DNA of 42,011 nucleotides from NCBI GenBank assembly GCA_020630975.1, contig JAHDID010000034.1, positions 22,648 through 64,658 of the forward strand, in the 5' to 3' direction. Shown here one piece after another: positions 1 to 42,011 of this stretch. Made by a program: the position numbers and the translations under genes. The DNA comes from Verrucomicrobiota bacterium. Lineage in GTDB: Bacteria; Verrucomicrobiota; Verrucomicrobiia; Verrucomicrobiales; DEV007. The first letter of the stretch is position 1, and every line of letters begins with the position of its first letter. The notes beneath the pieces are model-generated. The model made no database searches. It had not been told where the DNA came from and saw nothing but the letters and a program-made list of their open reading frames with translations.

Positions 1-285
1 TAGGTTCCTCAGGCTTAGGTTCCTCAGGCTTAGGTTCCTCAGGCTTAGGTTCCTCTGGCTTAGGTTCCTCGGGCTTAGGTTCCTCGGGCTTGGGTTCCTC
101 GGGCTTGGGTTCCTCAGGCTTAGGCTCCTCAGGCTTAGGCTCCTCAGGCTTAGGCTCCTCAGGCTTGGGTTCCTCGGGCATTGGCTCCTCAGGCTTAGGC
201 TCCTCAGGCTTAGGCTCCTCTGGCTTAGGCTCCTCAGGCTTAGGCTCCTCGGGCTTAGGCTCCTCGGGCTTAGGCTCCTCGGGTT
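1..285 (-). repeat. 19 tandem 15-bp units encoding PEEPK
   Basis: Nineteen uninterrupted 15-base units run from the window edge to base 285. Read on the minus strand each gives Pro-Glu-Glu-Pro-Lys. The differences between units fall almost entirely at third codon positions (CCT/CCC/CCA for Pro, GAA/GAG for Glu). The one visible replacement is Lys to Met in the unit around 180. That pattern supports the minus-strand frame as the coding one and suggests selection on the peptide. The opposite-strand Gly-Ser-Ser-Gly-Leu frame is a by-product. Confidence 0.9.
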
Positions 286-559
286 CTTGCTCCTCAACAA
301 ATGGTTCTTCGTCGCCCTCTTCTGATGGCTGAGGATCTAGCGGCTCAGGTATAGTAGGCTCAGGAGTCGGAGCGACTGGTTTCTCTTCAGTCGGCTTACC
401 TAAGCGCGTCCCCGGTTCGGGGCGATCACTGATAGGAACAGGATCTTTAGCGACTTTTTCGTTATTAAAGGGTCTTTTTACAACGAAAACAGCAATGATC
501 GCTATCAAGAGTGCAATCCCCCCTGATGCGACCAAATAATCTACACGACTGTCCTTCAC
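1..559 (-). CDS. Membrane-anchored PEEPK-repeat protein (partial, runs off left edge)
   Basis: Reading the minus strand, a GTG at 557-559 opens a frame that stays open to base 1, and an in-frame TAG lies just upstream, so no longer ATG start exists. The product starts with about nine polar residues (KDSRVDYLV), one hydrophobic segment at roughly residues 10-28 (ASGGIALLIAIIAVFVV), then a basic stop-transfer KR. A Pro/Glu/Thr-rich linker follows (EKPVAPTPEPTIPEPLDPQ), and then at least 19 tandem PEEPK pentads reach the window edge. This looks like a single-pass membrane protein with a long, charged, stiff periplasmic or extracellular arm, comparable in style to TonB or cell-surface spacers. 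No enzymatic domain is visible in the window. It lies 52 bases behind the small membrane protein at 612-983 and is probably co-transcribed with it. The function and the C-terminal domain are unknown. Confidence 0.75.
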   Translation of the reverse strand, partial: MKDSRVDYLVASGGIALLIAIIAVFVVKRPFNNEKVAKDPVPISDRPEPGTRLGKPTEEKPVAPTPEPTIPEPLDPQPSEEGDEEPFVEEQEPEEPKPEEPKPEEPKPEEPKPEEPKPEEPKPEEPMPEEPKPEEPKPEEPKPEEPKPEEPKPEEPKPEEPKPEEPKPEEPKPEEPKPEEPKPEEP

Positions 560-611
560 CTTAACCAGGATCTATAGTTTTGGGTTAGTTTATGACTAGG
601 AAAATACTCTC

Positions 612-983
612 CTAGGCCAACATCAGTAGTGCGCCCCCAATAAACAAACCCAAGAAGACTATGATCATCCACTTAGCTGCTTCCTCATCGCTCATCTCAC
701 GCCACCCACGATTGAACCTACTTTTAAAGTCGGGACCGATCGTGCGAGGAAACCCGATACCCTTATATATCCATACAGTAAAAAGAACCAAGCTGATGCG
801 AGATAAATAGGTGGCAAACTCTTTCAGGATAAATGCCATATCACCAGAAAGAATATTCCCTTCTTCCAACTTATCGGCGATAAAGATTGAAACCAGCATT
901 ATCACAAAAGTGACAACAGCAAAGCCGAACTCACGAATGGAAGTCCCACTTCCTCTGGATGTCTCGTTTTCGTTTGTTTCCAT
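612..983 (-). CDS. Small membrane protein, unknown function
   Basis: The 123-residue product has a short charged N-terminus rich in Glu and Asn and three likely membrane segments: residues about 20-36 (FGFAVVTFVIMLVSIFI), 62-75 (ISLVLFTVWIYKGI) and 106-122 (MIIVFLGLFIGGALLML). Between the second and third segments lies a basic-then-acidic loop (FKSRFNRGWREMSDEEAAKW). I do not recognise a family. It sits between the YdjM-type hydrolase gene upstream and the PEEPK-repeat membrane protein downstream, all on the minus strand with short gaps, so the three may form one transcript acting at the membrane. The ATG at 981-983 is the only convenient start. Confidence 0.7.
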   Translation of the reverse strand: METNENETSRGSGTSIREFGFAVVTFVIMLVSIFIADKLEEGNILSGDMAFILKEFATYLSRISLVLFTVWIYKGIGFPRTIGPDFKSRFNRGWREMSDEEAAKWMIIVFLGLFIGGALLMLA

Positions 984-1027
984 AGTCTGTTATTGATTAG
1001 ATATTGATTGAATAAAATTATCGACAT

Positions 1028-1822
1028 TCACGGCTGCGCAGCCGCAGATTCTACTGCTCGATTCGGTGCTATTTCGGGCGCACGTTCCGCTCGCTCCCCA
1101 TCAGACGATTTTTGTTCGGATGTATGGGAAGAAAATCTCGACCAATCAGGTTTGGCAAACACCCCATGGCCAGCTTCGCGCCTAGCCTGCAGATCTTGCT
1201 GAAAAGTCGCATCCTTAAACCAGATGATACTGACCAAAGCGATAAGGATCGCGTAGGTGAGCACATTTGGCCAAACACGGTTTCGAGTGAAAAACTTGAA
1301 AGCTGTGCCAGCAGATCGTTTCATACGAAACCAACCAAGGCTGTAGATCTCATCTAAAATCAGGTGCGACAGAAAACCCAATGTGATCGCCGACGCCTTG
1401 AAAACGCGCGCACCCAGATCCTGATAGGAACACACCAAGAAACAAATCAGCCCGACATTGATCGCTGCCGGAATACTGTGCCACATGCCGCGGTGCCGGG
1501 TGAGCCGCTTGAATGGCTCACCTATGCCAAAGCGAATCGCAAAATAGAGGCCGATGATCGCTAGAAACATCATCTCTCGGTCAAACCCCCAGGTCTTGAA
1601 GATATCCATCATCATGATGGGCACCGCTGCGGCTACGAGCGGCACGATCTCGCGTACGGCGATACCAGTATCGCCATCTAGGTCTGGCAGCATCCCTCCC
1701 AACGTACAGGCACAAGCGCCCACAGCGGCTGTGGTAGGCGGCAAGCCGCAAGCATAACCAAACACACCAAAAGCCGCACCAGTTGCGCCGCTGACCGACA
1801 CATGAGAAACAAATCCTGCCAT
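1028..1822 (-). CDS. YdjM-type membrane-bound metal-dependent hydrolase
   Basis: This 264-residue polytopic membrane protein resembles the YdjM/DUF457 (LexA-binding, inner-membrane-bound hydrolase) family. Visible hallmarks are His7 followed by a SGATGAAFG stretch, an acidic cluster LPDLDGD (Asp47, Asp49, Asp51), the HRGMWHS motif (His110, His115) and HLILDE (His153, Asp157). Together these are the usual set of candidate metal ligands. Several hydrophobic segments separate the motifs. The C-terminal 60 residues are charged and variable and end in an Ala-rich tail whose codons form the palindrome at 1031-1044, which could help end transcription. Family members are poorly characterised; E. coli YdjM is LexA-regulated, but I see no obvious SOS box here. 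The exact substrate is unknown. Confidence 0.85.
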   Translation of the reverse strand: MAGFVSHVSVSGATGAAFGVFGYACGLPPTTAAVGACACTLGGMLPDLDGDTGIAVREIVPLVAAAVPIMMMDIFKTWGFDREMMFLAIIGLYFAIRFGIGEPFKRLTRHRGMWHSIPAAINVGLICFLVCSYQDLGARVFKASAITLGFLSHLILDEIYSLGWFRMKRSAGTAFKFFTRNRVWPNVLTYAILIALVSIIWFKDATFQQDLQARREAGHGVFAKPDWSRFSSHTSEQKSSDGERAERAPEIAPNRAVESAAAQP

Positions 1823-1995
1823 AATTGAGAGGACTCTTTAAAGAACCCAGTATTCAGTTAATCTAATTTATCAAAAGTGACAAGCAGAAATGAAAACCGC
1901 CACCAGATCTGGGCTGATCGCGCAGAATGCCCTTTTTTGCCTGTGCGGCAGCGGCTTATCTTGGCAGAATCTGGCTTCAGTCATCTCTTGGCATC

Positions 1996-2784
1996 ATGAG
2001 ACTAGAAGGGAAATCGATCATCATCACCGGTAGTTGCACGGGTATCGGCAGAGCAATCGCGAAACGCTGCGTCGCCGAAGGGGCCAAGGTCGTCATCCAT
2101 GGGCTGGAGTCCGACTGGGCCGATGCTGCCGTGGCCGAGTTGGGCACTGATCACGCCGTATCACTTGTAGAAGATCTCACATCCCGAGACTGCCCCGAGA
2201 GGCTTGTCGATCTGGCTGTACGATCCTTTGGCCGACTGGATGCCGTGGTCAACAATGCCGCCGCAGTGACGTCCTCGAACCTACACGACACGGATCTAAC
2301 GCGTTTCCGAGAGATCCTCGAGATCAATACACTCGCTCCGTACGCCCTGATCAGAGCCGCCCTTCCCGAACTGAGCCAGCAGAAGGGTTGCGCGCTAAAC
2401 ATCGGTAGTGTCAACGCCTATTGCGGGGAACCCAATCTGCTAGCCTATTCCACCTCCAAAGGCGCGCTCATGACGCTGACCCGCAATCTGGGAGACAGCC
2501 TGTTTCGGGAAAATGGCGTGCGTGTGAACCAAATCAACCCCGGCTGGGTGCTCACCGAAAATGAAGCCGCTCGCAAACGCGATCAAGGTCTAAAATACGA
2601 TTGGCCCTCGGACCTACCAGATGTCTATGCCCCCGCAGGCCGCATCATCCGACCCGAGGAAATCGCAGCCGCCTCCGTCTACTGGCTAGGCGACGAGAGC
2701 GGCCCGATCAGCGGCCAAGTCGTAGATCTCGAGCAGTATCCGATGGTCGGTCGAAACCCTCCCAAAGATAGCAACACCATATAG
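1996..2784 (+). CDS. Classical short-chain dehydrogenase/reductase (SDR)
   Basis: The product is a 262-residue NAD(P)-dependent oxidoreductase of the classical SDR family. The cofactor-binding TGSCTGIG lies at residues 11-18, the NNAA motif at 86-89, the catalytic Ser138 in LNIGSVNAY, and Tyr151-xxx-Lys155 in YSTSKG. The C-terminal GQVVDLEQYP is the usual last strand, so the enzyme appears complete. An upstream ATG at 1927 would add 23 hydrophobic residues without a convincing signal peptide; the ATG at 1996 starts exactly where SDR homology begins and is preferred. The substrate cannot be deduced. The TAG stop (2782-2784) is followed in the same frame by a CIA30-like sequence, which makes this end of the gene unusual. 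Confidence 0.85.
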   Translation: MRLEGKSIIITGSCTGIGRAIAKRCVAEGAKVVIHGLESDWADAAVAELGTDHAVSLVEDLTSRDCPERLVDLAVRSFGRLDAVVNNAAAVTSSNLHDTDLTRFREILEINTLAPYALIRAALPELSQQKGCALNIGSVNAYCGEPNLLAYSTSKGALMTLTRNLGDSLFRENGVRVNQINPGWVLTENEAARKRDQGLKYDWPSDLPDVYAPAGRIIRPEEIAAASVYWLGDESGPISGQVVDLEQYPMVGRNPPKDSNTI

Positions 2785-2790
2785 GTCAAA

Positions 2791-3441
2791 GTGCCATTCG
2801 ATTCGTTTCGCGGTAGTTGGCGTGGCATGCAGCTACCCAACGCAATTTTCAATCCCGCCAAGATCCAACGCATCGGCATCATCCTAGCCGACAAGAAGGC
2901 TGGCCCCTTTGAGCTGCATCTAGACTATATCCGTACTTATGGCAAAGGGCAGGGTCAGGGCTCTAAAGCAGAACCAGCGCCCACACCAACTCCCTCGACT
3001 GCTACGGATGCTCAAGCTACGAAACTCAATCTCATCGCCACTCTCGAAGCTGACGGTCGCTTCACCACTTTCAAAAAAGCACTCGATACGGCCCACTTGA
3101 CGGTATTTTTCCAATGGGACAATCCCCTCACCCTATTCGTCCCTACCGATGCGGCTTTTGCCAAATTACCCAAAGAATCCCTCACCGATCTGATGCTACC
3201 GGAAAATAAAGACCAGCTGGTCGCTCTACTATCTCAACATGTAGCCCCGGGAAACTATAATGTATCCACTGCTCTGGCAGCCCCTCAGATCAAACCCGTG
3301 AAAGGCGAAAAACTACAGGTGCAAATCGATCAAGGAATGCTTCAAGCCAATCACTCAACCATTCTAGAAGCAGACATCCTCTGCTCCGATGGCATCATCC
3401 ATGCCATCGATTCAGTGATCGTGGCCGAGCCCACCTCCTAA
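2791..3441 (+). CDS. N-terminally truncated CIA30 domain fused to fasciclin (FAS1) domain
   Basis: The 216-residue ORF opens with a GTG two codons after the SDR stop, in the same frame. Residues about 1-52 (FDSFRGSWRG, then KIQRIGIILADKKAG and FELHLDYIRTY) match only the last third of a CIA30 (complex I intermediate-associated protein 30) beta-sandwich; the N-terminal strands expected in that family are absent. A Pro/Thr-rich linker follows, then a FAS1/fasciclin domain at about 71-213 with its H1 box (LFVPTDAAFAKLP) and H2 region (GIIHAIDSVI). No signal peptide remains, although FAS1 proteins are normally exported. The likely explanation is a deletion that joined an SDR gene to the back half of a CIA30-FAS1 gene. 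It may be a translated remnant, a coupled second cistron or a pseudogene. Confidence 0.6.
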   Translation: MPFDSFRGSWRGMQLPNAIFNPAKIQRIGIILADKKAGPFELHLDYIRTYGKGQGQGSKAEPAPTPTPSTATDAQATKLNLIATLEADGRFTTFKKALDTAHLTVFFQWDNPLTLFVPTDAAFAKLPKESLTDLMLPENKDQLVALLSQHVAPGNYNVSTALAAPQIKPVKGEKLQVQIDQGMLQANHSTILEADILCSDGIIHAIDSVIVAEPTS

Positions 3442-3462
3442 TCAACCAAGACCTGGTCTCAC

Positions 3463-4131
3463 CTACAGCTCTATAAAGCCCTTCAAAGCCTCCATGTTTT
3501 TTTTCCTATCAAAAAACGCCACGACATCCACAGAAAAACTAGCGACCGCCGAGCTACACAAAACGCCCGAGGCAGACTTCATTTGCAATTGATACCGACC
3601 ATCTTTTAGGATGTATTGCTCAACTACAGGCTCATCAGCATCTACTATCCAATACTCTTCGACACCATTGGCCTGGAAATCTTCAAATTTCACTCCTCTG
3701 TCACGACTTTCTGTAGATTTAGACAAAACCTCTACGATCAAATCAGGCACTGGAAACTGCATTGTCCCACCATCCAAAGACATCGCTTTTTCCTGAGAAA
3801 AGAAAACCACATCAGGCTCATAGTCATTGCGCGGAAAAACTACCAAGCATTTCTCGACAGCTACCAAACCTAGGTTTTTGATTTCCACATAAGTATCGAG
3901 CAGTTTTGCAATTCGCTTGGTCACTTCCAAGTGAGAAAGTCGTGCGGGAGAATGCATAACCACTTCACCATCGATAAACTCCACTTTCTGCTCCGGAGTC
4001 ATATCTCGATAAAATTGCTGCCTTCTGACAGCTTCTTGCTCAAGCTCAGCACCCAGGGTATCTAAAATTTCAGGGAGCCTTGGAGAGTGGCGCAATTCTT
4101 CGAGCATCTGTTCGTGAGTACTCATATCCAA
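3463..4131 (-). CDS. Uma2-family (DUF820) PD-(D/E)xK nuclease-like protein
   Basis: The 222-residue product belongs to the Uma2/DUF820 family of predicted restriction-endonuclease-fold proteins. The family signatures are present in order: FIDGEVVMHSPARLSH (about 52-67), YEPDVVFF with Asp107, PDLIVEVLSKST with Glu134 and Lys138, the SRDRGVKFEDF helix, and GVEEYWIVD (156-164). It is somewhat longer than many members because of about 45 extra N-terminal residues. The family is very abundant in cyanobacteria and is also found in PVC bacteria, often in many copies, with no established role. It is convergent with the FAS1 ORF, with only 21 bases between them. AT content is locally higher than in the ABC-F gene next to it, which may mean it was acquired. 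Confidence 0.85.
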   Translation of the reverse strand: MDMSTHEQMLEELRHSPRLPEILDTLGAELEQEAVRRQQFYRDMTPEQKVEFIDGEVVMHSPARLSHLEVTKRIAKLLDTYVEIKNLGLVAVEKCLVVFPRNDYEPDVVFFSQEKAMSLDGGTMQFPVPDLIVEVLSKSTESRDRGVKFEDFQANGVEEYWIVDADEPVVEQYILKDGRYQLQMKSASGVLCSSAVASFSVDVVAFFDRKKNMEALKGFIEL

Positions 4132-4166
4132 CCCAACTTGCCATCTTATCGATGTTTTTCACCCCT

Positions 4167-6080
4167 CTAATTCTCAGCCTTCCAGGCATCCCACGTCTGC
4201 TTGATCGCCTCGAGCTCTTCCCACCGCTCATACATCGCCTGCACGTCCTGTTTCTTGCCCTCTAGACCATTGGCCATCTCGGCAGCAGCTTCTGGCTCGT
4301 CGACGAAAAACTGTGGATCAGCGATTTTCTCTTCGACAGCAGCTACGGCTTCCTCCGCATCGAGTATAGCTTCCTCCATACCTTCCAGCTCGCGCTCCTC
4401 TTTCCATTTCAGCTTAGGTGGAGCGTCCGCTTTTGATGGCGAGGTAGATGCCTTTTTCTTGACCGGCTTGTAGCTAGCTGCATGAGCGCGACTAGCAGCT
4501 TCGCGAGCACGGCGCTTCTCCCGGTAGTAGCTGTAGTTACCTTCATTCACGGTGACGACACCAGGCTGTTCGAATACGATAACCCGATCGCAAACTCGAT
4601 CGAGAAAGTACCGATCGTGACTGACGACGATACTGGTGCCGGTGAAATTGATCAGCGCTTCTTCGAGCACCCGCAGGCTCTGCAGATCCAGGTCATTGGT
4701 GGGCTCGTCGAGGATCAAAAAATTGCCGCCGCGCTTGAGGATTTTGGCTAGGAGTACACGGTTTTTCTCGCCACCTGATAGGTGAGCGATCTTGCCCTTT
4801 ATCTTATCGTCCTCAAAGAGGAAGCGCTTCAGATAGCCGCGCACAGATATATTTTCTGGGCCGTAGCGCATCATCTCTTTGCCCTCGGCGACTTCTTCGA
4901 AGATGCTTTTCTCCTCGTCCAGCTCGAGACGTGTCTGGTCGGCATAGTTAAACTCAGTGCGCTGACCGACCTTCACTTTGCCCTCAGTCGGCTCCAGTAG
5001 CCCCTGGATGATGCGCAGCAGTGTGGTCTTGCCGGCACCATTGGGGCCGACCACACCGACACACTCACCTGCCGTGAACTCCAGGTCCAGCCCTAGGAAT
5101 AATGCTCTGTCCTCGATGAAGTGCGAAACCTCGGTGAGATTGACCACGATATTGCTTAGCTCGGGAGCAGGCGGCGTGATCAGCTCCATGTTCAGCTCCT
5201 GGTTGGGAGCTTTTTGCGCCTTGATCGCATAGTAGTTGTCGAGACGGCTCTGTTGTTTGGTCCGACGAGCCTGCACCCCAGCGCGCACCCAGTCGATCTC
5301 GCGTTTGAGGAAGCGCTGGCGCTTTTCCTCGGCAGCCATCGCAGCGGCTTGGCGCTCTTCCTTGGTGATCAGGTAGTCGCTGTAGTTGCCCTCGTGCGAG
5401 TAAAACTGACCATCGCTGAGTTCGATCATGCGATTGGCGATACGATCGAGAAAGTAGCGGTCGTGCGTGACGAATAGGCAGGCCCCCGGTAGCGAGGCTA
5501 GGTAGCCCTCGAGCCACTCGATAGCCTCTGCATCGAGATGGTTGGTCGGCTCGTCGAGGATCAGCAGATCGGGCTGAGCGACTAGGGCTCGGGCGAGACC
5601 GATGCGGCGTTTCTCACCGCCTGATAGATGCGTGATCGGCAGGTGTCCAGGCGGGCAGCCGAGTTTGCGCATGAGTGTCTCGATACGGGTGCCGAGATTC
5701 CACCCATCGGCCTGATCGATCTGGCGCTGCAGTCTATCCTGCTCAGCTGGGGTCATCTCGCGCCCTGTCTCAAATGCCTCCAGCGCATCCAGTAGCTCGG
5801 CAGCACCAGCGCGCACGTTGGCCTCGACATCGATCGTCTCATCTAGCTGAAACTCCTGTGGCAGGTAGCCCACTACCAGTCCCTGCCGCCGCGCGATATG
5901 TCCGCCATCGGGCTGCTCAGCTCCGGCCAGGATGCGGAGAAAGGAGGACTTACCACAGCCATTGCGCCCGACGAGGCCAGCTTTGTCCCCCTCGTGCACA
6001 GCTAGGCTCGCGCTATCGAGTAATGGATCGAGTCCATAGGCGAGGGATAGGTCGGTAGCGGATAGGATAGGATCGGCCAT
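4167..6080 (-). CDS. ABC-F family duplicated ATPase (Uup/EttA-like)
   Basis: This cytosolic protein of about 637 residues has two ATP-binding cassettes and no membrane segments, as in ABC-F translation factors and Uup. The first cassette has Walker A VGRNGCGKSS, signature LSGGEKRRIG and Walker B LLILDEPTNHLD. The second has VGPNGAGKTT, LSGGEKNRVL and FLILDEPTNDLD. A charged linker with ARRTKQQSR joins them. The C-terminal 90 residues are Glu/Ala-rich and predicted coiled coil, after a Lys-rich patch, which resembles the Uup C-terminal domain. Family members act on ribosomes or nucleic acids. An ATG at 6099-6101 would add seven residues; the start at 6080 (MADPILSATDLSLAYG) fits the family better. 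Not an antibiotic-resistance gene as far as the sequence shows. Confidence 0.9.
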   Translation of the reverse strand: MADPILSATDLSLAYGLDPLLDSASLAVHEGDKAGLVGRNGCGKSSFLRILAGAEQPDGGHIARRQGLVVGYLPQEFQLDETIDVEANVRAGAAELLDALEAFETGREMTPAEQDRLQRQIDQADGWNLGTRIETLMRKLGCPPGHLPITHLSGGEKRRIGLARALVAQPDLLILDEPTNHLDAEAIEWLEGYLASLPGACLFVTHDRYFLDRIANRMIELSDGQFYSHEGNYSDYLITKEERQAAAMAAEEKRQRFLKREIDWVRAGVQARRTKQQSRLDNYYAIKAQKAPNQELNMELITPPAPELSNIVVNLTEVSHFIEDRALFLGLDLEFTAGECVGVVGPNGAGKTTLLRIIQGLLEPTEGKVKVGQRTEFNYADQTRLELDEEKSIFEEVAEGKEMMRYGPENISVRGYLKRFLFEDDKIKGKIAHLSGGEKNRVLLAKILKRGGNFLILDEPTNDLDLQSLRVLEEALINFTGTSIVVSHDRYFLDRVCDRVIVFEQPGVVTVNEGNYSYYREKRRAREAASRAHAASYKPVKKKASTSPSKADAPPKLKWKEERELEGMEEAILDAEEAVAAVEEKIADPQFFVDEPEAAAEMANGLEGKKQDVQAMYERWEELEAIKQTWDAWKAEN

Positions 6081-6194
6081 GAGACGGAGAGGAAACTTCA
6101 CAATGAGGAAAGGATCAATGGAGAATCCAACTGAACGTGAATGGGGAAAGGACGCCGCTTGTAAATGCTAACTGACTTTGGTAAGCACCTGACT

Positions 6195-6905
6195 ATGCGA
6201 ATCCTGATAGCCTCTATTTTAGCCTCTTTCCTCACAGCCATGTCGTTTGCTAGCGACCATGGAGAACTGATTTTCTTGGATGACTTCGAGCGCAATGAAT
6301 CTCAAGAAGCCAAAGAAGAGCTGACCAATGGCTGGGGTAGCAACAGCGAGAAACGAGCCAATGGCAACAAGCAGGTCGATCTGAAAGAGGGTGCGATGCA
6401 CATCACCTTTCACCCCTCGGCTGATCATGCCGTATCAGTCACTCATGAGGCTGAATTTCGCGATGGGGCGGTGCAGCTTAGATTTATGCTCCCCAACAAA
6501 GGGGATAACCTCGGTCTGAATTTTGCCGATCTGAAGTGCAAAGAGGTGCATGCCGGGCACCTCTTCCTCGTGCGCATCTATGGCCACCGTATCGTGCTGC
6601 AGGACCTCAAGACTGGGAATATGGATCTGGAGACCCGCAAGGCTCGCCAAGCCAAGACTCTGACCAAAGAACAGAAGAAAGTTCTCGAAGCCAAACAAAC
6701 CTCCCTGCCTCACAAGCTAGAGCCTGGCCAGTGGTACGAGGCGCTGGCGCAGGTGCAGGACGATAGTCTCACCATCTCTATCGACGGGCAGAAAGTCGGT
6801 TCCTTCACTTCCCCAGGCATCGCGCACCCTACCAAGCGGATGCTGCGTCTCTCGGTGCCCAGCCAGGCCGTGGTAGACGATGTAAAGATCTGGCGGGCAA
6901 AGTGA
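6195..6905 (+). CDS. Exported beta-sandwich protein (DUF1080/LamG-like)
   Basis: Starting at the ATG at 6195, the 236-residue product has a cleavable signal peptide (MRILIASILASFLTAMSFAS). The mature part begins with the ELIFLDDFERNES motif often seen at the start of secreted concanavalin-like (LamG/DUF1080, 3-keto-disaccharide hydrolase-like) domains. It continues with alternating beta strands (AVQLRFMLP, HLFLVRIYGHRIVLQDL, ALAQVQDDSLTISIDGQKVGSF) and ends VVDDVKIWRAK, which is typical of these folds. A Lys/Gln-rich insert near residues 150-170 is unusual. No catalytic residues can be assigned. It may bind or modify carbohydrate outside the cytoplasm. A start 30 bases upstream is possible but would place charged residues ahead of the signal peptide. 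Confidence 0.7.
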   Translation: MRILIASILASFLTAMSFASDHGELIFLDDFERNESQEAKEELTNGWGSNSEKRANGNKQVDLKEGAMHITFHPSADHAVSVTHEAEFRDGAVQLRFMLPNKGDNLGLNFADLKCKEVHAGHLFLVRIYGHRIVLQDLKTGNMDLETRKARQAKTLTKEQKKVLEAKQTSLPHKLEPGQWYEALAQVQDDSLTISIDGQKVGSFTSPGIAHPTKRMLRLSVPSQAVVDDVKIWRAK

Positions 6906-7070
6906 CACGCCTAATTATCAGCTTTCTCAGATGCTTCGATTTTGGCGAAAAATCAAAAAGTTGGAGTATTTCACCTCCTTAAACCCCATTATTTTTAGAA
7001 AAATCAGCGTGAGCGACAATTAAGGTCAAATAAACCATTGATATATTATAGTAATTATGGATATTATAAA

Positions 7071-8495
7071 ATGGTTGCTGAGAAAGCTCTTATTCCCACC
7101 ATTCGAGAATCCTTCGAGAGTAAGGGTTTCGAGGTGCGTGATTCGTTGGCCGCTAATCGCGGGTACTCCGACATCTACTGTCGGTCGAAAAATGATCCTA
7201 GTTTGATCATGAGGGTGATCGGGGTCGATGAACAATCGACTATGCCCTCGGCGGCAGAAGCCCAATCACTGGTGGATGCCTGTAAGACTGAGAATGTGAA
7301 TCTACTACAGATCATCTCAGTAAAACCTTTCAGCCCAGAGCTGACGACGCTAGCGCAGCAGGAGAGCACGCTCTCTCTGATCGATCAGGCAGGTATCGCT
7401 CAGGCACTGGGAGGAGATGCTGGCGCTCAGGCGCAGCAGCCTGCAGACGATAAGTCGGCTCACCATGAGACACCGAACCAATTTGCCCAGAGTGCAGAGG
7501 GCGCACCCGGTGGTAGCTCACTTTTTGCCGAGCTAGGCAAGCCGCCCTCTAATACAGGCCTAGGAGGTGGCGCGGCAGCCGCTAGCCCGGATACCAATTC
7601 TCTATTTGGCGCTAAGCCTGCTCCTCCTGCAGCAGAAGAGGCTAAGCCCGCAGCCCCAGCAGCGGGTGGCGGACTCTTTGGTGGTGGCACAGCCACTCCA
7701 GCTCCTGCAGCAGAAGAGGCTAAGCCCGCAGCCCCAGCAGCGGGTGGCGGACTCTTTGGTGGTGGCACAGCCACTCCAGCTCCTGCAGCAGAAGAAGCTA
7801 AGCCCGCAGCCCCAGCAGCGGGTGGTGGACTCTTTGGTGGTGGCACAGCCACTCCAGCTCCTGCAGCGGAAGAAGCTAAACCCGCAGCCCCAGCAGCGGG
7901 TGGTGGACTCTTTGGTGGTGGCACAGCCACTCCAGCTCCTGCAGCAGAAGAAACTAAACCCGCAGCGGGTGGCGATGGAAGCTCGCTCTTTGGGGCAAGC
8001 CCAGCAGCTACAGCTAATAACGATGCAGGTGGCAACAGCTCCGATGAGCCGCTTTTCACACCCAAGCCTCTAGTAGAAGCACCTGCAGAAGGTGATAACA
8101 CCGATGCAGCGGCTGCACCGACTACTGATCTAGCAGCTCCCGCACCTCCAGATCTAGGAGCTGCACCTATGATGGGCGGAACAAAAGCCCCTCATCGCGG
8201 GCAGACTGTACTGATTTTAGGTATCGTCGGTATCTTCGTTTGGTTTATCCCTCCGATCATCGCTTGGATTATGGGAGCAAAAGATCTCAAGAAGATGGAC
8301 AATGGCCAAATGGATCCCGAAGGAAGGAAGAAAACCAAAATAGGCAAAACGCTTGGTATGATTTTCGCCATTCTTCAGATACTAGCAGTCGTCGGCGGTA
8401 TTGCCTCGATGGCCTTTGGCTTGGTAGGTGCTGCCAATGCACTACAGGGAGCCGGTTTTGAGATTCAAACCGGCCCGTCTGCTTCAGGCTTTTAA
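7071..8495 (+). CDS. Mrr-like domain, GLFG-repeat linker and C-terminal DUF4190 membrane domain
   Basis: The 474-residue protein has three parts. Residues about 1-120 (LIPTIRESFESKGFEV, GYSDIYCR, LLQIISVKPFSPELTTLA, LSLIDQAGIAQALG) follow the strand and helix order of Mrr-type restriction-endonuclease folds. The core QxK catalytic residues are not obvious, so it may be inactive. The middle is an Ala/Pro/Gly linker with four 26-residue repeats containing GGGLFGGG, flanked by SSLFAE, NSLFGA and SSLFGA. The end (about 375-474) has two membrane segments (TVLILGIVGIFVWFIPPIIAWIMGA and IGKTLGMIFAILQILAVVGGIA) around a basic loop DLKKMDNGQMDPEGRKKTKIG, the DUF4190 pattern. The ATG at 7071 is chosen over a TTG at 7038. 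The upstream region is strongly AT-rich. Confidence 0.75.
   Translation: MVAEKALIPTIRESFESKGFEVRDSLAANRGYSDIYCRSKNDPSLIMRVIGVDEQSTMPSAAEAQSLVDACKTENVNLLQIISVKPFSPELTTLAQQESTLSLIDQAGIAQALGGDAGAQAQQPADDKSAHHETPNQFAQSAEGAPGGSSLFAELGKPPSNTGLGGGAAAASPDTNSLFGAKPAPPAAEEAKPAAPAAGGGLFGGGTATPAPAAEEAKPAAPAAGGGLFGGGTATPAPAAEEAKPAAPAAGGGLFGGGTATPAPAAEEAKPAAPAAGGGLFGGGTATPAPAAEETKPAAGGDGSSLFGASPAATANNDAGGNSSDEPLFTPKPLVEAPAEGDNTDAAAAPTTDLAAPAPPDLGAAPMMGGTKAPHRGQTVLILGIVGIFVWFIPPIIAWIMGAKDLKKMDNGQMDPEGRKKTKIGKTLGMIFAILQILAVVGGIASMAFGLVGAANALQGAGFEIQTGPSASGF
7626..7965 (+). repeat. 78-bp tandem repeats encoding GLFG-containing linker
   Basis: Four complete 78-base units start at 7626, 7704, 7782 and 7860, and a fifth begins at 7938 and breaks off. 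Each codes for a 26-residue block: PAAEEAKPAAPAA, then GGGLFGGG, then TATPA. Units differ by only a few synonymous changes (GAG/GAA, GGC/GGT), so the array is recent and likely to vary in copy number. Confidence 0.92.
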
Positions 8496-8507
8496 TTTAA
8501 AAGCCTG
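8485..8507. terminator. Palindromic bidirectional terminator candidate
   Basis: A perfect 10-base inverted repeat (CAGGCTTTTA, loop ATT, TAAAAGCCTG) spans the stop codon of the GLFG-repeat gene and ends just before the bioB stop. It lies exactly between two convergent genes, and the A/T run inside the stem could serve transcription from either side. There is no separate T-tract, so termination is inferred. Confidence 0.5.
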
Positions 8508-8515
8508 GTAACCAT

Positions 8516-9511
8516 TTAGGCTAGAGCTGGCTCCAATGGTTTGTCAGCCTCAGCCGACGGAGAGCACTGAGAGGGATTGGGCTGTTGAGGGCTCAATCCT
8601 AGTTTCTCCATCAGGGCCAAATCGGCCTCAGACTGTGGGTTCGATGTGGTGAGCAGCTTGTCTCCGTAGAAAATCGAATTCGCTCCAGCGAAAAAGCACA
8701 GCGCCTGCATCTCGTCGCTCATGCGAGTACGACCAGCCGATAGGCGCACTTTCGCTTTTGGCACAGCGATACGAGCCAGAGCAATAGTACGCACCACGTC
8801 GAAATTATCGACACCAGAATTTTCGGCCATAGGCGTGCCTGGGATCGGCACGAGAGAGTTGATCGGTACACTCTCAGGCTGCGGATTAAACTCACTGATC
8901 ACCTCGAGCATCTTCAGGCGATCGTCGACAGTCTCGCCTAGCCCTAAGATACCACCACAGCATACCGACATACCAGCATTCTGAGCGTGGCGGATGGTAT
9001 TCAGACGATCTTGGAAAGTGTGGGTGGAGACGATGTTGGTGTAGTGCTCCGGACTGGTATCGACATTGTGATTGTAGGCGGTCACTCCTGCTTCCTTCAG
9101 TTTGATCGCTTCTTCCTCGCCGAGCTCTCCGAGAGTCGTGCAGACCTCCATACCGAGCTCGCTGACACTGCGGACGATGTCCAGCACCTGATCAAATCTC
9201 TTGGTGCCATCGCGCACACCTTTCCACGCAGCTCCCATGCAGAATCGGGTCGAGCCATTCTCACGAGCCGCCTTAGCGCGCTCCATGATCTCGCATTTCT
9301 CCATCAGCCGCTCGGCGTCCACACCAGTGGAATAGCGCGCCGATTGGGCACAGTAGGAGCAGTCCTCCGAGCAGCCGCCAGTCTTGATGCTGAGCAGGGT
9401 GCAAAGTTGCACTTCATTCTCGGGCCAGTTCTCCTCATGCACAGCACGCGAGCGCTGGATCAGGTCGAAGAAAGGCAGGTCGTGTAGTTCTTTGAGTTCG
9501 GCAAACTGCAT
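8516..9511 (-). CDS. bioB: Biotin synthase
   Basis: BioB is the radical-SAM enzyme that inserts sulfur into dethiobiotin, the last step of biotin synthesis. The 331-residue product has the radical-SAM cysteines in GGCSEDCSYCAQS (Cys47, Cys51, Cys54). It also has the conserved RFCMGAAWKG, VCTTLGEL, AYNHNVDTSPEHY, GILGLGETVDDR, VPINSLVPIPGTPM, RLSAGR and FAGANSIFYGDKLLTT blocks. The Arg in RLSAGR corresponds to the Arg ligand of the auxiliary iron-sulfur cluster. Starting at the ATG at 9511 (MQFAELKEL) matches the family; an upstream frame would add 15 unrelated residues. No other biotin genes are nearby. A paired 21-bp-spaced sequence element lies 58-91 bases upstream of this start. Confidence 0.97.
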   Translation of the reverse strand: MQFAELKELHDLPFFDLIQRSRAVHEENWPENEVQLCTLLSIKTGGCSEDCSYCAQSARYSTGVDAERLMEKCEIMERAKAARENGSTRFCMGAAWKGVRDGTKRFDQVLDIVRSVSELGMEVCTTLGELGEEEAIKLKEAGVTAYNHNVDTSPEHYTNIVSTHTFQDRLNTIRHAQNAGMSVCCGGILGLGETVDDRLKMLEVISEFNPQPESVPINSLVPIPGTPMAENSGVDNFDVVRTIALARIAVPKAKVRLSAGRTRMSDEMQALCFFAGANSIFYGDKLLTTSNPQSEADLALMEKLGLSPQQPNPSQCSPSAEADKPLEPALA

Positions 9512-9568
9512 ATTTGGCTGTCGTTTTGTTTTATCGGTCGAGGTGAGAACCCACAAAATGGGGATTGT

Positions 9569-9602
9569 ACCCTATTAAGCAAAAACTGTACCCTATTGAA
9601 TT
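9569..9602 (+). repeat. Dispersed paired ACCCTATT element, copy A
   Basis: Two ACCCTATT boxes at 9569-9576 and 9590-9597 are spaced exactly 21 bases start to start, with AAAAACTGT between them and GAATTT after the second box. A nearly identical arrangement occurs at 13119-13152, and a single related box occurs in reverse orientation near 26790. This copy lies between bioB and the Rpn tail ORF. It could be a two-turn protein-binding site or a small dispersed repeat. Confidence 0.6.
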
Positions 9603-9671
9603 TGGGCAAAATTCTAGCTTACGCGCGCGCAACGTACGCGGTGCCAAAAGCTCCGTCAACCGCGCACTTTC

Positions 9672-9881
9672 CTAGTCCTCCACCACTTGGGCGAGGCGGC
9701 GCACCTCTATCAGATCGATACCAGTCTGGTCAGCGATATCAGTCACATCGCAACCCCGGTCGAGCATAAACTGAACCACAGCCCTTCTTTCTCGCTCGAT
9801 ACCACGCTCCATTCCGCGTTCTATTCCGCGCTCTATTCCGCGCTCTATTCCGCGCTCGATCAATTGCTCTGCTGCTGACAT
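9672..9881 (-). CDS. Rpn-family C-terminal tail (GIER repeats), probably part of a split gene
   Basis: This 69-residue ORF reads MSAAEQLIERG, then repeated GIER tetrads, then a helical tail FMLDRGCDVTDIADQTGIDLIEVRRL. Such a tail is typical of the C-terminus of Rpn-type recombination-promoting nucleases and DUF4351-like proteins, where a GI/ER/EQ repeat links the nuclease to a short helix-turn-helix-like end. It begins 12 bases after the stop of the upstream ORF with the nuclease-like domain, but in another frame. A frameshift in the CAG/CAA-rich junction would join the two. It may instead be an independently translated small protein, as reported for internal starts in Rpn genes. Confidence 0.6.
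   Translation of the reverse strand: MSAAEQLIERGIERGIERGIERGMERGIERERRAVVQFMLDRGCDVTDIADQTGIDLIEVRRLAQVVED
9811..9858 (-). repeat. 12-bp tandem repeats encoding GIER
   Basis: Four 12-base units (consensus ATTCCGCGCTCT on the plus strand) encode the Gly-Ile-Glu-Arg repeats of the Rpn tail. Unit number is likely to vary by slippage. Confidence 0.85.
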
Positions 9882-9892
9882 GGCTGTTGTTG

Positions 9893-10612
9893 CTACTGGA
9901 TTACTAGTTTGCTGTATGTCTGGATAACTTTATCTGCATCTTCATCGGTGACTAGGATGTATCTAATCAGCATAGTCAGGATAGACTCACCGCCAGATTC
10001 TTTCAAGAGCTGGGCCACACTCTCCTCTTCTTCGATCAACCACTCACACTGCCTCTTCAAGGTAACGGCTCTCATCAGCCCTAGTCCCGCCCGCAGGGAG
10101 ATGTCATCGGGCCAGCCTAGTTCAGGCAGCGCCACGACGGGCAAAACATCATATGCAGAGCGCAGGCTCTGCTCGCCCAGGCTTGGCTGTAGCTCAGCTA
10201 CAGCCAGAGGAGCCGTCCAGGCACCCTTGCCCTGATAGAGGACTACCGCATGCAGATACGGCAGATAGTTTGTCTTCGGATTATCAGCGATCCAACGCTT
10301 TAGGACCTCAGTTCGATACTCCAGCATTCGCCACGCCATGAATGGCTCCACTCTGCTCTGATGCTCCCAGAGGAAGAAAACCAGAAACGGTTCGTCACTG
10401 ATCGTTCGTAGCTCAATCAACAGATCCGACTCTCTCAAACGGAGTTTTTCATCAACATAAGTCGAACTACGCACCTCCAAAGTAGACCAATCCAATTGCG
10501 ACTGTAGGGCAGCTGGCAACTGCCAGCGGAGCAACTGCTCGGCATGCCTAGGCAGACCCAAGTAACCGCGAAAAAATCGGTCGTGTGGATTCTCTGGAGG
10601 CTTTTCATCCAT
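9893..10612 (-). CDS. Rpn-family nuclease/putative transposase (Transposase_31-like), truncated
   Basis: The 239-residue product starts with HDRFFRGYLGLPRHAEQLL, the characteristic opening of the Rpn/YhgA-like PD-(D/E)xK family (PF04754). It continues with the core LRESDLLIELRTISDEPFLVFFLWEHQSRVEPFMAWRMLEY, in which DLLIEL, EHQSR and the final RMLEYR correspond to the nuclease motif region. YLPYLHAVVLYQGKGAW follows, as in the family. The C-terminus stops at TYSKLVIQ without the usual repetitive tail, which is found just downstream in a different frame (9672-9881). The gene therefore looks split by a frameshift. E. coli RpnA has Ca-stimulated DNase activity and promotes RecA-independent recombination; that role is inferred here only by family. 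Confidence 0.8.
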   Translation of the reverse strand: MDEKPPENPHDRFFRGYLGLPRHAEQLLRWQLPAALQSQLDWSTLEVRSSTYVDEKLRLRESDLLIELRTISDEPFLVFFLWEHQSRVEPFMAWRMLEYRTEVLKRWIADNPKTNYLPYLHAVVLYQGKGAWTAPLAVAELQPSLGEQSLRSAYDVLPVVALPELGWPDDISLRAGLGLMRAVTLKRQCEWLIEEEESVAQLLKESGGESILTMLIRYILVTDEDADKVIQTYSKLVIQ

Positions 10613-10618
10613 GAAAAA

Positions 10619-11356
10619 TCAGCCCTTCCGCCTCCACAGACTGGTCTGAGAGGTGCTCAACTGACATTTACGCTGGTGCTCGCGGATGAAGAAGGGAATC
10701 TCTTGTACACTTTGTCGCTCAAATGTCTGGCCTAGATGCTCATCGAGGTAGTCTAGGGTCAGACCGGAGGGCTGATTCTCCTGCGGTGTGTATTCGGTCA
10801 TCCAGGTAGCAGGTGTCGCCATCACCAGATGTCCGCCAGGACGCACTAGATCGGGTAGGCGATCTAGGAATTTTTTTGGCTCGGTGAGCCGGCACAGCAG
10901 ATTGGCCGCGTGGACTAGGTCAAAAGAACCCAGATCATCTCGCAGATTCATCGCATCACCACGCTCGAAACTGACTCGCTCGGGCGAGACGCCTGCCGGT
11001 AGCTCTGCCGCAGCCTCAGCTCTCAAATGCCCTTCATAGTAGATGTGATAGGGTAGCGGCTCGCCAGTCCCGATAGCCGCAGCCGCATCGACGAAAGCCT
11101 GCGAGTAATCGATGCCTGTCACTTCGCCGGCGATTTTCGATAGCTCATAGCTGGAGCGACCGACCGCGCAGCCCAGATCCAGAGCTCGCTCAACCATGCC
11201 TACCTCGCCAAATGCTCCTACCGTGGCCGTGGGGAAGTCCAGACACCCACTCGGAAGCTGATCGATGGAAAAAGCTGTCCCATCTAGAATCTCCTCCCCT
11301 GTCCCGTAGTGAAACAGGATATACCAGTCGCGCAGTTGCTCGCTCTCGTAGCTCAT
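10619..11356 (-). CDS. Stand-alone 4-mercaptohistidine N1-methyltransferase (OvoA C-terminal-like)
   Basis: The 245-residue SAM-dependent methyltransferase matches the C-terminal domain of OvoA, which methylates 4- or 5-mercaptohistidine in ovothiol biosynthesis. It has the diagnostic N-terminal YESEQL...FHYG block (residues 3-18), motif I DLGCAVG (60-66) with RSSYELS, GIDYSQAFVDAA, FERGDAMNL, the DLVHAANLLCRL acceptor region, RPGGHLVMATP, TEYTPQEN and the final PFFIREHQRKCQ...SLWRR. In OvoA this domain is fused behind a DinB/FGE-sulfatase-like sulfoxide synthase. Here it is a separate gene, and no synthase is present in the window. It ends six bases before the Rpn start and lies five bases after apt, so it is likely co-transcribed with both. 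Confidence 0.85.
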   Translation of the reverse strand: MSYESEQLRDWYILFHYGTGEEILDGTAFSIDQLPSGCLDFPTATVGAFGEVGMVERALDLGCAVGRSSYELSKIAGEVTGIDYSQAFVDAAAAIGTGEPLPYHIYYEGHLRAEAAAELPAGVSPERVSFERGDAMNLRDDLGSFDLVHAANLLCRLTEPKKFLDRLPDLVRPGGHLVMATPATWMTEYTPQENQPSGLTLDYLDEHLGQTFERQSVQEIPFFIREHQRKCQLSTSQTSLWRRKG

Positions 11357-11361
11357 ATCAC

Positions 11362-11895
11362 CTAGTAGTTCAGTAGGGATTCTACGCGCACATCAGTCGG
11401 TAAGTTTTTACGACCTTCGAGAAAATCTAATTCCACCAAAAAAGTCGCACAGACGACCTCGCTACCGAGTTTATTGAGTAGCTCCAGGGCAGCTCCAGCG
11501 GTGCCGCCCGTAGCCAACAGATCGTCCACCAGCATCACTTTCTCCCCAGGGGCGACCGCATCGCGATGGATCTCGATCTCTGCCTCCCCATACTCCAGCG
11601 AGTAGGCGATCCCCTCGGTCTCCCAGGGGAGCTTACCTTTCTTGCGGATCGGCACGAAGCCAATACCTAAACGGTCTGCCATCGCCGCACCGAAGATGAA
11701 ACCGCGCGCATCGATACCGACCACCTGAGTCACCTCTGCACCCCGAGCCGTCTCGATAAAAGCATCTATCGCCAGTCGGAATAGCTCACCATCGCCCAGC
11801 ACAGGCGTGATGTCTTTGAAGAGGATGCCCGGCTTGGGGAAGTCAGGCACATCACGGATCGCTTCGTCGAGGCGTTTCAGATCGGAGTCGGTCAT
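11362..11895 (-). CDS. apt: Adenine phosphoribosyltransferase
   Basis: Apt converts adenine and PRPP into AMP and pyrophosphate in purine salvage. The 177-residue product is full length and has the family's IRDVPDFPKPGILFKDITPVL opening, the GIDARGFIFGAAMA segment (61-72), IRKKGKLPWE, and the PRPP-binding loop VMLVDDLLATGGTAGAAL (120-137). It lies just upstream of the ovothiol-type methyltransferase on the same strand, with only five bases between stop and start. The ATG at 11893-11895 is preceded by AGGACC, an acceptable ribosome-binding site. Confidence 0.96.
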   Translation of the reverse strand: MTDSDLKRLDEAIRDVPDFPKPGILFKDITPVLGDGELFRLAIDAFIETARGAEVTQVVGIDARGFIFGAAMADRLGIGFVPIRKKGKLPWETEGIAYSLEYGEAEIEIHRDAVAPGEKVMLVDDLLATGGTAGAALELLNKLGSEVVCATFLVELDFLEGRKNLPTDVRVESLLNY

Positions 11896-11979
11896 GGTCC
11901 TGTGAGCTTGGGGTGAGTATCATGGCTGGTCAACATGACAGTTGAGGACCGACCTAGACGCCGTAGACAGGCGAGTCAT

Positions 11980-12540
11980 TCACGCCTTCATCTCCGAGCA
12001 CAGCTCGCTCAGGCGCTGAAGCTGACTGGTAGGGATGCTGGGCAGGTGGACTCGGCGGGCGTCGTTCACCTCAAAGCTGAACATGCCCATACCTTTGCCA
12101 TCGTCTTCGCCGACTTCCCAGTGGCTCACTGTGGCCCATGGGTGACTGTCGGAGGTGAAGCCAGAGCCTCCCTCGGTGAGATGAAACAAATTCTCGTTGG
12201 TGATGACCACGCATTGGCGGGTCTTGGTGAGGATGCCGACTTTGGCTTGAATGGCGATGTAATAAATTTCTTCGTCGTCTTTGATCCGCTGGCTGACTAG
12301 CTCAAAAGCTTGATTCAGCTTCTCTTGATCCTGGCCATCGTCCACGACATGGCTGATTTCTTCCTCCACATCAAAGACCTCACTGATCGGTCGCCAGTCG
12401 CGCATGCCCTCGTAGTAGACGTAGTCCTGTGTGGTAATCTCGCCCTCTCTGAGGAGATCTAAAAGCTGCGATTCGCTGAAGGGTCCACTCGGGTCGCTAG
12501 CCCCGACCTTCAGCACCATGAAGTCTACGGTTGTCGTCAT
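11980..12540 (-). CDS. GYF_2 (DUF4339) domain plus PH-like domain protein
   Basis: The 186-residue cytosolic protein has an N-terminal GYF_2/DUF4339 domain. Its pattern GPFSESQLLDLLREGEI, then YVYYEGMRDWRPISEV, at about residues 18-55, is a protein-interaction module common in PVC and Bacteroidota. An acidic hinge (FDVEEEISHVVDDGQDQE) follows. The C-terminal half (EEIYYIAIQAKVGILTK, QCVVITNENLFHL, HPWATVSHWEV, GMGMFSFEVNDARRVHLPSIP) has the strand order of a bacterial PH-like domain. No catalytic motif is visible. It is transcribed with its own gaps on both sides and probably acts as an adaptor. Confidence 0.7.
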   Translation of the reverse strand: MTTTVDFMVLKVGASDPSGPFSESQLLDLLREGEITTQDYVYYEGMRDWRPISEVFDVEEEISHVVDDGQDQEKLNQAFELVSQRIKDDEEIYYIAIQAKVGILTKTRQCVVITNENLFHLTEGGSGFTSDSHPWATVSHWEVGEDDGKGMGMFSFEVNDARRVHLPSIPTSQLQRLSELCSEMKA

Positions 12541-12632
12541 GATTGTTTGTAGTTTTCGGGTTTTTTATAAAGAACACTGTAAATTTCCTTCGAATTAGCT
12601 ATTCAATCAAGGAGAAAGGTAACCAGACCTAC

Positions 12633-13034
12633 TCACGTAGTCCAGTCTTTGGGCGGCCGTATCGGCTTACCCTCAGGTAGTTTTACCAGAATCACAGTCT
12701 GCTTCGCAATAGCAAAGGGTTGATCCGGGGCATCGACCGGGCCGATGCGAAACTCGCAATGGAGCCTTAGCTTTTCGATGGAGGCGATTTTTGCTGTGAT
12801 CTGCAGCTGGTCCCCGAGCTGGGCAGGGCGCAGGTAGTCGATCTCTGTCCGGTAGACAGTCGGGTAGATCTGAGTCTCGCTCATCTCTGCCAGCGGCATA
12901 CCGAGCTGGGTGAAAAGCTGGCAGCGAGCCCGCTCGACATAGCGGAGGTAAGCGATATTCGACACGACGCCACCGGCATCGGTATCGTAGAAAATCACTT
13001 CCTCTTCGGTGGTCGTGCAGTTGCTGTTGTCCAT
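12633..13034 (-). CDS. Hotdog-fold acyl-CoA thioesterase (YbgC/4-hydroxybenzoyl-CoA type)
   Basis: The 133-residue product is a single hotdog domain. The catalytic-helix signature YDTDAGGVVSNIAYLRYVERARCQLF (Asp17 and Asp19 region) is that of YbgC/FadM and 4-hydroxybenzoyl-CoA thioesterases. It hydrolyses acyl-CoA or acyl-ACP thioesters in the cytosol; the acyl specificity cannot be read from sequence. Its length fits the family. No tol-pal genes, the usual ybgC partners, are adjacent. Confidence 0.9.
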   Translation of the reverse strand: MDNSNCTTTEEEVIFYDTDAGGVVSNIAYLRYVERARCQLFTQLGMPLAEMSETQIYPTVYRTEIDYLRPAQLGDQLQITAKIASIEKLRLHCEFRIGPVDAPDQPFAIAKQTVILVKLPEGKPIRPPKDWTT

Positions 13035-13118
13035 GAGATGGTCTCTCCCAAGTGATAGCGGCTGTCAAGCCATCGCGGCATGGACTTCTTTGGTTCAGTC
13101 TGCTAGGATCGCGATTAG

Positions 13119-13152
13119 ACCCTATTCAGTAAAAACTGTACCCTATTGAATT
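13119..13152 (+). repeat. Dispersed paired ACCCTATT element, copy B
   Basis: Boxes at 13119-13126 and 13140-13147 are again 21 bases apart. The spacer AAAAACTGT and the trailing GAATTTT are shared with the copy at 9569-9602. The first half differs at only a few bases. This copy ends 18 bases before the ATG of the secreted protein at 13171, so it could overlap that gene's promoter or leader. Confidence 0.6.
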
Positions 13153-13170
13153 TTGGATTTTCGATCTAGG

Positions 13171-14775
13171 ATGAACCGCTTTTCTCTGTTGCTCGCTAGC
13201 CTCGCTCTGACTGCCTCGGTAGCCTTGGCCTATGACTCGCCGAATCTCGATCTGCCGCTTTTCGACCGAGATGCCTTGCAGCTCACAGCCAATGATCGCG
13301 ATACCATCGTAGAGGCGCTAAATGCGATTGGGGGGAACTTTCCCGACAGCGAGCGTATCGATGATGATCTGCGTGAAAAATCGCTACTGGTGGCGCTGAA
13401 TCTCGACCCTCTGAATGTGAATGCTCGTGGCACACACCGATCTCTGGTGAGAGGCCGGCCGACACTTTCGTCCTCGTACTTCACCAGTAGCGTCAGCGAG
13501 GTGGCTGAGCAGTTGTGGTCTTCAGCTGACAAGCTAGCCGGCAAAAAAATGGAGGCCGAGGCCAATCGCCTGTCCCTCTACCTACGCGAGCTGTCGCTCG
13601 TGCTGCACCCTAGTCCACCAGTCGAGCGGGTACGAGCTTATGCGAAGATGGCCGACGGTCAGCCGCAAAACTGGAAGAAACACCTAGAGCTGCAGCCCGG
13701 AGTCCACCCCAGCGGCAATCGACTGAAACGCTTGATCGACGAAGCATCGGAAAAGCAAGCTAGCGCACCGAAGCCACCCACCCCGCCTGCAGCACCAAAA
13801 CGCCCTGCGACAGCACCCGACCCAGCTCAGGAGCTGAAAGCGCGCGCCATGGCTGATGCGGGTAAAGGCAAAGCCAAGGGGCCTGGTGCCAAGGGCAAAG
13901 GAGGCCGACTAGCCGAGCGTATGGAGATACCAGATGCAGCGCCGATCAAGCTGCGCGAGATCGAGATACCCTATATCGCTCGTACCCGAGGACTGGCCAG
14001 AGAGCGAGCTCACGCAGGGGTAGCCTCGCTATCGATACGCGATGCCGATCTCGAGCAAGATATGGAGCTATTTCGCCCACGCGAGGGAGTCGCTCTGATG
14101 CGAGCGCTGCAGATGAAGATCGTGGAGGCAGAGGATAGTATGAATCTACAGGGCACTCGTGCCGCCGAGAAGCTGGTGCGCGATTTTTTCCCTGTGTGGC
14201 CAGGTGGGTTAGTCGCCGAGGCCAGCTTTACCTCCAAATTCCCGCTGCGCAGCCCGCCCAAACTCACCGAGGTGGACAATCTCGTGCCGACCACCCTACT
14301 GCTCGCCAGCGCTTTCAAAGGCGAAAAGCCGCACTCAGGGATCATGTATTCCGGCTATGTCGAGTACCAGGACGGGCAGCCCGAGTTTTCTTTTGGCGAG
14401 GGGCTAGCAGCCGCCCTGGAGCAGCTCGGCTACATCGAGGATATCGATTACCTAGTGATGCCGGAGTCGGCGTATCAGGAGGTACTGGCGATCGCTACGG
14501 AGACTGGCGAGCTGGACTATCTTTTCTCCCCACAGATGATCAGCTACTCCAGCTGGGAGCAGCTACAGGAGCTGGCCTTTGGCGATGTATCGCCTAGAGA
14601 TCAGGCCGCAGCTGCGCTGAAAGAGATCTACGCTGTGCAGGGGCAGATGACTCTGCCTGAATTGGCGAAAAATGCCAAAGTGCAAGAAAGATTGATTAAG
14701 CTTTTGCAGAGCTATCCGCAGCACCTATCGGCGCGTGTCATGCTCGAGCACGGTGGTGGTAAGCTGCCGGAATAA
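13171..14775 (+). CDS. Exported protein of unknown function
   Basis: From the ATG at 13171 the 534-residue product has a clear signal peptide (MNRFSLLLASLALTASVALA). The N-terminal 170 residues look helical. A low-complexity hinge follows at about residues 195-250, first Pro/Ala-rich (KPPTPPAAPKRPATAP) and then Gly/Lys-rich (GKGKAKGPGAKGKGG). The C-terminal half is globular (EIEIPYIARTRGLARERA, PTTLLLASAFKGEKPHSGIMYSGYVEY, EQLGYIEDIDYLVMPESAYQEVL). No known domain is evident. It precedes the TonB-dependent receptor by 75 bases on the same strand, so it could be a periplasmic partner, but a promoter may lie between them. The repeat element at 13119-13152 is immediately upstream. Confidence 0.7.
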   Translation: MNRFSLLLASLALTASVALAYDSPNLDLPLFDRDALQLTANDRDTIVEALNAIGGNFPDSERIDDDLREKSLLVALNLDPLNVNARGTHRSLVRGRPTLSSSYFTSSVSEVAEQLWSSADKLAGKKMEAEANRLSLYLRELSLVLHPSPPVERVRAYAKMADGQPQNWKKHLELQPGVHPSGNRLKRLIDEASEKQASAPKPPTPPAAPKRPATAPDPAQELKARAMADAGKGKAKGPGAKGKGGRLAERMEIPDAAPIKLREIEIPYIARTRGLARERAHAGVASLSIRDADLEQDMELFRPREGVALMRALQMKIVEAEDSMNLQGTRAAEKLVRDFFPVWPGGLVAEASFTSKFPLRSPPKLTEVDNLVPTTLLLASAFKGEKPHSGIMYSGYVEYQDGQPEFSFGEGLAAALEQLGYIEDIDYLVMPESAYQEVLAIATETGELDYLFSPQMISYSSWEQLQELAFGDVSPRDQAAAALKEIYAVQGQMTLPELAKNAKVQERLIKLLQSYPQHLSARVMLEHGGGKLPE

Positions 14776-14850
14776 TCGTTTTTTAAAAAGTTTGCTTGCG
14801 GCGGTGAGCATCCTCTCTAGTTATGCATCAACACATCTTGATAGGTTGAT

Positions 14851-16881
14851 ATGAAAAAGAGAATAGGAATGGCCCTTGTGGCATTAATGGTGGGAGGGGT
14901 GTTTATGGCTCAAGCCCAGGAGTCGACGCTAGACACAACCGTCGTAGAGAGCGCCCCAGCGCCAGCGCCAGTCGCGGTATCGCCAGCACCAGCTGTGCCG
15001 GTACCGACTGTGGAGCAGCGGCCTGCGGCTCCGACGCCACCTGTGGTTGTGGCTGAACAGAGTCCTCAGGCTACAAATCCAGTAAAGCCAGAAACGCCTG
15101 TCACAGTTGCCACGAAAACGCCGAAATTTGACCCTCCATCCGCCGAGATCATTACAACTGAGGAGTTGCAGACTTTCCAGTATAATTCGCTGAACGATGC
15201 TCTGCGTCGGGTGCCAGGAACAACATTGGTGCAGAACGGCGGAGCTGGGTCGCTAACTGGTTTTTCTATTCGCGGTTTAAACTCGGATCACAATTTAATC
15301 TCCATCAATGGGCGCAGGCTGCCTCCTGGTTTAGCGGGACAATACCAGCTAGAATTTATTGATCTCGCGGGTCTGCAGTCGGCTCAGTTGTTAAAAGGGT
15401 CCGCCAGCTCAGTATATGGAGCAGATGCGATCGGAGGAGTTCTCGATCTAAACACCACAGACGCTCGGTATGTCGAGACCGATGGAGTTTCAGTTTTTAC
15501 TGAAGGAGGGACGTTTAATACTTGGAAGTCTGGTGGTTCGGCTACTCTGCGTCAAGGGCGGTTAGGTGTTGCTGTTGATGGTTTCAGGAGTGAAACCGAC
15601 GGGCATCGTCCAAATTCTCGCTTCGAGAATGAAACGATTAGAGCAAACGTTGCTTTGGATATTGCTGATGGGGTTTGGTTCGATGTGTTCGGCTACTACC
15701 AGAGTGGTGAAGCGGGGGTTGCTGGAGACGAAAGGGAGCCATTTGCGAATTTTGGAGTCTTCTTTCCGGGTAGCGAAATAAACTCGAATGACTCACGACT
15801 TATATCTCCTCGCTTAACCATAGAAAAGGAAGATTGGAATGCATCAGCTCTATATAGCTACAATGAAAATCGTTTGGATGCGGTGAATAATGGGTTTGAT
15901 AACCGACTTGATCAGGAGGCACGTGAGACAGAGGTCGTTTGGAATTATACAGGTTTGGATAATGCGGTCATGACTCTAGGAGGCGGCAGTTATACTTACT
16001 CTTTCGATAGATCTCCTTTGAGCCCTAGCACCTTTACTGCTGAGGCATTTGAAAATACTCAATCGAGCATTTTTGGTCAAGTTGACTGGGATCTTTTTAG
16101 TAATGTAAATTTTATCGGTTCAATTCGTGGTGATGCTCATGATGAGTTTGCCGGTGCTACGACTCATTCCGTAGCATTAACTAATACGATTCCTGAAATT
16201 GGAGTACAGCTGCATGCAAAACATTCAACAGGATATCACGTGCCAACGGGGCAGGATATCCTGTTTACGATAGGAAATACGAGTCCTGCTGATTTGAAAC
16301 CTGAGGAAAGTGAAAGTTGGGAAATAGGCTTCCGCCATTCCCTTCTCGATGAGAAGTTGAACTGGGGTGTTACCTATTTCTCCTCGAGGTTTAGTAATTC
16401 AATCGATAGTGTTTTTGATTTTGCTACATTCAGTTCCAATCTATCCCTAGTCGATGGTGAAGCTAAAGGTTTTGAAGTTGATGGCTATTTTCAAGCAACA
16501 GATCAATTGGGCTTCTATACGAATTACACTTATTTAGACACTTTGGTCACTGGCGGGGCTGGAAGTGCAGGAGTCCCTGGTGACCGCCTTAATCGCCGCC
16601 CTCGTCACACCTTGAATGCAGGAGTTGTTTTAGATAATGATGATTGGGATTTAGGTTTAGAACTTCATGGTGCTTTTGATCGTTTTGATAGGAATTCACC
16701 TACAAGCCTAATTGAAGATTATGCTGCTGTAAGGCTCTTTGGAAGTTACGATTTAACAGACAGTGTCCAGATTTATGGGCGCCTTGAAAATATGTTCGAC
16801 GAAAAGTATGTCTACACACCAGGCTTTAGCGCAGAGCCCTTCGCTGCCTACGGCGGCGTCCGAGTGACTTTCGGCAAGTAA
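14851..16881 (+). CDS. TonB-dependent outer-membrane receptor
   Basis: The 676-residue protein has a signal peptide (MKKRIGMALVALMVGGVFMAQAQ), a Pro/Ala/Val-rich spacer (about 24-90), a plug domain and a beta-barrel. The plug starts near PPSAEIITTEELQTFQYNSLNDALRRVPG and includes FSIRGLNSDHNLISINGRR and LLKGSASSVYGADAIGGVLDL, the standard TonB-receptor signatures. The barrel ends LENMFDEKYVYTPGFSAEPFAAYGGVRVTFGK. The size fits cobalamin, siderophore or small-ligand receptors rather than the large SusC type. The barrel-coding half is noticeably more AT-rich than the genes on either side, suggesting transfer or a different selection regime. No Fur box or B12 riboswitch was recognised upstream, so the ligand is unknown. 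A strong terminator follows. Confidence 0.93.
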   Translation: MKKRIGMALVALMVGGVFMAQAQESTLDTTVVESAPAPAPVAVSPAPAVPVPTVEQRPAAPTPPVVVAEQSPQATNPVKPETPVTVATKTPKFDPPSAEIITTEELQTFQYNSLNDALRRVPGTTLVQNGGAGSLTGFSIRGLNSDHNLISINGRRLPPGLAGQYQLEFIDLAGLQSAQLLKGSASSVYGADAIGGVLDLNTTDARYVETDGVSVFTEGGTFNTWKSGGSATLRQGRLGVAVDGFRSETDGHRPNSRFENETIRANVALDIADGVWFDVFGYYQSGEAGVAGDEREPFANFGVFFPGSEINSNDSRLISPRLTIEKEDWNASALYSYNENRLDAVNNGFDNRLDQEARETEVVWNYTGLDNAVMTLGGGSYTYSFDRSPLSPSTFTAEAFENTQSSIFGQVDWDLFSNVNFIGSIRGDAHDEFAGATTHSVALTNTIPEIGVQLHAKHSTGYHVPTGQDILFTIGNTSPADLKPEESESWEIGFRHSLLDEKLNWGVTYFSSRFSNSIDSVFDFATFSSNLSLVDGEAKGFEVDGYFQATDQLGFYTNYTYLDTLVTGGAGSAGVPGDRLNRRPRHTLNAGVVLDNDDWDLGLELHGAFDRFDRNSPTSLIEDYAAVRLFGSYDLTDSVQIYGRLENMFDEKYVYTPGFSAEPFAAYGGVRVTFGK

Positions 16882-16903
16882 AGTTCACTAAAATCATTGC
16901 TAT

Positions 16904-16928
16904 AGGACCTATCCGACTGATAGGTCCT
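16904..16928 (+). other. Hairpin downstream of the TonB-dependent receptor
   Basis: A perfect 9-base inverted repeat (AGGACCTAT, 7-base loop CCGACTG, ATAGGTCCT) follows the receptor stop. It lacks a T-run directly after it. It may protect the mRNA 3' end or act with the stronger terminator just downstream. Confidence 0.55.
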
Positions 16929-16944
16929 GTTATTTCACTTCGCT

Positions 16945-16976
16945 ACCCCAGCTGCTAACCGCTGGGGTTGTTTTTT
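16945..16976 (+). terminator. Rho-independent terminator of the TonB-dependent receptor
   Basis: A perfect 8-base stem (ACCCCAGC / GCTGGGGT) with an 8-base loop is followed by TGTTTTTT. This is a textbook intrinsic terminator on the plus strand. It ends at the stop codon of the convergent PPIase gene. Confidence 0.88.
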
Positions 16977-17844
16977 ACTCAGCCTCGGTCACCTCTTCGA
17001 CCGAGCCTTCGTTGGTCAGTCGCTCGATGATGATGGCTATGTTTTTCTCGCGACGTTGTACGAGGTAAGTATGCTCGAGATCTTGGATTTGCTCCATCGG
17101 GATTGGCTCGGGCTCTTTACGGCCGGTCACTTGAAACAGGTGAAAGCCAAAGGGAGTCGCTAGGATCGGACTGACCTCGCCGGGTCGCATCGAGAAGACC
17201 ACAGACTCGATTTCGGGCATGTTTTCGCCTTGGCGGATGTAGCCCATCTGTACTTCTTCTTTTTCCAAACCTGAGTGCTGAGCAGCCAGCTCGATAAAGT
17301 CGGCACCGTCTAGTATCTCGCCACGGGCGCGGCAGAGAGTCTCGTAGGTGTCCTTAGCCGCTTCGTGGCTGGTGGGTTCGATGAAAAGTTGGTTAGTCTG
17401 GACTTGGACATCGGTTTTGTATTGGTCGATATGCTCCTCGTAAAAGGCTTTCAGTTCGTCGTCAGTCGGGTCAGACTCGTCACCGAGCTCAGCCTCCAGG
17501 AAGCGATCGACCATCAGGCTGCTCTTCACTTTGCGGCGTAGCATTAGCTCGTCGCCTCGGTTGAAGCCAGTGTTTTCGTAAAATGCCGTCTCGCCACCGT
17601 GCTCGGACACGATCTGATTGAACTTGGCATCCACAGCCGCATCGGCCACTTCACCAAACTTAGCGACAGAGGCTTGTTCCATCAGCACGCGGTTCACCAC
17701 ATTCTCTCGAGCATAGGCCATAAACTCCTCATCGCGGTCGCAGCAGACTGCTTCTCCTGCATTCAGGTAGTGTTCTTTGATCGACTCAAATTCGTCCTCG
17801 ATCACTTGATCGCTGATCGTCTCTCCATTGATGATGTAAGCCAT
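16975..17844 (-). CDS. Parvulin-type peptidyl-prolyl isomerase (SurA/PpiC/NifM-like)
   Basis: The 289-residue product has an N-terminal helical chaperone-like region (1-120) and a C-terminal rotamase domain at about 135-245. Rotamase hallmarks are VQVQTNQLFIEP, ADFIELAAQHSG, MGYIRQGENMPEIESVVFSMRPGEVSPILATPFGFHLFQVTGRKE. No signal peptide or membrane segment is present, so it is predicted to be cytosolic and closer to NifM-like or trigger-type PPIases than to periplasmic SurA. It carries a CC pair at residues 34-35. It is convergent with the TonB-dependent receptor gene. Confidence 0.9.
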   Translation of the reverse strand: MAYIINGETISDQVIEDEFESIKEHYLNAGEAVCCDRDEEFMAYARENVVNRVLMEQASVAKFGEVADAAVDAKFNQIVSEHGGETAFYENTGFNRGDELMLRRKVKSSLMVDRFLEAELGDESDPTDDELKAFYEEHIDQYKTDVQVQTNQLFIEPTSHEAAKDTYETLCRARGEILDGADFIELAAQHSGLEKEEVQMGYIRQGENMPEIESVVFSMRPGEVSPILATPFGFHLFQVTGRKEPEPIPMEQIQDLEHTYLVQRREKNIAIIIERLTNEGSVEEVTEAE

Positions 17845-17991
17845 GCGCTACCTTTGACCTGATTGCCCAGAGCGCTAGTTGATTTTCGCGTGCCACCGAG
17901 GCCGTAGCGGCATTTCTATAAATGCCGACCGGAACCAGAAGTGAAAGTTTTGCTCGTATTTCTCAGCATTTCTTTCAACATGAGGGGCGTG

Positions 17992-19758
17992 ATGAAATTT
18001 TTGTGGTTGGTTTTGATTGCTTTAATCCTCGGGATTTTGACGTTAGCGGATGCCCTGAGCCAAAGACCCGCAATGCACTCGGAATCTTGGGCGAAAGTGC
18101 CGAACTTGATTCAATCCTTGGATGGTCCGGCATATCTAACAAATCTTGAGGCATTAGCAGGGATTACTCATGTTCAGCTAGGGGCTCCACTCTACCGAGA
18201 GTTTAGTGAAGCTGATCAGGACGCGCAAAAGAAGGTGTTGATTCTACGTTGGAATGATTGGTGGGAGAAATCCGGAAAGTGGATTGAACAGCAGACCGCC
18301 AGCAGCGCCATGGTCGATGAAAAGGCTTTTGGTGCTGCATGGGAATTTTTGGCTTCAGAAAAACCAATACTCAAAAAGGTTGCCCCAGTGTGGATCCCAG
18401 GAGAATGGACATTGTTTATCACTTATACCAATGGCGATTACTTCGGTAGGGAAAAGGAATTATGGGTAATTGAACGTCGTAAGGATATCGTGAATTTCAG
18501 TAAGTTACGCGGAGAATACCGAGTAAACTCTTGGCGGCTAGATGAGTCTCCGTGGGGTGTTTCGCTAAAATCAATTGCAACGATATCGGTCGATCAAGCG
18601 GATCGGTTGCTGCGGACATTGATATACATCCATCATTATTCTTACTGCGCGGACCAGGATTCAGAGTTCGATGATATGCCTGGTACTTACTATCCTAGAG
18701 CAACTTGCAGGCTCGAGGATGGGAGCGGAAAGCTGATCTGGAACAAGCAAGGATATACATTTCAAAAATCACCGACTCGATACAGTAGTGCTTTTGCTGG
18801 TAGGGCCTGCTATTATTTAAGGACTGCTTTTGCTGATGAAAAATTGTGGGTCGACTTAGATGAGCCAACATCTGATCAACTCGCTCCCTACAGGCGGTAT
18901 CTTCTGAATGGCAAACCTTATTTTTCATCTTTGGCCGCTGAAGTAATGCTAGCATTTGCTTACTGCGGTAGAGAGGTCGAGCGGGACACGGTGTGGCAGT
19001 GGATCGAGCAACAGAAGCTAGCAACGAATCGTGACCTTTCATGGCAGGTTTGTTGGCATGATTTCGATTCTGGCATGGCAGTGAATGTCCGCAATCGCAC
19101 ACGTCTAGACCTAAAAATGAGCCGTAGAGTTTTTGAGCGAATTAACCAACGAATCACTGATAACGATCCAGAAAAGAGACTATTCTACTCGACTCGGTTA
19201 GAAGAACTGAATGCCTTTGTTGATGCTTTGAAGAATACAGAAGCGACCGAGAAAGAGGATAAACTCAGCAGATTTCCTCAGCCATTGCAGAAGCTGATGC
19301 GCATAAAAGCTAAATCCGATCCAGACCTGAAACTACTCTCAACGCATGTTCAGGCTATTCGCTTCGATCCCGACCCCAATCTATTTCGTCAAATAGTCAA
19401 AGAATTAGACGACGGTACGATGGTCATGAAAGGATTGCTGGAACGTATTTTGATCAATGATCTGGGATTATTGAAAATTGAGCCTTGGGATAAGAAACAA
19501 CAAGATGTAGCAGTTGAAGCTTGTATTGATGCTATGAGCATCGTCGAAGATAGCGCAATGGATGATCTTTTGGTGATTCTGCTTCGGGTGTGTGGAGGTG
19601 GTAAAATCGAAATTGTTCATGGAACGGTCAATACCTCTGTAACCGTGGAATTAAGGAGCAATGGCTACTTTACGACACTTGGAGGCGCGCAAAGAGACTG
19701 CTCCTTGGTCGAAGCACAGGCGAATTTACGGAAGCTATATCGAGAAAGCTTCTTTTAA
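17992..19758 (+). CDS. Large exported or membrane-anchored protein of unknown function
   Basis: The ATG at 17992 has GAGGGG five to ten bases upstream, and its first 25 residues (KFLWLVLIALILGILTLADALS) form a signal peptide or signal anchor. It is preferred over the GTG at 17941. The 588-residue product has many Trp and Tyr residues (WNDWWEKSGKWIEQQ, HHYSYCADQDSEFDDMPGTYYPRATC), a region like AEVMLAFAYCGREVERDTVWQWIEQ, and a helical second half. No family is recognised. Codon use is more AT-rich than in the sulfatase and PPIase neighbours. It is convergent with the sulfatase, 17 bases away. Confidence 0.7.
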   Translation: MKFLWLVLIALILGILTLADALSQRPAMHSESWAKVPNLIQSLDGPAYLTNLEALAGITHVQLGAPLYREFSEADQDAQKKVLILRWNDWWEKSGKWIEQQTASSAMVDEKAFGAAWEFLASEKPILKKVAPVWIPGEWTLFITYTNGDYFGREKELWVIERRKDIVNFSKLRGEYRVNSWRLDESPWGVSLKSIATISVDQADRLLRTLIYIHHYSYCADQDSEFDDMPGTYYPRATCRLEDGSGKLIWNKQGYTFQKSPTRYSSAFAGRACYYLRTAFADEKLWVDLDEPTSDQLAPYRRYLLNGKPYFSSLAAEVMLAFAYCGREVERDTVWQWIEQQKLATNRDLSWQVCWHDFDSGMAVNVRNRTRLDLKMSRRVFERINQRITDNDPEKRLFYSTRLEELNAFVDALKNTEATEKEDKLSRFPQPLQKLMRIKAKSDPDLKLLSTHVQAIRFDPDPNLFRQIVKELDDGTMVMKGLLERILINDLGLLKIEPWDKKQQDVAVEACIDAMSIVEDSAMDDLLVILLRVCGGGKIEIVHGTVNTSVTVELRSNGYFTTLGGAQRDCSLVEAQANLRKLYRESFF

Positions 19759-19775
19759 AAACTCTCAAGGACTAG

Positions 19776-21281
19776 CTACTTCCCTTTACCAATCCGCCAG
19801 TCCTCTTCGGCGACGTAATCAGCATTGGGCTCGGCTCTACGTGATCCGGATTCCTCTAGCCAGGCGTGCAGTCTGGCTTGCATGTTTTTAGCCATTTCGG
19901 GCTGCTTATCCGCGAGATTATCTGTTTCGCCTGGATCGGCTACCACATTATACAGTTCGATCTCGCCAGTCTCGTAGGGCTCGATCAGCTTCCAGTGGCC
20001 TTCGCGGATGGCGCCAGCAGGGCCTTGGGTATTGATGTGGTGATAGTGCGGGTAGTGAATGTAGATCGACTTTCTATCCAGCTTATCTTCGGCACCCGTC
20101 AGGATCGGAGTGAGCGCCACGCCATCGAGATGCTGGTCGGGTAGTAGCGGTAGACCTGCCAGATCGAGGATGGTCGGGAAAAGATCGGTGGACACCGCAG
20201 GCTGCTCAGAGGCGATGCCGGGCTTCACTTTCTTTGGGTATTTCACGATGATCGGCGAGCGGATGCCGCCCTCGTATACCCAGGCTTTGCCCGCGCGCAG
20301 CGGATCGCAGGAGGTGGGTGCGCCTAGGCCGACACCAGTCGACAGTCCGCCATTGTCAGAGAGAAAGATGACGATGGTGTCTTCCTCTAAGCCCTCTGCC
20401 TTCAGCGTATCGAGCAGGCGACCGATATTCACATCCATGCTCTCAACCATGGTGGCGTAGCGTGCATTATCTTGGCGAGTACGAGATAGGCTCTGGTGCT
20501 CGACTCGACCTGGGTCTTTGTCTTTGTGGTAGCCTAGCTCGCGGGCTTTCTGCTCGTATTTCTCGAGCTTACTCCTGTCGGGGATGATCGGGGTGTGCAC
20601 GGTGTAGTACCAAAAGTTGAGAAAGAAGGGCTGCTCTCTGGAGGCATTCTTCACAAAGTCGATCGCCTTGTCGGTGAGGGCGTCGGTCAGGTAGTCGCCT
20701 GGGTTGCCATCCTCCATGTCGGGCACATTGGTGGAGGGGTGTTGCTCGCTTTTGTAGGGGTAGTAGTAGTCACCTGGTTGGCCCATGCGATGGCCGGCGA
20801 TATTGATATCGAAGCCATTGGCCTCGGGGAAGTAGTCTTTTCCTTTGTAGTGGTGAGCGGTGAGGTGCCACTTGCCGATATGAGCGGTCTGGTAGCCGTG
20901 CGCCTTCAGCGCCTCGGCCAGTGTCGTCTGCTCGAGCGGTATGTGGCCAGCTACCTTAGGTGGAGTCAGCTTGTGGCCTTTGCCCTTCGGTCCCTCGGAG
21001 CCGCTATGGTTGGTCATATGGATGCGGCTCGGGTATTGGCCTGTGAGTATGCTGGCGCGGGTCGGCGAGCAGACTGGATTCGCCGCGTAGCCGTGGGAGA
21101 AAAAAGCGCCCTCGGCAGCGAGCTGGTCGATACGCGGTGTCTCGTAGTACTCGCTACCGGTGATGCCTAGATCTGCCCACCCGAGATCGTCGATCAGAAA
21201 AAGGACCACGTTAGGCTTTCGCTCGGCCTGACTACAGGCTGTAGTGGCGAGGAGGAGTAGCAGTGGGATGAAATGTTTCAT
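19776..21281 (-). CDS. Secreted type I (formylglycine) sulfatase 1
   Basis: From the ATG at 21281 the 501-residue product has a hydrophobic leader ending LATTACSQA, compatible with a lipoprotein signal with Cys16 as the anchor. The catalytic CSPTR at 71-75, whose Cys becomes formylglycine, lies in NPVCSPTRASILTGQYPSRI. Metal and sulfate ligands are visible in NVVLFLIDDLGWADLG, TAHIGKWHL and IFLSDNGG. The C-terminus IELYNVVADPGETDNLADKQPEMA is typical. It is predicted to remove sulfate esters from polysaccharides outside the cytoplasm. It follows the GH36-like gene on the same strand, which suggests that desulfation and alpha-galactoside cleavage act together. An anaerobic or aerobic maturase is not in this window. 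Confidence 0.95.
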   Translation of the reverse strand: MKHFIPLLLLLATTACSQAERKPNVVLFLIDDLGWADLGITGSEYYETPRIDQLAAEGAFFSHGYAANPVCSPTRASILTGQYPSRIHMTNHSGSEGPKGKGHKLTPPKVAGHIPLEQTTLAEALKAHGYQTAHIGKWHLTAHHYKGKDYFPEANGFDINIAGHRMGQPGDYYYPYKSEQHPSTNVPDMEDGNPGDYLTDALTDKAIDFVKNASREQPFFLNFWYYTVHTPIIPDRSKLEKYEQKARELGYHKDKDPGRVEHQSLSRTRQDNARYATMVESMDVNIGRLLDTLKAEGLEEDTIVIFLSDNGGLSTGVGLGAPTSCDPLRAGKAWVYEGGIRSPIIVKYPKKVKPGIASEQPAVSTDLFPTILDLAGLPLLPDQHLDGVALTPILTGAEDKLDRKSIYIHYPHYHHINTQGPAGAIREGHWKLIEPYETGEIELYNVVADPGETDNLADKQPEMAKNMQARLHAWLEESGSRRAEPNADYVAEEDWRIGKGK

Positions 21282-21362
21282 GACTATTGCTTTAACGGGA
21301 GTGGCGGCGGATAGGCTTCGGGCCACTCGCTGACGCTCGCCGCCACTTTCTGGGGATGGTGA

Positions 21363-23639
21363 TTACTCAGCTAGTCCTAGTGTGACCTGCTGGGCTTTGC
21401 CCCACTGGCGACCAGCAAGCTTCACAGCCCAGAGGTTTTCGCCTAGGGACTCGACTGCAGTGATTTTGCAGCCTTCTGCCTCGCCGGCGGATAGGGCTTT
21501 CTCGCTGTAGAATGTCAGGCTGCCCTCCTGGGCGCCAGCATCGCTGAGCACGATGGTGACCTGGCTGGGTGTCACGCGGATGTCGTCGATCTCGGTGGCA
21601 CCTATGGATAGGTGCAGATCGGACCCGACTAGAGTCGGGCCAGCGCCATCGATAGGCGTGAAACGCAGCAGAGCCGAGGCGTGCTGATCGAGTGGCTTGG
21701 TATTGTAGGAGCCAGTGGTGTAGTCGATCACTTTGTTTTCCCAATAGTCGAATACCGCACACTTCTTCTCCGTAGGTAGGCCTGCATCTGAAAAGACTAG
21801 ATTAAGGTGCTTGGTCTCTTCGCTGGAGTTGTAGAGATTGTACACAGCGAAGTCGCCGTAGCTGCGCGAGGCGGCAAAGCCTAGGGTAGTATTTTCAGTC
21901 GACTTGCCCAGAGTCAGCAGGCGAGCTGGCTCGCGGCTACCGGGGCGCATGATCTCGTAGTTTCTCCACACCTCTTGCACGTCGGGCTTATTGATCGGCT
22001 CGCTGATCATGGCGGTGCCACCGACTAGGGTGTTGATGTTGTGCCAAGTCTTCCACATCTCTGCGCCCTGTGGCGTGTAGCCGACCACGCGGCTCTCTAG
22101 TTTGGTCTCTAGGTAGGACACGTCGGGATCATTCTGCCACCAGACATTGTCGTAGATCTGAAAGCGCAGCACCGAGTCTAGGCAGTGGTCGAAGTGAGCC
22201 GGGTGCGAGTCGGGGCCGACGCGAGCCGAGTCGATGTAGCCGATCACGCCACGAGTCGGCTGGCCTAGGCAGGACAGCATATACATATCCTCGCCAGCGG
22301 CCTCGCGGTAGAGGGTGTAGAGCTCGCGAAAGATCTGCAGACGCGTCTTGGTAGGATCGAGGAAGCGGCTGCCGATACCATTGAAGTCTATCTTGATGTA
22401 GCCAAAGCCACGGTCGCGCGCGTCTTTGATGATGTTGTAGAGGTATTTCTTGGTCTCAGGGTGATCGGGATTCACCCACTTTGCACCGGCTGGGTGGAAT
22501 GGGTTGGGATTCATGAAACTCTCGATGCCCTTGGCATTGCGCTGGATGGCATCGGGATGCTCCGCTACCCAGGGGTGGTCGGGGTGGATCATCAGCGGGG
22601 CGAACCACACACCTGGTGTACAGCCAGCCTCGCGGATGGTTTTTGCCACGCTGGCCATGCCCATGGGAAATTTGTCGTTGGCGCTCCAGTCGCCATCCAT
22701 CTTTTGGTAGCCATCGTCGATCTGCACGATGCCTTTGCCAAAGGTGTTGGGATTTTCCTTGATGGTCTTGGTCACATCTAGCACGTGAGCGGCATCGATC
22801 TTGGTGGTGCGATCGTACCAGCTGCACCAGCCGTAGATAGCGCCTTTGTTGGTGCGGGCATTGTGGGTCTCGGCCACCCAGCGGGTCCACACATCGGTAG
22901 CGGTAGCGATCGGCTCAAAGCAAAAGATCATCTCCTCGCCACGGCGGCTCTGGCCAGCGCGGACCAGCACATCGTCCATAGCGACAGCGGCGATCACGCG
23001 CTCCTCGCGAGCCTGCACGCGGCAGTGTGCCTCGGCTGGGCCGACTGGACCTGCTAGGAAACCCTTACCATTTTTGTGATAGATCAGAGCGGCTTCGTTC
23101 AGGCTTTTCTCCGCCTCGGCCAGGCTCATCGCAGGCGTCGCCTCCATCAGCGGTGTCACTAGCCAGTCGGCGGTGTTCTCCACGGTGAATTTACCACCGG
23201 GACCCTCACGGGTGTCGAATAAGTCGATCGCACGGAACTTCACATCATCGTCGGTGCGATTGTGAAACACCGCCTGCAGGGTGAAGGCGCGCAGGTTTTT
23301 CAGGCGCTTGAGGCGCAGGGTGTATTGAAATTCGTCATTCCCATAGGTCGCTTCGCTTAGCTCAGCCTCGCCGTAGGGCGTGGTGCACGTGCGAGTGCTC
23401 ACCGGCTCCAGCACCGTGTAGCCCTTGGTGCCGACACGATGGTTTTTGCCAGCACGCTCATAGACAGCAGAGGATACACCGCTGAACTCCGTGATTTCAT
23501 CGGCCTTCACCACGATGCGGCTCGAGTCTTCTGAGAAACTCACCCACGCGTCAGCAGCTGTCGCGGCGGTTTTGAGAGAACAGATCAAGCCGACCATGGC
23601 ACAGATCCCGAGGATTGAGGTGTTTCTACGATTTATCAT
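21363..23639 (-). CDS. Secreted GH36-like alpha-galactosidase
   Basis: The 758-residue product has a signal peptide (about 1-29), an N-terminal beta-sandwich, and a (beta/alpha)8 barrel from about 265 with IYGWCSWYD, GIVQIDDGYQKMDGDW (Asp308-Asp309) and GVWFAPLMI. The predicted nucleophile Asp418 lies in GFGYIKIDFNG, as in clan GH-D/GH36, and DSARVGPDSHP is a candidate acid/base region. A C-terminal beta domain follows. It should hydrolyse terminal alpha-galactosides or related sugars, but exact specificity is unknown. It precedes the sulfatase gene by 81 bases on the same strand. The upstream 150 bases contain no further gene. Confidence 0.85.
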   Translation of the reverse strand: MINRRNTSILGICAMVGLICSLKTAATAADAWVSFSEDSSRIVVKADEITEFSGVSSAVYERAGKNHRVGTKGYTVLEPVSTRTCTTPYGEAELSEATYGNDEFQYTLRLKRLKNLRAFTLQAVFHNRTDDDVKFRAIDLFDTREGPGGKFTVENTADWLVTPLMEATPAMSLAEAEKSLNEAALIYHKNGKGFLAGPVGPAEAHCRVQAREERVIAAVAMDDVLVRAGQSRRGEEMIFCFEPIATATDVWTRWVAETHNARTNKGAIYGWCSWYDRTTKIDAAHVLDVTKTIKENPNTFGKGIVQIDDGYQKMDGDWSANDKFPMGMASVAKTIREAGCTPGVWFAPLMIHPDHPWVAEHPDAIQRNAKGIESFMNPNPFHPAGAKWVNPDHPETKKYLYNIIKDARDRGFGYIKIDFNGIGSRFLDPTKTRLQIFRELYTLYREAAGEDMYMLSCLGQPTRGVIGYIDSARVGPDSHPAHFDHCLDSVLRFQIYDNVWWQNDPDVSYLETKLESRVVGYTPQGAEMWKTWHNINTLVGGTAMISEPINKPDVQEVWRNYEIMRPGSREPARLLTLGKSTENTTLGFAASRSYGDFAVYNLYNSSEETKHLNLVFSDAGLPTEKKCAVFDYWENKVIDYTTGSYNTKPLDQHASALLRFTPIDGAGPTLVGSDLHLSIGATEIDDIRVTPSQVTIVLSDAGAQEGSLTFYSEKALSAGEAEGCKITAVESLGENLWAVKLAGRQWGKAQQVTLGLAE

Positions 23640-23788
23640 AAAATTTGAGTGGTGATATTACTGTTATAACGACGCTCGTCATCACTCTAGCATTGTTTTT
23701 TTGAGCTTTTTTGATGTGTTAGGGTTGTGACCAGGGGATTTGCGTGGTGATGCTTCTTGGTCAGAACTCATACCTCTTGCAGGGCTGT

Positions 23789-24349
23789 TCACTTTGATAT
23801 GAGGTAGAGGACGTCTTCCTGCATGTGGTATAGTTCGTCCGCCAAATTGCTATTGTGTGAAACCACCTTCCGTTCGAATTTCTTAAAATTTTCGGAATCT
23901 AGCCCCCTTGCATACCAATGTAGAAGTAAACCACAGTATTGTATCTTAGCTTCATCGAAAGTTTTACGAGTTATGGCACACCATCCATCTGGGTCGCCAC
24001 CTCGTTCTAGACTTCGTAGGTTTCGGATTCGCTTTTCACGCTCATCGACAGCTTTCTTTTGTTCAAGCCACCTGTTGATTTTCGAATCCCCCCAACCTTT
24101 TCTTCGGAGATTATCGAGTTCTTTTTTGTCCACTCGACCTAAATCTCTCTGATGATTGGCTGATCCCAGAGCTGTGCCACAATCACATATTTTCTTTTGA
24201 GCTTGGAAGTATTGTTCCCCATCGCCTAAGCGATCGATAATACTAGGATTGGATAGCGGAATAAGCTTCCTGTCATACGATTGAAAAACCTCACGAATAG
24301 CATCTAAATCTGATTTGGGCGGTATAACGATGGTTATGAAGTGGCACAT
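23789..24349 (-). CDS. Hypothetical protein with MCHF N-terminus
   Basis: The 186-residue product begins MCHFITIVIPPKSD and contains an early CDCGTALG motif (Cys56, Cys58). A highly charged helical region follows (KKELDNLRRKGWGDSKINRWLEQKKAVDEREKRIRNLR), then GGDPDGWCAITRKTFDEAKIQYCGLLLHWYARGL. No signal peptide or membrane segment is present. I do not recognise a family. A Cys directly after the start Met is reminiscent of proteins that use an N-terminal Cys, but this alone is not evidence. Base composition is more AT-rich than the flanking protease gene, so it may have been acquired. Confidence 0.6.
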   Translation of the reverse strand: MCHFITIVIPPKSDLDAIREVFQSYDRKLIPLSNPSIIDRLGDGEQYFQAQKKICDCGTALGSANHQRDLGRVDKKELDNLRRKGWGDSKINRWLEQKKAVDEREKRIRNLRSLERGGDPDGWCAITRKTFDEAKIQYCGLLLHWYARGLDSENFKKFERKVVSHNSNLADELYHMQEDVLYLISK

Positions 24350-24365
24350 GACTTCGGCAGTACAG

Positions 24366-26000
24366 CTATCTCTCTATAGGAGCAGGACGGTTTCGAAATC
24401 GACTTGCCAGCCATATACCCGCCGGCCATAGGGCCGTAGATATACCGATCGCAGCCATCACCTTCGATGGAGCGTACTCGCTGACCAGTAGCGGCCAACT
24501 AAAGATGACCACATCAGCCATGAAGTGGCAGATGACGACGGTGAGGAAGTCGAAGCGGAAAAAGGCCCAGCCCCAGATGATGCCGACTACGGTCATGACT
24601 AAGGCACGGCCCCACCAGGGATTCTCCGGTGGTAGAAAGCCGAGCGAGGTGTGGATGAGACCAAAGATGATGGCGGGGATGAGGATCGCTAGCCACTTCG
24701 ATTTTGTCAGCTTGCGGATCCACATAGCGGCAAACAGGCGATAGCCCGCCTCCTCGCACACGGCGATAGGGAAAAAGAATAGCACAATAGCCAGTGCAGG
24801 GATCTGCCGATCGAGCATGGAGAGAAAAAAGGCGCGCGGCTGCAGGCCGACCTCACCGCCCAGCAGGTGCTCAAAGCCGAGCACCATGAGGATGACCACC
24901 CCACCGCAGAAAAAGCCCAACGCCCCTCCGCGCAAGGAAGCCATACCGACCTCAGGCAGGTGCCAGCGAAAGCGGGTGTACTCCCAAAAGCTGGCCGTCT
25001 TTTCCAAACCGCCGCCAGGAGCCCGAGTGCCGCCCGCCAGTAGCGCCCAGCCAAAGACAAAGGCCCACATGGCCAGTAGCATCTGGGTACTGATCAGCTT
25101 TACCCAGGCATTGAAGCGCGGCCACACGGGGTCCCAGGCATCGTAGCGGGTATTGGCATCGAGCATGGCCGAGCCGAACACCATGGCAAACATGACAGCC
25201 GCTACTTTCAGCGCAGGGATCAGCTCGATCTCGCCGCCGCGCAGCTGAAAGAGAAACAGAATGTAGGCCGCCACTAGACCCAAGCCCATACACAGGTAGC
25301 CAAACTGCGACATACCCTGCTCGGGGCCACGCAGCCGCTTCGATTCGCGGGTAGCGGCTTCGGTATGGGCGATGCGGCGGCCGATGGCGGTGATGGTGTC
25401 GCCGCCGGTAGCCACGGCGAATTTCTCGTTCAGCGAGGGGCTGCCCTCAAATGAGCGCTGCAGATCCAGCCGATGGTGCACCACGCCATCGCGAGTCGAG
25501 CTATCCGACTGCACTACGGTGAGCTGCTCGGAATCGATGTGAAAGGTCTGCTCGATCTGCTGGTGCGCGAGATCGCGAAAAGCCTCGGCGCTCAGCCCGC
25601 CTTTATCCAGATCGGGATCCTGTGCCTGACTCACGCCGATCAGCCGCCCATCAGGATGCATCACCACTGTCAGTGTTTTTGGGGTGCCGGCTTTTTTGAA
25701 ATGCACATAGTAGCGCACTAACCCATTGGCCTCGCCGGTGAGCCGCTTGGTTTCCTCCAGGCCTTTTTCTCGCTGCAGGGTATCGAGCACCTCATCTCGC
25801 ACCGCTAGGCTGACAAATGGCACGTAGCCCTGGTGATCGATATCTCGCTCAGTCAGCACCTCGCGGGCTCGCTCGATGTAGCCGCTCTTGGGCTGGCCCA
25901 CATCCACACCTGCCAGTGGCCAGATGCTGGGAAAGCAGCACAGCACGGCGATGAAGCCAGCGAGACAGAGACCCCAGGCGATGATGGCTTTTAGCGACAT
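24366..26000 (-). CDS. CPBP-family intramembrane metalloprotease with large N-terminal domain
   Basis: The 544-residue protein ends with a CPBP (CAAX protease/bacteriocin-processing, Abi) domain. Its motifs are CEEAGYRLF, giving Glu416-Glu417-x3-Arg421, then FGLIHTSLGF and CHFMADVV. About seven to nine membrane segments lie in the second half. Residues 30-215 form an unusually large soluble domain after a single N-terminal membrane helix (VLTERDIDHQGYVPFVSLAVRDEVLDTL, DLAHQQIEQTFHIDSEQLTVVQSDS, VVHHRLDLQRSFEGSP) that resembles PepSY-like sensor folds. The enzyme probably cleaves membrane substrates. Members often serve in immunity, signalling or peptide processing, but here the substrate is unknown. 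Confidence 0.85.
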   Translation of the reverse strand: MSLKAIIAWGLCLAGFIAVLCCFPSIWPLAGVDVGQPKSGYIERAREVLTERDIDHQGYVPFVSLAVRDEVLDTLQREKGLEETKRLTGEANGLVRYYVHFKKAGTPKTLTVVMHPDGRLIGVSQAQDPDLDKGGLSAEAFRDLAHQQIEQTFHIDSEQLTVVQSDSSTRDGVVHHRLDLQRSFEGSPSLNEKFAVATGGDTITAIGRRIAHTEAATRESKRLRGPEQGMSQFGYLCMGLGLVAAYILFLFQLRGGEIELIPALKVAAVMFAMVFGSAMLDANTRYDAWDPVWPRFNAWVKLISTQMLLAMWAFVFGWALLAGGTRAPGGGLEKTASFWEYTRFRWHLPEVGMASLRGGALGFFCGGVVILMVLGFEHLLGGEVGLQPRAFFLSMLDRQIPALAIVLFFFPIAVCEEAGYRLFAAMWIRKLTKSKWLAILIPAIIFGLIHTSLGFLPPENPWWGRALVMTVVGIIWGWAFFRFDFLTVVICHFMADVVIFSWPLLVSEYAPSKVMAAIGISTALWPAGIWLASRFRNRPAPIER

Positions 26001-26067
26001 GCTAGAGTGTAGCGGTCATCTGGCGATTGCGCTAGCGCAGGCAGCTACCAAGCCGTAGGATGTTGGC

Positions 26068-26640
26068 ATGATCGAGGGCTCCTTAACGGTAAATTCTCAG
26101 CAGCCTACTCCAGACCTAGCCTATGAAATCCATGGCGAGGTCGAGTTTCCGGAATTGCAGTTTCGGTTTAGGAAAACGCCTAAAGAAACTCGTGTCTATC
26201 AAGTCGGCCCCGATGGCGAAGAGCTGCTGATCGGAAAGACCAAGCTGAGCCGCGGAGGTCCGCTGGGGTTATATCGTAGAGAGAGGCTCGACTTCGAAGT
26301 CGGCAAACAATCGATCATGATGGAGGATCGGATTCTGTCGAAATGGATCTACTATCGCGGAAAAAAGCAGCGGCTTTTGATGAATGTCTCGTCGACTGCA
26401 CCCGAAGAACCAGCTGATCTCGATGATTCCGGCGAGGGCGATGATATAGAAGAAGAGGAGACCAATACGGCTGTAGAAATCTCTGAATGGCGAACTGTCG
26501 AGCTAGCCAATAGCCGTCTCGAGCAACACGACTACGAGACAAAGTTTCGTATCTACTCGCCCAATGAGGAGGAGGGGCTGATCATCGCATTCGTTGGATT
26601 TCACTACTGGGCAGGGCAATACCAACCATCGGACGCATAA
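26068..26640 (+). CDS. Acidic hypothetical protein
   Basis: The 190-residue product starts MIEGSLTVNSQQPTPDL, has a beta-rich first half (ELQFRFRKTPKETRVYQVG, LDFEVGKQSIMMEDRIL), a strongly acidic hinge (DDSGEGDDIEEEETN, about 130-145) and a beta-rich end (ETKFRIYSPNEEEGLIIAFVGFHYWAGQ). No signal peptide. No family is recognised. It is divergent from the CPBP protease with 67 bases between the starts, so the two may share a control region. Confidence 0.6.
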   Translation: MIEGSLTVNSQQPTPDLAYEIHGEVEFPELQFRFRKTPKETRVYQVGPDGEELLIGKTKLSRGGPLGLYRRERLDFEVGKQSIMMEDRILSKWIYYRGKKQRLLMNVSSTAPEEPADLDDSGEGDDIEEEETNTAVEISEWRTVELANSRLEQHDYETKFRIYSPNEEEGLIIAFVGFHYWAGQYQPSDA

Positions 26641-26970
26641 TTTCGATCAACTTCGGCTTTGTGGTCTCCGCGTCTTTGGGTGAAGGGCCTGAGAAGGGTG
26701 GTATAGGTGACGAAACCAATGGCTCTAGAGCATTGATGGAGGCCTCGCGCAAAGACGCAAAGACCGCAAAGCTTGGGCATTGCCCCCGATTCAATAGGGT
26801 GCAATCGGAGGAGCTGGAGGAAAGCGACGTTCTAGGTCGAGTAGTCCCAGAGGGACGAAAGAAAATAGCCGGTGGTGCAGCGTAGCGAAACCACCAGATT
26901 TCTAGTGTCTCATCAGGCAAGTCCCGGCAAGGACCACAGAAGGTGCCCGTAGAACTTTTTGGAGAACCGA
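26641..26970. repeat. Intergenic cluster of palindromic (REP-like) repeats
   Basis: This 330-base convergent gap holds no credible gene but several imperfect palindromes. CTTTGTGGTCTCCGCGTCTTTG from 26657 is the degenerate inverse of the stretch 26743-26771 (CGCAAAGACGCAAAGACCGC). CCGATT/AATCGG flank a CAATAGGGTGC box at about 26789. GTCCC/GGGAC occurs near 26844. GGTGGT/ACCACC frames GCAGCGTAGCGA near 26872-26893. Segments of this style are known as dispersed extragenic repeats in PVC and Bacteroidota genomes. No Y1 (RAYT) transposase is in the window. Confidence 0.6.
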
Positions 26971-27762
26971 TTACTCGAAAGACTCCATCGGTGGTGCGCC
27001 CATGGTGGAGTAGCCATTGTCGACGTGGATGACCTCGCCGGTGACACCGCTGGACAGATCGCTGAGCAGGTAGACGGAGCTACCACCGACATCTTGACCT
27101 ACGATGTTGCGTTTCATTGGCGCGACCTTGGCGGTGTAGTCGATCATCTTGTCGATATCGCCGACCACGGATGCAGCTAGGGTCTTTTGAGGGCCGGCCG
27201 AGATGGCATTCACACGGATATTTTCTCCACCCAGATCGTGTGCCAGGTAGCGGACCGATGCCTCGAGCGCGGCTTTGGCTACGCCCATCACATTGTAGTG
27301 GGGGATGACCTTTTCGGCACCTAGGTAACTGAGCGTGACGATGGAGCCGCCGTCGGGCATGAGCTTGGCAGCCTCCCGAGCCATCGGCACCAGGCTGTAG
27401 GCGCTCACATCCAGAGCCAGAGCAAAGCCCTCTCGAGAGGTATCGACGAAGCGCCCCTCAAGGTCGGCAGAATTAGCAAACGCTATGCTGTGCACAAAGA
27501 AATCGATATCGCCAAAGCCCTCTTTAATCGCCTGAAATCCGTCGACGATCGACTCATCGCTCTGCGCATCCATGGGGCAGGTGAAAGAGACGCCCTCTTT
27601 CTCGGCGATCTTGGTGATACGGCGCTCCACGGCCTTGCCGGGCAGATGGGCCAACCCTACCTCGGCCCCCTGTGCCTGGAGGCTCTTCATGATATGGTAG
27701 GCAAACGAGTACTCATTCACGAGCCCCGTCACGATTCCCTTCTTTCCTTCTAGCAGCGACAT
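26971..27762 (-). CDS. fabI: Enoyl-ACP reductase (NADH), FabI type
   Basis: FabI performs the last reductive step of each fatty-acid elongation cycle, using NADH. The 263-residue product has the FabI-specific glycine-rich start GKKGIVTGLVNEYSFAY, and HSIAFANSADLEG. The active-site residues fall at the same numbers as in E. coli: Tyr146 (SYLGAEKVIPHYNVMG), Tyr156 and Lys163. An Ala sits where E. coli has Gly93 in HSIGF, a position where substitutions are known to lower triclosan sensitivity; whether that applies here is untested. It lies alone between repeat DNA and the MGH1-like gene. Confidence 0.96.
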   Translation of the reverse strand: MSLLEGKKGIVTGLVNEYSFAYHIMKSLQAQGAEVGLAHLPGKAVERRITKIAEKEGVSFTCPMDAQSDESIVDGFQAIKEGFGDIDFFVHSIAFANSADLEGRFVDTSREGFALALDVSAYSLVPMAREAAKLMPDGGSIVTLSYLGAEKVIPHYNVMGVAKAALEASVRYLAHDLGGENIRVNAISAGPQKTLAASVVGDIDKMIDYTAKVAPMKRNIVGQDVGGSSVYLLSDLSSGVTGEVIHVDNGYSTMGAPPMESFE

Positions 27763-27831
27763 CCTGCCACTTATTGTGTGGGAGCCGCTTTTTCAAGGGA
27801 TTTTCTCGCTCGCGGGGCGCTAGCCAGCTCG

Positions 27832-29997
27832 CTATAGCTGGCCTGTGATGCGGCTCAGAGTAGGAGAATGAGCGATCCTATCGCCATCACAATAGAGTGT
27901 CAGCCCGGCACCTCGGCCATACCTCTCCCCCGTGCGATCCCAGACGATGGTCAGCTGGCGGCCGTGGTAGTGGACATCGTCTAGGCAGAAGTAGTCCCAG
28001 GTATCGGTGGGTAATAGTGGATTTACCACCACCTGGTCGCCTGCCTGCGGACGCAGCCCGACTAGGCCGGTGATGATCAGGTCATTGTAGGTAGAGTGGT
28101 TGTAGTCTTTGCCTCGGTGTTTGCCACCCTTGCGTTTTTCCAGCTCGGGATCGGTCTCGGCCCAATCGTGCAGTCGGGTGCGGGCGATCCAGTCGCCCGT
28201 GTGGGGGTGGATATTTTCATCGATCCATGGCACCACGGTGCCGTCCTCTCGAGTGAGCTGATGCGAGCGGGTGTAGCACTGCAGGGTCTGGTAGTAGGCA
28301 TCTCGATCGATCACGTCTTGCTCGTAGTTGTTCAGCAGATTGGCCAGAGCCGTCAGTACACTACAGGTCGCTAGCGGCCAGCTAGGGCCATTCCACTGGC
28401 ACTCGTGGCCCTCATACGATAGACGAAACGCGGGGTGACGCTGCTCGGCGAAGGTCGGGCCGTATGGGGCGTAAAAGCCCTCGGGATCCATGAGCTGGTT
28501 CCAGCCTGCCTCGTAGCCAGGGTCGGGTAGATTGAAATACCACGGGGTGTAGCCATATAGCTCGCGCACATCTTTGAGCGGCTCATCCGGCTTTGCGGGT
28601 TGGGATTTCAGATCGGGTGCCGGTAGTATCTTAAAAAATTCCGCCTCAGGGTCCCAGAGTTTTTCCTGAATCAGTTTTTTCAGGGTAGCGGCTTTATCAT
28701 TGTAGGTAGCAGCTAGCTCACTATCGCCAGCCATATCGGCGATCGCTGCGATCGCCCGTGCATCGCCATACATGAAGCTATTCAAAGTAGGGCGAAAGCC
28801 ATGCTTGCCGATCGATGCCTCGCCACCGTCGCGATCGTCGATGGTATAGAAAAGCCCACTCTCTCTCTGCCCGATATCGTTTCTCCCCCGCCACGACCAG
28901 CCCTTCTCCCAGGCCTGATAGTTGCCAACTAGATCGGGGAGTAGATCGATGAGCAGCTCGGGATCGGGAGTCACGAGGTCTCGCTGGTAATAGGCATCGG
29001 CTATCCAAAAGCTGTAGCTACGCGGGCTGCCGCCTTTGCGTAGCCAAAAGATCGCATAGTCATCCATATACTGTGGATCGTGCAGCCAGCGGCCCTCGTA
29101 GAAGTGATGCGCCGCCGGGCAGCTGATGGTGTTGTGTTTGCCCGCCCAGCCGACCTTCGGCAGAAACTCGGTGATCACATAGCCATCAGGCGTGTCCTTC
29201 ACATGCTTGCGATAGGTCCACCAGCGGAAGTAATAGGTGCGCTGCATGTCTTCATCCGGACACTCAAAGAGCGGGATATTTTGTTTCAGAAAGTCGTAGG
29301 CCTCGCTATTCGGTATATTGGCGAAAAGCTCCTCATCCTCGGCATTGAACCGATCGACATAAGTCTTGAGATTGTCATAGCTCAGGACCATCGGCTCGGT
29401 GTCGAGCGGCTCTTTCGACTGATGAGCAGTGCGCAGCCCGGTGATCGATAGATCGGTAAAGTCCACAGTCGTATCGTCTGGGGTATTGCCATTGCGAATC
29501 ACCACCGAGGTGAAGCTGAAGTCTCCCCTCAATACCATCGACTCTGCAGCACCGGTCATCGTGATGGTGGCGACATCTGGTTGGTCGGTGTGATAGTCGA
29601 TAGCGATCAGAAAGCGGCGCGGCTCGTCGACCACCACAGGGATATCCCCTGGCATCGAGATGTCCTGATTTTTCTGTCCATCAAAGACAGTCCAGACCGT
29701 AGGCCCCCAGCCATTACCAATCGCTAGTACTGGCCTCGCCCCTCTGCCTAGCTGTAGAAAGGAAAAGGATGGGTTATTCGAGAATTTCCTAAAACACAAA
29801 GTCGCAGAAATTTCGACCCTGCCTAAAAATTGATCGGAAGGTCCCTCTATCGCCTCCCAATCAAACACCGTCATTTCGCCACCGCCGGAGATGCCGCTTC
29901 GATTCAGGATATCTGGATGATCGGCGGCCTGAATGGCTGATGAGGTCAGACTTAGGCAGGTAAACGCCACCAGAAGTGGAGTAGTGTGAGATATCAT
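27832..29997 (-). CDS. Secreted MGH1/GH63-like (alpha/alpha)6 glycoside hydrolase
   Basis: The 721-residue product has a signal peptide (about 1-24) and an N-terminal beta-sandwich of about 200 residues (FDWEAIEGPSDQFLGRVEIS, FLIAIDYHTDQPDVATITMTG). A helical barrel follows from about 230, with MQRTYYFRWWTYRKHV, EFLPKVGWAGKHNTISCPAAHHFYEGRWLHD, WIADAYYQRDL, TLNSFMYGDARAIAAIAD, ECQWNGPSWPLATCSVLTAL and GKDYNHSTYNDLIITGLVGL. This resembles the MGH1-like/GH63 C-terminal catalytic fold. Substrate is unknown; the setting with sulfatases suggests an extracellular polysaccharide or glycan. A degenerate repeat lies just upstream of the start codon. Confidence 0.75.
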   Translation of the reverse strand: MISHTTPLLVAFTCLSLTSSAIQAADHPDILNRSGISGGGEMTVFDWEAIEGPSDQFLGRVEISATLCFRKFSNNPSFSFLQLGRGARPVLAIGNGWGPTVWTVFDGQKNQDISMPGDIPVVVDEPRRFLIAIDYHTDQPDVATITMTGAAESMVLRGDFSFTSVVIRNGNTPDDTTVDFTDLSITGLRTAHQSKEPLDTEPMVLSYDNLKTYVDRFNAEDEELFANIPNSEAYDFLKQNIPLFECPDEDMQRTYYFRWWTYRKHVKDTPDGYVITEFLPKVGWAGKHNTISCPAAHHFYEGRWLHDPQYMDDYAIFWLRKGGSPRSYSFWIADAYYQRDLVTPDPELLIDLLPDLVGNYQAWEKGWSWRGRNDIGQRESGLFYTIDDRDGGEASIGKHGFRPTLNSFMYGDARAIAAIADMAGDSELAATYNDKAATLKKLIQEKLWDPEAEFFKILPAPDLKSQPAKPDEPLKDVRELYGYTPWYFNLPDPGYEAGWNQLMDPEGFYAPYGPTFAEQRHPAFRLSYEGHECQWNGPSWPLATCSVLTALANLLNNYEQDVIDRDAYYQTLQCYTRSHQLTREDGTVVPWIDENIHPHTGDWIARTRLHDWAETDPELEKRKGGKHRGKDYNHSTYNDLIITGLVGLRPQAGDQVVVNPLLPTDTWDYFCLDDVHYHGRQLTIVWDRTGERYGRGAGLTLYCDGDRIAHSPTLSRITGQL

Positions 29998-30015
29998 GGG
30001 TTGGCTATTTCGGAC

Positions 30016-30042
30016 TCAAGGATGGGCTGCCTTCAGCTGCCC
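30016..30042 (+). repeat. Degenerate copy of the TCAAGGAGGGGCTGCC repeat
   Basis: The first 27 bases match arm one of the long inverted repeat at 38127 with two mismatches, then diverge. It lies 19 bases upstream of the MGH1-like start codon. It is a half copy with no partner arm nearby. Confidence 0.6.
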
Positions 30043-30191
30043 TGCTTGGCAGAGATCTATTGACCAATTACAGTTCGCCATCAAGCATCCACATATTCGA
30101 CTTTAATATGCAAATTATGCAAATTAATACACTCGAGGTCTCCTGTGATTGAGTTCCTTATTCCATTGTCGGGTCTAAAACTAACGTCGAA

Positions 30192-30199
30192 TAGAATAA
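30192..30199 (+). repeat. Left target-site duplication of the insertion sequence
   Basis: TAGAATAA abuts the left inverted repeat and is repeated exactly at 31263-31270 after the right one. Eight bases is the length expected for the IS1595 family. Confidence 0.9.
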
Positions 30200-31262
30200 T
30201 CTGGCTATGCACTTGGGTTCAACGATTACAATTTAGGTGTTAATTGCCATGATTTACGTATTCAGCCCCTTCTATCAGATTATTTCTAACAGGTGAAGCT
30301 TTAATAGCACTTCCACCAACCGCTGGAAAAGCAGCCCGCGATGTTTTGAATATCGGCGGTTAAACCGAAAAGTGAACTCGTCTAAATAATACCCGAGATG
30401 AGACTTCGCAATCGCTTCTTGGTGAGTGCCTAGGAGCCATCTCTTCATGAGGGAAACGGTCAGATTTACCAGGGGCAATAGATTCTCCCCTGTCTCAACG
30501 GTTTTGGGACCAACTGTTTCGATAGTTTGGTAGGAACGCCAACAGTCACTTCGAATGGTTGCCCCAGGCTCAATCGCTTGACTAATCGCTGCGAAAAGTG
30601 TTTCGCGGCTGGCATTTTAAATCTGGATCAGTCGAACTCTGCCTGGCTTTCCGTCATGGTCTTCGACCGCGACAAAAATCAGAACCTTTCCAGCGGCACC
30701 GCGCCCACGTTTGCCGGTCTTTACCCCACCATAAAAGGCTTCGTCGACTTCAACAGTTCCCATTAAACGGTCCCGGTCAGAGTTTACCATCGCCGATCTC
30801 AGCTTGTGAAGCCAGGTCCAGGCCGTGTGATAACTGCCCAATCCTAGAGCTCTTTGAAGCCCTAATGCACTCACTCCATTTTTCTGGTTGGTCACATAAC
30901 CACATCGCTCTAAACCAAAACAATAATGGCTTGCGAGTCTGATGAAATATCGTGCCTGAAGTCAGTGATGTTCGGAAACTACATTCCTGACATATGATAA
31001 GCAAATCTGCCGTTTCCCAAACCTTTGCACGCCCACATTTTGAACACATGAGTCCATTAGACCACCGCAATGTCTTGAGGTAGTCACGACAATCGACAAT
31101 CAGACTCGACACGGAATTGAGATTCAAAATCTGCCATCTTTGAAGGCAATTGAGGGCGTATTTCCATCCGCGAAAGACGAAAATCACTTCACTTATATGC
31201 ATAGACTCACTCCCTTTGTGTGCATAGACTTTGTAACGGGTGAACCCAAGTGCATAGCCAGA
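30200..31262 (-). mobile_element. IS1595-family insertion sequence (inactivated)
   Basis: The element is 1063 bp. Perfect 22-base terminal inverted repeats lie at 30200-30221 (TCTGGCTATGCACTTGGGTT plus CA) and 31241-31262, flanked on both sides by the 8-base target duplication TAGAATAA. The encoded DDE protein has IS1595/ISXO2-like features. Intact ends with a mutated transposase show one clean insertion followed by decay in place, although the ends could still be moved in trans. It inserted just after the stop codon of the TIR gene, leaving that gene whole. Confidence 0.93.
30275..31202 (-). pseudogene. Broken IS1595-type (ISXO2-like DDE) transposase
   Basis: Pieces of one transposase lie in order. 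The N-terminal part (start near 31202) has the zinc-ribbon CSKCG...CQEC and the FRTSLTSGTIFHQTRKPLLFWFRAMW block. The centre has GVSALGLQRALGLGSYHTAWTWLHKLR and the DDE core opening GTVEVDEAFYGGVKTGKRGRG. The end has LGTHQEAIAKSHLGYYLDEFTFRFNRRYSKHRGLLF. A frameshift near 30895-30900 moves from the first frame to the second. An in-frame TAA at 30617-30619 (after VRLIQI) interrupts the second, after which the same frame stays open to 30275. Restored, the protein would be about 309 residues, normal for the family. Two independent lesions make activity very unlikely. Confidence 0.92.
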
Positions 31263-31270
31263 TAGAATAA
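31263..31270 (+). repeat. Right target-site duplication of the insertion sequence
   Basis: TAGAATAA, identical to 30192-30199. It lies two bases from the TIR gene stop codon. Confidence 0.9.
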
Positions 31271-31272
31271 AT

Positions 31273-31722
31273 TCACAATGGATCACTATGTTTATCGCGG
31301 TTAGCCAATTCGTTTAAAATTATATCTGCAGCGTCACCATTTCCAAACAGTCGAAAAAAATCTTCATCCATTCCTAACATCCGTTCCACTAAACTTATAC
31401 CCTGAAATTCTTTCAAAAAGCTGGGGAATTCGGTGTTATCAAGCTGAACTGGAACGATATCGATCTGATTCTCACATGCTAATTCACACTCATATCTCAC
31501 CCAATCGGATTCCCTTGCATTTCCAGACCAAAAAACTATAACCCGGCTTGAACTCAGTAGAGCTTTCTCTAACTCTGGTCGCCATTTCTTTCCTTTTGGG
31601 ATGCTGTCCGAATCGCGAAAAACAAATGCATAAGATGCCCGCATGAGTTCGACTAATGGAATGATAAGCGCCTCATCTTTACGTGAGTAAGATACAAATA
31701 CTTTCTTTTTTATAATATTCAT
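31273..31722 (-). CDS. TIR-domain protein
   Basis: The 149-residue product is essentially a single TIR domain. It opens KKKVFVSYSRKDEALIIPLVELM (box 1), then FRDSDSIPKGKKWRPELEKALLSS, VIVFWSGNARESDWVRYECELA and DIVPVQLDNTEFPSFLKEFQGI. Glu78 in SDWVRYE sits where catalytic Glu lies in NAD-cleaving TIR enzymes (S/N-x-W-C-x-x-E pattern). Bacterial TIR proteins act in NAD depletion, signal-nucleotide synthesis or adaptor roles, often in antiphage defence. The ATG at 31722 is favoured over one 24 bases upstream. It is divergent from the HExxH peptidase gene, with about 120 AT-rich bases between them. The downstream insertion sequence begins 10 bases after the stop. Confidence 0.88.
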   Translation of the reverse strand: MNIIKKKVFVSYSRKDEALIIPLVELMRASYAFVFRDSDSIPKGKKWRPELEKALLSSSRVIVFWSGNARESDWVRYECELACENQIDIVPVQLDNTEFPSFLKEFQGISLVERMLGMDEDFFRLFGNGDAADIILNELANRDKHSDPL

Positions 31723-31774
31723 AGCTACAAATTCCAGGTGAAGCAAAAAATGATATAGCCCAAGTAAATTAAAT

Positions 31775-31805
31775 TTGCTCTTGATTGTTATACTCGCATT
31801 ATAAT
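31775..31805 (+). promoter_or_regulatory. Candidate promoter for the zinc-peptidase gene
   Basis: The AT-rich divergent gap contains a perfect TATAAT at 31800-31805, with TTGCTC at 31775-31780 separated by 19 bases. This would start transcription a few tens of bases before the leader ATG at 31843. The spacing is long and the -35 weak, so this is tentative. Confidence 0.35.
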
Positions 31806-31842
31806 AAATTTATCAAGACTAAGTTTTTAGTGGGATACAAAC

Positions 31843-31866
31843 ATGAACCACTCTGATCGACCATGA
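31843..31866 (+). CDS. Seven-codon leader ORF overlapping the peptidase start
   Basis: ATG at 31843 gives MNHSDRP and stops with TGA inside an ATGA overlap, whose ATG (31863) begins the zinc-peptidase ORF. GTGGGA lies a few bases before the leader start, while nothing comparable precedes the second ATG except coding sequence. This arrangement could make peptidase translation depend on translating the leader. It may equally be chance. Confidence 0.3.
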   Translation: MNHSDRP

Positions 31867-33035
31867 CGCCGACTTTTGAAGCACCCCAATCAGAAATGGA
31901 TTCTCTTTCTGATACTGAAAAGAACTTTAATGAGTTTTTCTCTAGAAAACAAGGAGGGATTCATTACAGCGGGCTCTACCTCCCTTCGAGCTTTGACCAA
32001 GATGACGGGCCCTATGCCCTGAGGTGCAGAGAAGCAATCAACAGTTTCTGTGCTAATTTTTTGGATCGACAAGAGTTTAAGAAACCTTTTTCAGTTCATA
32101 CGAATTTTGTTAACCACCATATTGTGAACGCTTACGCGGCTTATGATCGCGCAAATTGCAGTCACTATATTGGCATCACTGCTGGCGCATACCTTAAGTT
32201 AGATTTGGTTTTTAGTGTTATTCTAGCCTGCGTACCTGTATGCGAACGAATTGCACCGTTGAAGAGTCCGATTACCCCTAGAGGATTATTGCATAATATA
32301 AATTCACTGGACTTGATAGAAAGTTCCAACTTGATGATCTATCCTGTCGAGCCCGAACGGCAGCTTCTGTCGATTATTTGTAGTAAGCTAGCCCTTGAGT
32401 ATATGGTGCTTCACGAAATAGGCCACCTCGCAAATGGTCACGCCAACCGTTTGTGTTCTACAACAGGTCTAGATTGCGCTCTGGGAGAAAATGGAGGTAT
32501 CCATGATTCGGAACTCAGCCCTGATGAACGCATTGCAATGGAAATATTCGCAGATCAGTCAGCAACAGATTGGCATTTGTGGGGGCATGATAACAAGTGC
32601 ACCCCAATTTTTTTTAATGAATGTCCATATCCATATCAGCCAGATTTTGACGCAGAAGGTTTTCTATATCTATACTCTTTTGTTACTGGGGTGGTGCTTC
32701 ACTTATTTAAGGGTTCGGGTGAGTGTTTGAATTTCCTCAGTGATCACGGTATTTCATACCCTCACCCTGAAGTTAGGTTTAATACTATGTATTCAACAAT
32801 AATCAATGCGACAGGTGTTGATGGAAGGGATATGAATGATGAAAAAACGGAAGCGATAGCCCGGGGTATTGCTGACTGTGTTTCTGCAGTATCAGTTATT
32901 TTGGGAGGGAAGCCGTTCGCGAATTGTTTTTCACCGACTAACAAAGGGCATGACGTGCTTGAGGTTCAGAAAAAAGTTTATCGAAAATCATCAGAGTATT
33001 TATCCGTCTGGAAGGATTATAGTTATTTTAGGTAA
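31863..33035 (+). CDS. Soluble HExxH zinc metallopeptidase-like protein
   Basis: The 390-residue protein has LEYMVLHEIGHLANGHANRL, giving the zinc motif His184-Glu185-x2-His188. A downstream EIFADQSA has Glu227 and Asp231 in the E-x3-D spacing seen in M48-type and related gluzincins. It has no signal peptide or membrane helix, so it acts in the cytosol, unlike most M48 proteases. The N-terminal 180 residues (NFVNHHIVNAYAAYDRANCSHYIGITAGAYLKLDLVFSVILACVP) are of unknown fold. Composition is AT-rich like the TIR gene. The pair shares a divergent control region and may form a defence or abortive-infection module, which is inference. Confidence 0.75.
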   Translation: MTPTFEAPQSEMDSLSDTEKNFNEFFSRKQGGIHYSGLYLPSSFDQDDGPYALRCREAINSFCANFLDRQEFKKPFSVHTNFVNHHIVNAYAAYDRANCSHYIGITAGAYLKLDLVFSVILACVPVCERIAPLKSPITPRGLLHNINSLDLIESSNLMIYPVEPERQLLSIICSKLALEYMVLHEIGHLANGHANRLCSTTGLDCALGENGGIHDSELSPDERIAMEIFADQSATDWHLWGHDNKCTPIFFNECPYPYQPDFDAEGFLYLYSFVTGVVLHLFKGSGECLNFLSDHGISYPHPEVRFNTMYSTIINATGVDGRDMNDEKTEAIARGIADCVSAVSVILGGKPFANCFSPTNKGHDVLEVQKKVYRKSSEYLSVWKDYSYFR

Positions 33036-33095
33036 ATGAGAATAAGGGACAGGTGGTGCTGGCTTATGATGTAGAATATTATTGCAAAAGCACCA

Positions 33096-33492
33096 TCAAT
33101 GCTTCGATTGTGAGAGAAATTTTCGGCAGCTCCCGCGATCCCTATCAGGCCTTCCTTTCGCACCGAAGTTAGGCGGGCAGGTTATTTTGACGACCTTTTC
33201 CTGAGTCTCATCATAGTACACCACATGCTCATTGCCCATTGCCCTCTCCTAGTTCCTCAAAGTGATGAAGGAAGTCCTCTAGTTGTCTGCTAGAATAGAG
33301 GCATTGGTGCGTGGTTGCCCAGTGTAGTAAGGATTTTTTCTCACGATCGAGCTGTTCTCCAAGATCTGCGCAATGGCAGCACTCTCTGAGACTGGTGTAG
33401 GGTCCTTCGAGCGTCTTTCCATAATCTGCCGAGTTCTCTCCTTTAGGAGCTCCGCACTGTTCTTTTTTTATCCACCATTCAAAATTACACAT
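33096..33492 (-). pseudogene. Remnant of a kinase-like gene broken by a 7-bp tandem duplication
   Basis: A first frame (33492 to 33229) reads MCNFEWWIKKEQCGAPKGENSADYG and ends ...FEELGEGNGQ. Directly before its stop the plus strand carries ATTGCCCATTGCCC, a tandem duplication of seven bases. Removing one copy restores a frame that reads EELGEGNEHVVYYDETQ, then KVVKITCPPNFGAKGRPDRD, and stops at 33096-33098. GxEHxVxxDxxxxxVxKxTxPxxFG resembles the N-lobe start of kinases found in polyvalent phage or plasmid proteins. The rest of that domain is missing, so the gene is both frameshifted and truncated. Gene family is tentative. Confidence 0.55.
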
Positions 33493-33547
33493 TTGTGCCT
33501 AAGAAGCAAGAAAATGCTTGTCGGCCTATGGGGAGGGAGAGTGTGCA

Positions 33548-35050
33548 TTAGTAATCTTGCCCCATCAAGCTCTGCAAAACTTCACCTTGCCACGCTCGCA
33601 GCTCTTTGCTCATGCGTTCGACTAGTTCTGGGTGATGAGTTGCTAGGTTTTGCGTCTCTCCGGGATCCTCTGCCAGATCGAATAACTCCACGCCTGAATG
33701 CTTCTCACCATCGATCACTAGTTTGTAGTCGCCAGCTAGCCATGCGCGTGGGCCCTGGTAGTCATTTTCGGTGATGGCGGGGTGGTGGTAGTTCACAAAG
33801 TTTCGGGTGTAGATGCCTTTCATTTGTTTGACCAGTGGCGTGGTGCCTTTCTGTAGTTCGGGATCGATGTAGGGTTTGGCATTTTGGTAGGCTTTTGCGT
33901 CTTTTTTGAAGTTCCAAAAGCCTATCGGCTCGCTGCGTTGTGCGCTTTGCCCTGAGAATATCGGTAGTAGATCCACTCCATCGAGTGGGCGCTGTGGGGT
34001 GTCAATACCAGCGAGAGAGCATACCGTGGGTAGCATGTCGCTGGTGATGGCATTGGCCGATATTGTTTTGGCCTGCGCCGCTCCGCCGGGCCATTCGATG
34101 ACTCCGGGTACGCGGATACCATTTTCATACACGTAGCCTTTCATCTTGCGTAGAGCGGACTCGCGCATACCGCTGGGTGGGGTGCCATTGTCACCGCAGT
34201 ACCAGAGTAGTGTGTTGTCTCTGAGTCCCAATGTTTTCAAAGCATTACGCAGCTTGCCGATGGATCGATCCATAGCGGTGATCTCTGCGTAGCGCTCGAC
34301 CAGTACATCGCGCAGTGGGCGCTTGGTCTTAGTGCCGGTTTCATTGGATGTGAGGCTGACGGTCTGGTCTGAGTAGCGCTCGGGTAGGATGTCTCGGTAT
34401 AGCGCCAGATCTGTCTCCAGGGCGCTGTATGGCTCGTGGGGCGACCCGTACCAGATCATGGTAAAGAATGGTTGGTCGGGATTCTCTCGTTGTTGTCTTT
34501 TGATGTAGTCGATGGCCTCATCGATCAGGATCTCCGAGCTCTCTCCATAGTAGGTTTTTGGTGGTCCACCATTCCGAGACATCACTGGGTTGAGCTCGAA
34601 GAAATTGTCGTGGGCAAACCACTCATCAAACCCCATCGCCCCAGGGCTGGTAGGCGAGCTAGCTTTGACCGGACCGACATGCCATTTACCGAAGTGCGCA
34701 GTACCATAACCAGCTTGCTGTAGCAGATGGGCCAGAGTGATCTCCTCTGGTCTCAGTGAGTGCCCAGGGGTGAAGGTGCCATATCGATTCGGGTGTCGCC
34801 CCGTCAAGAAACTACCGCGTGTGGGAGAGCACGTAGGATGCGCGTAGAAGCGATCGAGCCTCAGCCCTGTCTCAGCCATCTCATCGAGGAATGGTGTCTT
34901 CACGAAGGGGTGCCCATTGTAGCCTACCTCCTCCCATCCGTGATCATCGCCCATCAGTAGGATGATGTTGGGCCGAGGCGAGCTATCCTGAGACTGCAGG
35001 TAGACCCAAGGTAAAAGAAGGAAGCAGCACAGAGATAGAGTCCGAATCAT
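33548..35050 (-). CDS. Secreted type I (formylglycine) sulfatase 2
   Basis: The 500-residue product starts with a signal peptide (MIRTLSLCCFLLLPWVYLQS, with possible Cys8/Cys9 lipoprotein site unlikely). It has NIILLMGDDHGWEEVGYNGHP and the formylglycine motif CSPTR at 74-78 in AHPTCSPTRGSFLTGRHPNRYG. GTAHFGKWHVGP, TLLWYCGDNGTPPSGM and VELFDLAEDPGETQNLATHHPEL are further sulfatase hallmarks. It lies upstream of no other sulfatase on its strand but is followed by the accessory island. It is distinct in sequence from the sulfatase at 19776, so the two likely differ in substrate. Confidence 0.95.
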   Translation of the reverse strand: MIRTLSLCCFLLLPWVYLQSQDSSPRPNIILLMGDDHGWEEVGYNGHPFVKTPFLDEMAETGLRLDRFYAHPTCSPTRGSFLTGRHPNRYGTFTPGHSLRPEEITLAHLLQQAGYGTAHFGKWHVGPVKASSPTSPGAMGFDEWFAHDNFFELNPVMSRNGGPPKTYYGESSEILIDEAIDYIKRQQRENPDQPFFTMIWYGSPHEPYSALETDLALYRDILPERYSDQTVSLTSNETGTKTKRPLRDVLVERYAEITAMDRSIGKLRNALKTLGLRDNTLLWYCGDNGTPPSGMRESALRKMKGYVYENGIRVPGVIEWPGGAAQAKTISANAITSDMLPTVCSLAGIDTPQRPLDGVDLLPIFSGQSAQRSEPIGFWNFKKDAKAYQNAKPYIDPELQKGTTPLVKQMKGIYTRNFVNYHHPAITENDYQGPRAWLAGDYKLVIDGEKHSGVELFDLAEDPGETQNLATHHPELVERMSKELRAWQGEVLQSLMGQDY

Positions 35051-35132
35051 TTCGGTCTACCGTCATGCGTATCGAATGATTTTTCGAGAAGCGAACGCAA
35101 CGTGATCACGCGGCACGTACGGCAGCGCGATT

Positions 35133-35927
35133 TTACTCCACTGGTTCGACGGTGTTTTCTTCATTTGCCATGCCGCCAGGTAGCTCCATGAGGCGGATCT
35201 TCCGATAATGTATCTCCGCACCCTCCGACTCTAGGCACAGGTAGCCTTTGCGAAAGCCGGACTCGCGGATGCTGTTTACGAATTTACCATTCACCGATAG
35301 TTTCACCGTGCCATCGACAGCGACTACGACATATCGATTCCACTGGCCTTTGGGCAGGCAGCGGTGCTCCAGTGATTTGCTGCGACTTCCTCGTGGATTG
35401 TCAGGGATTGCTTTCATACCTCCTGCCCCGAATAACTCACCGTGAACATAGGCCAGCGGCAGTGGCTTGCCATTGCGTGCGTGGATAAAAGGGTACTCCA
35501 GTTCCAGCATTTGTACTTCCATCCCTTTTGGGAGTCGATTGCCCTCTGGGCGGGCGTCGCTCCACAGGAAGATGCCTGAGTTGCCACCGGCCTCCATGTG
35601 GCGCCATTCGATGATCAGGATGAAGTTTTCATACATCCGATCCGAGCGCATCACTCCGATCGGCTTGCCTTTGCACACCAAGTGTCCCTTTTCATTTACC
35701 GACCAGGTGTCTTCGGAGGTATTCACATCGATCCACCCGCTTAGGTCTTTGCCATTGAATAGATCGACAAAGGCAGGATCGGGCCGCGTTTCTTCGAAGC
35801 TCGGTATCGGTACGGTAGGCAGAGCATTTTGCGGGTACTCAGGCGTTTCGCCCTGTTGAGCTTTTAAGGAGCTGGCTCCCCAGATCAAGCAGTAGAATAA
35901 AGCTAGGGTCAGAAACGCATTTTTCAT
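35133..35927 (-). CDS. Secreted DUF1080 (3-keto-disaccharide hydrolase-like) protein
   Basis: The 264-residue product has a signal peptide ([23 protein letters not shown]) and a DUF1080 domain. Its hallmarks are [76 protein letters not shown] and [23 protein letters not shown]. Characterised members hydrolyse 3-keto-disaccharides or 3-keto-glucosides, often working with FAD or GFO/IDH oxidoreductases that make the keto sugar. The flavoenzyme cluster upstream on the same strand makes such a pairing plausible but unproven. It is followed by the second sulfatase gene 82 bases downstream. Confidence 0.9.
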
Positions 35928-35966
35928 CGGCGGTATCATAACCAGAGGAAACCACCGAGCACAACC

Positions 35967-37091
35967 TCACAATCGGTCAGAGTGTTTCTCCCGAAATGCT
36001 TGCAACTTTAGCTTTGCCGAGTCGGATAGGGTTTGTTTCGACAAGTAGTCGTAGGCTCGACGCGCGATGAAAAAGTCTTTCGATTGCAGCAGTTTCATTA
36101 CATTGGATTCCACTGTGTCGGAAAAGGCATCGCGGCTTTCGATCAAACGTAGGGCGAGATGGATCGGGTAATAGTCTTGCTGATCCAGATGCGATGTCAG
36201 CTCCTCAAGGATGGTTTCGTCCAATTGATCATCGGCCTCGAGCAGCTCGATGATTAGTGAGGCACTGTATTCCTCTAGATTGGGCAGAGTGCTGATGAGT
36301 TTTCGGTATCCGCTAGTTTTGTCGGGGCTGGCTTGCTGGAGGTACGCGATGGCTAGCTCGACATGGTCGATATCAGCGCTGGGTAGTAGCTGTGCAACTC
36401 GGTCGAGGTAGGTAGCGGGGACAGGCATTTGTTTGAGCAGGTAGTCGAGAGCGAACTTGATCTTCCGCCAGTCTTTGGAGGCTAGTAGGTGCTCGAGGTA
36501 GGCTGGGGAGCATTCAGACTCTGTGGTCGACTGCAGGATGGAGACGATCTCGGTATTGGCGTACTTCCATAGGACCCAGGTCGTCCAGGCAGCATCCTTG
36601 ACGACCGCTTCTTTTACCGCTCCTGGCGTGGCTTTGGTAGTGCCATCGATTGAGTCAGCATTATATGATGTGGGTTCGTCGTCTGTATCAGTCGCTAGAA
36701 ATCCTAGCTCGTGATCTCTCAGTATCGATTTTCGATCTTTTAGGATCGTGTCGAGTTTCTGATAGTCTGCCTCAGTAAATGGCTCGTGCTCCACTTTAGT
36801 CAAAGGCTGCCCTTCCGGATAGGTCAGACGCTGGTAGTATCCCATCGCATCCCAATACAGAGTCACCTCTACGAGTTTACAAACATCGTCGAGGCAGACT
36901 TTGTTGGTAAGATACATGCTGTAGCCCGTCGGAAAGCCTAGATCATCAAAGTGACGAGTCAGACTGTGTTGTTTCTTCGGCTCCTCGGGATAGACGGGAT
37001 CTGTCAGTTCGATGGTGATTGCCTCATTAGGGCGTGCCAGCGAGAGACAGCTAAAAATGAAGCAAAGTGAAAAAATAAAAACGCGCTTCAT
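35967..37091 (-). CDS. Exported HEAT-like protein with predicted covalent FMN site
   Basis: The 374-residue product has a signal peptide (MKRVFIFSLCFIFSCLSLA). Its N-terminal half contains VCLDDVCKLVEVTLYWDAMGYYQRL, then HEPFTEADYQKLDTILKD, then IDGTTKATPGAVKEAVVKDAAWTTWVLWKYAN. The segment Asp149-G-T-T-K-A-Thr155 fits the D-x-x-S/T-x-A-T/S flavinylation motif recognised by ApbE, and the surrounding sequence resembles exported FMN-binding-type proteins of Bacteroidota and PVC bacteria. FMN would be attached to Thr155. The second half is a run of short helical repeats (HEAT-like: AYLEHLLASKDWRKIKFALDYLLKQ, ASLIIELLEADDQLDETILEELTSHL). The gene starts one base after the apbE stop, so translation is probably coupled. 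The flavin assignment is inference. Confidence 0.75.
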   Translation of the reverse strand: MKRVFIFSLCFIFSCLSLARPNEAITIELTDPVYPEEPKKQHSLTRHFDDLGFPTGYSMYLTNKVCLDDVCKLVEVTLYWDAMGYYQRLTYPEGQPLTKVEHEPFTEADYQKLDTILKDRKSILRDHELGFLATDTDDEPTSYNADSIDGTTKATPGAVKEAVVKDAAWTTWVLWKYANTEIVSILQSTTESECSPAYLEHLLASKDWRKIKFALDYLLKQMPVPATYLDRVAQLLPSADIDHVELAIAYLQQASPDKTSGYRKLISTLPNLEEYSASLIIELLEADDQLDETILEELTSHLDQQDYYPIHLALRLIESRDAFSDTVESNVMKLLQSKDFFIARRAYDYLSKQTLSDSAKLKLQAFREKHSDRL

Positions 37092-37092
37092 A

Positions 37093-38079
37093 CTAAATCA
37101 GATCAAACCCTTCTGTTGTGACTGCCTCCCCCGTTTTAGTAACAAACAGGGCGTCGACTTGATCGATTGATTCTACTAACTCTTTCGCATCCTCCAAGCC
37201 GAGTATAAGTAGCGCGGTAGAAAAAGCATCGGCCTCCAGTGCGGTGGGGGCCGCTACCGATACGCTGGCCAATTCACTGGGAGAGAGTCCAACCCTAGGA
37301 TCCAGTATATGATGATGCTGGTAGTCATCTGAGAACCGAGTCGCGTAGTCGCCGGAAGTCGAGAGGCATCGGTTTCGCAGTCCAGTCTTGGCGATGCGAC
37401 CTGACTGCCTAGGATGTTGCACGCCGATATGCCAGTGATCTTTGTCTTCGGGAGAACCTACTGCATTGAGCTCTCCCGCATCGATGAGCGCGTGCTCGAT
37501 GCCATATTGCCCGAGCGCCTGTCTGGCGAGATCCGCAGCCATGCCCTGAGCGACACCGTTTAAGGTGACCTGCATACCCGGTCGGTCGAAATAGATCAGG
37601 TCAGACTCGATGCGCAGATGCTGCCAACCCATCCGTTTCCGCACCTTCTGGATCTCCGCAGTTGTCGGTAATGCACCCGTAGCAGTACGACTGCTATAGA
37701 GTTCCCAGAGCGGTTGCACTGTTACATCAAAGGCGCCCTGTGTGAGCCGCGACAGATCCTCCGAATACCTAAGAATAGCTACTAGGTCCGGATGCGGATG
37801 GCGCAGGACACCCTTTCTGTTGAGGGTGCTCAGTTGACTATCAGGCCGATAGAGGCTCATCACTTGCTCCACCTGCTCGATCTTTTCTAGTGCTGCGGAG
37901 ATCGCTTGCTCAGCTACCTCCTGCTCAGCATGAAAAACTGTGATCGCCACCTGTGTGCCCAATGCGTGTGATTGCCTGGTGTGCCGCGATAGAGTATTGC
38001 CTCTGCCCAGAGCTTCAGCCGAGATCAAAGCGGCTGCCGTGCCGGTGCTTAGACTTAGGAATTGTCGTCGGTTTGCCAT
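37093..38079 (-). CDS. apbE: FAD:protein FMN transferase
   Basis: ApbE cuts FAD and attaches FMN to Thr or Ser of exported flavoproteins. The 328-residue product begins MANRRQFLSLSTGTAAALI, a twin-arginine export signal, so it acts outside the cytoplasm. Family blocks are ALGTQVAITVFH, AFDVTVQPLWELY, GVAQGMAADLARQAL, ALIDAGELNAVGS (the usual GGD appears as GEL), LSTSGDYATRF, HHILDPRVG and ASVSVAAPTALEADAFSTALLILG. The ATG at 38079 is chosen because the signal starts there; a longer frame would run back through the palindrome at 38127-38215. It is coupled to the predicted flavinylated protein downstream. Confidence 0.94.
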   Translation of the reverse strand: MANRRQFLSLSTGTAAALISAEALGRGNTLSRHTRQSHALGTQVAITVFHAEQEVAEQAISAALEKIEQVEQVMSLYRPDSQLSTLNRKGVLRHPHPDLVAILRYSEDLSRLTQGAFDVTVQPLWELYSSRTATGALPTTAEIQKVRKRMGWQHLRIESDLIYFDRPGMQVTLNGVAQGMAADLARQALGQYGIEHALIDAGELNAVGSPEDKDHWHIGVQHPRQSGRIAKTGLRNRCLSTSGDYATRFSDDYQHHHILDPRVGLSPSELASVSVAAPTALEADAFSTALLILGLEDAKELVESIDQVDALFVTKTGEAVTTEGFDLI

Positions 38080-38126
38080 TTGGTTGTTCGTGGTCTTGGT
38101 TTCACTGGCACAGCCATTTTCCAGGT

Positions 38127-38215
38127 TCAAGGAGGGGCTGCCTTTAGCTGCCCGGCAGGCTGAGCCATATCCTTCGGCAGGGGTTGCCGGGCAGCTAAAG
38201 GCAGCCCCTCCTTGA
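38127..38215. repeat. 31-bp perfect inverted repeat (long hairpin)
   Basis: Arms 38127-38157 and 38185-38215 are perfectly complementary over 31 bases (arm one starts TCAAGGAGGGGCTGCC and ends AGCTGCCCGGCA), with a 27-base loop. It sits between the stop of the FAD oxidoreductase and the apbE start, so it could terminate or attenuate transcription or protect the upstream message. A related half copy occurs at 30016-30042, suggesting a dispersed element rather than a simple terminator. No T-tract follows on either strand. Confidence 0.85.
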
Positions 38216-38237
38216 GGAAAGAGAAAGGTATAGATAC

Positions 38238-41200
38238 TTATTTCAAAGCCCCTTTGCGCACGTCTGTCTGCCAATTGTTACTCTGTTTTTTGAAGTTTTG
38301 AAAATGCGTGTACTCCTTCTGCGTCACCTTGCCATCGCTATTGGTATCGATGAATGGGAATAACCATTCGTAGCCTGCTTTCTGCTTATTCCAATCAGCC
38401 TGAGTGGCCCAGCGTATGTCAGTCGGTTCTGGAACGGCAGCAGGTCTAGTTATCATAATAGTGGCGGACTCGCTGATTGCTTCGCTGCCGTCTGGCCCTG
38501 TCACGACCACATCGAATGTGGAGTTACTGTCTTTTACCGTTAGGTCGGGCAGTCTCAGTCGAGACGTTGTCGCACCGGCGATATCTTGTCCATCGCGACG
38601 CCACTGGTAGGTGGCCTCAGGTTTTGGTGAGACCACGATTAAGCTGAGCGTTTCACCCTGTGTGATGGTTTGGCCCGCCGGCTGTACCCAGATGAGTTCA
38701 TCGCCTACTGCTGTCGAAAAGGTGGGCTGTGTGTTTAGTATATGATGAGCATAGGCTGCAAAGTGGCCATTCACATCCCTAGTGTAGTTTTCTAAGATCT
38801 CGCGCCCTAGATTCTGATGATCGCCGCATTCGTAGAGCAGGGCGGCTACCAGCACTTCTTTGAACTTAGCATTGAGATCTGGGCCTCCCTGGGCGTTTAC
38901 GCGGTGGCGCTTCGGCTCGGCCCCGCCACTAGCGGCGTAGTAGCTGAGTGGCTGCGAGTGGCCTTTTACTCCTTTTTTATTGAGTAGGTGAGCAAGTGGC
39001 TCGGCCAGTAGACTGTGTTTATTTAGTCGTAGTGCTAGACACACCGCTTTGTAGTGAGAGAGAGGGCTGCCTGCGTCTAATAGCTCTAGTTTCTGCACCA
39101 GTGCGGGTACCACTTCTGGTGTTTGCAGAAATCCCAAAGCGATGACCAGGCGATCGACTTGGCCAAAGGAATTGGCTTTTTCGCGTTGACTACTGAAATC
39201 CCAACCCTTACCCCATCCAGAGGTTTCGCTCACGGCAGTCTGTAACACTTCTTTACCCGATGCATCGCCTAACACGGCTAGGATTCGGGCGAAATTGATT
39301 TTAGTATCGATATCGTCCGTGTGTTGAAAAGCGTGTTTGAGATGGGGTATCGCTTGTGCCGCGTTACCCATCACCATGGCAAGTGCAGGTAGCGTCTCGT
39401 CGTGCTCGCGCTTTTGGTGAACGTCGATCGTCAGCGAGTGGAGTGTCTGCACGGCGGCCTGGATCGCCTCGTCATCTAGGGGGAAAGAATCGGTGTCGGT
39501 GAGCACGCGCTCTTGTAGGGTACCATTGCGCACCAGATCGCGCTGCAGTCGCTTTAGATCGATCTCGCGCACCAGTCCGCCGGTGGTCCGGACAGCTAGA
39601 GCTGCGGCCATACCGGCAGCGTAGCCCTGATTTTGTAGATCCGGCTGCATGCGAGTGAGAGTCATGGCATCGCGATGAGCGCTAGCACTCAGCCCGGTGA
39701 CCAGTAACCCCTCGAGACCCTGCGGGGTCAGGCAGCGGTAGGGCATGTCGGATACATAGACGGGGCCCTTCATATCTTTGACCAAAAACATCAGGTCGTC
39801 CGGCAGGGCACCGGCATCGAAATTACTGCGGTGATGAGAAATGGTATCTGGAAAGGTGCGACCGGTCACGATATCCCAGGTGCCGAGATTGTAGTCACCT
39901 ACGATACGCCTGCGATCTCGGGTATCGATGAGCTGGCCCATGTCGTGTGGCTCCTTGTTTTTCACTCCACCGCGCTGGCGGGCGGTCAGCAGCAGATGGG
40001 TGCGGTCGAGCACGTCGGCGTCATTGGTCATGGCGTAGGCCGTGTTATTGTGGCGCACGCCCAGATCTCGATCGGGGTAGCCAGCTACCTGCACGGTCAG
40101 ATCACCCGAGGCGGATATGCTGTACTGGGTAGCAGCTCCGGCAGCAGCCGGTATATCGGCATTGCCTGTGCCATCTACCACCACATCGGCTAGCACTACG
40201 CCTCGGCCAAAGGGAGTTGCCACGACCACTCCGCAGACTTTCTGATCTTTCATCACGGCTCCGCAGCCAAAGCTACCAAACCACACCTCGGCATTTGCCT
40301 TCATCAGCTCAGTGCGCAGCCACTCGGCTTTTTTGATCGGCCACCATTGGTTGTCTATATTTAGAGCTTTGTTCATCTCGCTGGTGAAGCCGGCGTTCAG
40401 GCCATACCAATAGTTGGTCACCAGACCTGCGGTGCCGACTCCGCCGAGTTCATCCATGTACTCGATCAAAAGCGTTCTAGCACCCGACCGAGAGGCTCCT
40501 ATCGCTGCCGGTGCGCCCGAAGTGCCGCCCCCGACGACTACCACATCCCAGCGGCCAAGCACCGGCAGATCGTGAGCGGGTAGCTCGACCTGAGGGCAAT
40601 CGCGAAATCGAAAGCTCGAGGCGACTTCCGAGATGGTGGCATCTTGTTTTCCTGAAGGCGACGTGGGAAATCGAAGTCCCTCAGGTGTCGCCAGTTTTGC
40701 GGCGCTCTCGGCGGCTTCAGTGCCGATGCGCTGTCCGGCTGCAGCCAAGTGAGTGATATTTTGAAATCTGGCCTGTCGATCAGATTCGCTACCTCCCGCA
40801 TAGGCGCTCAAGACATAGAGATTGGCAACGCCTTTGGGGCAAAATTCATTCGTCTCGGCAGGTATGATTGGATTGTCGGGAAAGTAGAGTGGTCGCTCGG
40901 AGTGATCGACCATCGCCGAATCATAGATGATCGATCTCATGCGATTGAGATCCTGACTGCGTGACCGGAAGGTGTCGGCCTGATTGGCGATCGACAGGGT
41001 GTACTCATAGAGCGGAAACTCGCGCCCACCTTTGGCCTCTGAGATAAAGTGGATGTCAGGCACTTTGAGCGGGGCTGCATCGCCAGTCGGCTCGCCACCG
41101 ACTACGATGAATTTAGCCTCTTTCTCACCCGGCTCGAAGGGGCGAAACTCCGCCTGGCTCTGGCGTGCCAGCGTGGCATCTGGCGTGGCATCGATCACGA

Positions 41201-41690
41201 TCTTTGCCCGCACTGCCTGACGGCCGCTGCGGTTGACTGTGGTCAGACCTGCGGGATTACCATCCTGATCGACCAGCAGTTCCGCAGGGAAGCTACCGGT
41301 CAGAAACTGCACTTCGTGATCGAGGAGCGCTGCATCCAGGGCTCGCTTTACCTCGAGAGGCGATACCAGTCGTTTCTCACCAAATAAGGAGCGTGAGAGC
41401 GGTGTGGCCAGTGTCTCACTAGGCTCGAGCCAGAGCTTCTGAGTTGCGCATAGGTCGTAGCCGATGTACGGGCGGGAATCGATCAGCAGCACGCTAGCGC
41501 CTGCATCGGCAGCGGCTATGGCAGCCTCCACGCCAGCCAGCGATCCGCCAGCCACCACGACATCCACATCGTAGGCGAGTGGCAGGGTGCGCTCGCTTTC
41601 GACTAGGGCTGATTGAGGCTGTGCGAGCAGGCCGCTCTGCGAGATCAGTAGACAGCTTAGGACGATGGCGAGTGCAGAGAGAGGCTTCAT
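38238..41690 (-). CDS. Very large secreted double-FAD oxidoreductase with Ig-like and EF-hand domains
   Basis: From the ATG at 41690 the 1150-residue product has a signal peptide (MKPLSALAIVLSCLLISQSGLLAQ). Two FAD_oxidored (PF12831-like) modules follow. The first has VVAGGSLAGVEAAIAAADAGASVLLID near residue 47, and the second VVVVGGGTSGAPAAIGASRSGARTLLIEY near 390, followed by ELGGVGTAGLVTNYWYG. Helical, HEAT-like repeats come next (AIPHLKHAFQHTDDIDTKINFARILAVLGDA). Then an Ig-like domain (WVQPAGQTITQGETLSLIVV...TYQWRRDGQDIAGATTSRLRL), and last a calcium-binding EF-hand loop DTNSDGKVTQKEY. It probably oxidises sugars or other alcohols outside the cytoplasm, with apbE and the flavinylated protein next on the strand. 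Confidence 0.88.
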   Translation of the reverse strand: MKPLSALAIVLSCLLISQSGLLAQPQSALVESERTLPLAYDVDVVVAGGSLAGVEAAIAAADAGASVLLIDSRPYIGYDLCATQKLWLEPSETLATPLSRSLFGEKRLVSPLEVKRALDAALLDHEVQFLTGSFPAELLVDQDGNPAGLTTVNRSGRQAVRAKIVIDATPDATLARQSQAEFRPFEPGEKEAKFIVVGGEPTGDAAPLKVPDIHFISEAKGGREFPLYEYTLSIANQADTFRSRSQDLNRMRSIIYDSAMVDHSERPLYFPDNPIIPAETNEFCPKGVANLYVLSAYAGGSESDRQARFQNITHLAAAGQRIGTEAAESAAKLATPEGLRFPTSPSGKQDATISEVASSFRFRDCPQVELPAHDLPVLGRWDVVVVGGGTSGAPAAIGASRSGARTLLIEYMDELGGVGTAGLVTNYWYGLNAGFTSEMNKALNIDNQWWPIKKAEWLRTELMKANAEVWFGSFGCGAVMKDQKVCGVVVATPFGRGVVLADVVVDGTGNADIPAAAGAATQYSISASGDLTVQVAGYPDRDLGVRHNNTAYAMTNDADVLDRTHLLLTARQRGGVKNKEPHDMGQLIDTRDRRRIVGDYNLGTWDIVTGRTFPDTISHHRSNFDAGALPDDLMFLVKDMKGPVYVSDMPYRCLTPQGLEGLLVTGLSASAHRDAMTLTRMQPDLQNQGYAAGMAAALAVRTTGGLVREIDLKRLQRDLVRNGTLQERVLTDTDSFPLDDEAIQAAVQTLHSLTIDVHQKREHDETLPALAMVMGNAAQAIPHLKHAFQHTDDIDTKINFARILAVLGDASGKEVLQTAVSETSGWGKGWDFSSQREKANSFGQVDRLVIALGFLQTPEVVPALVQKLELLDAGSPLSHYKAVCLALRLNKHSLLAEPLAHLLNKKGVKGHSQPLSYYAASGGAEPKRHRVNAQGGPDLNAKFKEVLVAALLYECGDHQNLGREILENYTRDVNGHFAAYAHHILNTQPTFSTAVGDELIWVQPAGQTITQGETLSLIVVSPKPEATYQWRRDGQDIAGATTSRLRLPDLTVKDSNSTFDVVVTGPDGSEAISESATIMITRPAAVPEPTDIRWATQADWNKQKAGYEWLFPFIDTNSDGKVTQKEYTHFQNFKKQSNNWQTDVRKGALK

Positions 41691-41875
41691 GCTTAGTTTT
41701 AAAAGAGAAGTGTCGCCCCAATTGGCAACAACCACATATCCGAAAGAATATCCAAACCTGCCTTTAGGGTTGAGAAAAGATATTAACGCGAGGCCGCATG
41801 AAGTTTTGGTTGGCATGTCACGCGGTGAAGCGCGGAATTGAATCACCACCTCAACACCTACTACTAAATTTCCCT

Positions 41876-42011
41876 CTACTTGCCAGATCGATGCACCACA
41901 TCATTTGCCACCGCCCAGTCCTGCCAGAGTGCTTTCAATGCAGCGACTTGGTCGGGATACTCAGCGTTGACTGGCATTTGTTCAGTCGGATCTGTTCCCA
42001 GTTGGAATAAT
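41876..42011 (-). CDS. C-terminus of a third sulfatase (partial, runs off right edge)
   Basis: The minus-strand frame from the window edge reads LFQLGTDPTEQMPVNAEYPD, then QVAALKALWQDWAVANDVVHRSGK, and stops at TAG (41876-41878). The LFxLxxDPxEQxxxAxxxP motif is the usual C-terminal segment of type I sulfatases, with the conserved final helix and WxxW end. Only 45 codons are present, so the catalytic part lies outside. The 185 bases between it and the FAD oxidoreductase contain no gene and probably hold that gene's promoter. Confidence 0.85.
   Translation of the reverse strand, partial: LFQLGTDPTEQMPVNAEYPDQVAALKALWQDWAVANDVVHRSGK

What the first reader, a model, noticed from the sequence alone, without database searches (positions are those of the whole stretch)
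31273..33035. Divergent TIR and cytosolic HExxH peptidase pair in an accessory island
Seen: a single-domain TIR protein with Glu in the catalytic spot is divergent from a soluble zinc peptidase-like protein (H184-E-x2-H188, E227-x3-D231), both AT-rich, flanked by an IS and a gene remnant. Known: TIR proteins in such islands often serve antiphage defence, and proteases are activated by or partner with signalling domains in several systems. Inference: a two-gene defence module in which one protein senses or cleaves and the other degrades NAD or makes a signal. No ThsA/ThsB or other known TIR partner is present.
Basis: partly seen in the sequence, partly recalled or inferred. Interest (0 to 1): 0.65.

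Follow-up and report, generated by a model that had tools for sequence, protein, structure and literature searches.

The report
TIR gene beside Lit-like zinc protease
A bacterial genome carries a small immune-type TIR enzyme gene next to a gene for a rare zinc protease distantly like the phage-exclusion protease Lit; two more TIR and zinc-protease neighbours were seen elsewhere in the same genome, hinting at, but not proving, a two-part antiviral device.

Summary
Window 31273-31722(-) encodes an intact single-domain TIR protein with Glu78 in the usual catalytic place. Window 31863-33035(+) encodes an intact 390-aa zinc-peptidase-like protein (HEIGH 184-188, E227, D231). Both are AT-rich, and a broken IS1595 element ends about 10 bp past the TIR stop. 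The peptidase fits no accepted family; it and the only two relatives found all point weakly to the phage-exclusion protease Lit. Neither relative has a TIR nearby (one whole genome has no TIR_2 hit), 0 of 11 loci with TIR relatives have the peptidase signature, and 4 Lit-like loci elsewhere have no TIR: this divergent pair is not conserved as far as I could search. Yet around the 24 other TIR hits of the same genome, two loci have a zinc-peptidase-like gene directly beside a TIR gene, in one with stop and start 1 bp apart. That exceeds a rough chance estimate, but is post hoc and from one genome. Most likely: accessory antiviral cargo, a TIR NAD+-cleaving enzyme and a Lit-like protease; functional coupling is possible, unproven.

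The parts
31273..31722 (-). single-domain TIR gene, 149 aa from ATG (ORF opens at TTG 31746)
   Evidence: Pfam TIR_2 8.5e-18; translation
31489..31491 (-). codon of Glu78 (DWVRYE), the usual catalytic position of NAD-cleaving TIR domains
   Evidence: read from sequence; role recalled, not tested
31863..33035 (+). Lit-like zinc-peptidase (gluzincin) gene, 390 aa, no signal peptide seen by eye
32412..32426 (+). H184-E-I-G-H188 zinc motif, followed by G192-H193
32541..32555 (+). E227-I-F-A-D231, expected third zinc ligand and conserved Asp
   Evidence: aligned with ExxAD of Lit-like proteins; in the alignment E222 was placed there instead of E227
32757..32777 (+). Y299-P-H-P-E-V-R305, aligned with HPxxxxR of Lit (P300 and R305 kept, His replaced by Tyr)
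31723..31862 (.). AT-rich intergenic region between the divergent genes; holds most of a 7-codon reading frame (31843-31866) whose stop overlaps the peptidase ATG
   Evidence: no promoter-like match listed here
30199..31263 (.). IS1595-family element with 33-bp inverted repeats, transposase broken

Best explanation
An accessory, probably antiviral, locus carrying two effector-type enzymes. The TIR protein is expected to cleave NAD+ when triggered (inferred from its family and the Glu in the usual place). The 390-aa protein is a zinc protease of the Lit-like/M48-like gluzincin kind, probably cytosolic, expected to cut a host or phage protein when an infection cue appears, as Lit cuts EF-Tu (inferred by resemblance). 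Shown here: both genes intact, foreign composition, catalytic residues present, weak but repeated similarity of the peptidase to Lit-like proteins, and TIR/zinc-peptidase adjacency at two more loci of this genome. Not shown: enzymatic activity, defence, or that the two proteins act together. Because adjacency recurs in the genome but this pair was not found elsewhere, I judge 'two effectors brought together in an island, possibly coupled' the likeliest reading.
For: TIR_2 match with Glu78. The window peptidase, L047 and L048 each have Lit as best NCBIfam hit (0.012, 0.024, 1.6e-5). BLASTP of the window peptidase with the Lit-like L006: 6e-4, and of L047 with L007: 2e-5 (single-comparison E-values). 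hhalign with a profile of Lit and 3 Lit-like proteins: E 1.9e-5, probability 78, over 27 columns. HExxH, ExxAD and P...R aligned. Low GC and IS edge. Two further TIR/zinc-peptidase adjacencies in the same genome.
Against: All Lit matches are far below family cut-offs and centre on the zinc motif; direct BLASTP with E. coli Lit found only a meaningless stretch (E 0.24). No structure could be obtained (pLDDT 31). The seven flanking genes tested are metabolic or unknown, none a PADLOC defence family. No conserved pairing found in other genomes.
Confidence: 0.5

Rival explanations
1. [quoted passage not shown]
For: TIR-to-protease signalling exists (passages of PMC12847820 on type IV Thoeris). In the same genome a Lit/M48-like peptidase stop and a TIR start lie 1 bp apart (L116), and a peptidase-like gene lies 36 bp before a TIR-SLOG gene (L119). 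The TIR scores best at NCBIfam against the TIR part of ThcB4 (4e-12, below cut-off).
Against: The window genes are divergent, not an operon. No second, ligand-binding domain was recognised in the peptidase. No conserved pairing found elsewhere; the genome that holds L048 has no TIR_2 hit at all.
Confidence: 0.2
2. Chance neighbours: two unrelated accessory genes brought in separately next to an IS, with no shared role.
For: No conservation of the pair found; divergent orientation; the genome is rich in TIR genes (25 hits, 24 over cut-off), so accessory genes often land near one. With every motif-bearing ORF counted, 2 in 188 kb of TIR surroundings against 3 in 659 kb of background is not significant (P 0.31).
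Against: Direct adjacency at two further loci: rough chance of 2 or more is 0.028 under a simple Poisson model. Of ORFs without a hydrophobic window, 2 against 0 (P 0.049), but the window peptidase itself would fail that filter.
Confidence: 0.25
3. The peptidase is a regulator, like ImmA/IrrE or CapP proteases, that cleaves a repressor and so turns on the TIR gene.
For: Divergent genes sharing a regulatory region; the peptidase of the L116 pair matches PADLOC capP at 1.3e-6 and Pfam M78 at 3e-4, the latter below cut-off.
Against: No repressor gene was seen beside the window pair; the window peptidase itself has no capP or M78 match.
Confidence: 0.05

Closest known systems
Lit, phage exclusion protease of E. 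coli e14 (Peptidase U49, PF10463 / NF007238)
   Same: HExxH, downstream ExxAD, P and R of the HPxxxxR motif aligned, probably cytosolic
   Different: 390 aa against 297; 14% identity in the alignment; longer insert between GH and ExxAD; Tyr in place of the motif His; NCBIfam score 14.8 against a cut-off of 274
Type IV Thoeris (TIR plus caspase-like protease)
   Same: a TIR gene next to a protease gene
   Different: zinc protease, not caspase-like; divergent genes rather than one operon; no signal shown
Thoeris ThsB / type III ThcB4 TIR proteins; Cat1 (CRISPR-associated TIR) among solved structures
   Same: TIR domain similarity: ThsB_TIR 5e-7 (30.5 bits, above that Pfam cut-off of 21.2), ThcB4 4e-12; Cat1 2.3e-4
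   Different: single domain; ThcB4 score 45.6 against cut-off 220; no Thoeris partner seen
Zincin-like metallopeptidase of VMAP/FtsH ternary conflict systems (PMC7159879, passages seen)
   Same: a metallopeptidase gene associated with TIR-bearing proteins: in the FxSxx type a TIR/AP-ATPase gene lies downstream of the peptidase and its peptide
   Different: there the peptidase processes a small peptide and vWA, VMAP and AP-ATPase components are present; none was recognised in this window
Peptidase family M48
   Same: HExxH and ExxAD
   Different: Pfam score 11.1 against cut-off 20.3; one hydrophobic stretch only

Membership tests
TIR domain (PF13676) | score above Pfam gathering cut-off | tested here: met
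   65.4 bits, cut-off 28
TIR domain (PF13676) | Glu at the catalytic position | tested here: met
   DWVRYE, residue 78; position recalled from the literature; the predicted TIR structure was too poor to check it
TIR domain (PF13676) | NAD+ cleavage | not testable with these tools
   needs an assay
Lit / Peptidase U49 | score above family cut-off | tested here: not met
   NF007238 14.8 bits against 274; PF10463 not listed at E up to 1
Lit / Peptidase U49 | HExxH plus ExxAD zinc site | tested here: met
   alignment
Lit / Peptidase U49 | HPxxxxR motif | tested here: inconclusive
   P300 and R305 align, His is Tyr
Lit / Peptidase U49 | cleavage of EF-Tu | not testable with these tools
   needs an assay
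Peptidase M48 | score above Pfam cut-off | tested here: not met
   11.1 bits against 20.3
Thoeris | ThsA-type effector (SIR2, TM-macro or caspase-like) beside the TIR gene | tested here: not met
   the peptidase and the seven large flanking genes of 24366-38274 show no such domain; smaller ORFs not tested
Conserved two-gene TIR plus peptidase module | same pair in other genomes | tested here: not met
   0 of 2 peptidase relatives with a TIR nearby, 0 of 11 TIR-relative loci with the peptidase signature; small sample, four of the eleven pieces under 11.2 kb

The most novel reading that the evidence does not exclude
A TIR-controlled immune pathway whose effector is a Lit-like zinc protease: the TIR senses infection and makes an NAD-derived signal, and a gluzincin is the switched-on protein cutter. 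This genome would carry three diverged versions (window pair, the 1-bp-spaced L116 pair, the L119 TIR-SLOG pair).
Probability: 0.18. Interest if true: 0.75.

Novelty: new variant of a known kind. Interest (0 to 1): 0.42.

Why it matters
If real, Lit-like zinc proteases would join caspase-like proteases as effectors of bacterial TIR signalling, and the old Lit story (a protease that stops phage T4 by cutting EF-Tu) would connect to TIR immunity. Even without coupling, the peptidase adds a rare, diverged branch near Lit, and the L116 pair is a clean, testable TIR/protease gene pair.

Tried and rejected
Single-sequence searches for the peptidase gave nothing in viral contigs, plasmids, phages or genome contigs, only itself in 288 genomes of the phylum, and, besides itself, two hits that I did not believe in 56 relatives: G000:C79 (E 0.009), which lies on the strand opposite a long ORF, and G199 (E 0.09). 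PDB sequences gave no credible match. A looser core search of 387 genomes gave 79 genomes with hits at E up to 2; I looked at 29 of the loci made, not at the rows without a locus. Six had an HExxH near the match: four look like membrane M48-type proteins by eye and two like chance. A motif-based alignment found nothing among 316 stretches of viral contigs and two relatives in genome contigs. L047 gave nothing in plasmids, phages or viral contigs. L054 (E 0.0017) was not examined further and L092 (E 4.3e-4) was judged chance from its ORF list. The L116 and L119 peptidases gave nothing in plasmids, and nothing in viral contigs or phages respectively; the L116 TIR gave one weak plasmid hit. For the window TIR, viral contigs gave none, phages one weak hit. 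Structure predictions failed: peptidase pLDDT 31; TIR pLDDT 54 with no PDB fold match at E 0.001 or better. Promoter scan, Rfam and PHROGs were uninformative. Flank synteny: the sulfatase next door has matches in 21 of the 32 other same-genus genomes; 10 of those 21 were fetched (4.6-16 kb, some ending near the sulfatase) and none shows the TIR, the peptidase or the gene on the other side, so no empty site could be defined.

Full report
What is there. The window lies in contig C16 of a 7.14-Mb draft genome of 158 contigs. The TIR gene, 31273-31722 on the minus strand, encodes 149 residues and matches Pfam TIR_2 at 8.5e-18 and ThsB_TIR at 5e-7, both above cut-off. Its Glu78 sits in DWVRYE, where NAD-cleaving TIR domains carry their catalytic Glu (recalled, not tested). 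The divergent gene, 31863-33035 on the plus strand, encodes 390 residues with H184-E-I-G-H188, G192-H193, E227 and D231. Both reading frames are intact. Their GC is 0.391 and 0.420, while six other window genes have 0.533-0.580. An IS1595-family element with 33-bp inverted repeats, broken transposase reading frames and an 8-bp direct repeat at its ends lies 9 bases past the TIR stop. The stop codon does not come from the element. The seven large flanking genes of 24366-38274 are metabolic (reductase, glycoside hydrolase, sulfatase, 3-keto-disaccharide hydrolase, ApbE), an Rce1-like protein or unknown, with no PADLOC match, so the pair does not sit among recognised defence genes.

What the peptidase is. 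It has no accepted family. Its best NCBIfam match is Lit at E 0.012, far below cut-off, and Pfam M48 is weaker still. A search of genome contigs with a conserved-motif pattern gave 230 stretches, 2 of them relatives: L047 from a Rhodocyclaceae MAG (about 460 aa; BLASTP 27% over 158 columns, 1e-7) and L048 from a Methylobacterium (280 aa, possible signal peptide and a type I restriction locus by eye; 26% over 149 columns, 1e-7). Each also has Lit as its best NCBIfam match (0.024 and 1.6e-5). PF10463 gave Lit-like proteins in 4 of 288 genomes of the phylum, 3 of them over cut-off. In an alignment with three of these four and E. coli Lit, the window protein shares the zinc site, the downstream ExxAD, and P300 and R305 of the HPxxxxR motif, with Tyr for the His. 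BLASTP against L006 gives 6e-4, against L007 0.007, L004 0.03 and Lit itself 0.24. I call it Lit-like by resemblance; it fails the membership cut-offs. One hydrophobic stretch at about residue 109 leaves a membrane contact open. Lit is a latent protease that cuts EF-Tu when the T4 Gol region is translated (passages of PMC3014915). Beyond these the family was not found: no credible match among the loci looked at from 387 genomes of the phylum, 349 genomes of the L047 phylum (one hit at E 0.0017, not examined) and 150 of its family (one hit at 4.3e-4 judged chance).

Is the pair conserved? No sign of it. L047 and L048 have no TIR in the 15-16 kb held; the L047 genome has 10 TIR_2 hits, none on the L047 contig, and the L048 genome has none at E 0.001 or better. 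Eleven loci holding TIR relatives (one Methylomagnum plasmid locus, one in the same genome, nine in other genomes; 3.8-16 kb) have no ORF with HExxH and a following ExxxD; four of them have an HExxH alone. The plasmid TIR, 45% identical over 102 residues, sits with two GTPase genes, an NB-ARC-like and a TPR gene (the NB-ARC label is my reading). Four Lit-like loci in other genomes, 17.5-18 kb each, have no TIR.

Does the theme recur in this genome? The genome has 25 TIR_2 hits, 24 over cut-off, on 24 ORFs. I read 188 kb around the 24 hits outside the window (overlaps counted once). Two loci have a zinc-peptidase-like ORF directly beside TIR genes. In L116 (contig C12) a 346-aa peptidase (HELGHHMLGH, EEFEAD; Pfam M48 6.6e-5, above cut-off; PADLOC capP 1.3e-6; best NCBIfam Lit 0.015) lies between a TIR-WD40-FGE gene and a TIR gene on the same strand; its stop and the first ATG of the TIR frame are 1 bp apart. 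It resembles Lit-like L006 (1.6e-4) but not the window peptidase directly (0.18). In L119 (contig C31) a 612-aa protein (LLSHEVGH, MREIVAD; no family, so a peptidase by motif only) lies 36 bp before a TIR-SLOG gene and is divergent from a second TIR-SLOG gene. In 659 kb of background (36 pieces, contig starts and spaced pieces of long contigs, chosen away from TIR hits; no TIR found in them) 3 ORFs have the motif: two with many membrane windows and one on the strand opposite a longer ORF. Counting all motif ORFs, enrichment is not significant (P 0.31). Counting only ORFs without a hydrophobic window it is 2 against 0 (P 0.049), though the window peptidase itself would not pass that filter. A Poisson estimate of direct adjacency, with an assumed 0.85 genes per kb, gives 0.26 expected and 0.028 for two or more; with a guess of one soluble ORF per 659 kb it gives 0.0035. 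The motif test, the filter and the density are my choices made after seeing the data, and accessory genes cluster, so this is a hint.

Reading. The likeliest account is antiviral accessory cargo: a TIR NAD+ enzyme beside a Lit-like zinc protease. Coupling is attractive because type IV Thoeris TIRs switch on a caspase-like protease (passages of PMC12847820 citing Rousset et al. 2025) and because of L116, but the window pair is divergent and was not found elsewhere. Metallopeptidases near TIR proteins are not wholly new: PMC7159879 (passages) describes metallopeptidase domains as rare effectors of vWA-MoxR systems, and a zincin-like peptide-processing peptidase with a TIR/AP-ATPase gene downstream. 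Eight paper searches were run (two returned no paper, 111 nothing relevant). In their listings, seen as titles and abstract starts, and in passages of three papers I saw no described pair of a TIR with a Lit-like zinc protease. The full texts were not read and most subscription papers are not in that library.

Noticed in passing
L116:6056-12453 (G000:C12): Same-strand array of a double-TIR gene, a TIR-WD40-FGE gene, a Lit/M48-like peptidase and a TIR gene, the last two 1 bp apart.
   Followed up: partly
L119:11507-18130 (G000:C31): A 612-aa HEVGH/ExxAD protein of no known family between two divergent TIR-SLOG (LD_cluster2) genes.
   Followed up: partly
whole genome G000: 25 TIR_2 domain hits in one 7.1-Mb genome (24 over cut-off).
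   Followed up: partly
L056:3601-11741: Methylomagnum plasmid: closest TIR relative found, with a glycine/alanine-rich hydrophobic C-terminal part, beside two GTPase genes, an NB-ARC-like and a TPR gene.
   Followed up: no
window 31843-31866: Seven-codon reading frame whose stop overlaps the peptidase start codon; possible leader or chance.
   Followed up: no
L047:9041-9445: Small protein gene with hydrophobic stretches (by eye) overlapping the end of the L047 peptidase gene.
   Followed up: no
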